This document shows positions 1 through 64,000 of a stretch of DNA of 64,000 nt, piece after piece. Origin of the DNA: a virus; the IMG/VR virus record IMGVR_UViG_3300024261_000007, positions 1 through 64,000 of that record, one strand, 5' to 3'. Position 1 is the first letter of the stretch. Every line of letters starts with the position of its first letter. A program made the translations under genes and the position numbers. Under the pieces are notes generated by a model. That model made no database searches and had not been told where the DNA came from. It was given only the letters and a program-made list of their open reading frames with translations.

Positions 1-2
1 CA

Positions 3-2672
3 AATAATCAATCTTACGGACAGATTCAGGTCCTTGCAGCTGACGTTACATCTGGTAGCGAATCAGGCAAGATGACTCTTGGTGTTGCAACAACTGGTTC
101 AGGTGCTGTTGCTGACGTTTTAACAATCACAGGTGGCGCTACTGCAGCAGCAAGTACTGTTACCATTGCAGGTAATCTTCAAGTTGATGGTACAACAACT
201 ACAATTAATTCAACTACACTTCAGGTTGATGACAAGATGATCGAGCTAGCTCATTCTCCAAATAACGCTGAAGGTGATGACACAGCTGTTGACGGTGGTG
301 GTATTATGCTTAAATCGTCAGAGGGTGACAAAGAAATTAAATACGTGGACGGGGACACAGCTTGGCAGTTTAGCGAGAATCTCACTCTGGCTAATGCTAA
401 AGCATTTAACATCATAAATGACGCCGCCTCCGCGACTTCAGTCCTCAACTTAACAACATTAGGCGCTACTGTTACAGGTTCTAGTTTAACATCAGTTGGA
501 ATAATTAGTACAGGTGTATGGAATGGTACCTCAATAGCTTCACAATATCTAGATGCTGATACTGCACATTTATCTGGCGTTCAAGTGTTTACTGGCGCAA
601 AGACGTTTAGTGCTGTAGCTGCCTTTACAAACACTGTTACAGTCGGTGCAAACGCGAATGGTCATGATGTTAAGTTCTTTGGCGACGCTGCAGGTGCTTA
701 TCTGGAATGGGATGCTGACACTAACAAGCTCGAGATAAGAGGAGCAACTGCTGCTGGTCCAGGACACTTATTGATCTCTACAGGTGAAACATCTGTTGCT
801 GTGGCAAGTAACGATGTATTAGGAAAAATTGATTTTTCTGCTCCTCTTGAAAGTTCTGGTACAGACGCTATACTTGTAGGCGCATCTATTTCTGCTGTAG
901 CTGGTGCAGACTTTGCTGCTACTGTAAATGATACAGACCTTGTATTCTCAGTTGGTAAATCAGAAGCAGCAGCTGAAAAGATGAGACTTAACTCTGACGG
1001 TAATCTAAATGTTGATGGTACACTTACTTGTGATACATCACTAACAATAGACACTACAACAATATCTACTGCAGAAATTGGAGTTCTTGATGGCGTTACT
1101 GCTGGTGCAGTGACTATTAATAAGGCTCTTGTTGCTGATGGTAGTGGTAATATAGGAACAGGCGCAGCGAGACTTGGAACTATTACAAGTTCAGGAAAAT
1201 TTGTTACTAACGACGTCACTAATGCATCAACAACAGTTGATGGCTCTATCGCAACAGCTGGTGGTCTAAGTGTTGCGAAAGACGTAGTAATTGGTCAAGG
1301 TCTAAAACTTTTGTCAGATGTCAATTCAGTAATGAGCTTTGGCGCTGACTCAGAGATTACTTTGTCATGTGTTACAGACACCGGCCTTAATCTAAAGAAT
1401 ACTAACACTAGTGACGCCGGCGGCGTTGTTCTTACGCTTCAAACAGGTGATACAGATATTGCTGCATCTCATGTTTTAGGTTCAATCGAATTCCAAGCGC
1501 CTGATGAAGGTACTGGTACCGATTCTATAGAAATAGCAGCTGCAATTTCAGCTGTGGCTGAAGTTGACTTTGCTGCAGACAAAAATAACACAAAACTTTC
1601 ATTTAAGACAGGTGCATCTGAAGCTGCTACTGAAAAAATGGCACTTTCTTCAGCTGGTGTTTTAACTTTATCTTCTGGCGGTATTGTTATTCCAGACGAT
1701 GGAAACATTGGATCTGTTACTGATAAGGATGCTATAGCTATTTCTTCAGCAGGTGTAGTAACATTATCCTGTGCAACAGACGCCTCAGATAAAGATACTG
1801 CTGCGCTGGTTGTAGGCGGTGGTGTTGGTATTGAGAAAAGTATAATTGCTGAAGGTCTGAGCAGTAGAATAGGTACTTCGTTAAAGCATCTTAGATTTGA
1901 CTTAGCCGGCGACGAAACATTTTTCAGAGGAACTGATATTATTCTTCAAAACTCTGCAGGTACATCAAAGATAACTTTAGATACATCAGGTGATGTTGAA
2001 TGTAGAAATATAGAGACATCAGGTGACTTAACTGTTAATGGTAGTGACATTAACTTTGGTAATGGTGCAAATGCTACATTAAAAATTGTTGCAACTGCTG
2101 TAAATGCAGCAGGTAGAGCTCTTACTATTTCATCTGGAGATACTACTGCGGGTGATACAGACAATATCGCAGGTGGCGCCCTTACAATAAAGGCAGGTGC
2201 AGGTAAAGGTACAGGTGCAGGTGGTGATATTGTATTCCAAACAGCTAATGCTGGTTCATCTGGTAGCTCTATTAATAGTCATGCAACAGCACTTACAATA
2301 TCAGACGACCTCTCAGCTACTTTTGCAGGAGACATTCAAACTGGTGGCAAAGTTACATTTAATGGATTTAGAGCAGTAACTGCTGACTATACGATTGATG
2401 CATCAGGTAATGATCACATTGTATCTGTTTCTGGCGGCACTCATGATATTACATTAGTCAATGCTACAAATGGTAGAGAGCTTATTATTATTAATGATTC
2501 AGATGTAGATATTGAAGTTTTAACAAATGCAACTTCTAAGATATATACATCAGGTGGTGTTACAATAAACAATACAAATGCAGGAGGCACTGTAAAGACA
2601 ACACTTGAAGATCGTAGAACAATGAGATTAATAGGTTCAGGAATTCACTGGTATATGGTTGCAGGAAGTTAA
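3..2672 (+). CDS. Tail-fibre-like virion protein, 5' end outside the window
   Basis: The reading frame is open from base 3, so the gene begins upstream; the first in-window ATG (72) is not a convincing start. The product is low-complexity and rich in Ala, Gly, Thr, Ser and Asp, typical of beta-rich fibre shafts. Near residue 40 after that ATG is the sequence VDGTTTTINSTTL, a motif I know from tail-fibre-like proteins of marine phages. Two copies of a roughly 75-residue repeat (about residues 243-320 and 463-540 from the ATG) run from a VLG-I-F-AP start, through GTD and a long ISAVA stretch, to an EKM-L-S-G end; this resembles the repeat found in fibres that end in intramolecular chaperone domains. 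No chaperone domain follows here; the C-terminus ends in WYMVAGS. Host-receptor recognition or virion decoration is inferred. The gene is richer in GC than the tail genes further right. Confidence 0.7.
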   Translation, partial: NNQSYGQIQVLAADVTSGSESGKMTLGVATTGSGAVADVLTITGGATAAASTVTIAGNLQVDGTTTTINSTTLQVDDKMIELAHSPNNAEGDDTAVDGGGIMLKSSEGDKEIKYVDGDTAWQFSENLTLANAKAFNIINDAASATSVLNLTTLGATVTGSSLTSVGIISTGVWNGTSIASQYLDADTAHLSGVQVFTGAKTFSAVAAFTNTVTVGANANGHDVKFFGDAAGAYLEWDADTNKLEIRGATAAGPGHLLISTGETSVAVASNDVLGKIDFSAPLESSGTDAILVGASISAVAGADFAATVNDTDLVFSVGKSEAAAEKMRLNSDGNLNVDGTLTCDTSLTIDTTTISTAEIGVLDGVTAGAVTINKALVADGSGNIGTGAARLGTITSSGKFVTNDVTNASTTVDGSIATAGGLSVAKDVVIGQGLKLLSDVNSVMSFGADSEITLSCVTDTGLNLKNTNTSDAGGVVLTLQTGDTDIAASHVLGSIEFQAPDEGTGTDSIEIAAAISAVAEVDFAADKNNTKLSFKTGASEAATEKMALSSAGVLTLSSGGIVIPDDGNIGSVTDKDAIAISSAGVVTLSCATDASDKDTAALVVGGGVGIEKSIIAEGLSSRIGTSLKHLRFDLAGDETFFRGTDIILQNSAGTSKITLDTSGDVECRNIETSGDLTVNGSDINFGNGANATLKIVATAVNAAGRALTISSGDTTAGDTDNIAGGALTIKAGAGKGTGAGGDIVFQTANAGSSGSSINSHATALTISDDLSATFAGDIQTGGKVTFNGFRAVTADYTIDASGNDHIVSVSGGTHDITLVNATNGRELIIINDSDVDIEVLTNATSKIYTSGGVTINNTNAGGTVKTTLEDRRTMRLIGSGIHWYMVAGS

Positions 2673-2689
2673 TAAATAGTTTTATAAAT

Positions 2690-2729
2690 TGACCTCACTT
2701 TTATTATACTATTATTGAAAGTGAGGTCA
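2690..2729. promoter_or_regulatory. Perfect 12-bp stem-loop between fibre gene and nuclease gene
   Basis: TGACCTCACTTT (2690-2701) and AAAGTGAGGTCA (2718-2729) are exact inverted complements around a 16-nt AT-rich loop. The structure sits 17 nt after the fibre-gene stop and ends 3 nt before the nuclease ATG at 2733, so its right arm covers the nuclease ribosome-binding site (GAGG at 2722-2725). It could be an RNA hairpin that limits nuclease translation on read-through transcripts, an operator, or a transcript 3' end. There is no T-run after it, so a simple intrinsic terminator is unlikely. A weak sigma70-like pair TTGACC/TATTAT with 15-bp spacing overlaps it. Confidence 0.55.
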
Positions 2730-2732
2730 GTT

Positions 2733-3566
2733 ATGACTATTTTAAAGGAGCATGTCTCCTATTCTGAGGTTCGTCAATGGAAAGAGTGTTCTTGGCGACA
2801 CAAGTTATTATACATAGATAAGTTGAGGACTTTTGAAGAAAGCCCACACTTGCACTACGGAACAATAATTCATGATGCATGTGAGCATTTTCTCAAGACA
2901 AGAGAACTTAAAATCGAAGAAGCTCAGAACAAGATCAAGGAAACTTGGGACAAACACGGATTTGATTCAGAAGACTTTGCTCAATTACAAACACAACGTG
3001 CAGAATTGCAAGGTTGGAAGTATAAACACAACAATTTGAAAGACTGGCTTCAATGGGCAGAAGCATCAATAAAATCAGTACCGGACTTTTTGGACCAGAC
3101 GTTCCCTAATTGGCAAATAGTTTCCGCTGAAGAGCCGTTATACGAATCAATGGATTTAATCGATACTAAGTTTAAAGGTTATATCGATTGTATTATTAAA
3201 ATACCTTATAAAGATGACTATAAGTACTGGGTCTTAGACTGGAAAACTTCAAACGGTCGAGGATGGTCATCAGATAAGCAAAGAGACTTTACGACCCAAG
3301 CTCAAGTTATTTTATACAAGTATTTTTGGGGAACAAAAAACAATATACCTTTAAAGAACATTCAATGTGGTTTTATACTTCTTAAAAAGTTAAAGACTGT
3401 TGGAAAGCCATGCCAATTAGTCAAAGTTTCAAGTGGACCAAAAAATTTAGAAAAGTCCAGAAAAATGGTTAGTAGCATGATTAAAACTGTAGAAAAGCAA
3501 TTTTTCTTAAAAAACAGAGGATCATGTATGTTTTGTGAGTTTAAAGGAACAGAGTTTTGTAGGTAA
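2733..3566 (+). CDS. Cas4/RecB-type PD-(D/E)XK nuclease with probable Fe-S cluster
   Basis: This 277-aa protein has the RecB/Cas4 nuclease layout: His47 in GTIIHDACE, Asp152 in GYIDCI, and the Asp169-Trp-Lys171 catalytic motif. Gln-rich motif IV follows (TTQAQVILYKYF). Four cysteines are placed as in Fe-S nucleases of this family: Cys19 near the N-terminus and Cys265, Cys268 and Cys276 at the C-terminus (C-x2-C-x7-C). The family degrades or processes DNA ends, usually 5'-3' on single strands. A TTG at 2715 would add six residues but lies inside the hairpin loop; ATG 2733 has GAGG at a good distance and is preferred. The glycosyltransferase gene follows after 6 nt. Biological role (recombination, host DNA breakdown or superinfection control) is not shown by the sequence. 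Confidence 0.8.
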   Translation: MTILKEHVSYSEVRQWKECSWRHKLLYIDKLRTFEESPHLHYGTIIHDACEHFLKTRELKIEEAQNKIKETWDKHGFDSEDFAQLQTQRAELQGWKYKHNNLKDWLQWAEASIKSVPDFLDQTFPNWQIVSAEEPLYESMDLIDTKFKGYIDCIIKIPYKDDYKYWVLDWKTSNGRGWSSDKQRDFTTQAQVILYKYFWGTKNNIPLKNIQCGFILLKKLKTVGKPCQLVKVSSGPKNLEKSRKMVSSMIKTVEKQFFLKNRGSCMFCEFKGTEFCR

Positions 3567-3572
3567 TTTATC

Positions 3573-4805
3573 ATGGAAGTAAAAAAAATGAAAACAGATA
3601 CAAGTAAGGAAACGATTTTATTAATTTCTGATCACGCTCTTTCTCATACTGGTGTTGGTACGCAATCATATCACTTATGTAAAGGTTTAACAGAAATAGG
3701 GGACTATAAAGTTATACAGCTCGGAGTAGCAATGCATCACGAGAGCATGGAAGTTGAAAAAGTTAATGAAAACTTTGAAATACATCCTGTCATAGGATTT
3801 GGTCCCATACCAATGATCAGACAGTATATAAAAAAGTACAACCTTAAAAGTTTAATAATATTTTCAGATTCAAGGTTTTTTAAACATATCTTTGAAATGT
3901 CAGAAGAAATTAGAAAGTCTTGCCCTATTGTTTGGTGGCACGTTTGGGATAATAGACCATGCCCAGACTTCAATCATGAACTTTATAGCAGAGTTGATGT
4001 AGTAAATTGTATATCAGAGCTCACATATAACGTGTGTAAAGAAGTCTGTGATAAATTTAAATTGAAGACAAAGATAAACTATATACCACACACTGTGCCA
4101 AAAAGCATGTTTTTTCAGTTAAATGAAGCAGATATAAAGTATCATAGAAACATGATTTTCGGAAAAGAATCTGATTATTTTATATGTGGGTGGATTAATA
4201 AGAACACAAGAAGAAAAAGACCTGCAGACGTTTTACAGTCTTGGAAAATATTTTTAGACGAGTTACAAGAAAAACGTGGTCATAAAAAAGCTCTTCTTTT
4301 AATGCACACAGACCCAGACGATAGATTCGGTCAGAATCTTATTGAAATATCAAACAAGCTTGATATCCTTAAAAACGTTAGATTTTCTGATCAAGTTGTT
4401 AATTATGAAAAGATGAATATATTACACAACGTGATCGATTTAAATATAAACATTGCTTCTTTAGAAGGCTTTGGATTGTCTACTTTAGAGTCAATGTGTG
4501 TAGGTAAGCCAATACTTGTAACAAAAACTGGAGGTTTAACAAGACAAGTTATCGATCCAGATACTCTGGAAATACATGGCATTGCACTAAATCCTGATCT
4601 TACAACTACAGTTGGAACGCAAGACGTGCCTTATTTAAACGAAGACTATACGAGCAACACTAAAGTTGCTAAAAGCCTATATAATTTTTATTCTTTGCCA
4701 ATTGAAGAAAAAACAAGCTTAGGTAAAAAGGCAAAGATCTATGCTGAAAACAACTTCAACTATCAAGAAATGATATCTAAGTGGGTAAGTTCTTTAGAGT
4801 TATAA
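3573..4805 (+). CDS. GT4-family glycosyltransferase (group 1)
   Basis: The 410-aa product has two Rossmann-like halves typical of GT-B enzymes. The N-terminal half contains a donor/acceptor loop with HTGVGTQSYHL near residue 27; the C-terminal half has the EX7E signature of retaining GT4 enzymes (Glu298 and Glu306 in EGFGLSTLESM), followed by GKPILVTKTGG. It would move a sugar from a nucleotide donor to an unknown acceptor. Phages use such enzymes on their own DNA bases, on virion proteins or on host envelope; the sequence does not decide. No base-hydroxymethylase gene is visible in the window, so DNA modification has no local support. ATG 3588 is an alternative start, because GGAAG at 3575-3579 is well placed for it. 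Confidence 0.8.
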   Translation: MEVKKMKTDTSKETILLISDHALSHTGVGTQSYHLCKGLTEIGDYKVIQLGVAMHHESMEVEKVNENFEIHPVIGFGPIPMIRQYIKKYNLKSLIIFSDSRFFKHIFEMSEEIRKSCPIVWWHVWDNRPCPDFNHELYSRVDVVNCISELTYNVCKEVCDKFKLKTKINYIPHTVPKSMFFQLNEADIKYHRNMIFGKESDYFICGWINKNTRRKRPADVLQSWKIFLDELQEKRGHKKALLLMHTDPDDRFGQNLIEISNKLDILKNVRFSDQVVNYEKMNILHNVIDLNINIASLEGFGLSTLESMCVGKPILVTKTGGLTRQVIDPDTLEIHGIALNPDLTTTVGTQDVPYLNEDYTSNTKVAKSLYNFYSLPIEEKTSLGKKAKIYAENNFNYQEMISKWVSSLEL

Positions 4806-4881
4806 TAAGTTATTTTTAACAAATCTAATAAATATTCAATAATCTATAAAAATACTCGACTTAAGTTGAAAGGTAATATTA

Positions 4882-5178
4882 ATGTTTTACAGTATCATTG
4901 CATTTTTATCATTATTGATAATAACTCTTATTTATTATTGCATTAAGTTTGCAATGATTATTATAAATATGCAAAACGTTATTGAAGAATCTTTAGATAT
5001 CATTGATCAAAAGTATTTTAACTTAAATAAAATACTTGAAACTCCCTTGTTTTATAATAACAATGAAATAAAAAGCGTCATAGAAGAAATAAAAGAAACA
5101 AGAGATATTCTGTTATATATTGCCAATCAGCTAGTCAACAACGAAGAAGATATTGATGATGAACCTGAGGACGATTAA
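4882..5178 (+). CDS. Small membrane-anchored protein with acidic tail
   Basis: The 98-aa protein starts with one strongly hydrophobic segment (about residues 3-28) and continues with a charged, probably helical part, ending in a run of Glu and Asp (EEDIDDEPEDD). This suggests a single-pass inner-membrane protein with its C-terminus in the cytoplasm. An AAGG ribosome-binding site lies about 10 nt upstream of the ATG. Its stop codon directly abuts the GTG start of the sigma-factor gene, so the two are probably translated together. I do not recognise a family. A holin role was considered, but one membrane segment and the gene context give no real support. Confidence 0.55.
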   Translation: MFYSIIAFLSLLIITLIYYCIKFAMIIINMQNVIEESLDIIDQKYFNLNKILETPLFYNNNEIKSVIEEIKETRDILLYIANQLVNNEEDIDDEPEDD

Positions 5179-5973
5179 GTGAGAGAACGTAAAAGAGTAA
5201 TTGACCGTAAAAAAAAAGAGAGAAAGCCCGTTGAGGAAACTACCACTAAAAAAAGAAAAGGTAGAAAGAAAAAAAAGAAAAACTATTATTTTGACATAAA
5301 CGTTCAGCATAGAATTGTTGAATATCAAAAAATGGAAAATCTTACAGAAAGAAACGAGATGTATGAAAGATATATATATCCTGCTTTTCATGATCTGGTT
5401 CAAAGTTTAGTCTCTGTTTACGGTTTTAAGTCTTATACTGAAGACATTGGACACCTCAAAACCGATTGTGTGTCTTTTTTGTTTGAAACACTAAAAAAAT
5501 GGAATCCAGATAAAGGAACCAAAGCATTTTCTTATTTCAATGTCGTTGCAAAAAACTGGTTAACAATACAAAGCAGAAGGCTATTAAAAAACCAAAATAG
5601 ATGTGCATTTATAGATGACCCAGAAGGTATGTCACATAATGAAAAATCAGAGCTGTATGGTAAAGAATACGTAGACTCTGAAATTTACATGGCAGAAAGA
5701 TTAACACAATATAACGAAATTCTCAAGCTAATTGACTATTTATCAGACAACGTAAAAGATGAAAATGACAAAAAATGCTGTTATGCTATTAAAAAGCTTT
5801 TTGTTAGCATTGATGAAATAGAGTTTTTTAATAAAAGAGCTATATTTGTTTACTTAAGAGAAATTTCAGGTCTAAGCAGCACAGAATTAAGTTCTTCGTT
5901 GTCAAGAATTAGAAAGATATATAGAAAAGTATCAGGTGCAGAAAAAATGTTTGATATATTTGGAGACTATTAA
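5179..5973 (+). CDS. 55: Late-transcription sigma factor, T4 gp55-like
   Basis: Residues 107-128 (KWNPDKGTKAFSYF and onward to VVAKNWL) match the core of sigma region 2 as it appears in gp55 proteins of T4-related phages. gp55 replaces the host sigma factor and, with the sliding clamp and gp33, directs RNA polymerase to TATAAATA late promoters. Two features stand out. The protein is 264 aa against 185 aa in T4, and its first 36 residues are almost entirely Lys and Arg. It ends in MFDIFGDY, an acidic-hydrophobic tail that could be the clamp-binding peptide (inference). The start is GTG at 5179, touching the previous stop and preceded by GAGG; the first downstream ATG would remove the basic tail but has a poorer context. 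The 124-aa gene follows after 3 nt. Confidence 0.8.
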   Translation: MRERKRVIDRKKKERKPVEETTTKKRKGRKKKKKNYYFDINVQHRIVEYQKMENLTERNEMYERYIYPAFHDLVQSLVSVYGFKSYTEDIGHLKTDCVSFLFETLKKWNPDKGTKAFSYFNVVAKNWLTIQSRRLLKNQNRCAFIDDPEGMSHNEKSELYGKEYVDSEIYMAERLTQYNEILKLIDYLSDNVKDENDKKCCYAIKKLFVSIDEIEFFNKRAIFVYLREISGLSSTELSSSLSRIRKIYRKVSGAEKMFDIFGDY

Positions 5974-5976
5974 AAT

Positions 5977-6351
5977 ATGAAAAACGATATTGAAAAAGTT
6001 TTGGATAAAGTAGAAAAAAACGAAGTCAAAGAAGATAAAATTAAAAATTTTGCTGATATTCTTAATAATATTGCATCTATTGAAGACAAAAAAAAGATGT
6101 TGTGGAAAGAAATATACGAAAATGCCTTAGAAGATAGAGAAAAAGCAAAAATTCTTTTTAACGATGCTTATATTTCAATGGCAGGCGGAACAAATGAGCA
6201 CATGAATATAGGCGCTATTATGTCAAAATATATTGAAAGAATGAGCAAGTCAAACGATCAAATACTTAAACTAGCTGAATTGATTGCAAAAGAAGAAGAA
6301 AAGTCAGAAACAATTAGTGATGACGATATCTTTGGAAAGATTAATGGTTAA
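5977..6351 (+). CDS. Candidate small terminase subunit (gp16-like)
   Basis: The 124-aa protein is helical and charged. Residues from about 48 onward (AKILFNDAY, then NEHMNIGAIMSKYIERM, then SNDQILKLAELI) line up by eye with the central helices of T4 gp16, which has AKIFLETAK, RHMEVFATLMGQM and TNREILKLHKDM in the same order. gp16 forms a ring that recognises DNA and regulates the gp17 motor. In T4 it is next to gene 17; here gene 17 is 40 kb away and this gene lies between the sigma factor and the spike gene. The tail DDDIFGKING is acidic-hydrophobic, so a gp33-like clamp-binding co-activator is the alternative. Confidence 0.45.
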   Translation: MKNDIEKVLDKVEKNEVKEDKIKNFADILNNIASIEDKKKMLWKEIYENALEDREKAKILFNDAYISMAGGTNEHMNIGAIMSKYIERMSKSNDQILKLAELIAKEEEKSETISDDDIFGKING

Positions 6352-6353
6352 CA

Positions 6354-8441
6354 ATGTTTAAAATTGGAAAGGTTCTATACTATAAAAACGATAACAGCAC
6401 CAATACAAACCAAGATTTACAAAAGCTAATACAAACCTATAAATTAGAAAATAATAAATTTAAATTTTTTCCGGAAAGTTTAAACAAAAACGATGAAGAA
6501 GAAAAAATCTATAGATTTATTTTAAATATGCCTATAGGGACTATCATATCAAGAATATTAAATAAAAATTCAGAAAATTTAATAGTTGTTTGTTATCCTA
6601 TGTTTTCTTTACATGTATCTTTACCTGTCAAACCAGGCGAAGTTATCTGGTTGTATGAAGATAGTAATGAAAATATGCTTGAAAAAGACATAGCTGATAA
6701 AATACACAGTTTAAACATAAAGCATTATTGGTTATCAAGAAAAATAGGCTCAATGTTTTCTGAAGATTTAAATTTTACCAATATACAAGCAGATTCATTA
6801 CTTGATGATGAAGTTTTTAGTGATGAAGTTTTTAGTGATGAAGATTTAAGATATCCTGACTTAGATGACAAAAAACATTTTGATTATTCATTTATGGAAA
6901 ATTTTAGACAGCCCTCAGTAAAGTCTCTATATAGTGAAGGAATAATATCAGAAAGCATTGTACCAAAAATTGCTCCAAGATGGCATTCAAAAGCGCATGA
7001 GCTTTCTCTACAGGGCTCTAACAATACATTAATTAATTTAACAACACCTGCAAGCTCTTCAGACTATAATAGTTTTTTCAAAAAAAACTCAGGAGCTATT
7101 GATTTAGTTGCAGGCAGACATAGCTTATATTTTTTTGACGATCAAGAAGAAAGTAATTATCATAAATTAGATGAAGAAGTGTCTATTGAAGACTTTGTCG
7201 ACGAATTTAATAATTTTGACTTAGAAAGTTTTATTGATAATACAATAGATAAAAATTCTCCAATAACTTTAATAAAAAATTTAGATTATAGTGAATCTTA
7301 TCCTTACGAATTATTAAAAAGCAACAGCTTTTATTTAGAAAATTTTTCTAATATTATGGAAAATAGCGAAAGCGAGTCAACTTTAAATTTTGACAATGAC
7401 GCTTCTCGAATTTATATTTCTGAGTTTGAAAAAAATGTTGACGCAAGTGGTGATTTTTATAATAGCTATTATAAAGACAAGCAATTTATGATAAATCGAA
7501 CAAGTTCAAGCCCAGGCGAAGTAACGACAGAAAAAGATTTTAATTCTAAAGAAAAATTATTTTTTATGCAAGAAAGAAAGTTAGTAATAAAAAATCAATC
7601 TTCTTTTTCGTTAGATTCTTTTGAAAGACTTTCAGAACGTGAGTTTGATACAACATTTGATCCAAAAAAAATAGACAATGACTTCATTTCACCTTTTATT
7701 CTTATAAAGTCTAATGATATTAGAATTGTTAGCAGAAAAGAAAGAAGTAACAAAGTAACAAAGTCAAAAATTAGTGAAGGTAGCATTTCATTAATTAAAG
7801 AATCTAACAACTTTAATGACTATTCTTGTCTTTCCTTAGAAAAAGACGGTAATATTTCTTTAGATAGCAAAGAAATATATGTAGGTAATATAATAAAAGA
7901 GTATTTAAAACAAGGAATATTTAGCTTAGATAATCTTGAAAACGAGGATGATTTTGAAGATAAAATCAATGAAATAGTTAATAATTTAACTTACGACGAT
8001 GTTTCTTCTATGCACGGAAAAGGAACAGGTGTCTTGCTAGGATACGACCCAAAATTTTCAGAGTCTCTTGTGTTGGGTGATACATTAAAGTTATTTTTAA
8101 CAGAAATATTAAAAATCAACATTGAAGCTTTGACCTTCATATCTGAAGCTTTTTTGGAAATATATACAAACTTTGATAAAATAAACGCTGATCATACTGA
8201 GATTTCTAATTGGGCAAAATCACATACACATCTAAATACAATACCTATAACAGGACCACCCAACGCCCCTTCTGTAGTTGTTCCTGCAGTAACTACTAGC
8301 CCTTTAATAATAAAAGATAATCACAGTTTTAGTCAAACTAAACAATCATCAGAAATAAATGGTGGTGAAGAAGTAGATAGAATAAACAAACTAATCAGTA
8401 ATCTTGATTTAATTTTATCAAGGTTTTCAAAAACTTCATAA
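6354..8441 (+). CDS. Baseplate central spike protein (gp5-like OB-fold)
   Basis: The 695-aa product begins the tail block, two bases after the previous gene. Around residues 82-110 it has YPMFSLHVSLPVKPGEVIWLYED followed by YWLSRKIGS and DLNFT, the pattern of the N-terminal OB domain of phage baseplate spikes (known to me from gp5-type proteins). The middle is acidic and unassigned, with a duplicated DEVFS pentapeptide near residue 155. The C-terminal part has a His-x-His motif (SHTHLNTIPITGPP), like the metal-binding tips of membrane-piercing spikes. It would form the hub tip that punctures the host envelope. No lysozyme domain is recognisable. The following genes encode gp25 and gp6, as expected for a baseplate cluster. 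Confidence 0.6.
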   Translation: MFKIGKVLYYKNDNSTNTNQDLQKLIQTYKLENNKFKFFPESLNKNDEEEKIYRFILNMPIGTIISRILNKNSENLIVVCYPMFSLHVSLPVKPGEVIWLYEDSNENMLEKDIADKIHSLNIKHYWLSRKIGSMFSEDLNFTNIQADSLLDDEVFSDEVFSDEDLRYPDLDDKKHFDYSFMENFRQPSVKSLYSEGIISESIVPKIAPRWHSKAHELSLQGSNNTLINLTTPASSSDYNSFFKKNSGAIDLVAGRHSLYFFDDQEESNYHKLDEEVSIEDFVDEFNNFDLESFIDNTIDKNSPITLIKNLDYSESYPYELLKSNSFYLENFSNIMENSESESTLNFDNDASRIYISEFEKNVDASGDFYNSYYKDKQFMINRTSSSPGEVTTEKDFNSKEKLFFMQERKLVIKNQSSFSLDSFERLSEREFDTTFDPKKIDNDFISPFILIKSNDIRIVSRKERSNKVTKSKISEGSISLIKESNNFNDYSCLSLEKDGNISLDSKEIYVGNIIKEYLKQGIFSLDNLENEDDFEDKINEIVNNLTYDDVSSMHGKGTGVLLGYDPKFSESLVLGDTLKLFLTEILKINIEALTFISEAFLEIYTNFDKINADHTEISNWAKSHTHLNTIPITGPPNAPSVVVPAVTTSPLIIKDNHSFSQTKQSSEINGGEEVDRINKLISNLDLILSRFSKTS
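6807..6836 (+). repeat. Two tandem 15-bp units inside the spike gene
   Basis: GATGAAGTTTTTAGT occurs twice in direct succession in frame and encodes DEVFS twice. It looks like a recent slippage duplication in the acidic linker of the spike protein, without disturbing the frame. Confidence 0.8.
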
Positions 8442-8457
8442 TTATATTTTATAATAG

Positions 8458-8467
8458 ATATAAAAGA
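8458..8467 (+). promoter_or_regulatory. Candidate promoter motif ATATAAAAGA, copy 1
   Basis: The 10-mer ATATAAAAGA lies in the 33-nt gap before the gp25 gene. The same 10-mer occurs in two other gaps, before the 123-aa gene upstream of terminase (46543-46552) and before the scaffold gene (56195-56204). It resembles a relaxed T4 late promoter. Given the AT-rich background this is only suggestive. Confidence 0.25.
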
Positions 8468-8474
8468 GCAACAA

Positions 8475-9068
8475 ATGTCTGAACTCGGTAATAATTTACA
8501 AAGAATTAAAAATCAAGAAAAATTTAAATCAATAAATGACGAAAAAAGAAACAATAAAGTATTAATTGGAATTAAAACACCTGTTAGAAAAAGTAACAAC
8601 CCAAATGAAACTTTATTTGAAATGCATACAGATATTTTTAATACGATTGAAGATAATTTAAAAAATTTAATAATGACTCAGAAAGGTGAGCGACTTGGTT
8701 TTCCGGACTTTGGAACTAATCTTTCACAAGTATACTCAGACAATACATTGTCAGATGATGAAAAAGTAGAATTAGCAACTCAACAAATTCTTAAAACTGT
8801 TTCAAAATACATGCCAAATATAACATTACAAAATTTTTATTCAGAAAAAGTTCCTAATGTTAACGAGAAAGAAAATATTTTAAATAAAAATGGTCTTGTT
8901 TTAGCAAATGAAACGCAAAATGTTAAAATTACATCTTTACCAGCAAAAGGTAGCAGTCATATAAATAAAAACAATTCAAACTTTCCTAGTAAATATCAAA
9001 TAATTATTGGGTATACTATTCTTAATAAAACAAAAAGTTTAACCCTTTTTGTTAATAGTGCAATCTAA
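8475..9068 (+). CDS. 25: Baseplate wedge protein gp25
   Basis: Residues 56-90 contain the GPW/gp25 signature: a helix ending in NLKNLIMTQKGERLGFPDFG and TNLSQVYSD. In T4, gp25 sits at the centre of the baseplate, joins gp6 to the hub and seeds sheath assembly. This protein is 197 aa against 132 aa in T4; the extra length is a basic, polar N-terminal segment of about 45 residues and a longer C-terminal half. The order spike, gp25, gp6 matches many contractile-tail systems. Sixteen bases separate it from gp6. Confidence 0.85.
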   Translation: MSELGNNLQRIKNQEKFKSINDEKRNNKVLIGIKTPVRKSNNPNETLFEMHTDIFNTIEDNLKNLIMTQKGERLGFPDFGTNLSQVYSDNTLSDDEKVELATQQILKTVSKYMPNITLQNFYSEKVPNVNEKENILNKNGLVLANETQNVKITSLPAKGSSHINKNNSNFPSKYQIIIGYTILNKTKSLTLFVNSAI

Positions 9069-9084
9069 AACATTGGAGTAAAAT

Positions 9085-10932
9085 ATGATTTTAGAAAAAT
9101 TTCTAGAAAACTTAAACAAGAAAAATTTTTCAAGCAAAACATTTTCAGAGTTTAGAGAAGAATTAATTAATCATGCAAATCTATATTACAAAGACAATAT
9201 TTTAGATTTTTCTGAGACTTCTTTGGGTGGAATGCTTGTAGACTTTGCGTCAATAGTAGGAGAATCTTTAGTTTTTTATGCAGAGCAACAATTTAAAGAA
9301 CTTGACTATGATACAGCAGTTGATTTTGATAATATTGTAAAACATTTGCAAAAAGCAAACATTAAAGTGCCAAAAACTAGCCCTTCTATTGCAGCTGTAG
9401 ACTTTTTTATTAGAGTCGAAAAAGATCCTACTACGAATATAAATGATCATGTTCCTATTACGAGTTTTTTACCTATAATACGTTCCGGAACAGTTATGGA
9501 GTCTGGGGATATTGAGTTTATATTACAAGATGATGTAGATTTCACAACAAATTACACAGTTAGTAGATTAGAAGAAGAAAACAATATTCAATATTTAATA
9601 TTGAAAAAAAGTGGAATAACAGTTTCAGGATACATAAAGTCTGAAACTTTTTTTATAGGGAGCAACAACAGTTATTATCCATCAATTCAATTAGAAGAAA
9701 ATAATATTATAAATATTCTTAGTGTTTTTGATGAAGAAAACAACGAGTATTTTGAAGTTGATTATCTTACACAAAGCACTGTTTTTAAAAAAGGTAAAAA
9801 AGATAATGCAGATTTAGTTCAATTTTTACCTGCACCTTATAGATTTGTTATAGAAGAAAACTACATAGATAGAGTTACTTCTTTAAGATTTGGCAACGGA
9901 AGCGGTTTTTCAACTAGAGATAATGTTTTTTATTCTCCTGAAGATTTGATGCTTCCTTTAAAAAACAAAGAAACTTTTGGGAGAATGAGCTTAGATCCTA
10001 GTCTACTTTTAAATTCTAATACGCTTGGTATTTCTCCTGCAAATAAAAGTGTAACTGTGACTTATAAATATGGCGGTGGTTCGTCTCATAATGTTAAAGA
10101 AAATACTATAAGCTCTTTTAAAGAAAGCCCACTTGTAATTTTTCCTCATTCAACAAGTTCTACAGATCAAGAAAAAATTGCAAGTGTAATTGATTCGATT
10201 ACAACAAATAACCCAGAAAAAAGTCTAGGGGGTGAAGATGCCTTAGAAATAGAAGATCTTAAATTGTTAATACCGATGTCTGCAAAGTCCCAGTCTAGAA
10301 TTATTAATACCGAAGATTTGCTTTCTAGAATAATGACTATGCCTTCAAATTTTGGAAGAATAAATAAAATTATTGCACTAGATAATCAGCATTCTCTTCC
10401 GTATAAAGATCTTTATGTTTTGTGTAAAGATGACGAAGGTTTTTATATAGAAGCAAGTGATATTTTAAAAACAAACCTTTCTAACTATATTAACGAATAT
10501 AGATTGATAGGCACTAACTTTAATATTCTTGACGCTTCAATTTATAACTTTGGAATAAAATTAAAAATAAATATTAAGAAAAACTTTGATCCCGATATTG
10601 TCAAAATAGGCGCAATTGATTCTATAGTAAAAAATTGTAAATTTTATTTAATGAGCATAGGCGATCCTATTAATGTTAATCGTATTGTTAATGTCTTAGA
10701 AAATAAAGAATTAAATCCAGGCATTGGTACTGTTGTAACTGATAGGCGGAATATTGTTGTTTCAAAAAATAATTTAGATAATTTTTATGATATTGACTTA
10801 GAAAGAAATATATTATACCACGAAAATACTTTTAATCCACATACATCATATTTCGATGGTTATATTTATCCGCCAAGAGGAAGTATTTTTGAATTAAAAT
10901 ATAATTTCTCTGACATTTTAGTTGTCGCATAA
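9085..10932 (+). CDS. 6: Baseplate wedge protein gp6 (baseplate J-like)
   Basis: The 615-aa product is close to the T4 gp6 length (660 aa). Its start (FREELINHANLYYKDNILDFSETSLGGMLVDFASIVGESL, here in outline) followed by YAEQQFKELDYDTA is the conserved N-terminal helix region of gp6/baseplate-J proteins, where the tail is built on a hydrophobic helical core. Later, about residues 425-510, it has a Phe-Gly-Arg-Ile-Asn-Lys stretch and the NIKKNFD and GDPINVNRIVNVL segments seen in the C-terminal gp6 domain. In T4 two gp6 copies per wedge close the inner baseplate ring with gp25 and gp53. A GGAG-type site lies 10 nt upstream of the ATG. Confidence 0.85.
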   Translation: MILEKFLENLNKKNFSSKTFSEFREELINHANLYYKDNILDFSETSLGGMLVDFASIVGESLVFYAEQQFKELDYDTAVDFDNIVKHLQKANIKVPKTSPSIAAVDFFIRVEKDPTTNINDHVPITSFLPIIRSGTVMESGDIEFILQDDVDFTTNYTVSRLEEENNIQYLILKKSGITVSGYIKSETFFIGSNNSYYPSIQLEENNIINILSVFDEENNEYFEVDYLTQSTVFKKGKKDNADLVQFLPAPYRFVIEENYIDRVTSLRFGNGSGFSTRDNVFYSPEDLMLPLKNKETFGRMSLDPSLLLNSNTLGISPANKSVTVTYKYGGGSSHNVKENTISSFKESPLVIFPHSTSSTDQEKIASVIDSITTNNPEKSLGGEDALEIEDLKLLIPMSAKSQSRIINTEDLLSRIMTMPSNFGRINKIIALDNQHSLPYKDLYVLCKDDEGFYIEASDILKTNLSNYINEYRLIGTNFNILDASIYNFGIKLKINIKKNFDPDIVKIGAIDSIVKNCKFYLMSIGDPINVNRIVNVLENKELNPGIGTVVTDRRNIVVSKNNLDNFYDIDLERNILYHENTFNPHTSYFDGYIYPPRGSIFELKYNFSDILVVA

Positions 10933-10961
10933 TTATTTTATTGAAAAAGAGCTTGTAAACC

Positions 10962-13025
10962 ATGATAATAACCATTTTACCAGATTCAGATACATATGTA
11001 ACAAATCTACATACAGATACTAATGATGCGTCGTATTCAAATGTAGGAAGTGCAGCGACATTAGATATTTTTAAATTATATAATGAAAATAAAAACGCAT
11101 ATTCATGGGCAGGTTTTGAGTTTACAAGCCCATTAAACAATCAAAGTACTTTAACATTAACTGATTCTTTTTCAAACAGCATAGATTTTATATTTGATAC
11201 AACAACTAATACATCAGATGGAAGTATCGACATTGATGGCAGCGTTATTGTAGGCATAAATGATATTCAAGACCATACATCACAAAATCCTTCATATTCT
11301 TCTAGACTTAAACAGGTAATAGAAAACATTAACGAAAAAAACAATGGTTTAAGCTTTAATATCGATGCCTATAACAATTCAAAAAATATTTTATTGTTAA
11401 AACAGCAAAAACAAGGTAATATTGGTGATACAGGCTTTACTTTACCTGATGGTGTGTCAAGCATAGGCAACTTAAATAATTTTGCTAGAATAGAGTACAG
11501 TACTGTTTTAATAAAATTTGATATTGAAAATTTTAAAAGTAACTGGATTAATTTAGACGAAAATAATAATATTTTAGGCGCTTTTTCAAATTTAAGAGCC
11601 GAGCTTGTTTTAAAAGATATTACATCTGGGCAGAACAAGCCTTATGACTATGATCTTGAAGCCTTAAATTTACGCAAGCCTTTCAAAGAAGGAAAAGGAA
11701 AAGACACTATATACTTTTCAGACAAAGATTTTTGTAACTTTAAAGAACTAAGTGTAAATCAAAGCTGGTCGATTGAAAATTTTATTACTTTAGAAGAAGA
11801 TGTAGATCTTATTGATAATAATCAAATTATTAATAATATAAAAGTAGGGGACGAAAATTTAGTTTTTGACATTACAGATCAAATAAAACAAGTAATTCTT
11901 GGAAATCAGGAAAACAACGGTATTTTAATTAGGTTTACTGATGAATATTTGTATAATAATTTTTCTTATTTTGTTAAGCGTCTAGGCAGCAGACATCTAT
12001 TAAATAAAGATTTAATTCCTAATTTAAATATTAAAATAAAAGATACGGACTATTTTATATCTAACAACAAAGAAAAAACTTTTTATTTCAATCAAGACGA
12101 ATCTTTGTTTTTGTTTAATTATAATGATAAACTTGTAAACTTTAGCAAACCTACTGAAAATAGTATTCTTTTATTTAATTTGCAATCTTCGATAGGCGAA
12201 AAAACAATTTTAAGTGAACTTCAAACAGATACTGCTTTGGTCAATTACAAAGGAAATACAATTACAGGATTAGCAAAAGTTAATTTAAATGTAAGCAGAT
12301 ACAATCAAGATATCGATCCAATTATAGACAATGAATATACAAATTTTGTTCAAGAATGGATTTGGCAAGATAGCGAATTTGAATTTATTGACTCAACCAA
12401 TATTGAATCAGGAAAAAAATATAAAATTAAAACAGTTGGCAGTATCGACTATACCACGATAGGTGCAAGCAACAATAACATAGGAACAATATTTATTTCT
12501 AATAACATTTTAAGCTTAGACATAGACGATCCAGGTTTTGTAAACGGCGAAGTTTTTGTTGTCAAAGAAGAAATACTCTATAGAGATAATATTTCTTTTT
12601 ACATTTCAAAAACAGAATTCGACAAAGATAGTAAAAACTTAATATCATCAATTAGTATTAGAGAAAATATTAAAAATACATTTAATACTTCAGCTGTTTT
12701 AAATTTACATACATACTTTATTGATTCTAAAAAAAGCTTGAGAGCAACAAAGTTAACTTCAGAGGTTAAGTCAGAAAATTTAGGTAAAGTTTATTATGAA
12801 GTTTACGATAAAGAAACAAATCAAAAATTAATTGAATTTGATTTTATAGATGATTCAACTTTGATGTTTTTTGATGGGGAAAAATATTTATTTAATTTTT
12901 ACGTCCCAGAATCTTTTTTAAAGAAAAAGCTAGTTTTTAAATTTGCATATTTTGATGAAGTAAATAATGATATAAAATATATCTCTTCTATCAACTCAAA
13001 TAGTAATATTATTAGTATTGAATAG
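10962..13025 (+). CDS. Virion protein with split DNRLRE-like domain
   Basis: The 687-aa product opens with DSDTYVT, then an A-S-YSNVGSAATLDI pattern, the start of DNRLRE-type beta domains (surface or wall-associated in other proteins). The matching second half appears much later, about residues 175-365 (LVFDITDQIKQVI, NNGILIRFTDE, SRHLLNKDLIPNLNI). Between them, about residues 56-165, is a different unit (LTLTDSFSNSIDF, IVGINDIQDHT, LKQVIENINEKNNG, GNIGDTGFTL) like a small repeat domain frequent in marine phage structural proteins. Around residues 481-536 is ESGKKYKIKTVGSIDYTTIGA, another widespread phage structural module. It is therefore a mosaic tail/baseplate protein; its exact place in the virion is unknown. 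Confidence 0.55.
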   Translation: MIITILPDSDTYVTNLHTDTNDASYSNVGSAATLDIFKLYNENKNAYSWAGFEFTSPLNNQSTLTLTDSFSNSIDFIFDTTTNTSDGSIDIDGSVIVGINDIQDHTSQNPSYSSRLKQVIENINEKNNGLSFNIDAYNNSKNILLLKQQKQGNIGDTGFTLPDGVSSIGNLNNFARIEYSTVLIKFDIENFKSNWINLDENNNILGAFSNLRAELVLKDITSGQNKPYDYDLEALNLRKPFKEGKGKDTIYFSDKDFCNFKELSVNQSWSIENFITLEEDVDLIDNNQIINNIKVGDENLVFDITDQIKQVILGNQENNGILIRFTDEYLYNNFSYFVKRLGSRHLLNKDLIPNLNIKIKDTDYFISNNKEKTFYFNQDESLFLFNYNDKLVNFSKPTENSILLFNLQSSIGEKTILSELQTDTALVNYKGNTITGLAKVNLNVSRYNQDIDPIIDNEYTNFVQEWIWQDSEFEFIDSTNIESGKKYKIKTVGSIDYTTIGASNNNIGTIFISNNILSLDIDDPGFVNGEVFVVKEEILYRDNISFYISKTEFDKDSKNLISSISIRENIKNTFNTSAVLNLHTYFIDSKKSLRATKLTSEVKSENLGKVYYEVYDKETNQKLIEFDFIDDSTLMFFDGEKYLFNFYVPESFLKKKLVFKFAYFDEVNNDIKYISSINSNSNIISIE

Positions 13026-13038
13026 AAAGAGAATTTAA

Positions 13039-16000
13039 ATGAAACTTGTCAAATTATATAATTTTATAAAATCTAGCTATAACAATTCAAAAGTAAATAA
13101 CGACGAGCTTTTAAGTGCGCTTAAAGGTTTGAACTTATTAGAAAAAGAAGATTTAACTACAAAAGATATTTTTAATGTATTTAGAAGTTTAGATGAATAT
13201 AATAATTTTTTTTCTACGCAACAAATAACACACGCAAATTACAATAATTTTAAAGAGCACGTATTTTTTAGTTCAGCAGTTAGCAAGATAGATAATTCTT
13301 TTTATCGTATACTAAAATGTCCTTATGATAAAGATGAGATAACTAATATAACATATAAAAATAAAAATGATGGTTACACTAAGTTTTTATTAGAAAATGA
13401 ATTTCCTAAGTGTAGAGGATCAATAATTTTCAATGGAAATAACATTATCGATATTGTTGACAAACAAGGCTATTTGTTTAATGACTATGAAGAAAATTCA
13501 TTAGTAAAGTCTGGTATTCTAAATCCTAAAAACAATAACTTTTGTTTTGATTTTTGGTTAAAAATAACAGATTATGGAAATAATAATCAAGTTATTTTTT
13601 CAAAATACACTAAAGAAATAGGTTTAAAAGAAAATGGATACATTTGTTTCATATCAAACATAGAAAACAACAATAACGATGTCTACTTAAACATTATTAT
13701 TTCTATGAAAGATAATTTATTTTTAAAAAAATATAAAATAAAAAAAGATACAATATTCAAGCATGTCTGTTTAAATATTTTTAGTGTAAATGCAGAAAAA
13801 AATATTGAATTATTTATTAATAGTCAAAAAATAAAAGAAGATGTCAACGTAATATCAGAAGGAACATTAGTAGTATCAGGATTTGATAGTTATTTTTCTA
13901 ACCCAGATGTTTCTTTAACAATTGGAGGTAATCTACAAAGAAATTTAGTAGTAAATGAAACAAACTTTAGCAACTTAAAAGGTGAAGTTGACGAGTTTAA
14001 GATTCTTTTTAAGAGAAAAACAAAAAATCAAATAAAACAGACTATGCATAAAAACGTTTATGCAAATAATTTTTTAAAATTATATCTAAGATTTAATGAG
14101 CCAATAGGACAGCATATAAATAATTTTGTCTGTATAGACTATTCTGGAAATAAACTTCATGGAGTAATAAGGAATTACAGCGAAGAAAGTTTAAATTATA
14201 TTGTTTCTCAAGATACTTCACAAATAAGAAACAATAATGTAGATACTTTACCAATGAAGAAAGAAAGAGACAATGAAAATCCAGTATTGATTGGATCTTT
14301 TCAAGAAATAATAGACAAAAGACAGCTTTTAGTAGACAAGGCATTAGTTTTCGATAAAGAAAACCCAAACAATATTTTTAAAATATTACCAAAACACTAT
14401 TTTATAGAATCTTCTAACAGAGAAAATTTACCAATTTTTAGCAGAGATGACGCTTATGTGACGCCTAAAGACTTGCTGGATGAAAGTGGAGAGATAAATA
14501 AAAATTCAGGTAGCAAATTAAGCAACGAATTTGAAGTAAATAGTGATTTAGTAAATATTGTTTTAATATGGGCAAGATTTTTTGATGAGCTCAAGCTTTA
14601 TATTTCTTCTATAGATAAAGTTTTAAATATTAGTTATGACTCTTTAAACAAAGACGATATTTCAAGTATATTTTTACCTTTAGCATGCAAAACTTACGGA
14701 ATAGAGTTTAGTGAAATATTTCCATCAATTACAAAAGAAAAGCTATCTGGAGAAAACTTATTATATGAAGATATTGTAAGTGATTTAAGTATAAGAAAAT
14801 TACAAAATTTATTATGGCAAAGATTTTTAATAAATTCACAAGACTACTTAAAATCAAAAGGCACAATTAAAAGTATTGAGTCAGCATTTAATTCTTTTGG
14901 TATTGATTATTCAAAATTTATAGATATTAATGAGTATAGTAGTTATAATGATTTAACCAAAGGTAATAACTACAAAAAAGAAAATTTAAATACCAATATA
15001 ATTTCTTTTTCTTCATTATCAACAGAATTTGAAAATATTCCAACTTTTGAAAACAACTTACTGAATAGTTTTTCTTCCAACAAATTATTTTTAGAAATAG
15101 AAAACATTAGAAGAAAATCAATATCAAATCAATCTCTTAAGGATAATGCTCAAATTCTAAACGGCTTAGGGAATGAGTGGACAATAGAAGTTTTTTTTAA
15201 TTATAGCTCTGCAATCAAAAACAAATCTTTGTTTTTAAACAATAATACAGGCAGATTTAGTTTAATACAGAATTTGTTTAGATTAGACTTAGAAAACAAT
15301 GTTGTGTTGACAATTCATCACGAAAGACAAAATATAGAAAATTATTTTGGTGATATACATGTCAATGTTTACCCAGTTAAAAATAATTCAAATTATGTAA
15401 TATCACAGAAAATAGAAAATATAAACATATATGATAATCCTAAGTACTTAAGCATTAGTCAAGATATAATCATAAATGAAATTGATAGTGATAATGATGA
15501 AATAGTATATAACATTAATATAGGTGACATTGGAGAAGTAAATCCTCTTAAACAAAAAGAAAATTTTGTTATTAGAAAAACTATTGCAAACATAAACGAC
15601 AAAGTTTTGCAAAACAATATATCAACAAATAATGAAAATTTATCTTTTAAAATAGGAAGTTATAATTATCCAGATATTGGGTCTGAGTATTTGTCTGCAA
15701 CGAGTGATTTTGTTCAAAATAATACTATTTTTGAAGGTGAAATTTTAAAAATTAGATCTTGGGATAAAATTTTAAGCAATAAAGAAATTGAAAGTCATAT
15801 TAAAGATATAGAAAACGTTGGAGAATCTCAAAATTCACCTTTTAAAAAAATTATATTTGACTTTGATTCAAAGTTTAAAAATGACAAAATAGTTCAAAAT
15901 AACGTATTAACTTTGGCAATAAATGATAACTCTTTTAACTTTACAGAAGAAAATCAAAGATTAAATACATGCTTAATAAAAACTTTAAACTTAAATTATG

Positions 16001-16674
16001 AAAATACTAATATTGTAAAACCTTTTACTTTAATAGTCAAGAAACAAAACATAAAATACGATCAGCCTGTTAAAACAAACAGAGTTGATATTCACAGCTT
16101 TTTAGATGATGACAACAAAGCTATATTTAATAACTTTAATAATTTTCCTTCAAATGTACCTTATAGATATTATAATTATGATGATATTTCAAGAGTCAGC
16201 ATTGATATGTCGACTGTAAGGATTCTTAATGATGATATCTCAAAAATGATTCATGACATAAGTTTGTTTAACAGTAAAGTTAACAATTTTTATTCAAAAT
16301 ATGATTATTCTTACAAAAACTTAGATGTTATTAGAAAAAGTTATTTTGATAAATTTAGTGATAAAGATTACATTTATTATTCTGATATTGGGAATGTTTT
16401 TAAGTTTTTTGACAATATAATGCAAAAAACTTTAAGTGAAGCTATTCCTTATAATACACGATATTTAGGTTTTAACTTAGTATATGAATCTCATGTACTC
16501 GAAAGACACAAATATGTTTATAAAAATAAAGACAGTAACTTAAGTGTTGTTGATGATTTAAATTTTGTAAACTATTCACAAGAACCTGCATTAATTAGAA
16601 GAGGTACGTCTTATAATAGCAATAGACAACAAGTATATCAAGATGGAAGATCAACTTTAAGAGGAACTGATTAA
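13039..16674 (+). CDS. Large tail protein with two LamG-like domains
   Basis: The product is 1211 aa. About residues 165-345 look like a LamG/concanavalin-type sandwich: FCFDFWLKITD at the start, ENGYICFIS, a central IFKHVCLNIF and LFINSQKI, ending in GEVDEFKILFKRKT. About residues 712-930 contain a second one (EWTIEVFFNYSS to FEGEILKIRSWDKILSNKEI). Between them, about 495-620, is a helical stretch (VLIWARFFDELKLYISSIDKVL and LWQRFLINSQDYLKSKGT) of a type I associate with large baseplate or fibre-attachment proteins. LamG folds often bind glycans, so attachment or host contact is plausible but inferred. The gene ends one base before the next start, so the two are probably co-translated. Confidence 0.6.
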   Translation: MKLVKLYNFIKSSYNNSKVNNDELLSALKGLNLLEKEDLTTKDIFNVFRSLDEYNNFFSTQQITHANYNNFKEHVFFSSAVSKIDNSFYRILKCPYDKDEITNITYKNKNDGYTKFLLENEFPKCRGSIIFNGNNIIDIVDKQGYLFNDYEENSLVKSGILNPKNNNFCFDFWLKITDYGNNNQVIFSKYTKEIGLKENGYICFISNIENNNNDVYLNIIISMKDNLFLKKYKIKKDTIFKHVCLNIFSVNAEKNIELFINSQKIKEDVNVISEGTLVVSGFDSYFSNPDVSLTIGGNLQRNLVVNETNFSNLKGEVDEFKILFKRKTKNQIKQTMHKNVYANNFLKLYLRFNEPIGQHINNFVCIDYSGNKLHGVIRNYSEESLNYIVSQDTSQIRNNNVDTLPMKKERDNENPVLIGSFQEIIDKRQLLVDKALVFDKENPNNIFKILPKHYFIESSNRENLPIFSRDDAYVTPKDLLDESGEINKNSGSKLSNEFEVNSDLVNIVLIWARFFDELKLYISSIDKVLNISYDSLNKDDISSIFLPLACKTYGIEFSEIFPSITKEKLSGENLLYEDIVSDLSIRKLQNLLWQRFLINSQDYLKSKGTIKSIESAFNSFGIDYSKFIDINEYSSYNDLTKGNNYKKENLNTNIISFSSLSTEFENIPTFENNLLNSFSSNKLFLEIENIRRKSISNQSLKDNAQILNGLGNEWTIEVFFNYSSAIKNKSLFLNNNTGRFSLIQNLFRLDLENNVVLTIHHERQNIENYFGDIHVNVYPVKNNSNYVISQKIENINIYDNPKYLSISQDIIINEIDSDNDEIVYNINIGDIGEVNPLKQKENFVIRKTIANINDKVLQNNISTNNENLSFKIGSYNYPDIGSEYLSATSDFVQNNTIFEGEILKIRSWDKILSNKEIESHIKDIENVGESQNSPFKKIIFDFDSKFKNDKIVQNNVLTLAINDNSFNFTEENQRLNTCLIKTLNLNYENTNIVKPFTLIVKKQNIKYDQPVKTNRVDIHSFLDDDNKAIFNNFNNFPSNVPYRYYNYDDISRVSIDMSTVRILNDDISKMIHDISLFNSKVNNFYSKYDYSYKNLDVIRKSYFDKFSDKDYIYYSDIGNVFKFFDNIMQKTLSEAIPYNTRYLGFNLVYESHVLERHKYVYKNKDSNLSVVDDLNFVNYSQEPALIRRGTSYNSNRQQVYQDGRSTLRGTD

Positions 16675-16675
16675 T

Positions 16676-17686
16676 ATGAGTATTTACGAAAACATAAGAA
16701 AAATTGATGACACAATCGTTTTTTTTGACAATCAAAATGTTCCTTACGAAAAAGTAGATAAAGGTCTTTCATTATTAGACAGTAAAGACAAAAATAAAAT
16801 TACTAATAATATAAACTGTCTGGATGACAGTAATACAATGCAAATCAATCTTTTTGTCGGCATTAACTCTTCTTTTTTAAACAACAAGATTATAAGTAAT
16901 GATGAAGAGTTAATCAACAAACAAGATATTATAGAAACAATATTTTTTGATGATAGAGAAAGTTATAAAGGAAAAAAAATAGAAAAAAATATTTTTACAT
17001 CTATTTTTAAGAAAACATTAGGTTTAGAAAGTCATGATCAACTTTTTCAAGAAATAAGCAAAAAACCTTTTTCAGATGAAGAAAATATTGAAAACGCTAG
17101 ACTTTTTTTAGAAATGCCGAATGAAATAAAATATCCCAAATATTATAATGCTTATTCATTAAACAGACTTAACTCTAACATAAGCGTTTTTGGAACTTTA
17201 GAAAGTATTAACGGAGAAAATACGACTGAGCAATCTTTGCGTGGGATAATTTGTGAAATAATTAAAAATGGAACAGACTCAAGAGGCAGAAGCATTGAAA
17301 TAACAAACAGCATAACGCTAAGAGAATTTAACTCACCCAATCAGATTGAAAGTTATTCTGATGAAGAATACGAAGAAGTCATTTTAAATGATGATGTCTT
17401 GTTAACAGGATCTTTTAAGTATACAAATAGAATTATCAATGGCAATGTCATGACAGTTTTAGATACCTCGTCAGGTGCAAGTAGCCAAATTTCTGTTTTA
17501 TCAAACAAGGTTATTTTTTATACTGAGGATGACAGCAATATCGTTGCTTTTGATGATAGATTAAGAAGCGAAATAGTAGACAGTGACTATGGAAATGATG
17601 AAATATTTTATAGCACAGGTCAGTCAATCGACATGTCTGAAGGTGAATCTGTTGATTCAGTTGGTTTCCTAGGAGAATTAAATTAA
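16676..17686 (+). CDS. Unrecognised tail-module protein, 336 aa
   Basis: I do not recognise this protein. It is acidic, rich in Asn, Ile, Glu and Asp, with no signal peptide or membrane segment. It starts one base after the 1211-aa gene and its stop immediately precedes the ATG of the 2483-aa gene, so it is locked between two large structural genes. A small chaperone or a connector for one of these neighbours would fit the position, but nothing in the sequence proves it. Confidence 0.6.
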   Translation: MSIYENIRKIDDTIVFFDNQNVPYEKVDKGLSLLDSKDKNKITNNINCLDDSNTMQINLFVGINSSFLNNKIISNDEELINKQDIIETIFFDDRESYKGKKIEKNIFTSIFKKTLGLESHDQLFQEISKKPFSDEENIENARLFLEMPNEIKYPKYYNAYSLNRLNSNISVFGTLESINGENTTEQSLRGIICEIIKNGTDSRGRSIEITNSITLREFNSPNQIESYSDEEYEEVILNDDVLLTGSFKYTNRIINGNVMTVLDTSSGASSQISVLSNKVIFYTEDDSNIVAFDDRLRSEIVDSDYGNDEIFYSTGQSIDMSEGESVDSVGFLGELN

Positions 17687-20600
17687 ATGTCAAATTACTC
17701 TAACTTTATAGTTAACAATATTGAAGTACTAAAAAAAAATAACACGCTTGTTAATTCGCAAGAAATAATTGATGTTCTTCAGGATGCCTTTGAATCTGGT
17801 ACAGGGTCTGATCCTGCACTATTGTTTGGAGGTTTAAGAGTTTCAGTTTATTTTCCGTTAAACGGCGTAAATTTAGACGAAAGAGTAAGCTCATCGCTCA
17901 TCAGTCAAAATCCAACTTCATCTATAGACGTTAATCCAATATTTAAATCCAGATTAGCTCCGTTAAGTACTTTAAAAAATGATTTGGAAATATATTTTAA
18001 ATCAATAAAAATAAAACTAAAAGCAAAAGAAGCTGTTTTAGATCCAAGTTTTTTATTTAACCCGCCTTTATCAAATTCTTTTATAAACTCAAATAGCATT
18101 GTAAATAATAAATTTTCTTTAGACTTTGATAATGTAAATACAAGAATCATAAATTTAAATATTAGTAGTTCTATCTCACAAAACGACGAAGACTTATCAA
18201 ACTTTTTGACTTTTGACATTATTCTTGTAAAAAATTATCAAGGAGATCTTGTTTTTAACTATGATGATACTTCTTACACGTTAGATAATCTGGATATTAA
18301 TAGAATTGACGAGATATTTGATATTGATAGTGATTCTATTGCGTCATATTTGTTAAGTGATAATTTATTTTTAAAAATTGATGCGAAAGATCTTTCTGTT
18401 AAAAAGTCAGGTTTTAAAAACAAGTCTATTAAAAAATTAATAAATGAAAAATATAGTTTAGATAACTCTTCACCTTTAAAATTTGAAATTACAGGAGAAT
18501 ATTTACAAGAATCTAAAATAGAATTTGATGATTCAAATACAATCGATTTTACAGGTACAGCTGATATGCATGTATCTGTTGATGGGCCAATAACAGAACT
18601 TTCAGATACAACTACTCGAAATAAATATTTAAACTTTAAAAAATTTACATCTATTTCTTCGCAAAACAACGTATATGATGATAGGTTTTTACTTCACAAT
18701 ACACACATTTATGACTTGCCTTATGACATAGACGATACTTTTAAAACAACAAAGTCTATAACTAAAAATAAAGTAGAAAATTTAATTAAACAGAAAAGAA
18801 ATACTTTTACACAAACACCTTTTAACGAAAATAGATTTGATCATGATCACAATATAAAAATATCTGGCAGTCAAAAAAGACAAGACTGGGAGACAGCTAC
18901 TTTAGACGATGAAATAGCTGAAGGGTATGATATTAGAAATCAGAAGCAAATTAAAATTACACTTGATTTTAGTAGTAATGTTGATTTGCATCTAATGAAT
19001 ACAAAGTTTACTTTTAATTTACCAGATCCTAACTTAGTTTTCTCTGATCGTGATGGACAAAGTCAAATTCCAGGATATAACGAAGTTCGTGTTAATATCG
19101 ACAGACAATTAGGAACAATTGATTCAAATTCTTTTGCAACAGTTCAGGATAATTTAAAAAACACTAAATATTTTAATTTTGTTTCAACACCTTCAACATA
19201 TAGCTCACATTTTATGCCTACTGCCTACTGGGACTTCAACAATAACAAATGGGATTATTTAGAAGGTGTTGTATTGGACAAAGATTCACCTTTAATTACA
19301 CAACAGTATGATTTAAACTTAGCAGCTGATCAAGGCATAAAAAGCTTCGATCTTTTTGGCTCAAAAAACAACTCAGTTCTTAAAGACTTATACATGAGTT
19401 TCAATAATATTCTATCAAATCCTAAAGTTTTGTCAGAAGAATTATATTTTACAGAAGCAAGCTTTCTTAAAACAAATGATGGCGAATATTATTTATCATC
19501 ATTTTTAAGATCTAAAAAACCAATATTAACTACACCCTCTTTTAGAAACGATGCAGGATTTTTAAGCTCAGAAAGTTATTTAAGTAGCAATAAATCCTAT
19601 TTGACACAAATTACAAGTTCATACAACTTTCCTGGAGGACCAAATTGGCAGCATAAAAACGATCACGTGTTAGATATGTCAAAATACATAACACAAGATT
19701 TTTTGCTTGAAAAAATAATAATAAAAGGAAAGTATACAATGAAAGCAGAAATGCCTGTAAGTAAAGGTAATTTTGCTGATTGTTACAGAGATGGTGTAAA
19801 CAATAGTCAAGTTGATTCTACAGGAAAGCTAGTTGAATCTTATGATTATAAAGATAATCATCAAGGTTTTATTTCAAACAATATTACATTTTTTCTTTTA
19901 AATGAAAGAAAAAACTTAAATCTTCAAGATAAAAAAGTTGAAAAGCTAAAACACCAATCTTATTTTCTTGTCCCTACTTACGATGGAGGTGCAATACAAA
20001 GTATTAAAAACGAAGACGGAAGTGATAATTTAAATAATAATCCAGGGTTGAATGAAAATATCCCGTATACGACTTCGTATTATGACGCAAAAAATATAAG
20101 TACTGTTAATACTTTTGTAATTGATAAAGCTATAGAATTATCTGATCCTCCTACTTTTGACATGGAAGAAAAAAGTTTGAGTAGATATGAAAAAGACTTT
20201 AACTTATATACAAGAGTCTATAGTGGTGTTATAAATGATTATGTAAGTTACTTATCTTGGTTCGAAGAACAGACAACATTAGGTAGTCACGGTAGAAATG
20301 AATTTGACGCAAGAATAATTCCTTTTGAAGTTCTTTCAAACACTGTTTTTGAAAATAATAGTTTTAACAATAAAATTTTTAAAAACAAAGAAAATGGAAA
20401 AGACTTTATAAAAAGAAAGAAAAATTGTTTTGTTCACTTAGAAGAGTTTAGCGATCAAACTATAGAGCAACAAACAAACTTTGTAGATTATATGGTTTAC
20501 AATAATTTCAAAAACATTGAATCTAATATCGCAAAAACTACAATGGCAGATTCAAACTATAATATTTTACAAGATTTTCAAAATAACAACGAAAACGTTC

Positions 20601-23600
20601 AGCGATATAATATTATTGCAGACAATCCTCAAGATTATAACGAAGAAGTTACAAGAGAACTTGTGACTTACGCAAGCTTGCTTGTGAGTTCTAAAAATGA
20701 AGGTCTTTTGATTGATGACAATATTTTAAAAAATATTGACGAATATCATGAAATTGTTAGTAATCAAGATAAACTAAGCATAGATGTAGTTAATCCGACA
20801 GAATTTACTATATATGCATCGTTAAAAAATCAAAAAGCTTCAGACTACAATAGTGAGTCTATATACGAAATTAAATCAAACTTTAAAACAAACTACTTAG
20901 GGAATCTTAAATATACAGCAAACTCAATGGAAGGTAAAACACTGTCAGGTCCTTCTAATTCAGGTATTTTTTCTGATAGATTAAGAAATGAAAGGGCTTT
21001 AGAAAAAAATAGATCACGCTTTAAATCAAATTCTGGAAAAATAATAAATGAAAATTATTCTTCAGACAATGTGATCTTATGTAATTACATTTTAAAACCT
21101 GAAGACAAATTGATTTTTGGAGCAACTTCTTATTCAAATGGAGAAGTTATGTCAACAGTAACTAAGCTTCATGATAAAATTGAAATTATATTAATAGGAA
21201 GAGAAGTTAAAAATAAAAATATAAATAATACAAATAGTCAAAATGATAGTATTAGTAAAATTATTACTGGTCATAATCGACACGCTAAGGGTGAAAATTT
21301 TTCAATTCAAGGAAATAAAAACTTTTTTGACAGAATATGGAATGATTATGATAATTTTAAAATTTATGACTCAAGCTTAGCAAACTTAAATAATAGAAAA
21401 ATAAAGAGCTATAAATCAGAAACAAAAACAAACTCTAATGTATTAAAGCTTTTAAATAAAAAAAATATAAATAACTCAACAGTATATTATAAAAAAGATA
21501 CAGTTTTACCTTCAGTTTCAAATATTTTACTTAATGGTTATGATAAAAATCTTTTGTCTGACGTGGAAGCTTCAGATAATTTAAATCTTTACAAAGAAAA
21601 CAAAACGTTAAGAAAAGTTTTAATATCAGACAGCATTAATCAAACAGAAATAGATAATATTTTATCGCAAAACGAAACACACTCTACATTTAACAATATG
21701 TACTCAAATATTATTAATGATTGGCATGAAGTTTATATTTTCAACGATCAGAGATTTGAAAGTTTATTAAATAGTTCAAGTGTATTATCTGAAGAGAATT
21801 CAAATTATATTGACGCTGGTGACGTTCTATCCATTTATTATGATATCAATAGTTATTCTATTGGAGGAAACTACGATTTATTATCAGAAACTAAAACAAG
21901 CGATGAAAGCAAGCTAATTAGAACTGTTTTAGAAGGAGATATAAACAATAATTTTATTGACTCATACAACTTTACAATTAATACTATAAAAAGTTATCTT
22001 ACACCTTCTTCTTCACTCCTTAATTATCAAGAAGGATCTTATATCAAGAAGTTTAATGCATCGCAGTGTTTAAACACAGACTTGAGTTATGTTTCTTTAC
22101 CTCATGTCACAAATGGTCTGCCAGACTTAAAAACAGGATTTTCTAACAGGACAGGGAGCAATAATTTATATGAAACAATTTCTCATTATCATCTAAACAT
22201 AGGTCGCAGTAACAGTCTTTTAACATACGCGAATTTTGATTTAGACCATTCGGAAGAAAGATTTGGTTTGTGGGAATTTTTAGATATAAACGATTTAAGA
22301 GTCACTAAATTCAATTCTTTTGTTGAAAGTAACGTATTGATTGAAAACATAAAAAGTACAAATCAAGCAGACTATATTGAAATTAGCGAAGCTTCTATGC
22401 AATATTTAAATATAGACAATTTAAGCTTTGACTTTGTTGAAAACAACTTAACCAAGGACTTGGAGAAAAAGCATAAATCTTCTTGGTATTTTGTTTTAGA
22501 AATAACAGACGCACAAACAACTCAAATAATTACAGAATTACAAACAAATGATAATAATGAATACAGCTTTGAATCATATTATAATAAAAATATAGCTATT
22601 GACTTAACACCTTCTGTAGAAGATCCAAGCAATCCAGGCATTCATATCCTCTATGACTCTGTTAAGCTTAGAGAAAGTGTTTTTGGAGAAAATCAAAGTA
22701 CAGACCCAATACATATATTACACAGAACTGCAAGGATAATTAAAAAAGATGAAAACAAAGCAGGTGACGTTAATAAAATCATAATTCCTTTATATTTTTG
22801 GGAGACAAAAGAAGTAGATGGTTTTTACATAGAATATAATTTAAACAACAACAACACGAGATCAGAAAATAAAAAACACCCAAGATATTCTTTTGACCTG
22901 TACCAAAGTATTACAGGTTTAATAGAATATACAGGTTCGTTTACTGGTTTACAGAATTCTCTTAATTATAACCTTAACAAAAGAATTGATGCTATATATA
23001 CTTCTTTGGGAATTGGAGAAAACTGGTGGGATCATCAGCTTTTTAGATACTCTATAAGAAGAAAGCCTGAATTTTACAAAAATTTAGCAGGTAACTGGAT
23101 TGGACATTTATCAAACGGTCAAACTGTTTCATCTCAAATACCAGTATCAACTGGTTACGGTAACAAGTATAATGTGTACAATCCTTTTGTTTCTACTACA
23201 GGAGCTGAGCAAATACAAAATAATAAAATTTTTAGTAATTTATACTCTTTGTATGGTATGATTAACTGGATAGAAAACATTGAAGATTTAAATATAGCTT
23301 TACCGGGCAATGACAATCCAAGTCAATTTATACATAATTATTTTAGGATTATTGATGAAAGTATTTGGGGTTCAACTATTCCTCCGGATCCTCTTGTACA
23401 GGATCCAAATTCAAGCTTTAACGTTGTTTCTCAAAGAGTGTACCCGTTTGGTGAAAGTAAAGTCAGTATACCTTACAACATACAAGAGTTAAATGATTTA
23501 TCCTCAAGTCCTGATATGTATCATCCTGACATGGTTGGTAAACTAATATGGTCGCAAAGTCTTTATAACAGCCCAAAAAAGTTTTATATTAAGCTAAGTA

Positions 23601-25138
23601 AAACAAAAAATAAAAATGATAGTACTTCTAAGAATACTTTTACAATTAAAAATATTAATACGGAACAACTAAATTTAGAAGAAAATGTATTAAAAAACAA
23701 AAAATATTTTTCTAGCTTTTTTGCTTTGAATAATAAAAGAAGTGTAATTGAAGAAAAAGAAAATTTAAATATTGAAAATGTGAATCTTGAAGATGAAAAC
23801 TTTTATTTAAACGAAAAAGTTTACACGTCAAATATTAGATTTTATAAAAACAATAAGTATAACAAGTCAAAGTATAAAATGGTTTACAAAGTTAAACTTT
23901 TTAATGACTTGAGTTATGCAGTAAGTTCCACTAAAAGTGCTGATTCGAGTAAAGAAATAAAAAATTATGTTGACAAGAATGACAGTATTTTTAAAAATAT
24001 TATAAATGCAGCTTATCCTAATTTCTATCCTTATTACACAATTCAGCCTTATACAATTGAAAACAGTAATTATATTTTTAAAAAAAATAAACATACAGAA
24101 TCATGCTTAGTATATGATAGCACGATAAATAGATACAATAACATGTCTAATCTTAGTAACGAGGAAAAGTCTAAAGATGGTTTAATTACTCCAATAAACT
24201 CTTCTTATGAAAAATACAATAACGGGTTATATTATTACAACAACAAAAATGAAAAGCTAGAAAAAACAAGTCAGCTTGTAAAGAAAACACTTAGAATTTA
24301 TGAAGATGATTTATCTAAAAACTATAACGAAATTAACTTGCAAAATAATGTATATTCAAGGTATGCAGCAAACTTAGATGACCAAGAAGACATACGCTCA
24401 GGTTTGTCTTCACCTTATTTTGAGATTGATTTAAATGATATTACTCAAATAGATAATCATGTTCCAGCAAATGAACATTTTGATTTTTCTACGTTAGGTG
24501 ATGATAATATTGTTGAAAGTAGAAACATAACTTTAGATCAAAGACTTTCCTCACAATTATTAGATTATTCGGGTATTGACATGCCTAGCGAAAGCTATTA
24601 CAGGAGATCTATTCCTTATACATACAACAAGATTGTTAAAAATTTGCCAACAAGATTTTCTCAAGACTATCAACAAGAAAGATATTCAAAATATAAAAAT
24701 GCAGGTTCTCCTGTATTTGTTTTTGATAATGAAGATGTAGGAATAGGAGGCTCATATTATAATATTACTGAATTGGAAGAAAAATCTAAAATATTCTTTT
24801 ATGGTTATTCAAGGAAGTCTATATACAAATACCCAATAGAAAAACTGGACAGGTTCAAATATGGTGTAGAAAATGCAAGTAAGGAATCTGAAAGTGTTTA
24901 TTGGGAACAAGGTAGCTATGGTCACTATGCTGATAAGATCTTGGGTAGCACAAACTTTGCAAGAACATACCAGAATTCTAACGGTTCGTATTTTATAGAT
25001 TACACTGTTTTTAAAAAGTTTTTTAATATTGATGATCGCATATTTGAATTAAGTCCTTTAACTACAAACTATTCTGAAACTTATAATAAAGATATTCACT
25101 CAAGATCTTTTGCACCTTTTTATGATGCTAGTAGTTAA
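17687..25138 (+). CDS. Giant virion protein, 2483 aa
   Basis: At 7.45 kb this is the longest gene of the window. The product is rich in Asn, Ser, Asp, Tyr and Phe, with no membrane segments, consistent with an extended beta-rich structural protein. About residues 1131-1175 carry CNYILKPEDKLIFGA and then DKIEIILIGREV; near the C-terminus is KLDRFKYGVENASKESESVY followed by YGHYADKI. I associate both patterns with very large unnamed structural proteins of other tailed phages. It may be a tail appendage or the main host-contact protein, given its position after the LamG protein. There is no frameshift over its whole length. A weak AT-rich hairpin follows the stop. Confidence 0.6.
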   Translation: MSNYSNFIVNNIEVLKKNNTLVNSQEIIDVLQDAFESGTGSDPALLFGGLRVSVYFPLNGVNLDERVSSSLISQNPTSSIDVNPIFKSRLAPLSTLKNDLEIYFKSIKIKLKAKEAVLDPSFLFNPPLSNSFINSNSIVNNKFSLDFDNVNTRIINLNISSSISQNDEDLSNFLTFDIILVKNYQGDLVFNYDDTSYTLDNLDINRIDEIFDIDSDSIASYLLSDNLFLKIDAKDLSVKKSGFKNKSIKKLINEKYSLDNSSPLKFEITGEYLQESKIEFDDSNTIDFTGTADMHVSVDGPITELSDTTTRNKYLNFKKFTSISSQNNVYDDRFLLHNTHIYDLPYDIDDTFKTTKSITKNKVENLIKQKRNTFTQTPFNENRFDHDHNIKISGSQKRQDWETATLDDEIAEGYDIRNQKQIKITLDFSSNVDLHLMNTKFTFNLPDPNLVFSDRDGQSQIPGYNEVRVNIDRQLGTIDSNSFATVQDNLKNTKYFNFVSTPSTYSSHFMPTAYWDFNNNKWDYLEGVVLDKDSPLITQQYDLNLAADQGIKSFDLFGSKNNSVLKDLYMSFNNILSNPKVLSEELYFTEASFLKTNDGEYYLSSFLRSKKPILTTPSFRNDAGFLSSESYLSSNKSYLTQITSSYNFPGGPNWQHKNDHVLDMSKYITQDFLLEKIIIKGKYTMKAEMPVSKGNFADCYRDGVNNSQVDSTGKLVESYDYKDNHQGFISNNITFFLLNERKNLNLQDKKVEKLKHQSYFLVPTYDGGAIQSIKNEDGSDNLNNNPGLNENIPYTTSYYDAKNISTVNTFVIDKAIELSDPPTFDMEEKSLSRYEKDFNLYTRVYSGVINDYVSYLSWFEEQTTLGSHGRNEFDARIIPFEVLSNTVFENNSFNNKIFKNKENGKDFIKRKKNCFVHLEEFSDQTIEQQTNFVDYMVYNNFKNIESNIAKTTMADSNYNILQDFQNNNENVQRYNIIADNPQDYNEEVTRELVTYASLLVSSKNEGLLIDDNILKNIDEYHEIVSNQDKLSIDVVNPTEFTIYASLKNQKASDYNSESIYEIKSNFKTNYLGNLKYTANSMEGKTLSGPSNSGIFSDRLRNERALEKNRSRFKSNSGKIINENYSSDNVILCNYILKPEDKLIFGATSYSNGEVMSTVTKLHDKIEIILIGREVKNKNINNTNSQNDSISKIITGHNRHAKGENFSIQGNKNFFDRIWNDYDNFKIYDSSLANLNNRKIKSYKSETKTNSNVLKLLNKKNINNSTVYYKKDTVLPSVSNILLNGYDKNLLSDVEASDNLNLYKENKTLRKVLISDSINQTEIDNILSQNETHSTFNNMYSNIINDWHEVYIFNDQRFESLLNSSSVLSEENSNYIDAGDVLSIYYDINSYSIGGNYDLLSETKTSDESKLIRTVLEGDINNNFIDSYNFTINTIKSYLTPSSSLLNYQEGSYIKKFNASQCLNTDLSYVSLPHVTNGLPDLKTGFSNRTGSNNLYETISHYHLNIGRSNSLLTYANFDLDHSEERFGLWEFLDINDLRVTKFNSFVESNVLIENIKSTNQADYIEISEASMQYLNIDNLSFDFVENNLTKDLEKKHKSSWYFVLEITDAQTTQIITELQTNDNNEYSFESYYNKNIAIDLTPSVEDPSNPGIHILYDSVKLRESVFGENQSTDPIHILHRTARIIKKDENKAGDVNKIIIPLYFWETKEVDGFYIEYNLNNNNTRSENKKHPRYSFDLYQSITGLIEYTGSFTGLQNSLNYNLNKRIDAIYTSLGIGENWWDHQLFRYSIRRKPEFYKNLAGNWIGHLSNGQTVSSQIPVSTGYGNKYNVYNPFVSTTGAEQIQNNKIFSNLYSLYGMINWIENIEDLNIALPGNDNPSQFIHNYFRIIDESIWGSTIPPDPLVQDPNSSFNVVSQRVYPFGESKVSIPYNIQELNDLSSSPDMYHPDMVGKLIWSQSLYNSPKKFYIKLSKTKNKNDSTSKNTFTIKNINTEQLNLEENVLKNKKYFSSFFALNNKRSVIEEKENLNIENVNLEDENFYLNEKVYTSNIRFYKNNKYNKSKYKMVYKVKLFNDLSYAVSSTKSADSSKEIKNYVDKNDSIFKNIINAAYPNFYPYYTIQPYTIENSNYIFKKNKHTESCLVYDSTINRYNNMSNLSNEEKSKDGLITPINSSYEKYNNGLYYYNNKNEKLEKTSQLVKKTLRIYEDDLSKNYNEINLQNNVYSRYAANLDDQEDIRSGLSSPYFEIDLNDITQIDNHVPANEHFDFSTLGDDNIVESRNITLDQRLSSQLLDYSGIDMPSESYYRRSIPYTYNKIVKNLPTRFSQDYQQERYSKYKNAGSPVFVFDNEDVGIGGSYYNITELEEKSKIFFYGYSRKSIYKYPIEKLDRFKYGVENASKESESVYWEQGSYGHYADKILGSTNFARTYQNSNGSYFIDYTVFKKFFNIDDRIFELSPLTTNYSETYNKDIHSRSFAPFYDASS

Positions 25139-25142
25139 TAGA

Positions 25143-25173
25143 CAATTATTGTATTAGTTCGATAATTGATTTT
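25143..25173 (+). terminator. Weak candidate terminator after the giant gene
   Basis: CAATTAT (25143-25149) can pair with ATAATTG (25162-25168), followed by a short T-run (TTTT at 25170-25173). The stem is only 7 bp and A/T-rich, so it would be a poor terminator. It is listed because it lies in one of the few wide gaps (88 nt) of the tail block, directly before a candidate promoter motif. Confidence 0.25.
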
Positions 25174-25193
25174 AAGAAGTACACAAAACTAAG

Positions 25194-25212
25194 ATAATTA
25201 ATATTGTAATAA
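25194..25212 (+). promoter_or_regulatory. 19-nt upstream motif shared with 53397-53415, copy 1
   Basis: ATAATTAATATTGTAATAA occurs here, 14 nt before the ATG of the 366-aa gene, and again exactly at 53397-53415, 20 nt before the ATG of the 224-aa head gene. Both copies sit in unusually wide gaps of otherwise packed operons and at similar distance from a start codon. A phage promoter or regulator site is the simplest reading. It is not a TATAAATA late promoter. Part of it (ATATTGT-A-TAA) is loosely repeated before the scaffold gene near 56209. Confidence 0.4.
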
Positions 25213-25226
25213 GGAAATTTAAATAA

Positions 25227-26327
25227 ATGGCAGGAATATTAGACAAAAAAGAAAGAATATTTGATTTTGTTATAACAGAGAATGGTCGTTCTCAAATACA
25301 AAACAACGATATCAGATACAAGTATGCATCATTGTCTGATTTTTCTACTGTTTACACTAAAAAAGAAAATATTGACCAAACTTTTACAAATAAAAATGAA
25401 ATATCTGATGTAGATTTGAGTAACTTATTTTTAGAGGTTACAACAAAATCAAACAATAATTTAAATTATGAATTGAACTTGTCTGATTTTGTATCTTTTG
25501 ATAACAACAACTTAAACGGTCAACCACAAAACAGTATTAATTTTACAGATGTAAACGTAAACAAAGGTTTAAGCTTAGGTGAGTCTATAATTAATCTTAA
25601 GTTATTGTCAACAGAAAACAAAATAAATGATGAGGCAAAATTTACTTTTGTTGATAATGGTTATTTACATAACGATTTTGAATTTGAAGATGTAAAAGAA
25701 AGCTTTTATACGCTTAAAAAGAAAGATGTAAATAAAAAAAATATACCTGCCATAGTAAATGATAAAAAATTTAAAGATAAAAGTAACTTTAAAGTAATGA
25801 TGCCATTGAGTGTAGATGGAACAGCATTATATAAAGACAGTGATTTTTCAAAAAAAGAAAATATAGAAAACTATTTTTCTGACAATAAGTTTTTTAAGTA
25901 TTATAAACACTTTAATTCTGGATATCAAGCAATTGACAGTAATTTAGAAAAGAAAATATTGGCAAGTATTATTAAAGATTTAGAAAAAAGACCTGATGCA
26001 ATAAAAAGAGTCTACAAGCTGGAAAAGTTTTCTAATGATAATAGCTTTATGTTTGAAATGTTTGAGTCTTCTTTGACTGATGTGGGTATTCTTAAAAAAA
26101 TGTTTATTATTAAAACAGGAGAATTTTATGATGAAGAAGACAATACAATTAAAAGAGTCTATCAAGCAGGACATATTATAAACACAAGAAATGATGTGGA
26201 TGAAACTTTAAAAGAAGTTTTTTCTCTTAAAAATGAGAATCCAAACTATTCAAACAATAATGTTAAATCATTTGCGCTATCAGCTTTTTATAGTTTTATT
26301 GTTTTGTTTACAATAGTTATTGAATAA
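25227..26327 (+). CDS. Virion protein with TENGR-type N-terminal domain, 366 aa
   Basis: The N-terminus (DFVITENGRSQIQNNDIRYK then YASLSD) matches in layout the start of the 251-aa protein at 36349 (DAVLTERGRELLAKNDGSFN then ITSFSFGDD). That family is common in tailed phages and its members lie among baseplate and fibre genes. The remaining 320 residues are Asn/Lys/Asp rich and not assigned. An AAGG site precedes the ATG. The gene stands behind an 88-nt gap with a candidate promoter motif and so may open a transcription unit. Function is unknown; an adaptor between baseplate and appendage is a guess from the family context. Confidence 0.55.
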   Translation: MAGILDKKERIFDFVITENGRSQIQNNDIRYKYASLSDFSTVYTKKENIDQTFTNKNEISDVDLSNLFLEVTTKSNNNLNYELNLSDFVSFDNNNLNGQPQNSINFTDVNVNKGLSLGESIINLKLLSTENKINDEAKFTFVDNGYLHNDFEFEDVKESFYTLKKKDVNKKNIPAIVNDKKFKDKSNFKVMMPLSVDGTALYKDSDFSKKENIENYFSDNKFFKYYKHFNSGYQAIDSNLEKKILASIIKDLEKRPDAIKRVYKLEKFSNDNSFMFEMFESSLTDVGILKKMFIIKTGEFYDEEDNTIKRVYQAGHIINTRNDVDETLKEVFSLKNENPNYSNNNVKSFALSAFYSFIVLFTIVIE

Positions 26328-26342
26328 AGAAAGTTATAATTA

Positions 26343-29300
26343 ATGTACATAGTAAATAATAATCAAAAAATAAACTTTAATTTAAATAAAAACTTAATTT
26401 ATACAATTAGCAATGATTCTTCAGGACAGCAGAAGTTTAACTATTATATTCCAATAAGCTTAGACTTAAGGTCTTTAAATAAAATAAAAAAAATTAAATT
26501 AGACTTTTTTGATAGCAGTACTTTTTCAAATGTTTTTAATAATAAACTTTTTAATGAAACAAGTGATTTTAAAAGTCATAAATCTAACAATGACTTTGCT
26601 CTAAAATTTAAAGAAGACATAAGAAAAAATATATATCCACGTTATAATAATTTACTAAATATTAATTCTCAAAGTCTTAATAGAAATGAAAGTTTTATTT
26701 CTGAAGAAAAAGTTGTTGATGCGAATAATATTAGAAGTTTTTTTTCCCCAACGAATAATAGATCAGCAACAATCGAGGAATTATTAGACTTTCAATCTTC
26801 TCATCTGAACGAAGATACTCATCTTGGTGCCGGCCAGACGACGAGTGAAAACAGAAGTAGTATGTTTTTTTCATTCATCTATATATTTGCAGTCGGAGCA
26901 TCAAATTCTCAATTAATATATAATAATCAAGTTAACAAAATTAGAATTTCTTTTTTTGATGAAAGCAACAACTTAATTTCAAAGTCTATAGTTGAGTCTG
27001 TTGATTTTAACAATATACATAATGAAAACAACCATATAAATTCAAACATATACTATTATGAAAATTTTTCTGGTATTTCTGAAAATATTAATTTAAATTT
27101 TAGCTCTTCTGTTGATATAGATAATCTTAATTTAGATATATTAGGACTTGAAGACTTAAGCACTCTAAATATTACAAGTCTTCAAGCAGATATACGTAGT
27201 ATAGAAACAGAATCAAGTATTAGCCAAAATTATGAATATAATTCTGCAGTTAGACAAACAAATTCAATTAGAATAAATCATCAAAATGAAAGACTAGATA
27301 GTTTTATCGATGATTTGTTATACCAGTATTACTTTACAGAAAATCAAAATTTTGAATTTGATGTTAGACTCTCAATTAATTTTAATGAAAACGAAAGCTT
27401 AAACGAAAGATTTTCTGATAGTTATAATTTAATATTTGTAAAAAGTCTAAAATTAAATAGAAATTCTTCTTTTTTCAATACTATGATTTCAAACAACAGA
27501 CATTTAAGGTATTTAAATGAAATTATTAGCAATATTAGCTTAGATCAAGAGTGCGAAAAAATCAATAATGACATACTAAAAGTTTTTATAACATCAAATG
27601 GAAGTTTTGTTGATACAAATGTTTTAAAAAAAATAGTCGTAAAAGAAATTAAGAAAAACAATGTTTCTATTATACAAAGAATATATACTAAGCCTGAACC
27701 TTTATTTTCTAACAAAGCTAACTTTATTGACAAAAGTTTAGACAATATTTTAAACTCAGGAGACAATTTTAGCTATTATACAGACTTTAATGCAAAAGAA
27801 AATAATTTTTCAATTAAAATAGGATTAGATTTAGAAACTGGTGATGAAGCAATTGAAAACAATTTTAGCTCTACAAACTTTGTCTTTTCTAATACTTCTT
27901 CAAAAAAAAGAAATCTTGAAAAATTTAACAAAGCTTTTTCAAGATGTTTAAAAATAGAAGAAATTGAAAAAAACTTGCAGTTTAACGAAGAAAAAGACTC
28001 GTTTTTTAATATTAAAAACATTTCCGTAAGAAATATAAATTTACTTTCAGAGTTTGCACAGCAATTTGGCTATTTAGAAGAAAACACAGTAAGTTTAAAC
28101 GTTGTAAACTTTTTAAATAATTGTATAATTGCTTTAGAAAACGAGACTATTGTAAACGCACTTAAATTCAAGAACAATAAGAGTAACATATTTCTATTTA
28201 GTGATATTTTTATTGAAGAAAGCATAGAAAATACAAATCAAACATACTTCAATTTAAGAGAAAATTTTTCTGGTTTTGTTGTAAACACTGAAGATCTATA
28301 TTTACTAAATACATTAGACAACAGTCGTTTATTAAACTCTTTGTTTATAGACTATTATAAAAACAATGATGATAACTTAAGATATTCTATTCTTTTAGAT
28401 ACTTTGAGGTTAAATAAAAATATTATAATTGAAAATAGCATAAAAATATACATTATGCCAATACCAAAAATAATAAGTCAGTATAAAGGCTTAGGTATAG
28501 ATGATAATGACAATCCTATTAATTTAACGACAGAACAAAGTACCCAAATATCTAGCGGCGAAGATATTTTAATACAGAACAACATAACAATTAACACACA
28601 AATAAGAAAAAATTTGTCTTTAGCTTTGGAAGACTTCTTTTACTCATCTGATATTTCTTTAAATTATTCTAAGTACAAATCTTTTAAAGAAATATTAATG
28701 AAAAGTTTTGATGAAGTAAATATTATAAAATACTATGATATATTTGATTTTTTAATAAAAAGTAAAGTTTCGGGTCTCACAATAACAAAATTTAAAAATA
28801 CAATAAATCTTCAAGATGAATTTATTAGACTTGGAAGTAATATAGAAATTAATGTTGATTCTCACTTTGAAAATTTTAAAACGCAGTATTTAGAAGAAAA
28901 TTTAGTTAATAATTTTTTTGATATTAATCTACACTGTCAAGAAGAAAATATCGGTTTTGAATATTATTTAGATTTTAAAGAAAATTTATACTATAATCAA
29001 AATAGAATCAATTATTTTGTTACAAAAGAATTAAACTTTTGTCAGGATACAAGAAATCTTGACTTGTGTTTTAATTTAAATTCTTTGTTAGAATACAGTG
29101 ATTACTTAGAAATTACAAAAATTAACCCAATTATTAGATCATGTCCTATTATTATTATGACAAACAATAGTGGCGTAATTGAAGAAAGAATTTCTAACAA
29201 TATAAATCAAACAGAAATCTATAAGAATATTAGTTATAACGGTAAAGACTGTATAATTTATGGTCACAAATTTATAGTTAATGATCAAAGACAGGGTATC

Positions 29301-29657
29301 TTTGAAAATTTTACTAACAGTAGCTTATATTACAATTCATATTACATCGAAAAAATAGAAAACAACGTTAACTTAAAAATCAGACTAAACAGCAACAATC
29401 AGCCTGACACCTTTAAGAATAATTTTTATAGTTCAACGAGAGAATTTTTTGACTTTTGTATAAATAAAGAGTGTGACACTATAGAAGAAATACTTGAAAG
29501 ATTTAGTGTATCTTTTTCTGTTAAAAACAAAAATAATGAAACAAGTTTCTTTACTTTGTATTATAATAATTTTTACAATAAAAAACAAAAATTTCTTGAT
29601 TATAATGTTTTAATTAACAGAGCATCTTTTAATATTAAAAGCAAGACTTTAGTTTAA
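26343..29657 (+). CDS. Unrecognised large virion protein, 1104 aa
   Basis: I do not recognise a family. The product is soluble-looking and very rich in Asn, Ser, Phe, Ile and Asp, with the compositional style of its large neighbours. The first 60 residues (YTISNDSSGQQKFNYYIPISLDL in outline, then KKIKLDFFDSS) look like a beta-rich opening. A few cysteines cluster toward the C-terminus (for example around CQDTRNLDLCFNL and INKECDTIEEIL), unlike the Cys-poor first half. Location within the uninterrupted tail block argues for a structural role. Confidence 0.55.
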   Translation: MYIVNNNQKINFNLNKNLIYTISNDSSGQQKFNYYIPISLDLRSLNKIKKIKLDFFDSSTFSNVFNNKLFNETSDFKSHKSNNDFALKFKEDIRKNIYPRYNNLLNINSQSLNRNESFISEEKVVDANNIRSFFSPTNNRSATIEELLDFQSSHLNEDTHLGAGQTTSENRSSMFFSFIYIFAVGASNSQLIYNNQVNKIRISFFDESNNLISKSIVESVDFNNIHNENNHINSNIYYYENFSGISENINLNFSSSVDIDNLNLDILGLEDLSTLNITSLQADIRSIETESSISQNYEYNSAVRQTNSIRINHQNERLDSFIDDLLYQYYFTENQNFEFDVRLSINFNENESLNERFSDSYNLIFVKSLKLNRNSSFFNTMISNNRHLRYLNEIISNISLDQECEKINNDILKVFITSNGSFVDTNVLKKIVVKEIKKNNVSIIQRIYTKPEPLFSNKANFIDKSLDNILNSGDNFSYYTDFNAKENNFSIKIGLDLETGDEAIENNFSSTNFVFSNTSSKKRNLEKFNKAFSRCLKIEEIEKNLQFNEEKDSFFNIKNISVRNINLLSEFAQQFGYLEENTVSLNVVNFLNNCIIALENETIVNALKFKNNKSNIFLFSDIFIEESIENTNQTYFNLRENFSGFVVNTEDLYLLNTLDNSRLLNSLFIDYYKNNDDNLRYSILLDTLRLNKNIIIENSIKIYIMPIPKIISQYKGLGIDDNDNPINLTTEQSTQISSGEDILIQNNITINTQIRKNLSLALEDFFYSSDISLNYSKYKSFKEILMKSFDEVNIIKYYDIFDFLIKSKVSGLTITKFKNTINLQDEFIRLGSNIEINVDSHFENFKTQYLEENLVNNFFDINLHCQEENIGFEYYLDFKENLYYNQNRINYFVTKELNFCQDTRNLDLCFNLNSLLEYSDYLEITKINPIIRSCPIIIMTNNSGVIEERISNNINQTEIYKNISYNGKDCIIYGHKFIVNDQRQGIFENFTNSSLYYNSYYIEKIENNVNLKIRLNSNNQPDTFKNNFYSSTREFFDFCINKECDTIEEILERFSVSFSVKNKNNETSFFTLYYNNFYNKKQKFLDYNVLINRASFNIKSKTLV

Positions 29658-29673
29658 TTTAAAAGGAAAAATA

Positions 29674-32600
29674 ATGAGCAGCGCAAATAACAATATTTTT
29701 AATCAAACTTTTGACAATGAATATACAGAAATTCAAAACATCATTAAAAAGCCTTCAGAAAATATAAGTGGCAACAAAGAAGTTGAGTTTTTAAGCTTAA
29801 TTGAGTCAAATGATAGTTTTATTGTGACTGTAGATGGATTTAATCAAGGTGTAGACTTTAGCATTAACTTAAATAACATTGAATACTCAGACTTAAACAA
29901 TACTTTTAAGAGACTAAGTCAAGATTTTAAATTTGTAAAATTAATGCATGATACTGTGTCTTTAGATGCAGCAAACTTTAAAGATTTAACAACTTTAATA
30001 GAGCATGCTGTTTTAGATAAAAAGCAAAATATTTTTGAAAACAGTTATTCAAAAAAAATATTGGAATATTATAATGAAAACAGTAATATTACAGATTTTG
30101 GTTTTACTACAAAAAACTTTTTAAATAAATTTAACAATATTTCTTACAATAATATTCAAAAACAAAACAAACCTTCTTTTCAAATTTTATTAAATAGTAG
30201 CCAAGATAATGAAAATGATTATGACGACGTAAATTCTTTAATTGCACAAGAGTTTTTTCATTCTCGAGGCAGAAGTTCTACAGTCTTAAAAGAAGCTTTG
30301 CTAGTTGATTATTCAAACTTGTCAATTCAAGATGATGAAAAATCTTTTACAAAACTTACTAAAGAAACTAACTCTGATTCTATTGTTCAAAGTTTTATAA
30401 ATTTTTCTCGAACTTTATACGCAATGTCGCATAAGTCTTATTTATTTAATTCATCATCATCTTATAATATTCAGCATCAATACTTAGACTATAGTTTAGA
30501 AAATTTAGATTTAATAAACTTAATTCCTGACTTTTACAGTTATGGAAATAACGGCTTAAATATATTTAACTATATTAACACAAAAAACAAAAGCTTTAAT
30601 TACAAAAACTATTTTAGAAAAAATAAAATACAGAATTACTCGTCAAACAAAAGTATTTTGCAAAAACCCAGAAACATTACGAATGACTTTAATAAAAATA
30701 GTAGTATGGTATACTTTATACCTAGTTCTAACTTAAACTTATTTGTAACAAATCAAATGGTTGATAGCTTGAGTTTAAGACTTGTATACCCACAAGATAA
30801 AATCAATTCTGCGCAAAGTAACCTTAAAAATTTTGAAGAATTATCTGGTGGGACCAGGAATAATGATACAGGAAATCAAAATATAATGCCTCCATGGTAT
30901 AAAAACTATGGATTTAAAATCTTAAACGAATTTAACAAATGTTTGACAGGATCCTTTTTTGACGTTAATTTAGATAGCGCATGTAAAAGTAAAGAGGATT
31001 TAAATATTTGGATTTTCTTTTTTAATTCATTGTACAAGAATTCACTTGATTTACAGGACGTTACTGCTAATGCTTCACCTCACAATTTAAGTTCAGCCGC
31101 ACTTCTTTTTTATGATACTGGTGTTATGGGTGATTTTGATGCACGACCAAATTTTGAAACAGTTAAAAATAAAATAGAAAATTCTGGTAATGAAAGTTTA
31201 ATGAATCCAAATGATGTTAGACCAGGTTTTGTTTATAATTATTTTAATTTTAAAGATCAAGGTCAAATATATTTAAAAGATCAACCTATTGTTAACTATG
31301 ATGGATTACAAGCTTCTAATAATGAATCTTTTAGCTTAGATTATAATACCGATTTTAAAGAAATTGATTTCAAACAAGACATTGATTTGCTAATAAAGAA
31401 AACAAAATTAAAAATTTTAGAAAATAAAAATATCAGCACGAAAATTTTTGACGAAATTATTGAAAACATAAAAAATTCTGATCACAATTCAATTTTGTTG
31501 TCTTATTGTGATACAGACGTAGATAAAAAGTCAGCTATAAATAAGAATAACCAGCTTTTTAAATTAATGTTTACAGAAGATGTATCTGAAATTGATGGTA
31601 TTGATAATAATTTTTATAGTCATATTGATCTCTTAGGTGATTTAAAAATTGCTGGAAAAAAATATTTAGGTTATTCTGAACTAAAAAATGAAAACAAAGA
31701 AGTCAGAAAAGAAGAAAAGAAAGTAAAAGAAAATCTAGTTAAATTTATTAATAACTATTACAGTGACAATATATTTTTTTCAAGCACAACTTTTTTTGAC
31801 TTTGTAATGAGTTCTATAATAAACGATAAAACATACTTTAATCTAAACTTAGGCGATGTAATACAAAGCAAAAAATCTTACGACTTTACAGATGTATTAA
31901 ATTGTCAAGCTTTATACTTTAATTATATTTTAAATGAAGATTCTAATGAAAATGCTTTAGAGCTAATAATTAAGAGATTTATTGAAAAAGCAATTCAAAT
32001 TGATAATGTATCAAGCGATATTATTAAAAATAGTTTAAACAATAAATTTTATTCTTATGACAACTCATCTTTGAGTATTGACGACTATGATGACGGTAAT
32101 AAAGAATCTTTAATTCAATATCAAAAAGATATTATTGACACTTCAGATAATCTTAAAATTATTAAAAACTCAGTTTTTTCTTTAGACAATATTAAAGATT
32201 TAAGTAGTTCATCACAGTATAAATTTATTAGTAATATTCGGACTGTTGATTATGCAAATACAACAAGCAATGTAGAAAACAACATTAATAACTCAAATAG
32301 ATCAGCAAGAGTTGAAAATATATTTAATAGTCTAACGCAGCCAGAAAATAATAATATAATAAACAAAAAGTTTGGGATAACAGCCAATATAGCTTGTAAT
32401 TTTTATCCAGGACATATGCTTTTTTATGGATTTAGATCTTTCTCAAGATTTGATAAAGACGGGGAAGTAATTTATGAAAAAACGATACATAACAAAATAA
32501 AAAGTGTACCAAACACAGATGACAAGAAATTTTTCATTGATAAAGAAAGAAACTTTAACATCGAGAAAGAAAGAAATATAAAATTAAAATTATCAGCTTA

Positions 32601-34746
32601 TTTATGTAAAGGTGACAATCAAAGATTTAAAGACCACGTTAAAAACTTAAGAAGTGTATTAATTGAAGATATATTTGACTATGCTTCATGTAATGAAAAA
32701 ACAATATTTAATAAAATAATACAAACAATTCAATTGTATTTACGTCAAGTTTTACCTAACTATTCCTCGAACGAGTTTAATTCTTTTGAAGAAATTAAAA
32801 AATACGTTGAAAGTAATAAGTCAATTTACTCTGAAATTTTAATTATTGTTAAAACCTTTGCAAAAATTTTTCTTCCTGTGTTTTATAGACATCAAAGACA
32901 TTCTTGTATACAAGTATTTAAATCTTTACCTGTCGAAAACCTTCAAGAAGATGATCTACCATATATTTGTGGTGGCAAAAACATGAATTCTTTTATATTC
33001 GGTAGAGTCGGTAAACATAACAATATTGACTCAAGTGTATTAAGATTTTATAATAAGAGAAAAAAAATTAATTTTACACTATCAGGTCAAAATTTATATA
33101 ATAAATTAATATCTGATATTATTAGAGTTAGAGATAATTTCTTACAAAACAATCTTGATATTTCTGATATTAAATTACACCAGGACAGCTATTTGTTAGA
33201 TACTGATCTTGTGCGCTCTATCAGTAGTGAGATTGACACGAAAGATATTTGGGTTACACCTTTTTCTAATCAGTTAAGAGTTGTCTATAATTCACTATAT
33301 AAATCAGATTTAATCCAGGTTTTAAATCTGGACGTAATTATTGGCTATTTAAGGACGCAAGAAAAAATAATAACTGGTGACACTTCAGAAACTTTTACAA
33401 GTTCTTTTTTTGAAAGTATTAAAAACAAAACAAACGAAAAATTTGCTAAATCAATAGAAAAAAACTTTTACAAAGACGTTTACATGCACTTATTTATTAA
33501 AAAAGCTAAAAACGCAGAAAACAGATCAAAAAGCACTTTAAATAGAATTAATTCAATATTGGAAAACACTGGAAATATTGATATTTATCAAAATTTAGAT
33601 ATATTTGATAATAATAGAGTATTTATCAACCAAAAACTTAATAATTTAAACAATGTAAACTCGCAAGAATATGGTTTAGACTATATTTTTAATAGTAATA
33701 GCAATTCTCATAATAAACTATTAAACAAAAACATATTAAGTTTAGGGTTACACAAAGATATAATAAAAAATAAAAGTTCAGACTTTATAGTAAAAGTAGA
33801 AGTAAATATTGTAGATATAGAAAACTTAAATCATGTTTATGTTCCTAAAATATATCTGTTTTCTTCTTCGATAAGCTCCGGTAATGACGTATTAAAAGAC
33901 GAAGAAAGCTATTCACCTAACAGCTTAATCTATTATGATAAAACTTTTAATACAAAGAATATAAAAAGTAGAATTATTGAATTTAACATTGAAGATAAAT
34001 ATTTGCCTATAGAAACTATAGGTGACACAAATGATATTTTAGATTTAAGCACTGATCGTGGTGACTTTTTATTTCAACAGATTAACAATATTTCGAAATA
34101 TTATAGCAATGTCTATGATACAATAACTAAGACAGATGAAAATATAATTAGCAGTTTACAGACATATTCTTACTTAAATAATCATATATTAAATTCTCAT
34201 TTAATGACAAAGTACTTAGAAAATTCATCTTTTTCATTGACAAACTATAATGTTCCAGACTTAAACAAGATTAATGTATACAATAGAAGTTATGTTGACA
34301 TTGTCAATCAAATTGACAAAAAAGACTTTTTAAAAGAATTTAATATTGAAAAAAGCAAATTTATAAATTCTCTTTCTTTCAATCAAGAAAGAGAATTTTT
34401 TGAAATAGTAGATGATAATAATAATACAAAAGCTGTCAATTTCTTAAACAATATACAAAGTCTAACAAACAAAAGTATTCTTCATGATACTGATGAATAT
34501 TTTTGCATATATCATATAAGCGTCGATCCTAACGATATGAACTATTTTATAATAGATGAATCTGCAATTGATCATGGTAACGATTTGTTGGTTGACATTA
34601 GTGATTTAGATAATATTTTTATTAATTCATTTATGAAAGATAAGTATGATCAACTAAGATCAATTAATGATTGTGGTCATTGTTACTATAGAAATAGAAA
34701 AAAAGTAAAAAACTATAAAATAATTATCAAAACTGAGGTTTTATAA
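29674..34746 (+). CDS. Unrecognised giant virion protein, 1690 aa
   Basis: This 5.07-kb gene has a clear AAAGGAAA ribosome-binding site and an uninterrupted frame. The product has no membrane segment and the same Asn/Ser/Asp/Phe-rich composition as the other large proteins here. There is a more helical, basic middle part (about residues 940-1210, for example KERNFNIEKERNIKLKLSAYL and LPVFYRHQRHSC). I see no catalytic motif. Its stop touches the ATG of the next gene, so the 1690- and 524-aa proteins are probably made in a fixed ratio and may interact. Confidence 0.55.
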   Translation: MSSANNNIFNQTFDNEYTEIQNIIKKPSENISGNKEVEFLSLIESNDSFIVTVDGFNQGVDFSINLNNIEYSDLNNTFKRLSQDFKFVKLMHDTVSLDAANFKDLTTLIEHAVLDKKQNIFENSYSKKILEYYNENSNITDFGFTTKNFLNKFNNISYNNIQKQNKPSFQILLNSSQDNENDYDDVNSLIAQEFFHSRGRSSTVLKEALLVDYSNLSIQDDEKSFTKLTKETNSDSIVQSFINFSRTLYAMSHKSYLFNSSSSYNIQHQYLDYSLENLDLINLIPDFYSYGNNGLNIFNYINTKNKSFNYKNYFRKNKIQNYSSNKSILQKPRNITNDFNKNSSMVYFIPSSNLNLFVTNQMVDSLSLRLVYPQDKINSAQSNLKNFEELSGGTRNNDTGNQNIMPPWYKNYGFKILNEFNKCLTGSFFDVNLDSACKSKEDLNIWIFFFNSLYKNSLDLQDVTANASPHNLSSAALLFYDTGVMGDFDARPNFETVKNKIENSGNESLMNPNDVRPGFVYNYFNFKDQGQIYLKDQPIVNYDGLQASNNESFSLDYNTDFKEIDFKQDIDLLIKKTKLKILENKNISTKIFDEIIENIKNSDHNSILLSYCDTDVDKKSAINKNNQLFKLMFTEDVSEIDGIDNNFYSHIDLLGDLKIAGKKYLGYSELKNENKEVRKEEKKVKENLVKFINNYYSDNIFFSSTTFFDFVMSSIINDKTYFNLNLGDVIQSKKSYDFTDVLNCQALYFNYILNEDSNENALELIIKRFIEKAIQIDNVSSDIIKNSLNNKFYSYDNSSLSIDDYDDGNKESLIQYQKDIIDTSDNLKIIKNSVFSLDNIKDLSSSSQYKFISNIRTVDYANTTSNVENNINNSNRSARVENIFNSLTQPENNNIINKKFGITANIACNFYPGHMLFYGFRSFSRFDKDGEVIYEKTIHNKIKSVPNTDDKKFFIDKERNFNIEKERNIKLKLSAYLCKGDNQRFKDHVKNLRSVLIEDIFDYASCNEKTIFNKIIQTIQLYLRQVLPNYSSNEFNSFEEIKKYVESNKSIYSEILIIVKTFAKIFLPVFYRHQRHSCIQVFKSLPVENLQEDDLPYICGGKNMNSFIFGRVGKHNNIDSSVLRFYNKRKKINFTLSGQNLYNKLISDIIRVRDNFLQNNLDISDIKLHQDSYLLDTDLVRSISSEIDTKDIWVTPFSNQLRVVYNSLYKSDLIQVLNLDVIIGYLRTQEKIITGDTSETFTSSFFESIKNKTNEKFAKSIEKNFYKDVYMHLFIKKAKNAENRSKSTLNRINSILENTGNIDIYQNLDIFDNNRVFINQKLNNLNNVNSQEYGLDYIFNSNSNSHNKLLNKNILSLGLHKDIIKNKSSDFIVKVEVNIVDIENLNHVYVPKIYLFSSSISSGNDVLKDEESYSPNSLIYYDKTFNTKNIKSRIIEFNIEDKYLPIETIGDTNDILDLSTDRGDFLFQQINNISKYYSNVYDTITKTDENIISSLQTYSYLNNHILNSHLMTKYLENSSFSLTNYNVPDLNKINVYNRSYVDIVNQIDKKDFLKEFNIEKSKFINSLSFNQEREFFEIVDDNNNTKAVNFLNNIQSLTNKSILHDTDEYFCIYHISVDPNDMNYFIIDESAIDHGNDLLVDISDLDNIFINSFMKDKYDQLRSINDCGHCYYRNRKKVKNYKIIIKTEVL

Positions 34747-36321
34747 ATGAATGACTTTGTAATAAATACACTCCCAGATATTAGCTGTAATATTTCAAAT
34801 AAATTTGTGTATAATTTTTTCAATCCAAATGAAGATATCATAGACGACAATATAATAAACATAAATACAGAAGAATTTTCTAATATAGAACGATATGTTG
34901 ATATTAATATTTTATACAAAAACAATATTAACTGTGTTACTTTACAAAGTTTTTTAGACACTGATGTGCTTGACAAACTAAGAGGTCTGGACAAATCAGA
35001 AATAAATAGAGACTTGCTGGAAAAAATAATTAACTTTAACAACAAAAAAGTTGTTTCGATTAATATGTCACCTAAAAAAGAAGAAATATTATTAGAAGAG
35101 ATAACTAATAAAAACTTAACTTTTTCTGAGTATTCTATTTTTTTTGAACAAATGAAAAATAATAAAAAAATACACATTAGTCCAGAAAATAAAAAATATT
35201 TTATAAGTGCTAATAACAAAACTCCTTTTTTAGAAAGCTTTAAAAAAATATTAAATCAAAACAACTTTGACTTTTTAAAAAATTATAATTCTAAAAACTT
35301 GCCTAAGCAAGAACACTCTTCTTTTACAAGATTTACAAACAATATAAAAAATCATTACTGTATGGTTGGTTTTTTATTAGAAAAATATAGTGTAAACGAG
35401 GATGACAAACTTAATTATAAAAGTTGTGTCTTTCTTTATAATAGAATACTGGACAACATATCTTCTAATTCAGAAAACTCTGAGTTTATTTCTACAGAAG
35501 TCATTAGTTTAAAGGATCAGGCTGTAAAATATGGTTCAACATACAAATATTATTTAACACCCATTTATTTGATAAATTTACCCCAACCAAAAGATTATTA
35601 TTACACTGACTTTTATTTCTGTAGAGATACTGCTATTAGTGAAGAAAAAGTAGTTTGTAAGGAATATGAAAGACCACATTCAACTTCTTTTATAAAATTC
35701 AAGTATTTACAAAACAAATTTTTAATGATTGATTGGGCAAAACCTGTCAATACACAAGGTGATATTTTTGGATATCAAATATTTAAAAGAGATACAATAG
35801 ATGAACCTTTTAAATTAGTTAAACAAATAGAATTTTTACCCAATGAGAGACAATTTAAAAGAAACGAAAATATTGATGTTACAACTGATGTTTCTTCTTT
35901 TGTCAATCATGTTACTACTTTTATTGATAAAGAATACGACAAAAACAAGATACAGATATATACAATATGCACCTTAGACGCTCGAGGCTACTCGTCAAAT
36001 TATTCACAACAATATGCAATATATTATAATTTTAATAAAAAAAATATAAGTATAGATCTAATAAGTCCTGAAGGTGCTCCTTTAAATTTGCCTAATTTAC
36101 TTATTCCAAGAAAAACAAAATTGTTAAATGAAAATAAGTCTATTGTAGAAGAAATATGTTTTGAATCAGGAGTTAGTAAAATTTCTGTTTACTTAACGCC
36201 TGATCTTATTAATATTTTAGATGACTCGAGTTCAAGAAATATATTAAGCGATATTTACAAATTTAATATATTTAGTTTAGATAAAAACATAAATCATATA
36301 AGCAATATAAGAATTACATAA
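34747..36321 (+). CDS. Virion protein with fibronectin-III-like domain, 524 aa
   Basis: About residues 328-428 read as one fibronectin-III-like sandwich: LMIDWAKPVNTQGDIFGYQIFKR, a hydrophobic KQIEFLPNER segment, and IQIYTICTLDARGYSSNYSQ, where the Trp, the Gly-Tyr strand and the final Ser-rich turn are in the usual places. FnIII and related Ig-like domains are frequent on phage tails and are thought to help adhesion. The N-terminal 320 residues are unassigned. The gene starts directly at the stop of the 1690-aa gene. Confidence 0.5.
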   Translation: MNDFVINTLPDISCNISNKFVYNFFNPNEDIIDDNIININTEEFSNIERYVDINILYKNNINCVTLQSFLDTDVLDKLRGLDKSEINRDLLEKIINFNNKKVVSINMSPKKEEILLEEITNKNLTFSEYSIFFEQMKNNKKIHISPENKKYFISANNKTPFLESFKKILNQNNFDFLKNYNSKNLPKQEHSSFTRFTNNIKNHYCMVGFLLEKYSVNEDDKLNYKSCVFLYNRILDNISSNSENSEFISTEVISLKDQAVKYGSTYKYYLTPIYLINLPQPKDYYYTDFYFCRDTAISEEKVVCKEYERPHSTSFIKFKYLQNKFLMIDWAKPVNTQGDIFGYQIFKRDTIDEPFKLVKQIEFLPNERQFKRNENIDVTTDVSSFVNHVTTFIDKEYDKNKIQIYTICTLDARGYSSNYSQQYAIYYNFNKKNISIDLISPEGAPLNLPNLLIPRKTKLLNENKSIVEEICFESGVSKISVYLTPDLINILDDSSSRNILSDIYKFNIFSLDKNINHISNIRIT

Positions 36322-36348
36322 TTATTAGTTCAAGAAAGGACGTTTTAG

Positions 36349-37104
36349 ATGGGCTTTTTAAATCATGCAACAAACAATATAATAATTGACGCCGTTTTAA
36401 CAGAAAGAGGTCGAGAGTTACTAGCAAAAAATGATGGTTCATTTAATATTACATCGTTTAGTTTTGGCGACGACGAAGTTGATTATTCAATTATATCAAG
36501 ATATGGTCTTCCAATTGGAAAAGAAAAAATTGAAAAAAACACACCAATCTTTGAAGCAAACCCAAATGAAAATATTGCGATAAAGCACCCACTTATTACT
36601 TTTACAAATTCACTTACAAGTTTAGAAAATATTCCGACTCTAAAAAGAGTAGACACTACAGGTAACGTAAATAGCAACATATCTTTATTCGATACAAGAA
36701 TAAACGACAATGATTCTACTTCAATTCAATACACTATCGAAATTAGAAATAATGTACCTAGCCTTGAAGGTGCTCAAATTTTAAATGAAAACATTACTGA
36801 TAATAGAATTTATGTTAAATTGCATAGTGACTTATTAAGCATCGTTAATAACACACCTTTAGATTCAGACTTAAATAATATTGCAACTTATTCTATTCCC
36901 ACGTCAACAGTTTCAAGTGGCGAATGGGCAAATCAAATAACAGCTTCATTTACCATTAATTCAAATGGAATAGTTAGTGCTTCAGATTTTACAAAATATT
37001 CATCTCTATCAAATAGCAGTGTAATAAACACTTCAGTTCAGGTAATAGGATCATCTTCAGGTGCATCTTTAATAATTCCTGTTTCAATAACAAGACAAGC
37101 TTAA
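36349..37104 (+). CDS. Conserved phage virion protein with TERGR-type N-terminus, 251 aa
   Basis: The product begins GFLNHATNNIIIDAVLTERG, then RELLAKNDGSFNITSFSFGDDEVDYSII. I recognise this opening from a conserved but unnamed structural family of marine and other tailed phages, usually encoded near baseplate and fibre genes. The C-terminal half is Ser/Thr/Ile-rich and beta-like and could be an Ig-type domain (VSIPVSITRQA ending). A good AAAGGA site lies 9-12 nt before the ATG. It shares the N-terminal layout with the 366-aa protein at 25227. Confidence 0.65.
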   Translation: MGFLNHATNNIIIDAVLTERGRELLAKNDGSFNITSFSFGDDEVDYSIISRYGLPIGKEKIEKNTPIFEANPNENIAIKHPLITFTNSLTSLENIPTLKRVDTTGNVNSNISLFDTRINDNDSTSIQYTIEIRNNVPSLEGAQILNENITDNRIYVKLHSDLLSIVNNTPLDSDLNNIATYSIPTSTVSSGEWANQITASFTINSNGIVSASDFTKYSSLSNSSVINTSVQVIGSSSGASLIIPVSITRQA

Positions 37105-37119
37105 AAGAAAGATTATAAA

Positions 37120-38676
37120 ATGGCAGTAGACTTAACAGGATCATACGTTTCTATAAATCCAAGTAATATTAGCACAGAAAAAACATCAGTACAACAGCTT
37201 GTTGATATTGTTCAGACTGATATTGCGAGTGTAAATACAAATACTAGAAAATCTTATGAAGTTTTTACTAGCGGAAATATTGATAGTACACAAAGTATTA
37301 GTAGCTCTTTATTTCAAACAGTTTATGATCAAGACTTTTCTCTAGGCACAGCAAATTCTTTATTTGATATATCTGTTGGTTCTTTGGGCGAGTTTGATTT
37401 AGATAACAACTCTGTTGTGGTTAACACATTAAATTTACCGCTTAATGACGGAAAAATTAATACTACAAGTATTCCATCAGCAACGATGCTTAGAGAAAAA
37501 ATTCACATTTACAAGCAGTTTGCACAAAATTTATTAGGTGATTCTAGTAAATCTTTTTTTACACCTCATTCTGCGACTGTAGAAGAAGCTGATGCTACTG
37601 AGATTTCTGCTAATCCTGGAACTTATAGTAAAAAAATTAGAGGTGCCATTTTTATTTGTTTTAAAAGGCTTTTTACAAGGGACAATATCTATAAAGGGTC
37701 TTTTGGTCTAAGAATTAGAAAAAATGCATCAACTTTAATTTCTGGAGGAGGTTTAGCAATATCAAATATTAACGATGAGGTTCTTGCAAATGATGTTAAT
37801 CCAGCAGCTGCAAACACAGTAATCTATGATGATCGATTAGTTGCAACAGGTCTTGGGATTAGTCCTGTTGCAGGTGAAGTTTCAACATTATCAGATGCTT
37901 CGAACAACTATGTTGGATTAATATTTTATGACAGTGGAATTATAGTATTAGATGTTGAAAGAGCTTTCAACCCGCAACAAATAATTAGAGGGTTAATTAC
38001 AACTACTAGACAAGGTGATTCAACAAATGAATTAGACGGACCTTTTTGGTATTCAGGAATTGAAGATGCTCAAGGTGATAATTTTTATTACCCAGTATAT
38101 ACTACAGATAGAGAAGGTACTTATAATACACTTAACTTTACTGCTGATGGTGTAGTATTGTATCATGAACATGGAACTCTTGAAGTAACTGATATTCAGC
38201 CTTCTGAGAATGATTTAACTCATGGTCTTTTAACTGAGTATAGTGTCGCAAATCAAAATTTCTATACAGACGCAAGTATACTTGAAATAGACGGAACATC
38301 TATTCATGAGGGGAGTTTATATCCTAGCTTATGGACAAAAGGAACTATTGATGATGTAATTGATCATATATGTACAACAAGGTTTGATAGAGGCCAAAGA
38401 TCAGCAATTACATTTAGAAATGAAACTATAATTAATTCTTCATTAATATTTTGTAGAGCATCACACAATCAGTTTAACTATTCTACTAATCCAACTTATA
38501 CAGATTCAGACAGTAGAATAATTGCTAAAACCACAGACAATAGAACTTTTACGTACGTTACAACAATTGGATTATATGATGCAGAAGGTTTTTTGCTTGC
38601 TGTTGCTAAAACTTCAAGACCTATAGAAAAAAATCCATCAACTGATCTCTCTATCAGAATAAGACTTGATTATTAA
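37120..38676 (+). CDS. Conserved phage virion protein, 518 aa
   Basis: This protein has features I know from unnamed structural proteins of large tailed phages: FTRDNIYKGSFGLRIR, YVGLIFYDSGIIVLDVERAF, FCRASHNQFNYSTNPTY, and the ending TYVTTIGLYDAEGFLLAVAK followed by TSRPIEK and IRIRLDY. The C-terminal block is shared with the next protein (979 aa), which ends in the same order of motifs. The composition is more balanced than that of the giant neighbours. It lies 15 nt after the 251-aa gene and 8 nt before the 979-aa gene. A tail or appendage component is likely; the exact role is unknown. Confidence 0.65.
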   Translation: MAVDLTGSYVSINPSNISTEKTSVQQLVDIVQTDIASVNTNTRKSYEVFTSGNIDSTQSISSSLFQTVYDQDFSLGTANSLFDISVGSLGEFDLDNNSVVVNTLNLPLNDGKINTTSIPSATMLREKIHIYKQFAQNLLGDSSKSFFTPHSATVEEADATEISANPGTYSKKIRGAIFICFKRLFTRDNIYKGSFGLRIRKNASTLISGGGLAISNINDEVLANDVNPAAANTVIYDDRLVATGLGISPVAGEVSTLSDASNNYVGLIFYDSGIIVLDVERAFNPQQIIRGLITTTRQGDSTNELDGPFWYSGIEDAQGDNFYYPVYTTDREGTYNTLNFTADGVVLYHEHGTLEVTDIQPSENDLTHGLLTEYSVANQNFYTDASILEIDGTSIHEGSLYPSLWTKGTIDDVIDHICTTRFDRGQRSAITFRNETIINSSLIFCRASHNQFNYSTNPTYTDSDSRIIAKTTDNRTFTYVTTIGLYDAEGFLLAVAKTSRPIEKNPSTDLSIRIRLDY

Positions 38677-38684
38677 GAAAAAAC

Positions 38685-41624
38685 ATGTCTTTTATACCTC
38701 TCGATCATAAAAATTTTATTGTTAATAAAATAAAAAACAAGTCTAAAATAGAGTATATTAATTCTGATGTTTCTTCTTATGTTGTTGATCAAAAAATAGA
38801 TTCGAAATCATTAATTAATAATAACAATTTTAACAATTTTACTTTTGAAGAATTAAATATTAGTGATGAAGATACTCTGAAAGTAATAAAAAGAAATAGT
38901 ATTGTTGACTTTTTCAATAAAGTTTCAAATCAAAATAACTTTTCTTACATAGAAGATGATCAAGAAAAAAATTATTTTGATCATATAAAAGATCCTTTGC
39001 AAGACGAAGAAGTTTTAAATGACAGTATAAAGCAATATAATTTTAAAAATTATACTAAAATTGAAAAAAATAATCAAAAATTTTTAATAGACTGCAGAGA
39101 GAAAAATAAAATAGATGTTGTTAAAAAATCACTGTACGACAACTATAGTTATAATTACAGTTTAGATTATTATAAAGATTTAAATAAAGGTTACTGTAAT
39201 TATAACAGTATTAACTTTTTTTCTCTGTCTGATGACTTAAACTTAAAACATTCAAATGCAATTATTTGGCCCAATTTAGTAAATAACAATAGCAATCAAT
39301 ATGACTTTCTGCAAAAAGATTCAACTATTAGTTTTAGTTTTAATCTAAGAAACAAAAAAGATTTTTTAGGAATACATCCTCAGTGTGTTTTACACATTCC
39401 TGATTTTTTAAATGTATATGTAGTTAGAAATAATGATTTAATAAACAAGTATAAAATATGTATTGTAGCAGGTAGTAATACAAGAAAAAACTTTCATGAT
39501 ATAATAAATGATTTTTCAATTGATTTTGACAGCAATCAAGAAATCTATATAAGCCAAGAAAGTGTATACGTTACACAAGGTTTGACTATAAACGAAAATC
39601 ATTGGTATAACTTAAGTATTGTATTAAGTAAAAACAGAGAATTAAACAATAATCAAGATTTAAGATCTCTGGAGTGCTTTATAGATGAAGATGTAATTTT
39701 TTCAATAAAAGATTTGAATTTTAATAAACACCAAAATAATCTATTTAATTCTTATATTTGCTTAGGTAATAAGATTAACTATAAGGAAGATGACAATCTA
39801 TATACATTAGATTACAATGACGTTTTTTATTATTTGTTCGGAAGTAGAAAAGATGAAACAAGTCTAAGCGGCGGACCTTATATTAAAAAAGATATCGATT
39901 ATGGAAAAAATTTTTCATGGGAGGATGATGGATCAAAATTAATTGATAACATTGATTCTTTTTTAGATATTAACATATTAAATAAAATTCAAGAAAAATG
40001 TGAATCTTTTGAAGGAGAGATTCACAACATAAGAATATATTCTAAATCTTTAAAAAAAGATAAAATAAAAGAAAATTCTTACAATACAGTCAAGAGTTTA
40101 TCAAAAGAAAAGGAAATTTATAGTTTAGAGTTTTACGTTCCAGTATTTAATATAAATAGTTACGTAAGTAAAAAATCATTATTCAATCTTAATGTAAATA
40201 GCATTAGTAATATGCATTTTTCATGTATATATAACCCTTACTTTGCTAATAGCTGTGGTGGCTTAGAAATTTCTACTGAGAATTATTTGATTGATTTTGT
40301 AAATTATACAAAGCCTAACGTGGTAGTTGATGGTCATAATCAAATAAACTTTATAGAAAACAACTATTTACATATTAATAATTTATCTATTTCCAGCTTT
40401 ACAGATGTTTTTAACAAAATGAAAAAAGGCATTATGTTTAATAACATTTATCATGATTTAATTGATACTTCTACACAATCTAACGGAAATTTAATTTATA
40501 ATAATCTACTAATTTTACCTAATGATGATGGTAAACTTAAGGTAGATTTTAATATTATTAACGAATTTTTAACAACTATATATCCACAAGAAAAATACTT
40601 TTATGATAATTTTATTGTGCACAATATTTCCATAGAAAACTTATTTAAAGGAAACAAAGAAGAATTTTTCTACCCTCTATGTTTAAATAACACACAATAT
40701 GAACAGTATAGCTTAAATAGCAATCAATCTAATACATTAAGTTTAAATATAGCTGAAAATTTATCATATGATTTCTCTTTAACAAAAGATAAATTTTATA
40801 ATTTCTCAAATTGTCTTTTTCATGACACAAATTTTGAATACGATACAACTAATTATTCTTATGATTTAACCTCTTGTAATGAAGAAATAGTTGATTTACA
40901 TGACGAGCTAAATGAAAATAGTAATTTAAACTTAGACATAAGTCCTGTTATAAGAAATTATTTTAAAGACATAAATTCTTTAAGTTATGAGATAAAAACA
41001 GTTTTTACGGATAGATTTTATATAAATAATAGTTTAGTAGAAGTCAATTATATAAATTATCCTTTAGGATATACAGATTATCAAAAAACTTTTGATTGTA
41101 TGTTTACAACAATATTTAATGTATCAAACAAATATTATAATACAAAAATTGAAAAAGAATCTTTTTTCATAGAAGATAATTTATTTAAAAATTTAAGTTT
41201 ATCATTTAAAGATAACAGTAATGGCTCAATACATAGAAGTGACTGTGAAAGTAAAATAGCAAACTGGAATTATGTAGGAAATATATTTTACAAAGAAGGA
41301 ATATGTACTTTTTTTAGGCCAGAGTTTAGCTATTTTGGTAAAAATGATTTTAAATGTAGTTTTGATGCTGTTTATAATATGTTTGTTCATGAAATTAATA
41401 TACAAGCTAAAAACGGATTTTACAATAAAAGTTTTAATAGTTCTTATGATATCAAATTAAGACAAGACGAAAACTCTTTAAATTCTGAGTCTTCTTTTGT
41501 TTATGTATCTGATATTAATTTACATGATGAAAATTTTAATATTATAGCAAAAGCAAAGCTTTCAAGGCCTGCGCCTAAAAGATTAGAAGATAATATACTT
41601 TTTAGACTCAAAATGGATTATTAA
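38685..41624 (+). CDS. LamG-containing virion protein, 979 aa
   Basis: About residues 208-465 form a LamG/concanavalin-like domain (STISFSFNLRNKKDFLG, ENHWYNLSIVLSKNRELN, LECFIDEDVIFSI, closing with FEGEIHNIRIYSKSLKKDKI). The last 45 residues (FVYVSDINLHDENFNIIAKA, KLSRPAPK, LFRLKMDY) are a diverged copy of the end of the 518-aa protein before it. It therefore looks like that protein family carrying an added sugar-binding-type domain. It closes the tail block; its stop overlaps the ATG of the RuvC-like gene by one base. Confidence 0.6.
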   Translation: MSFIPLDHKNFIVNKIKNKSKIEYINSDVSSYVVDQKIDSKSLINNNNFNNFTFEELNISDEDTLKVIKRNSIVDFFNKVSNQNNFSYIEDDQEKNYFDHIKDPLQDEEVLNDSIKQYNFKNYTKIEKNNQKFLIDCREKNKIDVVKKSLYDNYSYNYSLDYYKDLNKGYCNYNSINFFSLSDDLNLKHSNAIIWPNLVNNNSNQYDFLQKDSTISFSFNLRNKKDFLGIHPQCVLHIPDFLNVYVVRNNDLINKYKICIVAGSNTRKNFHDIINDFSIDFDSNQEIYISQESVYVTQGLTINENHWYNLSIVLSKNRELNNNQDLRSLECFIDEDVIFSIKDLNFNKHQNNLFNSYICLGNKINYKEDDNLYTLDYNDVFYYLFGSRKDETSLSGGPYIKKDIDYGKNFSWEDDGSKLIDNIDSFLDINILNKIQEKCESFEGEIHNIRIYSKSLKKDKIKENSYNTVKSLSKEKEIYSLEFYVPVFNINSYVSKKSLFNLNVNSISNMHFSCIYNPYFANSCGGLEISTENYLIDFVNYTKPNVVVDGHNQINFIENNYLHINNLSISSFTDVFNKMKKGIMFNNIYHDLIDTSTQSNGNLIYNNLLILPNDDGKLKVDFNIINEFLTTIYPQEKYFYDNFIVHNISIENLFKGNKEEFFYPLCLNNTQYEQYSLNSNQSNTLSLNIAENLSYDFSLTKDKFYNFSNCLFHDTNFEYDTTNYSYDLTSCNEEIVDLHDELNENSNLNLDISPVIRNYFKDINSLSYEIKTVFTDRFYINNSLVEVNYINYPLGYTDYQKTFDCMFTTIFNVSNKYYNTKIEKESFFIEDNLFKNLSLSFKDNSNGSIHRSDCESKIANWNYVGNIFYKEGICTFFRPEFSYFGKNDFKCSFDAVYNMFVHEINIQAKNGFYNKSFNSSYDIKLRQDENSLNSESSFVYVSDINLHDENFNIIAKAKLSRPAPKRLEDNILFRLKMDY

Positions 41625-42181
41625 TGTTATGTATAGGATTAGATATATCAACTTCAATAGTAGGAATATCAGTTTTTAAAGATAAAAAGCTTGATAAATT
41701 AAATTATGTTGATTTAAGTAAAGAAAAATGTATTTTTAAGAAAGCTAAAATGTTTGAAAACTTTTTTCTAAAAAATATTGTAAATATTGGATTTATAGAT
41801 TACATTTATATAGAAGATATACTACAGAGTTTCAAAAGAGGTTTATCATCAGCTAATACTCTTATGAAGTTAGCAAAGTTTAATGGTATAGTTTCTAATA
41901 TAGTATATAATAATACTGGTTTAATACCTGAATATATAAATGTAAATACTGCTCGTAAAACTTTAGAAATAAAAATTGACAAAAACTCTTCAGTTGATAA
42001 AAAAGAACAAGTTATGATGTGGGTAGATAAAGATTTAAATGAAAATTATTCTTGGCCTACTAAAGTTATAAGTAGAGGACCAAATAAAGGACTTGTAAAA
42101 TATGAAAAATTTTGTTATGATATGGCAGACGCATATGTAATTTGTAAAGCTGGTATTATAATAAATGAGCAAAATCCATAA
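41624..42181 (+). CDS. RuvC-like Holliday-junction nuclease (RNase H fold)
   Basis: The 185-aa product has the RuvC acidic residues in order: Asp7 in IGLDIST, Glu64 in YIYIEDIL, and Asp166/Asp169 in CYDMADAYVI. The Ser/Thr after the first Asp and the LMKLAKFNGIV helix also fit. RuvC-like phage enzymes resolve branched DNA before packaging; this would replace T4 endonuclease VII, which belongs to another fold. The ATG overlaps the previous stop (TAATG), and its 3' end overlaps the primase gene by 17 bp, so the block is translationally coupled to the tail operon. Activity on four-way junctions is inferred from the family. Confidence 0.75.
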   Translation: MLCIGLDISTSIVGISVFKDKKLDKLNYVDLSKEKCIFKKAKMFENFFLKNIVNIGFIDYIYIEDILQSFKRGLSSANTLMKLAKFNGIVSNIVYNNTGLIPEYINVNTARKTLEIKIDKNSSVDKKEQVMMWVDKDLNENYSWPTKVISRGPNKGLVKYEKFCYDMADAYVICKAGIIINEQNP

Positions 42182-43139
42182 AAGAATAGATTTTTTTGAC
42201 AAATATTTCCCAAACCATACCTTATCAAAAGATGGAGTTAATTTAAATATTTGGTGCCCTTTTTGTAAACACGAAAACAAACATAAAAAAAAGATGGTAG
42301 TACACTTAGAGAAGTGTCTTTATCATTGCTGGACGTGTGATAAAAAAGGTGCAAATATACCATACCTCATCAGTAAATTTAGTTCTAAACTGACTAAAAT
42401 AGCTGAACAGTTGTTTACTAAAAAATTAAATAATAATTCTGTGGATTTGTTTGGAAATAATCTTCTAATAGAAGAAGAGCACGATCCTGTTGTTTTGCCG
42501 ACTAATTTTGTTTTTTTTGTTGATCAAATCGAAAGTTTTAGCCCGGACACAAAAGCCGTGTTGAAATACGCAGTTAGCAGAGGATTTACTAAACATAAAC
42601 TTTTTATGCTAAGAGCAGGCTTTTCAACAAACTCTGAGTATAGAAGATATTTGATTTTACCTTCATATGATGCTAATGGAAACTTAAATTATTATGTTTC
42701 AAGAAAAATAGATGTAGGAACCGGAGATAGTTTTAAATACAAAAATGCAAATTATCCAAAGAAAAAAATAATATTTAACGAAATTAACATTAACTGGAAG
42801 TTACCCTTAACAATTGTAGAAGGGCCATTAGACTTAATAAAAACAAATGATAACGCAACATGTTTATTAGGCTCTTCTCTCACAGAAGATATGCTTTTAT
42901 TTCAAAAAATTGTTAGTCATAAGACAACAATTAACTTAGCTTTAGACTCTGATGTTTACAATAAAAGTTTAAATATTGCCAGCTTGTTACATCGATATGA
43001 TATACCAGTTAATATTATTGATACAAGAGGTGCAGATGATGTTGGTGATATGCATCCAGAAGATTTTAAAAGAAGATTGAATTTGTCCAAAGAATTTAAT
43101 AAAAATGACAAGCTTTTAGCTAAAATTCGGAGTTTATAA
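42165..43139 (+). CDS. 61: DNA primase, T4 gp61/DnaG-like
   Basis: The 324-aa product has an N-terminal zinc-binding domain (Cys31 and Cys34 in WCPFCKH; Cys55 and Cys58 in HCWTCDKKG) followed by a TOPRIM domain with Glu219 in IVEGPLDLIK and Asp261/Asp263 in ALDSDVYNK. This is the order and size of the T4 gp61 primase (342 aa), which makes RNA primers for lagging-strand synthesis with the replicative helicase. No helicase gene is in the window. The gene overlaps the RuvC-like gene at its 5' end and the SbcD-SbcC gene at its 3' end by one base. Confidence 0.85.
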   Translation: MSKIHKRIDFFDKYFPNHTLSKDGVNLNIWCPFCKHENKHKKKMVVHLEKCLYHCWTCDKKGANIPYLISKFSSKLTKIAEQLFTKKLNNNSVDLFGNNLLIEEEHDPVVLPTNFVFFVDQIESFSPDTKAVLKYAVSRGFTKHKLFMLRAGFSTNSEYRRYLILPSYDANGNLNYYVSRKIDVGTGDSFKYKNANYPKKKIIFNEININWKLPLTIVEGPLDLIKTNDNATCLLGSSLTEDMLLFQKIVSHKTTINLALDSDVYNKSLNIASLLHRYDIPVNIIDTRGADDVGDMHPEDFKRRLNLSKEFNKNDKLLAKIRSL

Positions 43140-46100
43140 TGTTTAAATGCGCGCATATAAGTGATGTTCACTTTAGAAGCCTTAAGCGGCACAACGAATA
43201 CATTCAGGTTTTTAACGAAGTTTTTGATAACTTAAAAAAATTAAATTTAGACTGTATTTTTATTGGTGGCGACATTGTACATTCAAAAACACAAGGAATT
43301 ACTCCAGAACTTATTGATATTTTAAATTGGTGGTTTACTTCTTTAGCAGATATAGCCCCTACTCACGTTATCTTAGGTAATCATGACGGATTAATCTTAA
43401 ACGAAGATAGGCAAGATGCAATTACACCAATTGTTAACGCATTAAACAATCCAAACATTTTTCTTTATAAAAAAAGCGGAGTATACCCGTTTTTTAATCT
43501 ACCAAATGGCCAGCAAATAAATTGGTGTGTTTTTTCTTGTTTTGATGAAAAAGGTTGGGAAAACGTAAAGCCTTTAGAAGATGAAATTAACATTGCTTGT
43601 TTTCATGGCGCTGTAACTGGCTCTGTAACTGATATTAATTGGGAGCTTGAAGGAGAGGTCAATTTAAATTTCTTTAAAGGCTACGACTTCGGTTTTTTAG
43701 GCGATATACATAAGTTACAATATTTAGATGAGGAAAAAAGAGTTTTATATCCGGGCTCAACAGTCCAACAAAATTACGGTGAAGACGTATCTAAAGGATT
43801 TGTTTATTGGGAAATAAATAGTAAAAATGATTACGTAAGTAAATTTATTAAAATTAACAATCCACATCCTTTTTTAACTTTAAACTGGAGAGGATCTGTT
43901 GAAGAAACAATAGAATTTGCCAGCAAAGTAAAAAAAAGAGTAAGATTCAGAGTTAAATCAAGTGAAAGTATTTCGCAAGCTGAAATAAAATTATTACACT
44001 ACTATCTTAAAACTGAAAAGGATGCACATGAAATCGTATACCAAGTAGTGCCAAAAGATGACGAAACAAAGCATTGTAGCAGTGAAGAATATAAAAAGTT
44101 AAGTGGCTACAATATACGAAATTCTTTTGATAGGAAAACTTTAATTAACGAGTTTTATGAAAGTTTGGATCAAGAAGTAATAAACAATTTAGATAAGATA
44201 TTTGAAAAAACTCTTGACAAAATTCCTGAAGATCTTAAGGATGTATTTGGTCAAAAATGGTCTATTAATAATTTAAGTTTTGACAATACTTTTTCTTACG
44301 GAAAAGACAACTTTATTGATTTTGATAAAATGTCTGGCGTGGTGGGTATATTTGGAAATAATCGAGCAGGAAAATCTTCTATACCCGGTACTTTAATGTA
44401 TACATTGTTTAACACGACTGATAGGGGCTCTTTAAAAAACCAAGATATTGTAAACATAAGAAAAGGTTTTTGTAATACTAAAGCTAAAGTTACAATAGGT
44501 GCAGAACAATATTTGATTGAAAGAGAAACAATCAAAAAAACAAATAAAAAAGACATAACTACAGCAACTACAAATTTAAAGTTAACTTCTTTAAATAGTT
44601 TTGAAAATGAGTCTGAAGAGCAAAGAAGAGAAACAGAAAAAACCCTTAAAAAGTTAATTGGGACTTCAGAAGACTTTTTGTACACTACGTTTGCTTCGCA
44701 AGGAGAGATGAATACTTTTATTAATGAAAAAAGTAGTGCAAGAAGAACAGTGTTATCAAAATTTTTAAACATTAACATCTATGATGAACTATACAATAAT
44801 TCTCGAGAAGACTATTTATACTTAAAAAGTAGACTAAACAACACTGAAGAAAAAAACTGGTCTGTCTTAATTGAAGATTCATTTAAAGAAATTAAAGAAA
44901 ATGAATTAAAAATATCTTTAAATGAAGCAGAAATTTCTGAATTTAGAAATGATTTAATTAAATTAAATATAGAGCTTAACAATATTTTAAGCAAAACAAA
45001 AAAACACCCATCAGGTCATACACTCAAGACAGCTAACGAAGAGCTTAGCTATAATGAAAATAAAAAACAAGACAATATTAACAAAAAGTCTTTAATGTTA
45101 GAAAAAATATTAGAAATTGAAGAAAATTTAGAAAAAATAAACAATTTCAAAGAAAACTTTTCAATAAAAGATTTAGAAGAAGAAAACAAAAGAATACAAG
45201 AAATAGAAAAGAAAGTTATTAATTTAAAAAATACTCAAAAGAGTGAAAATTTAAAAAACAATTCTTATGAAAATGAAATTAAAATATTAGATCAAGTTCC
45301 TTGCGAAGATAAGTTTCCAAATTGTAAATTTATTAAAAAAGCACATCAAGCTAAAAAAGAAATTGGTGGAATAAAAGAAAATATAAATTTAATTGAAGGT
45401 GACATTTTAGAATTAACCACAGTGTTAAGAAGTCTTAGAGAAAAAGAAATTGATAGCAAAATAAATAAATACAACAGTATATTGAAAAAAGAGTATAAAT
45501 TAAAACTAGATAAAGAAAATACAATACTACAAATATCTCTAAAAGATAAAGAGTTTAGCATCGTTAAAAAAGAAAACGATAGCTTGATAAATATTATTAA
45601 TGAGTTGAAAAGTTTAAACGTAGATCAATTTGTAAACAAAGAATTGTCAATTCAAGAAAAGATTGGTAATGCGCAAGACAATATAAACAATTTAAACTAT
45701 AGAAACTTAGAAATAAACAAGCGAAAATTTGAATTAGAAAGAAACATTCAAGATTACAACAAAGAAAGAGAAGAATATAACAAGTTAATAATTGACTTTA
45801 GGCTTTATGATCTTTTCAACCACTCAGTTTCAAAAAAAGGTATTCCTACAATGATTATTAATTCTTTTCTTCCGAGAATAAACACAGAAATAAACAATAT
45901 TTTAAATGGTGTAGTTTCTTTTAATATCTCTATTGAAGAAGACGAGAAAGGAAACAATTTAAATGTATATATTGACTATGGAGACTCTAAGCGAGTAATT
46001 GAATGTGCAAGTGGAATGGAAAAAATGATGACTTCTATTGCAATTAGAGTTGCGCTAATTAACATATCATCTCTTGCACGATCAGATATATTTATTATTG

Positions 46101-46282
46101 ATGAAGGCTTTGGCACACTTGACGACTCAAACATTGAAGCCTGCGGTAGATTATTAAATAGTTTAAAAAAATATTTTAAGGCTATAATAGTAATATCACA
46201 TGTTGATGCAATTAAGGATATAGTTGACAAAAATATAATGATTTCAATAAAAGGTAAAGACTCACATGTTCGATTTGAATAA
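43139..46282 (+). CDS. Single-chain SbcD-SbcC (Mre11-Rad50, gp47-gp46) fusion
   Basis: The first 230 or so residues are an Mre11/SbcD phosphoesterase: Asp9-x-His11, GGDIVH (Asp45, His48), GNHD (80-83), His156, GDIH (188-191) and YPGS. From about residue 360 the chain becomes Rad50/SbcC: Walker A GNNRAGKSS (406-414), long coiled coil, a hook-like C-x6-C (Cys722, Cys729), signature ASGMEK (957 onward), Walker B with Asp988-Glu989, and the SHVD switch near 1020. Such complexes trim DNA ends for recombination. In T4 and bacteria the two halves are separate genes; here one 1047-aa frame covers both, with no internal stop. The start overlaps the primase stop (TAATG). The next gene begins inside its last 17 bp. 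Confidence 0.88.
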   Translation: MFKCAHISDVHFRSLKRHNEYIQVFNEVFDNLKKLNLDCIFIGGDIVHSKTQGITPELIDILNWWFTSLADIAPTHVILGNHDGLILNEDRQDAITPIVNALNNPNIFLYKKSGVYPFFNLPNGQQINWCVFSCFDEKGWENVKPLEDEINIACFHGAVTGSVTDINWELEGEVNLNFFKGYDFGFLGDIHKLQYLDEEKRVLYPGSTVQQNYGEDVSKGFVYWEINSKNDYVSKFIKINNPHPFLTLNWRGSVEETIEFASKVKKRVRFRVKSSESISQAEIKLLHYYLKTEKDAHEIVYQVVPKDDETKHCSSEEYKKLSGYNIRNSFDRKTLINEFYESLDQEVINNLDKIFEKTLDKIPEDLKDVFGQKWSINNLSFDNTFSYGKDNFIDFDKMSGVVGIFGNNRAGKSSIPGTLMYTLFNTTDRGSLKNQDIVNIRKGFCNTKAKVTIGAEQYLIERETIKKTNKKDITTATTNLKLTSLNSFENESEEQRRETEKTLKKLIGTSEDFLYTTFASQGEMNTFINEKSSARRTVLSKFLNINIYDELYNNSREDYLYLKSRLNNTEEKNWSVLIEDSFKEIKENELKISLNEAEISEFRNDLIKLNIELNNILSKTKKHPSGHTLKTANEELSYNENKKQDNINKKSLMLEKILEIEENLEKINNFKENFSIKDLEEENKRIQEIEKKVINLKNTQKSENLKNNSYENEIKILDQVPCEDKFPNCKFIKKAHQAKKEIGGIKENINLIEGDILELTTVLRSLREKEIDSKINKYNSILKKEYKLKLDKENTILQISLKDKEFSIVKKENDSLINIINELKSLNVDQFVNKELSIQEKIGNAQDNINNLNYRNLEINKRKFELERNIQDYNKEREEYNKLIIDFRLYDLFNHSVSKKGIPTMIINSFLPRINTEINNILNGVVSFNISIEEDEKGNNLNVYIDYGDSKRVIECASGMEKMMTSIAIRVALINISSLARSDIFIIDEGFGTLDDSNIEACGRLLNSLKKYFKAIIVISHVDAIKDIVDKNIMISIKGKDSHVRFE

Positions 46283-46526
46283 AGGTTGGCATAAAATTGA
46301 TAAAGATACAGAAGAAAAATTTATAGGTGCTACAAGATTTGTAAAGCCTATAAACGCTGATCATTGTTCAACTTTTTGTCCTGTATGTGATATAGCTATA
46401 GCGACTATAGAAGATGTTAAAGTTATGAAAAAAGAAAACTGTTGTGAAGATTGTTACAATACTTACTATTTTTTAAATAAAGAAAAATGGGAAAGTGGGT
46501 GGCGACCCAATATAAATAATACGTAA
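46266..46526 (+). CDS. Small zinc-binding protein, 86 aa
   Basis: Two CxxC pairs (Cys38/Cys41 in FCPVCD and Cys60/Cys63 in CCEDCY) suggest one structural zinc site; the protein ends in an aromatic NKEKWESGWRPN segment. I know similar short phage proteins (CxxC pairs followed by NKEKW and GWRP) but no function for them. The ATG lies inside the end of the SbcD-SbcC gene and has AAAGG at good distance. Its last codons contain an exact TATAAATA (46511-46518), so the gene end doubles as a likely late promoter for the terminase group. Confidence 0.7.
   Translation: MFDLNKGWHKIDKDTEEKFIGATRFVKPINADHCSTFCPVCDIAIATIEDVKVMKKENCCEDCYNTYYFLNKEKWESGWRPNINNT
46511..46518 (+). promoter_or_regulatory. TATAAATA late-promoter sequence before the terminase block
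   Basis: An exact T4 late-promoter octamer lies 47 nt before the ATG of the 123-aa gene that precedes gene 17. The gp55-like sigma factor at 5179 is the protein expected to read it. It lies in the last codons of the 86-aa gene, as is common in compact phage genomes. Chance matches exist in such AT-rich DNA, but this one falls at the border between DNA-metabolism and head genes. Confidence 0.5.
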
Positions 46527-46542
46527 CATATAATTATATTTT

Positions 46543-46552
46543 ATATAAAAGA
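46543..46552 (+). promoter_or_regulatory. Candidate promoter motif ATATAAAAGA, copy 2
   Basis: Second exact copy of the 10-mer seen at 8458-8467, here 12 nt before the ATG at 46565. GAAAG just after it may act as the ribosome-binding site, so the repeat could reflect translation signals as well as a promoter. Confidence 0.25.
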
Positions 46553-46564
46553 AAGTTTTTTAGT

Positions 46565-46936
46565 ATGGATTATGACTTAATACAAAATTTAGGATGTGCA
46601 ATCGACAATGTTTACAATAATATTTCAGAAAAACCTGATCGACGAACAACTTCAAAGCTGGTTAGTGAAAAGCTTGTTATTGAATATCAAACTATTGTAA
46701 CAATTGCAAAAGATAGTGATTTTAAATACCAGATGGATATGATCAAGTCTGAATCTAAACAAATGATAGACTCAAGGCTTAAGTCTATTAAAGAGTGTTT
46801 TAAAGAATCTGCTAATAGAGCTTTAAAGACAAAAAAAGAAAGTGACTATGATAAAGTTGAAACTTTAACAGTCAGCCCTTACAGTCCTATTAGAACATAT
46901 AAATATTCGTTTTGTGTAAATTACGGTATTAGTTAA
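46565..46936 (+). CDS. Unrecognised 123-aa protein upstream of large terminase
   Basis: A mostly helical, Lys- and Ser-rich protein; its end is a short beta-like segment (RTYKYSFCVNYGIS). Its stop overlaps the ATG of gene 17, the usual place of the small terminase gene. I see no clear match to gp16 helices here, whereas the 124-aa protein at 5977 does show such a match. It may still help packaging because of translational coupling. No zinc site or membrane segment. Confidence 0.55.
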   Translation: MDYDLIQNLGCAIDNVYNNISEKPDRRTTSKLVSEKLVIEYQTIVTIAKDSDFKYQMDMIKSESKQMIDSRLKSIKECFKESANRALKTKKESDYDKVETLTVSPYSPIRTYKYSFCVNYGIS

Positions 46937-48564
46937 TGGCTAAAAAGTTAACAAGACAGTCACAAATAAATGAAATTATAAAATGTGGCAAAGACCCTGT
47001 ATACTTTATGAATACGTATTTAAAAATACAGCACCCAATTAGAGGTTTAATTAAATTTAATACGTTTTCTTTTCAAGATGACTGTGTTAAAGAGTTTAAT
47101 CAACATAGATTTAACATTATTTTAAAGTCCAGACAGCTAGGTTTGTCAACTCTAGCAGCAGCCTACTCAGTTTGGCAGTCTATTTTCTATAAAGAAAAAA
47201 ATATTTTAATAATTGCTACAAAGTTAGCAGTTGCACAAAACTTTATAAGAAAAGTAAAGACTTACATAAAATCTATGCCAGGGTGGTTACTTGTTCCGAC
47301 TATAACTGCAAACAATAAACAGCAAGTAGAATTTTCAAACGGGTCACAAATAAAAGCAGTACCTACTTCTGAAGACGCAGGTCGTTCTGAAGCCTTGACT
47401 TTGTTAATTGTAGACGAAGCTGCTTTTGTAAGAAACTTTGACGAATTATGGATGGGTCTATATCCTACACTTTCAACAGGTGGTCGCGCTATAATACTAT
47501 CCACGCCTAACGGTGTTGGTGGTCAATATCACGAAATATATACTAAGGCAGAAAGAAAAGAGAATAAGTTTAATCCTATTAAGTTAATGTGGGATGTGCA
47601 TCCTGAACGTGGTGATGAGTGGTTTGAAAAAGAAACTAAGAATATGTCGCAAAAACAGGTTGCGCAAGAGCTTCTTTGCGACTTTGCTTCTTCTGGCGAC
47701 ACATTTCTTTCAAACGACGTTTTAGAAAATATTCGAATTTTAACTTCCATGCCAATAGAAAAAAGTGGCCCTGAGTACAATGTTTGGTATTGGGAATATC
47801 CTATTGAAGGTGTCAATTATATTATATCAGCAGACGTTGCAAGAGGTGACAGCGGTGATTATTCAACTTTTCATGTTATTAACAACAAAGACAAAACAGT
47901 TGCAGTAGAGTTTAGAGGTAAAATACCTCCAGACCACTTAGGTTCTTTAATATATGACACAGCAAGACGTTTTAATAATGCACAAGTGTGTCCAGAAAAC
48001 AATGCCTATGGGTACTCAGTCTTATCAAAAATTGCTGATCTTGGTTATAAGAATATATTTTTTAACTCTGAAAAAGAAAAATATCGATATCTCTATGGAG
48101 AAGGTAATAATATTGGCAAAGCTGGGTTCAATACAAATAAAGACAGCAGAGAAATTATATTGGCAAACTTTGAAGAGTCCTTGAGGAACGGAAGAATTAA
48201 AACCAAATCAACAAGACTTCACTCAGAATTAAAAACATTTATATGGAATGGTAAAAAAGTTGAAGCTATGAAAGGTTACAATGACGACTTAGTAATGTCT
48301 TTAGCTATAGGCTGTTGGCTAATGGACAGTAATGCTGATACGTATAACGTTTCTCAAATACAACATGCAGATGCAATGTTAAAAGGAATGCAAGTTAACA
48401 ATACACAGGCAGATAAAACAGTTATGAAAACTTTTTATAAAAGCAAACATACAAATGTTGATCCTTTTGTTCCTGTTATGCTCCCTGATCATAAATTTAG
48501 TGGTAATGGTAAAATAACAAAAAAGAATCCTCTCGGGGATCTAAGCTGGCTCATAGGAAAGTAA
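46936..48564 (+). CDS. 17: Large terminase subunit gp17
   Basis: The 542-aa product has both terminase activities. ATPase: an adenine-binding FQDD motif, Walker A SRQLGLST (65-72), Walker B LLIVDEAAF (Asp160, Glu161) and the coupling motif ILSTPNG (187-193). Nuclease: Asp300 in ISADVARGDSGDYS, Glu354 in CPENNAYG and Asp450/Asp451 in GYNDDLVMS. It cuts concatemeric DNA and pumps it through the portal. Length is near T4 gp17 (610 aa). Portal follows after one base. Unlike T4, the sheath and tube genes 18 and 19 are not between genes 17 and 20. Confidence 0.92.
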   Translation: MAKKLTRQSQINEIIKCGKDPVYFMNTYLKIQHPIRGLIKFNTFSFQDDCVKEFNQHRFNIILKSRQLGLSTLAAAYSVWQSIFYKEKNILIIATKLAVAQNFIRKVKTYIKSMPGWLLVPTITANNKQQVEFSNGSQIKAVPTSEDAGRSEALTLLIVDEAAFVRNFDELWMGLYPTLSTGGRAIILSTPNGVGGQYHEIYTKAERKENKFNPIKLMWDVHPERGDEWFEKETKNMSQKQVAQELLCDFASSGDTFLSNDVLENIRILTSMPIEKSGPEYNVWYWEYPIEGVNYIISADVARGDSGDYSTFHVINNKDKTVAVEFRGKIPPDHLGSLIYDTARRFNNAQVCPENNAYGYSVLSKIADLGYKNIFFNSEKEKYRYLYGEGNNIGKAGFNTNKDSREIILANFEESLRNGRIKTKSTRLHSELKTFIWNGKKVEAMKGYNDDLVMSLAIGCWLMDSNADTYNVSQIQHADAMLKGMQVNNTQADKTVMKTFYKSKHTNVDPFVPVMLPDHKFSGNGKITKKNPLGDLSWLIGK

Positions 48565-48565
48565 A

Positions 48566-50584
48566 ATGGCAGAAGATAAAAATTTATTTAAACAACTGAC
48601 GTCTCTTTTTAGATCTGGCCCTGTAGTTAAAAGAAAAGTTAAAAAATTTACAGGGAAGACTTCTTCTAAATCTTCATTAGAGATGTTTAAGAAAGCACAT
48701 AGTGATGTATACAACTCAACACTAAGTGCTTATGGTTCTTACGACCGAATGGCAAGATACTCAGATTTTTCAGAGATGGAAGCAACGCCAGAAATAAATT
48801 CAGCGTTAGATATTTACTCTGAAGAGTGTGTTTCTCCTGACGCTGAAGGGAATCTTTTACACATTCATTCAGACAATAGAATGATTCAGCAATTATTAAA
48901 TGAGTTATTTTATGATACTTTAAACGTTGACTTTAATTTAGTCATGTGGGTAAGAAATCTATGCAAATATGGTGATTTTTTCTTATTTAATGACATTCAC
49001 CCAGAATACGGCGTAATCAACGCTTTTCCAATTCCAATTGCAGAAATTGAAAGAGAAGAAGGCTTCGATCCAGAAGATCCAGGTGCAGTAAGATTTAGGT
49101 GGGTCACACAAGGAAATAGAATTTTAGAAAATTGGCAAGTATCACACCTTAGACTTTTAGGCAACGACGCGTTTCTTCCTTACGGATCTTCTGTTTTAGA
49201 AGGAGCAAGAAGAATATGGCGACAGCTTATCCTTATTGAAGATGCTATGCTTGTTTATCGAGTAATTAGATCTCCAGAAAGACGTGTTTTTTATATTGAT
49301 GTTGGCAATATTCCTCCTGAAAATGTTGCTGATTATCTTGAGCAAGCACAGTCAGCTTTAAAAAGAAATGCTGTTGTTGATAAAACAACAGGACAAGTTG
49401 ACTTAAGATACAATCCACTTTCAGTAGACGAAGATTATTTTCTTCCTGTAAGAGGAGGTGACAGTGGTACAAGAATAGATTCTTTAGCAGGCGGCACAAA
49501 TACTTCTGCTATAGAAGATGTTGAGTATATACAGAAGAAACTCTTTGCTGCACTTAAGATACCTAAGGCTTATTTGGGATATGACGAAGACATTGGTGCA
49601 AAAGCAACTCTTGCTCAAGAAGATATAAGATTTAGCAGAACAATACAGCGAATACAAAAAACAATCATAGCTGAGTTGAATAAATTAGCAATGATTCATT
49701 TGTATACACACGGGTACACAGAAGAGAGTCTGTTAGACTTTGAATTAAAACTTAGTAATCCATCAAGTATTGCTCAACAACAAAAACTGGAGTTAATTAG
49801 ATTAAAGTTTGAAATTAGTAGTCAAGCCCCTGAAGGTCTTATAGACAGAGAGTGGATTAGAAAAAGAATACTTGACCTTACAGATGAAGAAATCGCGAGA
49901 ATAGAAGAAGGAAAAGAGAAAGATAAGCTCCGAGACATGGAACTTGAAACTGTAAAACTCCCAGATTCCGACCAGTTTGGTTTTGGTGATGAAGGAGAAA
50001 CTGAAGGAGAACCAGAACTTGGTGGTGATGCTGATTTAGGCGGTGGTTTAGGCGGTGGTTTAGGCGGTGGTTTAGGCGGAGGCGCTGAAGAACCCGCGGG
50101 TGGTGGATTAGAAGGCTTATTCGCAGGTGACATGAAAAATGGAAAGTTAATGTCAGAAGAAGAACTTAATAAATACGACGACTTATTAGGTGAAGTAGAC
50201 AACGACGAAGATGATGAAGTTTCAGATGAGATTAAAAGTAAAATAGGCAAAGGTGCAAAAGTGTCTAATAATTCAAGAGGAAAGTATAGAAAAAATAACA
50301 ATCCATTAGGTAACGATTGGAATCATAATTCTTCTACTTTTATGAGTGTCGAGCCATCTAAACCTTTAAGCGCTTCCGACTTAATGGATGGCATAATGCC
50401 TCAAAGTCCAGTTGTTAGTAAGTTTATTGACAGACAGTTAAGCTATAGAATGAACAAGTCTTTGGATAATATGTCTAAAAAGCTAAATATACAAAACAAA
50501 TCCAATGTTTTATTAAAAGAAGCAAATAGTATAGAAGAAGACATACTTATAGATGATGATTTAGACGAAAAAGAGGAAAACTAA
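48566..50584 (+). CDS. 20: Portal protein gp20
   Basis: The region YDRMARYSDFSEMEATPEIN followed by SALDIYSEECVSPD is the conserved core of T4-type portals; RSPERRVFYIDVGNIPP and AYLGYDEDIGAKATLAQEDIRF follow in the usual order. The dodecameric portal starts head assembly and is the DNA channel. The protein is 672 aa against 524 in T4. The extra part is a C-terminal extension: a Gly-rich (LGGG)4 linker (about residues 491-506), an acidic segment and a helical end. The sequence LLKE-ANS near the end would fit an L-x-E prohead-protease site, so the extension may be trimmed. Confidence 0.92.
   Translation: MAEDKNLFKQLTSLFRSGPVVKRKVKKFTGKTSSKSSLEMFKKAHSDVYNSTLSAYGSYDRMARYSDFSEMEATPEINSALDIYSEECVSPDAEGNLLHIHSDNRMIQQLLNELFYDTLNVDFNLVMWVRNLCKYGDFFLFNDIHPEYGVINAFPIPIAEIEREEGFDPEDPGAVRFRWVTQGNRILENWQVSHLRLLGNDAFLPYGSSVLEGARRIWRQLILIEDAMLVYRVIRSPERRVFYIDVGNIPPENVADYLEQAQSALKRNAVVDKTTGQVDLRYNPLSVDEDYFLPVRGGDSGTRIDSLAGGTNTSAIEDVEYIQKKLFAALKIPKAYLGYDEDIGAKATLAQEDIRFSRTIQRIQKTIIAELNKLAMIHLYTHGYTEESLLDFELKLSNPSSIAQQQKLELIRLKFEISSQAPEGLIDREWIRKRILDLTDEEIARIEEGKEKDKLRDMELETVKLPDSDQFGFGDEGETEGEPELGGDADLGGGLGGGLGGGLGGGAEEPAGGGLEGLFAGDMKNGKLMSEEELNKYDDLLGEVDNDEDDEVSDEIKSKIGKGAKVSNNSRGKYRKNNNPLGNDWNHNSSTFMSVEPSKPLSASDLMDGIMPQSPVVSKFIDRQLSYRMNKSLDNMSKKLNIQNKSNVLLKEANSIEEDILIDDDLDEKEEN
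50036..50083 (+). repeat. Four tandem 12-bp units in the portal gene
   Basis: TTAGGCGGTGGT is repeated four times in frame (the last unit with two changes) and encodes (LGGG)4, a flexible linker between the portal core and its C-terminal extension. Repeats this uniform change number readily by slippage. Confidence 0.85.
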
Positions 50585-50586
50585 TA

Positions 50587-51420
50587 ATGTCAAAGCACAA
50601 CAAAAAGAGAAATATTGGAATTATATATGAACAAATAATTCAATTTGTGTGTAAGTCTTTGATGGAAAGCAACAATGAAATTGCTGAACAAGGTTTATCT
50701 ATTATAAAAGAGCATTTTAGCGAAGGAACACAGTTAAACAAAGAATATAAACTGTTCAAAGCACTTTCAGACACGAAAGGTGTTTCAGAACACTTGGCCA
50801 ATTCTATTATTTTTGAAGCAAAAAAAGCTTGTAATCACATGTTTAACAATGAAAAGCTTGAAAGAGAAAAAAGTTCTTTAATTAAAAAACTTAACTATAC
50901 TTTTGGCAAAGGCGTTATTTTTGAAGAAAGTGTTAAAAAATATACTGAATATGCAACAATTCAAACTTTGTTAAATGAATGGAGAAATCCTGAGACTGCT
51001 AGCTTTGATTTGACAACAAAATATGAAATTAAATTACACGAGAGTTTATCAAGTTCTCTGCAAGAAGAAAAAACAATTAATGACATTCCTCAAGTTGATT
51101 CAATAACTTATAAATTAATGAACGAAATATTTAGCAAAAAATATTCTTCTTTATTTAATGAAACACAAAATAAAATTCTTAAGCTTTATTCAACTGAAAG
51201 AAACGAAGAATTATTAGAAAGTTTTTCAAATTTAAAAATAAAAACTGGAATGCTTTTAGAAAATTATATTTTAAAGTGCGATAATAAAATATTAAAAGAT
51301 AAATATCAAAAAGTTCTTAACAATATTTCAAAACTTTCAGACGCTGATTTGTCAAAAGAAAATTTGCAAAAATATTTAACTTTATCAAAACTTGAAGAAG
51401 AATTATTAGGAGAAGAATAA
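50587..51420 (+). CDS. Unrecognised head-module protein between portal and protease, 277 aa
   Basis: The product is helical, rich in Lys, Glu, Leu and Ser, and starts NIGIIYEQIIQFVCKSLMES followed by a segment ending FSEGTQLNKEYKLFKAL. I have seen this kind of protein at the same place (portal, this, protease) in other T4-related aquatic phages, but without a function. T4 carries the small core proteins gp67 and gp68 here, so a prohead-core role is a reasonable inference. Two bases separate it from the portal gene, and its stop overlaps the protease ATG. Confidence 0.6.
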   Translation: MSKHNKKRNIGIIYEQIIQFVCKSLMESNNEIAEQGLSIIKEHFSEGTQLNKEYKLFKALSDTKGVSEHLANSIIFEAKKACNHMFNNEKLEREKSSLIKKLNYTFGKGVIFEESVKKYTEYATIQTLLNEWRNPETASFDLTTKYEIKLHESLSSSLQEEKTINDIPQVDSITYKLMNEIFSKKYSSLFNETQNKILKLYSTERNEELLESFSNLKIKTGMLLENYILKCDNKILKDKYQKVLNNISKLSDADLSKENLQKYLTLSKLEEELLGEE

Positions 51421-52022
51421 TGTTAGCTCCAAAACTTATAACTGAATGGTCTACTTTTGATTACGATGTAAATCTTATAAAAGAGCAAAAAGAAGCAGGA
51501 AAGCCTTTAATTATGAAAGGCATTTTACAAAAAGCTGAAACTTTAAATCAGAATGGTCGTGTTTATCCAAGATCTATTCTTGAAAGAGAGATTAGAAATT
51601 ACCAAAAGTTTATCAAAGAAAATAGAGCTTTAGGTGAGTTAGATCACCCAGACTCTTCTGTTGTTGAGCTTAAGAATGCATCTCATAATATCAAAGAAGC
51701 TTATATGGAAGGTAACGTTGTTTACGGCACTGTTGAGATTCTTAGCACACCGAGTGGTAAGATCTTGCAGTCTCTCGTGGAAAGTGGTGTTACTTTAGGT
51801 ATTTCATCACGTGGTGTAGGCAGTACAAGAACTGAAGGCAATATGCAAATTGTACAAGACGATTTTCAATTAATTTGCTGGGACTTTGTTAGTGAGCCTT
51901 CAACCCCTGGTGCATTTATGATGAAAGAAGGCAGAGAAGTTTCTCCTCAATTCATAAACGAAGTATTTAACAAAACAGATAGAATAGATAGAATTTTTAA
52001 TGATATATTGGAGTGGAAATAA
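51420..52022 (+). CDS. 21: Prohead maturation protease gp21
   Basis: The 200-aa product shows the T4 gp21/herpesvirus-assemblin-type serine protease pattern: NGRVYPRSIL (46-54), catalytic His76 in GELDHPDSS, and catalytic Ser129 or Ser130 in LGISSRGVG. T4 gp21 is 212 aa. It sits in the prohead core and, after assembly, cuts scaffold and capsid proteins after L-x-E or I-x-E. The gene overlaps its neighbours by one base on each side (TAATG), and GGAGAAG precedes the start. Confidence 0.9.
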   Translation: MLAPKLITEWSTFDYDVNLIKEQKEAGKPLIMKGILQKAETLNQNGRVYPRSILEREIRNYQKFIKENRALGELDHPDSSVVELKNASHNIKEAYMEGNVVYGTVEILSTPSGKILQSLVESGVTLGISSRGVGSTRTEGNMQIVQDDFQLICWDFVSEPSTPGAFMMKEGREVSPQFINEVFNKTDRIDRIFNDILEWK

Positions 52023-52585
52023 TGGCAATATCACATATACCAAGATCTGTCGGGCACAACTTTGCTCCAGAATACCAAATTAGCGCTGTACCTTTTAACG
52101 CAAAAAATTCTGACGGCAGTAGATTTGTAATTAAAAAAGCAACAGGAAAAATAGTAGGCACAGTAGCAGCAGCAAATGATGGTGATTTAACGGACGATGT
52201 CTGGACAAGAACAGATAATACGTTGTCTGATGATGATCTTAAAGATAATGATGCAGGCAATGCTGATATTGCTAATTTGCATGCTGACTATGGTGTTATA
52301 AGAAAATATGAATTTAAAAAAATAACACAATGGTTACAGTTTAAAACTGTTGGTCAAGCAACTAATGTTTATTTTAGTAGAAAAGAAGCAGTTTCTAGTA
52401 CAACAAATTGCTTAGAATTAGCTGCTAATGAAGAAACATTAATTTTGCCGATTAGATGTGTTAATATTTACATGCCTGATGCTGTTGCTGCTAATCAAAC
52501 AATGCATATTAGAGTAGGATTAACTTCAATAGATAGATCAGAATTTACAGAAATGATAGAAACATTTTTAGGTGATACAGAGTAA
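52022..52585 (+). CDS. Unrecognised head-module protein, 187 aa
   Basis: The start is set at ATG 52022, which overlaps the protease stop and has GGAG 7-10 nt upstream; a GTG at 52013 would add three residues. The protein is beta-rich with a compact look (ITQWLQFKTVGQATNVYFSR, ILPIRCVNIYMPDAV, TMHIRVGLTSIDRSEF), low in charge at the centre, without membrane segments. It could be a head decoration or completion protein because of its place between gp21 and the scaffold genes, but I have no family match. Its stop overlaps the next ATG. Confidence 0.55.
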   Translation: MAISHIPRSVGHNFAPEYQISAVPFNAKNSDGSRFVIKKATGKIVGTVAAANDGDLTDDVWTRTDNTLSDDDLKDNDAGNADIANLHADYGVIRKYEFKKITQWLQFKTVGQATNVYFSRKEAVSSTTNCLELAANEETLILPIRCVNIYMPDAVAANQTMHIRVGLTSIDRSEFTEMIETFLGDTE

Positions 52586-53028
52586 TGGCAAAAGTAAGTA
52601 AAGAATTATTAAAAGAAATAGTAAAAGAATGTCTTGTAGAGATTCTTGCTGAAGGTTTAACAGGAGGCAATACTACACAGTTAAGTGAAAGTATTGAAAG
52701 AGTTTCTTCACGTAAGTCTCGAAAAAGTCCATCTTCAAGGATTATGAAAAACATGTTGCCTTCTAAAAAAGTTGTCAATGAAAAATTTGAAGAAAACACA
52801 AGACAAGTTATTTCTCGAGCAACAAAAGATCCTGTCATGGCAGAATTGTTAGCAGATACTGCAAAGACAACATTACAAGAACAAAATTCTTCAGACCAGC
52901 CAAATAAATTTACTGCTCAACCTCTTGATAGCATTAGCAGAACAGTCGCGGAAAGTGATCCTTCAGAATTGTTTGGAAAATCAGCTTCAAATTGGGCACA
53001 GTTAGCTTTTGCAGGTAGCCCTGAGTAA
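52585..53028 (+). CDS. Unrecognised 147-aa head-module protein, possible core protein
   Basis: It begins with an amphipathic, charged helix (KELLKEIVKECLVEILAEGL) that contains L-x-E sites such as LAE-GL, followed by a Ser/Lys-rich stretch. A tail rich in Gln, Ser and Asp ends in FAGSPE. Such an N-terminal helix with protease sites is typical of prohead-core or packaged proteins in T4-related phages; this is an inference. It ends the group that is coupled to the protease gene, before an 83-nt gap. Confidence 0.5.
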   Translation: MAKVSKELLKEIVKECLVEILAEGLTGGNTTQLSESIERVSSRKSRKSPSSRIMKNMLPSKKVVNEKFEENTRQVISRATKDPVMAELLADTAKTTLQEQNSSDQPNKFTAQPLDSISRTVAESDPSELFGKSASNWAQLAFAGSPE

Positions 53029-53041
53029 TTTTATTTGTTGT

Positions 53042-53057
53042 TGCAAAAAGTTTTGCA
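53042..53057. promoter_or_regulatory. Short palindrome TGCAAAA-AG-TTTTGCA
   Basis: A perfect 7-bp inverted repeat with a 2-nt centre lies 14 nt after the stop of the 147-aa gene in an 83-nt gap. A loop of 2 nt is too tight for a stable RNA hairpin, so a protein-binding operator is at least as likely. No T-run follows. Confidence 0.3.
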
Positions 53058-53111
53058 TACATTCATATATTTATTATTAGACAAAACTAATATAGATGTA
53101 TGGAGTTTGAA

Positions 53112-53390
53112 ATGGCAAGAGCTAAGAAATTAACTAATCGTATGCTGCGTAGACTTATTGCTGAAGAGCGCGCAAGACTTAACGAGACTTTAGAGATGGG
53201 ACTTAAACACCCATCAGAAGCACCAAAAAGAACTCGCGAAGTTCAAGCTGACAAAATGGCAAACACTCTTGAAGATTGTGTAAATTATTATAAAGCTTGC
53301 AAGTTAAAAGAAGCAAAACTTGTTGAGCAATTAGCATTTGTACAAGAAGCAAAGCGTCGTTTAAAGAAAAGACTTTTAAGCAAACTTTAA
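53112..53390 (+). CDS. Small basic head-module protein, 92 aa
   Basis: A helical, strongly charged protein (KKLTNRMLRRLIAEERARLN, ETLEMGLKHPSEAPKRTREV, ending in KRRLKKRLLSKL). ATG 53112 is chosen because GGAG lies six bases before it; ATG 53100 is itself part of that site. Both ends are basic. It has the look of the small T4 core proteins and I recall similar proteins near the scaffold gene in other phages, but no function. L-x-E sites (LIAE-ER, RLNE-TL) could be cut by gp21. Confidence 0.6.
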   Translation: MARAKKLTNRMLRRLIAEERARLNETLEMGLKHPSEAPKRTREVQADKMANTLEDCVNYYKACKLKEAKLVEQLAFVQEAKRRLKKRLLSKL

Positions 53391-53396
53391 TTTGTA

Positions 53397-53415
53397 ATAA
53401 TTAATATTGTAATAA
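53397..53415 (+). promoter_or_regulatory. 19-nt upstream motif shared with 25194-25212, copy 2
   Basis: Exact second copy of ATAATTAATATTGTAATAA, here between the 92-aa and 224-aa genes and 20 nt before the ATG at 53436. GGAG follows as ribosome-binding site. See the first copy for the argument that it is a promoter-like element. Confidence 0.4.
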
Positions 53416-53435
53416 ACAACTAGGAGAATATTCAA

Positions 53436-54110
53436 ATGGTATTTAAAACTGAAGTCCAATCAAGAAACGGAACTCTTTCCATAAATCAGCAAACTACAAG
53501 TCAAAGAACTAAGTTTGGTCAAAGATTTAGAGATAATCTTGGAGTTGCATCTAATAACCTTTTAGGTGCAAGCGGAATATTTTCAGATAGTCCTATTGGC
53601 GTATTTGGAGCAGGTGACTCTGATGATGCTGCTGCTTTAACTAATAGATCTGATAATACTTTCGGTAGTAATGTTTACGAAGCTTTTTCAAACGTTGTAG
53701 ATGGACCGGTTGATTTATCTGGAGGTTTTGGTTTTTCTGCTACAGAGTTAAGTGATATATCTTTAGATTATAAACATGACAAAAATCCTCTTAAAGATGC
53801 TGCAGATGCGTTAACAACAGGTGAGGCTCATAGTGATGTAGGACATAAAAAGAGATTTCTTGGATTTCCAGATCTTGTTCCTCCAGACATTCATACTGTC
53901 AATACAGAAACAGCAGAAACTGCAACAGCTACTTTGAATAAAGATGCAACTGACAATTTTGGTTCAACAACTCCAGGTTACAGAGTACAAGCAGCAACAA
54001 CTGTCTCTGGTTTAGGCTATTTTGCTGTAGATGGTGAACTAAATCAGACTAATGCCTCTAATCCAGATACTCTTGGTCAATACTTTACGAAAATAGGCTC
54101 ACAAGCATAA
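53436..54110 (+). CDS. Unrecognised head-module protein, 224 aa
   Basis: A polar protein rich in Ser, Asn, Asp, Gly and Thr, with few hydrophobic helices, typical of a small structural protein. It ends NPDTLGQYFTKIGSQA. It starts a run of four such genes (to 56184) placed between the protease and the scaffold gene. Similar low-complexity style and the short aromatic C-terminus suggest relation to the next two proteins, although the sequence match is weak. GGAG is well placed before the ATG. Confidence 0.6.
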   Translation: MVFKTEVQSRNGTLSINQQTTSQRTKFGQRFRDNLGVASNNLLGASGIFSDSPIGVFGAGDSDDAAALTNRSDNTFGSNVYEAFSNVVDGPVDLSGGFGFSATELSDISLDYKHDKNPLKDAADALTTGEAHSDVGHKKRFLGFPDLVPPDIHTVNTETAETATATLNKDATDNFGSTTPGYRVQAATTVSGLGYFAVDGELNQTNASNPDTLGQYFTKIGSQA

Positions 54111-54120
54111 GGTTTTTATT

Positions 54121-54840
54121 ATGACAATAGATATTTCAATTAGAACAAGTAATAGTAACGATAAAGAAAAGCATGGTAACGTTTTTCCAAGTCCTCGAGA
54201 TTCTCCTAATCCAGGAGAAGAAATGGGACAAGCAGATGATGCAAGATTAAATGCTTTATTTGGAACTGAAGAAGATTCTTTTTTTAACTCTGATACAAAC
54301 AGTGCTTTTCTTGTCGCAGTTGCTGCTTTATCTGGGCAGGATCACTATAGAATGGGTAATGATAACGATACTTTTATTTACGATGGCAGTAGCTACTTCG
54401 TCAGAAAGCTTTTAGAGGAAAAAGCTAATGCTCAAACGCAAGAGGAAAAAGACTTAATAGGCTTAAAAATAGCAAAGCTTCAAGAGTCAGCTTACCAAGC
54501 AGATGAAACTGTAACAGAATTTAATCCAAGTAATGAAGCAGAAGACGCAAACTTTAATCCAGACTTTGGTGTTGGTAGTGTATCTTGGAGATATATTGAT
54601 CGATCATCAAATAGTCTAAACGATAAGAGTGACGGAAACGATAATGTTGGAAGTAATCAATATCCTAACTTGACATACCCAATGGCTGCAACAAGTTTTG
54701 ATACAGGAAACATTAATTTAGAAGAAAATGTTGCGTATACAAAAGATCAGCCAAGAAATAATAATTTCGGCTCAGATACTCAAACTGCACATGATAAAAC
54801 TTCTACTGATATGTATAGAATATTACATAAATATGTATAG
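54121..54840 (+). CDS. Head-module structural protein, paralogue A, 239 aa
   Basis: The protein shares an order of motifs with the next one: an N-terminal I-S/D-I-R start with EKHG, then a central FNPDFGVGSVSWRYID, then PNLTYP, NFGSDTQ and a final MYRILHKYV. Polar and Asp/Asn-rich; no enzyme motif. The stop codon is created by a 22-bp tandem duplication: without the second unit the frame would end two codons later as HKYDF. It is probably a minor head or neck protein made together with its paralogue. Confidence 0.6.
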   Translation: MTIDISIRTSNSNDKEKHGNVFPSPRDSPNPGEEMGQADDARLNALFGTEEDSFFNSDTNSAFLVAVAALSGQDHYRMGNDNDTFIYDGSSYFVRKLLEEKANAQTQEEKDLIGLKIAKLQESAYQADETVTEFNPSNEAEDANFNPDFGVGSVSWRYIDRSSNSLNDKSDGNDNVGSNQYPNLTYPMAATSFDTGNINLEENVAYTKDQPRNNNFGSDTQTAHDKTSTDMYRILHKYV

Positions 54841-54854
54841 AATATTACATAAAT
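54811..54854 (+). repeat. Perfect tandem duplication of 22 bp at a gene end
   Basis: The 22 bases 54811-54832 are repeated exactly at 54833-54854. The unit encodes the last codons (MYRILHK) of the 239-aa protein, and because 22 is not a multiple of three the second unit shifts out of frame and supplies the TAG stop. Each unit also contains ACATAAAT, close to the late-promoter octamer; after the second unit the sequence reads ACATAAATAC. Confidence 0.9.
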
Positions 54855-54876
54855 ACGACTTTTAAAAGGAATTGTT

Positions 54877-55422
54877 ATGTCTATAAGAATTGATCAACCT
54901 GAAAAACATGGTAAAATAAAACTAGATACATCAAACTTGCCTCGTACTCGACGCCAGTCTGGTGAACCTTTAGGTTTAAGCACTCAAAGAACATATAGCA
55001 GATTTCAAGAAAATATGCAACTAAATAGCGTTGACTTAGAATCTAACGAGCAGTTAACTTATGCTTTTTTTAGAGAACGTAATCACTATTATTCGGAAAA
55101 TCCTTTTAATACATACGACAACTTACAAAATCAGTATATTGGTGGAGAAGCAAAACCAGGTGAAGAATTTAATCCAGATTTTTCTTCAAATTCTGTAGGT
55201 TTTAATTATATTGATATTGTTACTCCTTCTAATAGAGGAGCTGCTAATGACGGTGCTAAATCTGATTCAAAAACACCTAATTTAAAATATCCAAACACAG
55301 AAAATAATACAAATCCTTTGTTTGGTACTGAAACTAACAGTCAGTTTGGTAGTGATGAAAAATCTATTTCTACTCCTGTTGAAAACTATCGAATGATAAA
55401 CTCAAGATATGCAGGAAATTAA
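54877..55422 (+). CDS. Head-module structural protein, paralogue B, 181 aa
   Basis: It shares with the preceding protein the motifs SIR--EKHG at the start, FNPDFSSNSVGFNYIDI in the centre, PNLKYP, QFGSDEK and a NYRM-N-SRY ending. The two therefore arose by duplication. It is shorter because the region between the N-terminus and the centre is reduced. AAAAGGA precedes the ATG, and its stop touches the ATG of the 253-aa gene. A structural role is inferred from position and composition. Confidence 0.6.
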   Translation: MSIRIDQPEKHGKIKLDTSNLPRTRRQSGEPLGLSTQRTYSRFQENMQLNSVDLESNEQLTYAFFRERNHYYSENPFNTYDNLQNQYIGGEAKPGEEFNPDFSSNSVGFNYIDIVTPSNRGAANDGAKSDSKTPNLKYPNTENNTNPLFGTETNSQFGSDEKSISTPVENYRMINSRYAGN

Positions 55423-56184
55423 ATGACTAATATAGGTACGTTGCATGGACCAGTAACTTCTACTTCAAGTGATGGAAACTTAGGCGGTGGTTATGGTAAA
55501 ACTACTAATGGTGGTCTTGGTTCAATGCGTGCCATGTCCGGCAAGGGTGGAATATATCCTGTAGTAACTGATCTTGCAAAAAAGATATTTCTTGGCGAGT
55601 ATGAAGGTGATGCTGAAGAAGATGTTGATCCTCGTTCTGTAAAAAACAGAATAAGAAGAAAAGCTTTTACTTCTGATAATGAAGACACATATGACTTTTA
55701 TAATAAGTATAGTAATGATGTAAGCTCAATGGCAGGACCATATACAAATCAAGTATCAGGTCAACTTGCTGCTTCATACAAGAGAAGTGAAGAAAGATTA
55801 TTAAAAGAGTTTATATCAACTGCTGTAAGAACTATAGTTATGGGCACGATAGGTGATCCTTATCATCCTTCTTCAAGTAGCACTTCCAACATGAATCAAA
55901 TGAATCCTGGTGATCCTTCTATTAAGCAAGGTGGTTATGGTCAAGGTGAAGAAACACCTGATATGTGGCCCTATTCTATTGAAGGTGAGCCTACGACAGA
56001 TGGTGGAGAAACAACAAATAAGCTTGATGATAATATAGTAAAAGAGTTTCCCTTTGAAGACAAGGAGTCTTCGACTTATACTTATTTGAAGCGTACATCT
56101 ACAAAAGAGTATAGCGATATGAAAAATGTTGAAAAACAACAACGAAGATTTCGTTATAATCAAAAAAAACAAAAAATTAAGTGA
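55423..56184 (+). CDS. Unrecognised head-module protein, 253 aa
   Basis: A Gly/Ser-rich N-terminus (GNLGGGYGKTTNGGLGSMRA) is followed by an amphipathic centre with VVTDLAKKIFLGEYEGDAEEDVD and YKRSEERLLKEFISTAVRTIVMG, and by a basic end (VEKQQRRFRYNQKKQKIK). LLKE-FI is an L-x-E site. I do not recognise the family. The basic tail could bind DNA or the acidic scaffold encoded by the next gene. Followed by a 43-nt gap with promoter-like sequence. Confidence 0.55.
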   Translation: MTNIGTLHGPVTSTSSDGNLGGGYGKTTNGGLGSMRAMSGKGGIYPVVTDLAKKIFLGEYEGDAEEDVDPRSVKNRIRRKAFTSDNEDTYDFYNKYSNDVSSMAGPYTNQVSGQLAASYKRSEERLLKEFISTAVRTIVMGTIGDPYHPSSSSTSNMNQMNPGDPSIKQGGYGQGEETPDMWPYSIEGEPTTDGGETTNKLDDNIVKEFPFEDKESSTYTYLKRTSTKEYSDMKNVEKQQRRFRYNQKKQKIK

Positions 56185-56194
56185 TATATAAGGT

Positions 56195-56204
56195 ATATAA
56201 AAGA
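56195..56204 (+). promoter_or_regulatory. Candidate promoter motif ATATAAAAGA, copy 3
   Basis: Third exact copy of the 10-mer, in the gap before the scaffold gene and 23 nt upstream of its ATG. The surrounding TATATAAGGTATATAAAAG is strongly TA-rich. Of the three copies this one has the best distance for a promoter with a short leader. Confidence 0.3.
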
Positions 56205-56227
56205 AAAATATATTGTGAGTAAGTATA

Positions 56228-57919
56228 ATGGCAAATAATTTATATGAAGAGGCAATTAACGCTGCTGAGCAGTTAAAAGAAGCTGCTGAAAGTAAAGTTA
56301 AGCAACACTTAATTGAAGCGATGTCGCCTCAAATTAAGCAATTGGTGGAAAAAAGTTTATTAGGTGAAGAGGTAGATGAACTTTCTGTCGTACCTGTAAA
56401 CTCAGGGGAAGAGCCAGAAGACGACGACAAACCAGAAGATGGCAACGACAAACCAGAAGATGGCAAAGACGCTGATGAAAAAGAAGTACTTTCAGATTCA
56501 GAAAATCAAGAAGAATATGGAATGTATGAAGATGAGGATGCTGACTTTTTCTTTGCAGGTAAAAATGAGCAAGTTGAAATTTCAGAAGAATCAGCAAAAA
56601 TATTAAAAAGTATGTTAAGTCATAAAGCTAAAAAGGATGCAACTGCTGAAAGATTAAAAGAGATAAAGTCTGCAATAATATCTTTAAAGCGATCAATTAT
56701 TTTAGCAGAGAGTAGTAATAAAACACAAAAGCATCGTTCTAAATTTGTCTTGGCGTACAAAAATATATTGCGTGAACTAAAAAATATTAAAGAGAGTAAT
56801 ATAATTAAATCAGATAAAACGTTATTAAAAGAATATTTAAGAATATCTAAGGAGATAAATAGCATGTCAACAAGACGCAGATCAAGAAGAAATTATTTAA
56901 ATGAAAGCCTCGACGAACTGCTCGAGATGAATATCTTTGAAGAAGACGAAGACGAAGCTAGCGACGAAGTAGAAGCGGACGCAGAAGTAGAAGCGGATGC
57001 AGAAACTGAAGAAGAAGCTGGTGAAGTTACGGCTGGCATGCTAAAACAAGCTTCTGAAATGTCTTTAGGCGATTTAGTTTCAAAAGCTTTAGATCCCGAA
57101 GGTTCTGATATGCCTTCTGATGATTTTGATCTTGATCTTGGGGATGAAGAATCTGACGAAGAATCTGACGAAGAATCTGAAGAAGAATCTGACGAGAGCA
57201 ATGAGGGTTATCATAGAGAAATCGACGAGATGGATCACAAAGAAATCGACGAGATCGATGAAGGTCCAGATAGTTCTACGAACGAGACTCGTTACGCTAA
57301 GGGAGATCTTTTCTTGGAGATCGACGAAAATATGCTTAAAAATGAAATTACTAAAATGAGAAAACTTCGCGAAGGCGAAGCAACTGAAATGTCATCACAC
57401 TTTGGCGGTGGTGATTTAGATAAAGAAATGTTTGTTGATGTTGACGAAGGCGATCTTAATGTACATTCAGGCAATCTTGGCCGTGAGGATGTACCTATGC
57501 CTAAAGTTGAAGCAGCTCTACGTAAAACAATGCGTAAGAATCGCATGTTAGAGGGCAAGGTACAAGAATATCAGGATGCGGTTCGAGGAATGAAGACGCA
57601 ATTAACAGAGATGAACCTCTTTAACGCTAAGCTTCTCTATGCAAATAAACTTATGCAAAACAGAGGGCTTTCACTTAAACAACAACGCCATATTGTTGAG
57701 TCATTAGACGAAGCTTCTACTATGAACGAGGCAAAACTCTTATTTGAGAGCCTCTCGAAGTCTTTGATGAAACCTGCTCCAAAGGGAAGAAAACTTTCAG
57801 AAGGTGCAAACAGAAGAACTCTTGCTTCGGCATCACGTTCTACAAGAAGCGCGCAAGCTCCTCTTAATGAATCTGTTGCATTGGACCGTTGGGCAACTCT
57901 TGCAGGAATCAAAAAGTAA
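56228..57919 (+). CDS. 22: Prohead scaffold core protein (gp22-like)
   Basis: Position directly before the capsid gene, very acidic composition and coiled-coil tendency mark this 563-aa protein as the prohead core scaffold. The N-terminus (KQHLIEAMSPQIKQLVEKSL then LGEE) is the conserved start of gp22-like proteins in T4-related aquatic phages, and the C-terminus RWATLAGIKK is also typical. T4 gp22 is only 269 aa; the extra length here is three acidic repeat tracts (DKPEDGN, EVEADA and DEES types) and the helical region around residues 130-235. In T4, gp22 is degraded to peptides by gp21; L-x-E sites such as HLIE-A, KLSE-G and PLNE-S are present. Confidence 0.8.
   Translation: MANNLYEEAINAAEQLKEAAESKVKQHLIEAMSPQIKQLVEKSLLGEEVDELSVVPVNSGEEPEDDDKPEDGNDKPEDGKDADEKEVLSDSENQEEYGMYEDEDADFFFAGKNEQVEISEESAKILKSMLSHKAKKDATAERLKEIKSAIISLKRSIILAESSNKTQKHRSKFVLAYKNILRELKNIKESNIIKSDKTLLKEYLRISKEINSMSTRRRSRRNYLNESLDELLEMNIFEEDEDEASDEVEADAEVEADAETEEEAGEVTAGMLKQASEMSLGDLVSKALDPEGSDMPSDDFDLDLGDEESDEESDEESEEESDESNEGYHREIDEMDHKEIDEIDEGPDSSTNETRYAKGDLFLEIDENMLKNEITKMRKLREGEATEMSSHFGGGDLDKEMFVDVDEGDLNVHSGNLGREDVPMPKVEAALRKTMRKNRMLEGKVQEYQDAVRGMKTQLTEMNLFNAKLLYANKLMQNRGLSLKQQRHIVESLDEASTMNEAKLLFESLSKSLMKPAPKGRKLSEGANRRTLASASRSTRSAQAPLNESVALDRWATLAGIKK
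56426..56467 (+). repeat. Two 21-bp units in the scaffold gene
   Basis: Two near-identical in-frame units encode DKPEDGN and DKPEDGK, differing at one base. They lie in the first acidic linker of the scaffold protein. Confidence 0.85.
56966..57001 (+). repeat. Two 18-bp units in the scaffold gene
   Basis: GAAGTAGAAGCGGACGCA and a copy with one change (GGAT) encode EVEADA twice. Part of the second acidic tract. Confidence 0.85.
57143..57190 (+). repeat. Four 12-bp units in the scaffold gene
   Basis: Four in-frame units of the type GACGAAGAATCT encode (D/E)EES repeats. The complementary strand is open as a Ser/Asp-rich frame, but that is a by-product of this repeat and is not a gene. Confidence 0.85.
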
Positions 57920-57965
57920 TTGGTTTAAACACAGATTTAATTAGAATAAAAAGGAATATAAATAC

Positions 57966-59942
57966 ATGAGTTTTACACTTAAAACATTAACAGAAGGTAT
58001 TAGAGACCGCCACGTGGGCCAGCAGAACGCTCGCCTCGTTGAGAAATGGTCTCGCACAGGTCTCCTAAGAGGCATGGAAGACACACATCGTGAAAATATG
58101 GCTACTCTTCTTGAGAACCAGGCTGCTCAAGTTCTTCGCGAGAGCAACACAATGGGTGGCGATCAAGTTGGTGGTTTCACTAACATTGCATTCCCAATCG
58201 TTCGCCGCGTATTCGGTGGTTTGGTAGCAAACGAGCTTGTTTCGATTCAACCAATGAGTCTTCCAAGTGGTCTTCTATTCTACCTCGATTATACATATGG
58301 TAATGATGTAGGTGGTTATGGCAAGGGTCAAAGCATCTACGGACAACCAAGCGGCAAGGACATCCAAGCCGGTGCACTTGCAACTGGTGGTCAATACGAC
58401 CTTGCTGGCGCAGGCTTCTCACGTCGTCATGTTAGAGGAACTGAGACAACCGTCGCTCAAAAAGGTCCAGCAGCCGGCGTCGCCGCGAAAGGCGATATAG
58501 GAGCAAATGAGCTATTTATACTTGACGCTGACCGAGGTGCGCCTAACACAGATGTAGCAGCCGCACTCTCTTCACTCGCTGTAATTAGAACTGACAAGCA
58601 ACAAGATCTTAAACTTATACAGTTTGATCCACAATTAATTGATCGCATCGATCAACTAGATGAACCATACGCATTTTTGTTAGTTCACCCTTCAAAATGT
58701 GACCTCGACGGCGCACAGACATTTGACAAGGGCATTGATGCCTCAATGATTAAAGACGTTGCCCTTGTTGCATCTGTTGGTAATGTAGTAGACATGGATG
58801 CAAAGAGTATTTTAAGAATGCCTGCTAAAGAAGTACAGTCAACAAGTCACGAATTTGGTAAAGTAACAAAGCCGGGTGCTGTATTTAATATTCGACGTTT
58901 AAACCAGCTAGGTTATTGGGACGGAACAGTGTTTACACCAAATAGTCTAGCAAGTCTATCTGATGATACTACACGTGTTTTAATGGTTGTAAGAAAAAAT
59001 ATAAAAACTACAAATCTAAATGCAAATCTGGACGACCTTGAACTCTCTTACGTAATGTCTTCATCACAGACAGTTGGCGCTGACAGTGGTGAGGTTGATT
59101 TCGATCCAGCATTCGAGAGTGGAATGCAAGAGCAAGGTGAAGCCATCAGTCCAACAATCCCAGAGATTGATATTAAGATCGAGTCAATTCCTGTGACTGC
59201 ACAGACACGTAAGTTACGTGCACGTTGGAGTCCTGAGTTGGCACAAGACCTTAACGCGTACCACTCAATGGACGCAGAGGTTGAGCTTACCCAGATTCTT
59301 TCAGAGCAAATTGCTCTTGAGATTGACCGTGAGATTCTTGGTGATCTTCTAAGTGGTGCACAAGGTGCAAACTTCTTTTGGAGTCGTTCACCTGGTAAAT
59401 TTGTTAACAAGCGTACTGGTTCTGCTGTTGAGCGTACAAGCACTCTACAACCTGGACCAGCATTTACTGGTACAGTTCGTGAGTGGTATGAGACTCTAAC
59501 TGAGACTGTTATTGACGTAGCAAATGAGATTCACCGTAAGACTCTACGTGGTTCTGCGAACTTCATCGTAGTTTCTCCTGACGTTGCAACTATTCTTGAA
59601 GCATCTGTACTTTACCGCCCAAGCTATAGCATTGACGGTGACGGACAAGTTGGTGCTCCATTCACAATGGGTGCAGAGAAGATTGGTTCACTAAGCAACC
59701 GTTTCACAGTTTACAAAGACCCATACTTCCCACGCAACAAGATTCTTGTTGGATATAAGGGTGGTTCTTACCTCGAGACTGGATTCGTTTACGCTCCATA
59801 TGTTCCATTGATCGTTACTCCTACTATCTTCCAGCCAGAGGATTTCACCCCGCGTAAGGGCGTTATGACTCGTTACGGTAAGAAGATGGTTCGCGCTGAC
59901 TTCTACGGTACAGTTACATGCCTCGACATGAACATTATCTAA
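57966..59942 (+). CDS. 23: Major capsid protein gp23
   Basis: The 658-aa product aligns by eye with T4 gp23 (521 aa): VRRVFGG, SIQPMSLPSG, then TAQTRKLRARWSPELAQDLNAYHSMDAE in outline, QIALEIDREIL, NFIVVSPDVATIL and TGFVYAPYVPL. It builds the HK97-fold head lattice. About 135 extra residues fall in the insertion domain, roughly residues 170-365. The prohead protease should cut after Glu59 (VLRE-SN), equivalent to Glu65 of T4. Codon use is unlike the rest of the window: many CGT, CGC and C-ending codons, as expected for the most abundant protein, except in the insertion where A/T-rich codons return. AAGGA lies 10 nt before the ATG. An intrinsic terminator follows. Confidence 0.93.
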   Translation: MSFTLKTLTEGIRDRHVGQQNARLVEKWSRTGLLRGMEDTHRENMATLLENQAAQVLRESNTMGGDQVGGFTNIAFPIVRRVFGGLVANELVSIQPMSLPSGLLFYLDYTYGNDVGGYGKGQSIYGQPSGKDIQAGALATGGQYDLAGAGFSRRHVRGTETTVAQKGPAAGVAAKGDIGANELFILDADRGAPNTDVAAALSSLAVIRTDKQQDLKLIQFDPQLIDRIDQLDEPYAFLLVHPSKCDLDGAQTFDKGIDASMIKDVALVASVGNVVDMDAKSILRMPAKEVQSTSHEFGKVTKPGAVFNIRRLNQLGYWDGTVFTPNSLASLSDDTTRVLMVVRKNIKTTNLNANLDDLELSYVMSSSQTVGADSGEVDFDPAFESGMQEQGEAISPTIPEIDIKIESIPVTAQTRKLRARWSPELAQDLNAYHSMDAEVELTQILSEQIALEIDREILGDLLSGAQGANFFWSRSPGKFVNKRTGSAVERTSTLQPGPAFTGTVREWYETLTETVIDVANEIHRKTLRGSANFIVVSPDVATILEASVLYRPSYSIDGDGQVGAPFTMGAEKIGSLSNRFTVYKDPYFPRNKILVGYKGGSYLETGFVYAPYVPLIVTPTIFQPEDFTPRKGVMTRYGKKMVRADFYGTVTCLDMNII

Positions 59943-59978
59943 GGTAAGTTCTAGTGGTTGACACCTTAGGGTGATAAG

Positions 59979-60003
59979 AAGCCAGCTTTTTGCTGGTTTT
60001 TTT
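59979..60003 (+). terminator. Intrinsic terminator after the capsid gene
   Basis: AAGCCAGC pairs with GCTGGTTT around a TTTTT loop (one G-T pair), followed by seven T residues at 59997-60003. It is a standard rho-independent terminator, 37 nt after the capsid stop. A smaller CACC-TTAG-GGTG hairpin precedes it (59962-59973). Confidence 0.85.
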
Positions 60004-60028
60004 GTATTTGTTTAGAGAAGTAACGTTA

Positions 60029-60085
60029 GTTTTGACTTTTTTAGAAGCTAATATGAATAAGTGTGTTAGGTTAAAAAGTCAAAAC
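60029..60085. terminator. 13-bp perfect inverted repeat between convergent genes
   Basis: GTTTTGACTTTTT (60029-60041) and AAAAAGTCAAAAC (60073-60085) pair perfectly around a 31-nt loop. It lies nine bases beyond the stop of the minus-strand gene and after the capsid terminator. It may end or stabilise the minus-strand transcript. No T-run follows on either strand, so a simple intrinsic terminator is not certain. Confidence 0.45.
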
Positions 60086-60093
60086 AGAGATCA

Positions 60094-63000
60094 TTAAGAT
60101 AACAGCATTTTGATGTATTGTCTAATAAGCGAGTCCATTTGTAACTCTGCTTCTTCTTCTGGCGTATTTGCTCTTAAGCTCGAAGCCTCTTCGGGAAAAG
60201 CCATGGCCATGTGCATTCCTGCATGCTTGCCCATTTTCTGGACCATTTCAAAAGCAATTTCTTTTGAATATCGAGTACCGAACATGCTTTTGTTTGTGTT
60301 GAATTTTCTATCTCTAAACAAATCTTTAAGAGTTTCTCTTACAATTGAAAGTTCTTTGCCGTATAAACTATCACTTCCATCTTCAGAAATACCGATAAAG
60401 TTTTTAAAGAATTTTTTAATCCCGGCAGCTGAATTATAGTTTTGTCCTGATGATAATGTAGCGATTTTTTGCATAACATCTTTAGGCAAAGCTTTATTGT
60501 TTTGAGTAAAGACATCAATTAAAATGTTTATAAACCGTGTATGCAATTCAGTCTTTCCGTAATGTCTTATGACATGATTTAAATGATTTCTTAAAGTATT
60601 TGTTACTTCTTCACTGCATATTATTTGCGTGTTAATTGTTTGAATTGCTGAAGTTGCTAAGCTTTCTTCGTAATTTGATGCGTAACCTGTGTTATCTTTA
60701 GAAAATAATTGTTTTACGAATTCACCAAAATAAGATTTTCTTTTTTCAATGGGTATGAAGTCTAAAAATGTTAGTATTAAAGGTACGACTTTTGCTTGAT
60801 TTTGGCTAATGTAAGAAATATTATTTTTATTGACGCTGTCAATAAAATTTGATGATTCTATGAATATTTTAGACTTATTTTGAATATTTTTTATTATGTT
60901 ATTAATTTGTTCGCCTCTCATAATACGCATGCTGATCTCGTAAAAAGATTCACCAATGACTTTAATCTTCAAAACATCATCTAATAATTTAAAAATCTCG
61001 TAAGTATATTTAAAATCAAAACCCTTTACAGTGTTATCTAAAATAGCTGTGTTGAAAAAATTTCTACATGCTTCTTGCTCTACCATCTCATTGTCATTGT
61101 CAAACATGTTTCCGACAAACTCTGAAATATTTTCTAGTGTCTTTGCGTTTAAGTCTGTAACATTTTTATTGTATACATTTAAGAATGTTATAAAGTTTCC
61201 AAAATAGTCTGCACCTTTAAAACCATCTTTGTATGTAGTCAAATCATTAAATATGCTAAATTGCTCTTGATCATATCGTATATTAAACGGGTTTCCTTCC
61301 ACTATATTGAAAGCAATTAGTTTATATAAAATATACGCGTCTCTATTTTTTAAATAGTCTTTTATTAGTCTGAACGTTTCATGTTCTGATAATATATTAT
61401 TTTTTATCTCTTGATAAGAACTTTTGTCAAGAGATAAAAATCTTCTTTCTTCGTCACTTTTGTCTAGGAATCTTTTTGGGAATCTTGCATCTTCAATTAT
61501 ATATCTTGTCGCAAGATTTAAATCGATGCGCTTTTTTATGTCTTCATTTGGATCTTTGCTTTCTTTTTGTAGTTGATTTATAAACAGATCTGAATATCTA
61601 AAAATTAGACAAGATATAAAAACTTCAGGTCTAAATGAATCTCTTGACAGACCTGAAGATAATCCTCCTGACACTTTGTTTATCGAATTTATACCAAATT
61701 CTGTAATATAAGATTTTATGCCTTGTGAATTCATTAACATATCGTATATTGCTATATTGTTTTTTGTAAGCCCTTCACTTTTGTTGTTAATATTGCAAGG
61801 ATTAACATATACTCTGTAATCATCGCTTTCTAGCGATAGCTTTATTATTCTTTTTAAGTTATTTGCGTTGTTTGTATTGCATGCAATTTCTAAGGCACTT
61901 TTAAACTCATCAAAGTTGAGTTGATAACGATAGTGTTTAAGAAAAGAATACGTCATTTTTTTTTGAATTTCTAAAAAAGCATTAAAATATCTTGGGTGAG
62001 ATCTTTGATTTAGTATTTTGTTTTTTAAATTATTATAAATTTCTTCTCTAGGATACATGCCCTGAGTACGGAAAAAGTCACCAAAATACAACGTCTCAGC
62101 ATCTAAATTATCAAATATATAATAAGCTACACTATCCACAATTACTTCAGCTGCATCTTCTTTAGAGAGCTGTGTCTCTGTGCACATTAACTCATATAAA
62201 CCCATAGTCTGTTCAACGCCTGAAAATGCGAGTGATTGTGAAAAACAATTTTTTAATTCGTTGACATCATTAAGTTTACTAAGTCCTATTACATTATCTT
62301 CAATCTCAGAAATGTTTGATTGTAAGTTAACTTGTTCTGGTAGCTTTGCAATTTCTGTTTTCATTTCATTTGTTATGTATTCATCCAGAAATTCGTCATC
62401 AACATGATTATTGTGAAAGTCACAAGTTTCTTCTACGTCAATAGTTCCGTCAAATCGAACTTTAAGACTAATTGCATAAGCATCTTCACCAAAGTCAGCT
62501 TTTTTTGAATGTGCAACTGCTACATACTGACTTGAATTATAGCTGCTCCAAGTTGATTCTCTTCTATATGTGCACCAAGTCGATTCGCTCGCTCCCAATA
62601 CACTTCCAAGCATATGCTTAAATGCTTTGTAGTTTGTTGGATAAACAATTAACATATTATCGTCTTCATACACTTTTAGCAATGATTCAGCTAACATTTT
62701 CTCAGAAACTACAGATGTCTTTTTATAACCTTTTGCAAATGCCATTCTTTTCATTATAATATTAAAGTCAAAGTTTCCCTTTTCGATCTCATCTTTTTCT
62801 TCTTTTCTTGCAATGTCATAATATACACGCATGTAAAGATCAGCAGCTTTAATACAAGTATCGATATCTACGTCAACAGACTTTTCAACATATTGTATTA
62901 TGCTGTCAAACATCAACAGAACCTTTTTAAATTCAATAAACTCCCCATCAGAATTTTTATGTTTTCTAAGTTGTCGAATTAAAATTTCTTCAGCTTCTTT

Positions 63001-63489
63001 GAGCTTCTTTTTATTTTCTTTTCCTTTAAGTTCTAATAGTTTTGTTACATATACTATTTTTATAATTTCTAAAGCAATGTTTTTCTCTTTTACAGAAGTT
63101 GCCTCGTAAAGTTCAAGTTGATATTCCTTTTCTTTTTCAGATAGTGTAATAGGCGTCAAGTCTTTTTCGTTTACTTTAATACCTTTGCTTTTTCTAATAT
63201 CAACACTTTTTTGTCTATCTTTTTCTTTTGACGCATACTCAGCTTTTAATTTATACAAAAACTCATTTTTTTGCATCGCTGTTAAATATTTTCTTTTTTT
63301 AAATAAATTGTCATCTATTTTGTCGAAAGCTTCTTCAACAGAGCTTATTGTAGGATCACCAATTAATTGAGGTTTTTCTTTGCAAAGCTTGATTAATTTT
63401 TCTAAAAAGTTTTTTGGAGTTAAAACAGCCATCTCGTTTAATAACATACTATTTTTATAGAAAATCTCTTTTAGCGAATATTTTTTCAT
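60094..63489 (-). CDS. 1131-aa WCT-motif protein, possible packaged internal head protein
   Basis: This is the only gene on the minus strand. Residues about 280-370 (LIVYPTNYKAFKHMLGSVLG, then STWCTYRRESTW with Trp305-Cys306-Thr307, then VRFDGTIDVEETCDFHNNHVD) resemble the core of a phage protein family with a conserved W-C-T motif that I know only as uncharacterised. The rest is helical and repeat-like, with no membrane segment. The N-terminus (MKKYSLKEIFYKNSMLLNE-M) resembles T4 capsid-targeting peptides and contains an L-N-E site at 17-19 for the prohead protease. I infer that it may be packed in the head and injected, as T4 Alt is. AAGG precedes the ATG, and TATAAATA lies 19 nt upstream. 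Enzymatic function is unknown. Confidence 0.7.
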   Translation of the reverse strand: MKKYSLKEIFYKNSMLLNEMAVLTPKNFLEKLIKLCKEKPQLIGDPTISSVEEAFDKIDDNLFKKRKYLTAMQKNEFLYKLKAEYASKEKDRQKSVDIRKSKGIKVNEKDLTPITLSEKEKEYQLELYEATSVKEKNIALEIIKIVYVTKLLELKGKENKKKLKEAEEILIRQLRKHKNSDGEFIEFKKVLLMFDSIIQYVEKSVDVDIDTCIKAADLYMRVYYDIARKEEKDEIEKGNFDFNIIMKRMAFAKGYKKTSVVSEKMLAESLLKVYEDDNMLIVYPTNYKAFKHMLGSVLGASESTWCTYRRESTWSSYNSSQYVAVAHSKKADFGEDAYAISLKVRFDGTIDVEETCDFHNNHVDDEFLDEYITNEMKTEIAKLPEQVNLQSNISEIEDNVIGLSKLNDVNELKNCFSQSLAFSGVEQTMGLYELMCTETQLSKEDAAEVIVDSVAYYIFDNLDAETLYFGDFFRTQGMYPREEIYNNLKNKILNQRSHPRYFNAFLEIQKKMTYSFLKHYRYQLNFDEFKSALEIACNTNNANNLKRIIKLSLESDDYRVYVNPCNINNKSEGLTKNNIAIYDMLMNSQGIKSYITEFGINSINKVSGGLSSGLSRDSFRPEVFISCLIFRYSDLFINQLQKESKDPNEDIKKRIDLNLATRYIIEDARFPKRFLDKSDEERRFLSLDKSSYQEIKNNILSEHETFRLIKDYLKNRDAYILYKLIAFNIVEGNPFNIRYDQEQFSIFNDLTTYKDGFKGADYFGNFITFLNVYNKNVTDLNAKTLENISEFVGNMFDNDNEMVEQEACRNFFNTAILDNTVKGFDFKYTYEIFKLLDDVLKIKVIGESFYEISMRIMRGEQINNIIKNIQNKSKIFIESSNFIDSVNKNNISYISQNQAKVVPLILTFLDFIPIEKRKSYFGEFVKQLFSKDNTGYASNYEESLATSAIQTINTQIICSEEVTNTLRNHLNHVIRHYGKTELHTRFINILIDVFTQNNKALPKDVMQKIATLSSGQNYNSAAGIKKFFKNFIGISEDGSDSLYGKELSIVRETLKDLFRDRKFNTNKSMFGTRYSKEIAFEMVQKMGKHAGMHMAMAFPEEASSLRANTPEEEAELQMDSLIRQYIKMLLS

Positions 63490-63507
63490 TTTATAACCTT
63501 AAGATAA

Positions 63508-63515
63508 TATTTATA
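63508..63515 (-). promoter_or_regulatory. TATAAATA late promoter for the minus-strand gene
   Basis: On the minus strand the exact late-promoter octamer TATAAATA ends 19 bases before the ATG at 63489, leaving room for a short leader with the AAGG ribosome-binding site. This is the best-placed late promoter of the window. It indicates late expression of the 1131-aa protein, at the same time as the head proteins. Confidence 0.65.
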
Positions 63516-63536
63516 TTTGCATTATAATCATAATAT

Positions 63537-63562
63537 AAAACCCGCTTCGTGCTGGTTTTTTT
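63537..63562 (+). terminator. Intrinsic terminator on the + strand, upstream of the 103-aa gene
   Basis: AACCCGC and GCTGGTT pair with one mismatch around TTCGT and are followed by seven T residues. It points along the + strand although the gene to its left runs on the minus strand, so it has no obvious + strand gene to terminate. Nineteen bases (TGCTGGTTTTTTTGTATTT, 63550-63568) are identical to the capsid-gene terminator at 59991-60009. Confidence 0.65.
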
Positions 63563-63619
63563 GTATTTATTGAAAGAAAAAGATATATATTTATATAGGT
63601 TAAAAAGGACTTATTTTTT

Positions 63620-63931
63620 ATGAAAAGATCAAATACAAGTAAATTATTAAACGAATGGAAAAGCTTTTTAAATGAAGAATATTATGTTGATGATCCAAAT
63701 GCAGGTCTTGTCGACTCAGATAGCTCAGCAGCTGACAAAAATGAATTAATAAATATTATTAGGCAAGATATTTTACAAGATTTAAATGTTGATATGGAAG
63801 AATTTCTTGATGAAGTATTTAATATTCTTAGCGAAGAACAGTTACAAATGATTTATAACAAGTACTTGCCTGATGGACCTCAGCAGAGTGATGACAGGGC
63901 ATTAGAAAACGATCCTGATATGAGTACTTAA
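63620..63931 (+). CDS. Small acidic protein with capsid-targeting-like N-terminus, 103 aa
   Basis: The N-terminus MKRSNTSKLLNEWKSFLNE is basic and amphipathic, with L-N-E sites at residues 10-12 and 17-19, then the chain turns acidic (YYVDDPNAGLVDSDSS) and helical (IIRQDILQDLNVDMEEFLDEVF). This arrangement fits the T4 internal head proteins, in which a short N-terminal targeting peptide is removed by gp21. An AAAAAGGA site lies 12 nt before the ATG. I do not recognise the mature part. Confidence 0.6.
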   Translation: MKRSNTSKLLNEWKSFLNEEYYVDDPNAGLVDSDSSAADKNELINIIRQDILQDLNVDMEEFLDEVFNILSEEQLQMIYNKYLPDGPQQSDDRALENDPDMST

Positions 63932-63934
63932 TTT

Positions 63935-64000
63935 ATGAAATATCCAAAGTTTTATGAAAATAGTAAATTGCCAGTAATATTAAGCAAGTTTGCGCCTATT
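63935..64000 (+). CDS. Start of a conserved phage gene, cut by the window edge
   Basis: Twenty-two codons are visible, starting MKYPKFYENSKLPVILSKFA and continuing to the edge. This opening (YPKFYEN, PVILSKFAPI) is familiar to me from a small unnamed phage protein family. It starts three bases after the stop of the 103-aa gene, so the two are probably co-transcribed. Nothing can be said about the rest. Confidence 0.55.
   Translation, partial: MKYPKFYENSKLPVILSKFAPI

Follow-up and report, generated by a model that had tools for sequence, protein, structure and literature searches.

The locus lies in a window of 64,000 nucleotides that forms part of a 133 kb phage contig, and it contains an ORF of 1047 codons, running from an ATG to a stop without internal stops, in which an Mre11-like (SbcD) nuclease is followed by a Rad50-like (SbcC) ATPase, the two parts of an enzyme that processes DNA breaks. 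The ATG of this gene shares one nucleotide with the stop of a DNA primase gene. The order RuvC-primase-Mre11-Rad50 (MR)-terminase is conserved as a cassette; among related loci a similar primase gene was found near MR in 83, the Cys-rich protein of 86 aa adjoins MR in 77, and the large terminase lies within 1.5 kb of MR in 84. A UvsX recombinase, SSB, DnaB helicase and an exonuclease are encoded on the same contig, and a T4-type portal, terminase and gp23 are also present. Profile searches of the 133 kb contig, a metagenome assembly classed as linear and possibly incomplete, returned a single PF00149 match and a single phrog_77 match, and the fusion in the window is the sole Mre11/Rad50 found within it. 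The same holds for 13 further large viral contigs, whose sole Rad50-like match falls inside a fused ORF. A group I intron was looked for in the megaphage L003; no Rfam family reached its gathering threshold there, and no intron family matched at E <= 1. The features of the locus are listed in Table 1.

Table 1. Features of the fused gene and its neighbours (positions in the window; residues of the fused protein)
Feature	Residues	Position	Strand	Basis or remark
RuvC-like Holliday junction resolvase		41624..42181	+	phrog_159; position conserved
DNA primase (CHC2 zinc ribbon)		42165..43139	+	PF01807, phrog_47; directly upstream, 1-nt overlap
GGAG, ribosome-binding-site-like		43129..43132	+	sequence; 6 nt 5' of fusion ATG
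Fused Mre11-Rad50 (SbcD-SbcC) gene, complete	1-1047	43139..46282	+	single ORF, 1047 aa
Mre11/SbcD phosphoesterase domain	1-240	43139..43858	+	PF00149, conservation, model; boundary approximate
GDIH motif, Asp in place of first His of GHxH	188-191	43700..43711	+	conservation
Cap (DNA-binding) domain	~241-304	43859..44050	+	model secondary structure; aligns with matching part of T4 gp47
Probably flexible segment, cap to Rad50-binding helices	~305-328	44051..44122	+	pLDDT < 50 at 307-319
Helix-loop-helix, counterpart of Mre11 Rad50-binding domain	329-359	44123..44215	+	model, hydrophobic conservation, SbcD alignment
Fusion linker	360-372	44216..44254	+	11-16 residues among 98 relatives
Rad50/SbcC ATPase N-lobe	373-547	44255..44779	+	AAA_23; SbcC alignment from residue 372
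Ascending coiled coil	~548-720	44780..45298	+	helical in model
Hook loop, C722-x6-C729	721-732	45299..45334	+	C-x6-C in family
Descending coiled coil	~733-897	45335..45829	+	model
Rad50/SbcC ATPase C-lobe	898-1047	45830..46279	+	PF13558, phrog_77, PDB Rad50 matches
86-aa Cys-rich (zinc-finger-like) protein		46266..46526	+	ORF list; overlaps fusion-gene 3' end
T4-type large terminase		46936..48564	+	PF03237; downstream in cassette

Pfam analysis placed Metallophos (PF00149) at residues 3-191 above its cut-off (E 5e-10), AAA_23 at residues 379-598 and SbcC_Walker_B at residues 950-1007, with the PF13476 and PF13558 matches scoring slightly under their curated cut-offs. The fusion was also matched by phrog_77 ('SbcC-like') at 1e-44, and SbcC and Rad50 PDB structures were matched by its Rad50 half in hmmsearch. 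Profile alignment paired residues 2-353 with T4 gp47 and residues 373-1024 with T4 gp46; the alignment with E. coli SbcD reached residue 362 (residues 172-362 against SbcD 209-398) and that with SbcC began at residue 372. Since these alignments span the halves, both partners are complete, SbcD/Mre11 in residues 1-362 and SbcC/Rad50 in residues 372-1047, and stand about 10-20 residues apart. The first-pass annotation, made from the letters alone, had described Mre11 and Rad50 halves joined in one frame, as the uninterrupted ORF and the completeness of both partners confirm, and every motif that it had named (DxH, GD, GNHD, GDIH, Walker A, coiled coil, signature and Walker B) was found.

The N-terminal half has the fold and the two-metal motifs of Mre11/SbcD with Asp189 as the sole exception, and the C-terminal half is the bipartite ABC ATPase of Rad50/SbcC built around an antiparallel coiled coil. 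In the phosphoesterase domain the motifs are DVH (9-11), GGD (43-45), GNHD (80-83) and GDIH (188-191), and the key residues are D9, H11, D45, N81, H82, H156, D189 and H191, of which D9, D45, N81, H82, H156 and H191 are kept in nearly all or all of the aligned fused sequences and H11 is also conserved. The N-lobe of the ATPase carries Walker A (NNRAGKSS, about residues 405-414) and the Q-loop Gln521, and the C-lobe carries the signature SGMEK (958-962), Walker B/DE (984-989), the D-loop and the H-loop His1021; at least 93 of the 98 aligned sequences possess the Walker A, signature, Walker B and H-loop columns. Residues 601-720 of the coil have a pN/pS of 0.29.

An AlphaFold2 model of the protein had a mean pLDDT of 85.5 and a pTM of 0.48, so that its relative domain placement is unreliable, and in it a helix-loop-helix precedes Rad50. 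Its helices (329-339 and 345-359), the conservation of their hydrophobic positions and the alignment of the SbcD C-terminus up to residue 362 mark residues 329-359 as the predicted Rad50-binding helices. In Foldseek the model was matched over its full length by fused viral proteins as well as by solved MR complexes, and the best full-length hits were fused giant-virus proteins (Tupanvirus, Yasminevirus and Harvfovirus). Because both partners are one polypeptide, the stoichiometry is fixed at 1:1, as the first-pass annotation had stated, and such a compact, obligate 1:1 protein could aid structural and single-molecule work. The model lends no support to the further claim of that annotation, that the fusion limits the turning of the subunits against each other: residues 307-319 (pLDDT < 50), probably flexible, lie in it between the nuclease/cap and the Rad50-binding helices, and the linker comes only after these helices; with this arrangement the nuclease could probably still swing as in a two-protein complex.

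Taken together, we consider the gene, from a T4-type aquatic phage, to encode an Mre11-Rad50 (SbcD-SbcC) complex in a single chain, with a probability of about 0.9 for this reading and the mechanism given here. The N-terminal metallophosphoesterase (nuclease), the cap and the helix-loop-helix are joined through the linker of 11-16 residues to a Rad50 ATPase that is complete, of phage size and equipped with coil and hook. Two fused chains would most likely pair via the heads of both Mre11 and Rad50, with a possible contact of the hooks, into the usual M2R2 machine, which on ATP binding and hydrolysis would close on DNA ends and gate its two-metal nuclease. The nuclease would then resect the ends, on which the phage UvsX recombinase would drive recombination-dependent replication and repair. 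Homology points to both the M2R2 assembly and the resection role, and the protein likely serves recombination-dependent replication by resecting ends in the manner of T4 gp46/47.

In the active site, the "complete phosphoesterase motifs" of the first-pass annotation stand in so far as GDIH is present, but GDIH is not the canonical GHxH of Mre11. Asp189, at the position of P. furiosus His206, was found in 98 of 98 aligned fused family members, and GHxH in 10 of 10 unfused Mre11 proteins examined. Nuclease activity could differ, the usual metal-2 ligand being replaced. The substitution as a consequence of fusion was considered and rejected, for the fused proteins of PAU and Deferribacter retain His; among the fused phage proteins, His occurs in PAU and Asp in pT24, PTm1 and MA9V-1. 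At the apex of the coiled coil, the CxxC zinc hook was not found in the window protein, which has C-x6-C instead, as in 89 of the 96 fused sequences covering the hook, with CxxC in only 5; the hook loop is conserved above the flanking coil. The call of the ATPase family is independent of the hook, as seen from the phrog_77 match.

These two alterations could be read as those of an MR-like ATPase and DNA tether, its nuclease weakened or re-tuned by the change of His206 to Asp, that bridges or protects ends over cutting them. The invariance of Asp189 against His in the unfused proteins, together with the altered hook, speaks for such a tether, but the remaining metal and transition-state residues are all conserved under strong selection, Asp is a normal metal ligand, and the presence of both His and Asp among fused phage proteins suggests that the two are functionally exchangeable, which leaves this alternative unlikely. 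The single-chain resection complex remains preferred, and its homologues suggest that it would be an active nuclease with Asp in place of His206. Only tentatively can it be suggested that aquatic phages of T4 type, as a large clade, may rely for recombination-dependent replication on an MR nuclease in one chain, with a re-tuned Asp site and a C-x6-C hook, whose metal use, cutting mode or tethering would be unlike those of all characterised Mre11-Rad50 complexes. With a fixed Asp and a C-x6-C hook, two MR features assumed to be essential become directly testable.

It is quite improbable that the fusion accounts for no more than a share of the product, with a free Rad50 half arising in addition from an internal start or by proteolysis. 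Most MR systems consist of two proteins, and a GTG or TTG with a Shine-Dalgarno (SD)-like site lies somewhere in residues 330-400 in 6 of the 98 sequences; against this, an ATG with such a site was found there in 0 of 98 and the window sequence has none with any start type, in a test of limited sensitivity that scores 53 of 90 true starts.

A second IMG/VR contig end (L007), which may share reads with the window contig, is identical to it over 9,795 bases with 0 mismatches (window 35139-44933, junction included); both halves are in one ORF in 97 of the 100 related loci fetched, with a nearly constant linker length, and junction codons 331-372 have a pN/pS of 0.25, indicating purifying selection. 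Chance and assembly error are excluded by these observations, and although the window comes from a single metagenome contig and the two genes are neighbours or nearly neighbours in phage operons without the fusion (T4, S-SKS1, BSP38 and Twort), the artefact about which the first-pass annotation had cautioned, adjacent genes merged by a missed stop or frameshift in assembly or sequencing, is refuted at the family level and has practically no probability left. The locus holds a genuine, fully supported fusion of Mre11 with Rad50 (SbcD with SbcC).

This fusion is real and common to a large phage family, but its kind has been known since 2011, when Yoshida, Claverie and Ogata reported Mre11/Rad50 fusions in eukaryotes, in plasmids and, among viruses, in Mimivirus and a Bacillus phage, and inferred that the abundant marine homologues of Mimivirus R555 are phage genes, their scaffolds carrying primases (PMC3175470). 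That Mre11 and Rad50 are normally separate, as first annotated, is correct for T4, E. coli, SPO1-like phages and cyanophages, but fusions are documented (PMC3175470) and are the rule in the aquatic phage family. The window protein resembles R555 in the order of N-terminal Mre11 and C-terminal Rad50, in the retained helix-loop-helix and short linker, in the replacement of His206 by Asp (Asp242 in R555) and in that of Asp by His in GDxxD (GDIVH in the window) (PMC3175470); R555, from a giant virus that infects Acanthamoeba, has a longer chain of 1351 aa. The marine R555 homologues, like the window gene, have a primase nearby (PMC3175470). The metagenome scaffolds of 2011 were too short for full R555 alignment (PMC3175470), whereas here full-length genes lie on long phage contigs and support the phage origin inferred in 2011 for the R555-like sequences abundant in the sea. 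As in other viral fusions, the window protein is one polypeptide with Mre11 first and with helix-loop-helix and linker kept; the fused viral sequences cluster in the tree, and a single origin for most of them was not rejected in either of two tests (AU p 0.43 in one), in a tree with long branches from which R555 is absent.

T4 gp47 and gp46, both over nearly their full length, are homologous to the window protein, and a role in recombination-dependent replication is expected here as well; they differ in that two small ORFs separate their genes and in having a GHFH motif and a CxxC hook. E. coli SbcD/SbcC are the same partners in the same order, and the fusion joins the C-terminus of SbcD to the N-terminus of SbcC, but they are separate proteins with a GHIH motif and a CPLC hook, and SbcC has 1048 aa against about 680 aa in the Rad50 half here. 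The fused SbcDC of Deferribacter desulfuricans pDF308 (1197 aa) is also an Mre11-Rad50 fusion (PMC3175470), differing in its GHYH motif and CxxC-type hook; the tree sets it apart from the fusions of phages, though weakly, which is consistent with an independent fusion event. A search of plasmids with the window protein gave only partial Rad50 matches and no full-length fusion.

A search for the same fusion among phages, which had been suggested together with the first-pass annotation, found it beyond the large aquatic family in cultured jumbo phages: Mre11 followed by Rad50 in a single ORF is present in the Tenacibaculum phages pT24, PTm1 and PTm5, Chryseobacterium phage MA9V-1 and Sphingomonas phage PAU, as well as in Microcystis phage Mel-JY01. 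GDIH is shared by pT24, PTm1, MA9V-1 and Mel-JY01, whereas PAU retains His (GHIH). The proteins of the pT24/PAU group are longer (1301-1326 aa), have CxxC hooks and are about 15% identical to the window protein in structural alignment, and that of Mel-JY01 is 29-34% identical with a CxxC hook. The fused proteins of the jumbo phages are named metallophosphoesterase or 'DNA repair exonuclease'.

The two halves of the Mre11-Rad50 (MR) complex were found in a single ORF of a 133,024-base IMG/VR virus contig, with GGAG 6 nt 5' of the ATG and a start that shares one base with the primase stop. Besides the Pfam domains listed below, of which AAA_23 and SbcC_Walker_B each had an E value of about 1e-4, the protein matched the SbcC-like phrog_77 of PHROGs at 1e-44. 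T4 gp47 (339 aa) and gp46 (560 aa) were aligned by profile comparison to residues 2-353 and 373-1024, respectively; with a profile of 69 relatives, the E. coli SbcD alignment ended at SbcD residue 398 (fusion position 362) and that of SbcC began at SbcC residue 3 (position 372). Judged from these alignments, both halves are complete.

Coordinates of the fusion gene and of other features observed
Feature	Location	Strand	Length	Content
Fused MR gene	window 43139-46282	+	1047 codons, ATG to stop	Metallophos 3-191; AAA_23 379-598; SbcC_Walker_B 950-1007
Fused MR gene with inserted ORF	L003 7944-12169		305 aa (insert)	TnsA-like endonuclease domain (PF08722)
Lone Mre11	L105 5992-6825		277 aa	GHIH
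ORF	window 60094-63489	-	1131 aa	no Pfam match
PolA-like gene	G000 108094-109134 (L017:7094-8134)		346 aa	weak DNA polymerase A match (PF00476, 58-325)

An assembly error at the junction, which the first-pass annotation wished to see checked, was ruled out on three grounds. A 9,795-base stretch spanning the junction recurs unchanged in a second IMG/VR contig, although reads are possibly common to both contigs; both halves lie in one ORF in 97 of 100 relatives from viral, phage and genome collections, a sample skewed towards fusions because the fusion itself served as query and including three second copies of already fetched contigs; and junction residues 331-372 gave a pN/pS of 0.25, far below 1, over 43 pairs of relatives. 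No internal ATG with an SD-like site was present at the junction in any relative's sequence screened, and at least 567 IMG/VR stretches encode relatives. The fusion gene is real, intact and conserved, and its product is probably functional.

Among the three remaining loci, L012 is cut by a contig end. In L003 (LR756508.1, a 484 kb uncultured phage) the gene is interrupted directly after GDIH by an ORF with a zinc-finger-like N-terminus, probably a homing element or intron; an Rfam search returned no group I/II intron match. L105, on a contig binned as Bacteroidales, is a true lone Mre11 related to the fused family, with RuvC-like and primase-like genes nearby and no Rad50 half detected within 12.7 kb. 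Fusion-family genes, several adjoining a primase-like gene, were also carried by six genome contigs (L099-L104) binned as Methylococcaceae, archaeon, Flavobacteriales, Gemmatimonadetes, Chloroflexi and Deltaproteobacteria, which are likely phage contigs put into MAGs.

The AlphaFold2 model (mean pLDDT 85.5, pTM 0.48) runs from phosphoesterase and cap through a low-confidence stretch (307-319) to two helices, 329-339 and 345-359, the counterpart of the Mre11 helix-loop-helix, and the first Rad50 strand at 373. The linker before this strand comprises 11-16 residues in 98 sequences; for the Thermotoga complex, Yoshida et al. (PMC3175470) put the number needed to bridge a 28 A gap at an estimated 9-12. 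A fixed 1:1 stoichiometry, as proposed earlier, follows from one polypeptide, but the accompanying proposal of restricted subunit turning is unsupported. In complexes of two proteins, Mre11 is already tethered to Rad50 by the helix-loop-helix (PMC3175470). The probably flexible segment of the fusion precedes this element, and fusion should therefore leave the nuclease with roughly the mobility it has in separate proteins.

Two variant features merit bench test. GDIH replaces the usual GHxH, placing Asp189 at the site of the P. furiosus Mre11 metal ligand His206. Asp occupies this site in 98/98 aligned family members and in Mimivirus R555 (PMC3175470); His is found in T4, S-SKS1, S-WAM1, BSP38, Twort, OC, ANB28, MTATph1, E. 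coli and the lone Mre11 of L105. Among other fusions, Asp occurs in Tenacibaculum pT24, PTm1 and Chryseobacterium MA9V-1, and His in Sphingomonas phage PAU and a Deferribacter plasmid protein; since these last two are fused, fusion was rejected as the cause of the substitution. The second feature is a C-x6-C hook, present in 89 of the 96 members covering the hook (CxxC in 5); where a hook could be detected in unfused phage proteins, it was CxxC.

Single-polypeptide Mre11/Rad50 is already known as a kind, and the present gene adds a member. Such fusions were reported from Mimivirus, bacteria, plasmids, eukaryotes and one Bacillus phage, and abundant marine R555-like sequences, with primases on the same scaffolds, were argued to be phage-derived (Yoshida, Claverie and Ogata 2011, PMC3175470); domain order, linker, Asp substitution and primase neighbour all fit that description. 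Among full-length structural matches to the model, fused giant-virus proteins ranked first and Tenacibaculum phage proteins next. Mre11-half trees grouped phage fusions together, but with branches so long that either one origin or several may apply (AU p 0.43), and the Deferribacter fusion tended to separate from them (AU p 0.076 with all fusions held together). A 1009-aa 'recombination exonuclease' of Listeria phage LMTA-57 (BFVD A0A068CB47), matching over 1129 alignment columns, may be a further fusion or the result of a join made in annotation or assembly.

RuvC, primase, MR, a small Cys-rich protein, a 123-aa protein and terminase form the usual gene order in most relatives with sufficient flanks. 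The contig also encodes a T4-type portal, gp23, a UvsX-like recombinase, SSB, DnaB-like helicase, exonuclease, PolA domain and ribonucleotide reductase. PF00149 and phrog_77 each had one match in the contig, both in the fusion gene, so no second MR was detected; phrog_77 likewise matched only once in each of 13 other large viral contigs, within the fused ORF. From homology and context, the best-supported role would be that of gp46/47, in which ATP gates the resection of ends for strand invasion by UvsX. In phrog_77 itself (967 positions), P-loop matches begin near profile position 296-303; a long N-terminal region, to which fused members perhaps contributed, thus appears to be built into this 'SbcC' profile, and fusions may stay hidden when the profile is used for annotation. 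The 1131-aa ORF lies on the strand opposite to nearly all other window genes, and the PolA-like gene, flanked by genes without matches, was read as a small or split PolA.

Follow-up and report, generated by a model that had tools for sequence, protein, structure and literature searches.

The internal head proteins of phage T4 are injected into the host, where some block host restriction, and none of the internal cargo proteins described for T4 is known to reach 1100 aa. These proteins carry capsid-targeting sequences of 10–19 residues that are removed by gp21, and the mature parts that follow differ widely from one another (PMC9026906, PMC3012670). For phiKZ and SPN3US, propeptides are cut C-terminal to glutamate by the prohead protease and the proteins are ejected with the DNA (PMC5694885). 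Here we describe a 1131-aa protein encoded next to the capsid gene of a virus from IMG/VR, for which we favor, at a probability of roughly 45%, the reading that it is expressed late and carried as cargo in the head of a Far-T4 phage.

The window, i.e., the 64,000-nt stretch of DNA that was analysed, comprises bases 1–64000 of a virus record that is 133,024 bases long. By profile matches, this virus has T4-like genes for capsid, portal, terminase and protease. Because capsid protein comparison identified Flavobacterium phage immuto and Rhodothermus phage RM378 as the nearest cultured relatives, this marine relative of T4 can be placed in or near the group named “Far-T4” (PMC4360716). The 1131-aa gene (60094–63489, minus strand) has an ATG start, a TAA stop and an upstream AAGG as its ribosome-binding site, and its product has a predicted mass of 131.7 kDa and a pI of 6.15. 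It had been described as the only minus-strand gene in the window, which is correct; the genome has further minus-strand genes just outside it, at 65077–68100 and 128782–131218 of the record. Protein and profile scans of IMG/VR recovered close relatives in three metagenomic phages only, all in the same slot: L011 (72% identity over the full length, in the same genomic place), L083 (80% over the N-terminal 188 aa) and L012 (54% over the C-terminal 97 aa). Differences between the window gene and its L011 relative at codon positions 1, 2 and 3 numbered 227, 139 and 355, and since substitutions track codon structure in this way, the open reading frame beside the capsid gene is, as had been proposed, a real gene, and one under purifying selection.

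Neither sequence nor two-row profile searches with the 1131-aa protein produced a usable hit in Pfam, PHROGs, NCBIfam, PADLOC or PDB; PHROGs yielded nothing at E ≤ 1 with the whole protein and a best value of 0.096 with the WCT domain described below, and the PADLOC anti-phage-defence families yielded zero matches. Searching 50,697 phage records by tblastn with the whole protein and the domain returned no real match (two matches at E = 1, both inside napA genes, were discarded), and a scan of bacterial and archaeal genomes found no relative. The original prediction of an uncharacterised class is borne out by the lack of a named-family match across these libraries, and assignment to an undescribed protein family is supported.

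The W-C-T segment, originally placed at residues 280–370, is present, with WCT itself at residues 305–307. It lies within a domain spanning residues 262–387 (62329–62706, minus strand), which is predicted at low confidence to be arranged as beta-beta-alpha-WCT-beta-beta-beta-alpha; the rest of the protein is predicted, also by a low-confidence model, to be helical. AlphaFold2 pLDDT was 45 for the whole protein and 36 for the WCT domain, a failure due to only three or four relatives being alignable. At these values fold comparison against solved structures is uninformative, and the Foldseek searches that compared the domain with PDB and the whole-protein model with BFVD were treated as such. 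The fold search suggested earlier, run with the model of residues 262–387, thus gave viral leads but no usable PDB comparison. Its four best viral hits were phage proteins without characterisation, of which a single phage supplied three (Myoviridae sp. ctWb16 A0A8S5T1F0, A0A8S5T0B4 and A0A8S5T035, plus A0A6J5LH30), with probabilities of 0.89–0.98, 17–21% identity, E of 0.006–0.02 and a TM-score of about 0.35 from a model of pLDDT 36; we regard their resemblance to the WCT domain as a lead.

A profile of the WCT domain, run against 71 related or large phage records, gave one plausible match, the 781-aa hypothetical protein RM378p036 (NP_835623.1) of Rhodothermus phage RM378, encoded beside the portal gene gp20. 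The alignment covers the domain only, at about 25% identity (E = 0.004 per genome, pairwise E = 0.04; shuffle test 20/500 and 2/500), the order of parts resembles that of the 1131-aa protein, T-V-C-I and a following W-x-x-Y fall at aligned positions, and an I-N-E is found at residues 15–17. Because E = 0.004 applies to one genome and 71 records were searched, RM378p036 is a tentative distant relative. The profile search proposed for the WCT family therefore produced this one tentative kinship but no match in the libraries. Two further matches to the domain profile were rejected on inspection, one in a glycosyltransferase-like ORF (L089) and one lacking the motif (L202), as was a weak match of RM378p036 to MT835475. 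The phiKZ genome contained nothing that matched the profile, and a three-row version found nothing new in 45 records. Together, RM378p036 and the viral Foldseek hits suggest that phages encode a broader WCT family that is as yet undescribed. Residues C306, C356, H327 and H362 are conserved in L011, and of these only C306 and H327 align in RM378p036; that the domain is catalytic is doubtful. A search for an ADP-ribosyltransferase domain gave no Pfam, NCBIfam or PDB sequence match at E up to 1–10; as the fold is not predictable, a highly diverged version of this domain may still be present.

The 1131-aa gene follows that of the major capsid protein, a gp23 homologue by sequence matches (57966–59942, plus strand), which in turn follows a gene for an acidic protein (56228–57919, plus strand) with homologues in the same place in relatives and a putative scaffold role. 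Two near-identical terminator hairpins enclose it in the window, one after the capsid gene (59976–60002, plus strand) and one, with a single stem mismatch, on the far side of the minus-strand gene (63540–63562, plus strand). The divergent neighbour beyond (63620–63931, plus strand) encodes a 103-aa protein with the N-terminal tag MKRSNTSKLLNEWKSFLNE, in which L-N-E occupies residues 17–19, exactly as in the 1131-aa protein. What lies behind the capsid gene varies among relatives: in L007 the slot is empty and the capsid gene adjoins the homologue of the 103-aa gene; in L003, L004, L010, L020 and L026 an endonuclease-like gene comes next (NUMOD3 in L003); the L003 slot also holds the gene for a lipoprotein-like protein of 988 aa that contains ten CxxCH haem sites; and in RM378 the capsid gene is followed by minus-strand genes, including an HNH endonuclease. 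These varying contents mark the position as a cargo slot. The L003 protein (L003:4276–7242, plus strand) is a multihaem cytochrome (Cytochrom_c3_2, 2.6e-12; MtrC/MtrF-like domain, 3.4e-7), an odd phage cargo to find behind a capsid gene.

A variable slot of this kind, with near-identical terminators on both sides and an occupant whose presence is rare and patchy, would suit a mobile accessory gene (a moron or toxin-like gene) serving its own or the host's ends, and the twin terminators are a possible trace of insertion by duplication. Yet neither L011 nor L083 showed the second terminator copy, the protein matches no known domain or defence family, and its promoter is of the phage late type; we consider a mobile accessory gene quite improbable.

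Two other features of the capsid region were observed. At 63935–64834 of the record, between capsid and tail genes, a small conserved 122-aa gene is followed by one for a glyoxalase-fold protein (PF00903, 1.4e-12), and both are kept in relatives. The capsid protein of the window has 658 aa against 536 aa in immuto, and alignments with the closest homologues in phages cover only about 57–73% of its length; the extra length and partial alignment suggest that it carries an inserted domain.

A T4-late-type promoter element, TATAAATA (63508–63515, minus strand), which is the core of T4 late promoters, begins at 63515 upstream of the 1131-aa gene. The claim that the gene has its own such element holds, and the element is conserved, but 18 nt rather than 19 separate its last base from the ATG. 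It recurs 18 nt upstream of the L011 relative and just upstream of the L083 relative. Genome-wide enrichment was rejected (29 occurrences vs. 25.6 expected), the element being enriched only by position upstream of genes: the 70-nt upstream windows of genes in the 12 closest loci contain 15 copies, where about two would be expected, and the genes it precedes include those for TerL, scaffold, MCP and the 1131-aa protein. Late co-expression with the head genes is therefore likely, and the late-gene reading of the original prediction, strengthened by a promoter element common to terminase, scaffold and capsid genes and kept among relatives, is very probably right.

The same late promoter, together with the position beside the capsid gene, a mostly helical predicted structure and the fact that RM378p036 adjoins a portal gene, could also be expected of a protein that forms part of the prohead structure or core, such as a minor scaffold or inner-head protein on which head assembly or size depends, as opposed to an injected effector. 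This is unlikely, given that the gene is absent from nearly all relatives with 58–71% identical capsid proteins and that the L007 slot is empty, which argues that the 1131-aa protein is not essential for such heads.

As cargo cut during head maturation, the protein would need a protease and a site. The window encodes a prohead protease of the Peptidase_S77/gp21 type (51420–52022, plus strand; Pfam 3.9e-28, phrog_207 3.1e-51), whose own N-terminus includes LITE-9. The capsid precursor contains a conserved Q-x-L-[RK]-E, immediately followed by a variable linker and then the shell domain, and its propeptide ends L-[RK]-E in every relative inspected (LRE in the window), which by analogy is the expected cutting site of a gp21-type protease. 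The N-terminus of the 1131-aa protein reads MKKYSLKEIFYKNSMLLNE followed by MA and is net basic. Residues 1–19 (63433–63489, minus strand), ending L-N-E, form a candidate capsid-targeting propeptide; L-N-E at residues 17–19 is identical in the window protein and in both relatives covering the N-terminus. The basic helix ending L-N-E that had been noticed at this end was confirmed, the helix being predicted at residues 6–20 by a low-confidence model. We reject the notion that L-N-E by itself proves a propeptide, as [LI]xE occurs in 26% of internal 24-residue windows and the stricter [LIVM][LIM]xE in 8%. The protein contains 18 [LI]xE tripeptides, so it would have to be shielded by its fold to survive in the prohead. 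At the opposite end lies a conserved C-terminal helix, DSLIRQYIKMLLS (60097–60135, minus strand), resembling LLKEYIxxLL peptides at the N-termini of other proteins of these phages; motifs of this type stood at a protein terminus in 10 of 13 matches, three of these coming from the family of the 1131-aa protein. Cleavage at both ends is known for T4 Alt (PMC9026906), but no [LI]xE site was found near the C-terminus of the 1131-aa protein.

N-terminal peptides of this kind recur on proteins with unrelated bodies. Examples from this virus are LLNEWKSFLNE (63620), LLNEWHQNFLNE (128782) and LLTEWKQNFVNE (129758); in relatives, LLKEWRSYINE occurs, ILKEWRKF precedes an exonuclease-like domain and MLEWRQYVFE an HD domain. 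The pattern LLxEWxxFLxE is found in three other proteins of the virus, of which the 1131-aa protein has only the L-L-N-E end; it resembles the tags in its basic start, predicted helix and L-L-N-E end, and lacks the tryptophan (LLxEW) and LRxxIR cores of the clearest ones. A regular expression for the LLxEW-type core gave 6–7 N-terminal and 0 internal matches in 1150 genes; it was set from the members in this virus, so only its matches in other genomes are independent.

The general motif [LIVM][LIM]xE, sought in residues 7–30, was N-terminal in 38 of 200 families at first count (12.7 expected), in 43 of 220 when families were clustered without their first 30 residues (13.4 expected), and, with the same clustering, in 42 of 234 when applied unchanged to parts of three held-out genomes (13.8 expected). 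This first tag type is therefore about three times commoner at N-termini than in internal windows, and the excess repeated on held-out genomes; in the controls the counts were 12 vs. 9.0 expected for T4, 15 vs. 13.3 for phiKZ and 4 vs. 1.1, a small excess, for lambda. In T4 so simple a motif picks up gp21, gp22 and gp24, as identified by position, among other proteins. The held-out set also yielded 16 cases, against 0.2 expected, of a second kind of tag, L[RK]x[LIVMYF][IV][RK]; T4, phiKZ and lambda had none. In the related genome G010 this second type was in excess (7 vs. 0.0), without enrichment of the first (8 vs. 6.2). An uninterrupted run of eight minus-strand genes in G002 (L100:7121–13467, about 146–152.5 kb in G002) combines related N-termini, which begin MRITExxLRxxIRxxIxE or variants of it, with eight unrelated bodies.

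Further N-termini were noted on the minus strand of the record, outside the window. The stretch at 128782–131218 encodes two proteins starting MSKLNRKEFKELLNEWHQNFLNE and MSKMNRKEFNELLTEWKQNFVNE, the latter with relatives in L004, L007, L013 and L083, several of which have N-terminal tags of their own. A 369-aa protein with a DNA polymerase beta thumb domain (65077–66186; PF14791, 3.6e-12) starts MVNNYQKKILIEG, and the product of the next gene (66203) starts MKISINNLRKIIRETIEE.

Whether the 1131-aa protein enters the head at all must be weighed against a late cytoplasmic role in host modulation, superinfection exclusion or chaperoning of assembly, with a coincidental L-N-E. An LLNE-type match arises by chance in 8% of windows and is the sole tag feature of the protein, the first tag type shows no excess in G010, the gene forms its own minus-strand transcription unit between terminators, and relatives fill the same slot with endonucleases, for which packaging is not required. 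Set against an unpackaged protein are the conserved N-terminus, the lineage-wide tag excess and the location of the tentative homologue RM378p036 beside the RM378 portal gene, and we judge this alternative a serious one but on the unlikely side. Packaging is supported indirectly by the protease gene, the L-[RK]-E capsid site and the tag excess. We found no virion proteomics for any close relative, and a length above that of the known T4 cargo proteins also weighs against packaging.

If the 1131-aa protein is head cargo, residues 1–19 would serve for capsid targeting by binding to the scaffold core, and the gp21-type protease would cut after L-N-E19 during head maturation. The remaining 1112 aa would be retained in the head and delivered into the host together with the DNA, in the manner of T4 Alt and the IP proteins. 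Activity or binding would then most likely reside in the conserved, cysteine-containing WCT domain, and the helical C-terminal part of roughly 730 residues would provide an interaction scaffold, with host takeover or counter-defence as candidate targets. The steps differ in credibility: we give even odds to presence in the phage head, slightly less than even to a cut after E19, and somewhat lower odds again to injection into the host.

The lineage-wide set of N-terminal tags is a more interesting result than the 1131-aa protein itself. We tentatively propose that in Far-T4 phages short tags (LLxEWxxFLxE, MRITxxxLRxxIRxxIxE and LLKEYIxxLLxE) may load dozens of unrelated proteins, enzymes included, into heads, and that the 1131-aa WCT protein, with a tag-like helix at both ends, may be among the largest of these cargoes. 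If this is true, head-loading tags would be a modular delivery system far richer than the few known CTS proteins of T4. With the tags as packaging signals, the injected proteome of an abundant environmental phage group could be read from sequence, and the 1131-aa protein would be a large effector that belongs to an unnamed family and is concrete enough to test; if they are not packaging signals, the excess of near-identical N-terminal peptides on unrelated proteins still needs an explanation.

Compared with known systems, the inner-head ejection proteins of phiKZ and SPN3US are likewise cargo with propeptides cut C-terminal to glutamate by a prohead protease, the cut in the 1131-aa protein being a candidate; they differ in a diverged protease, an S/A-x-E motif and mostly longer propeptides. 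RM378p036 offers a similar layout of a helical-looking N-terminus, a T-[WV]-C-[TI]...W-x-x-Y domain and a long further part. Relative to T4 Alt and IPI–IPIII, the protein stands apart in its 1131 aa and in its lack of sequence similarity to any named family and of an ADP-ribosyltransferase match. It resembles them in having a short basic N-terminal peptide (10–19 residues) that ends in a gp21-type site, in being the product of a late gene in a phage with a gp21-type protease, and in belonging to a set of divergent bodies behind a tag; as head cargo, it would constitute a new family among T4-type internal head proteins.
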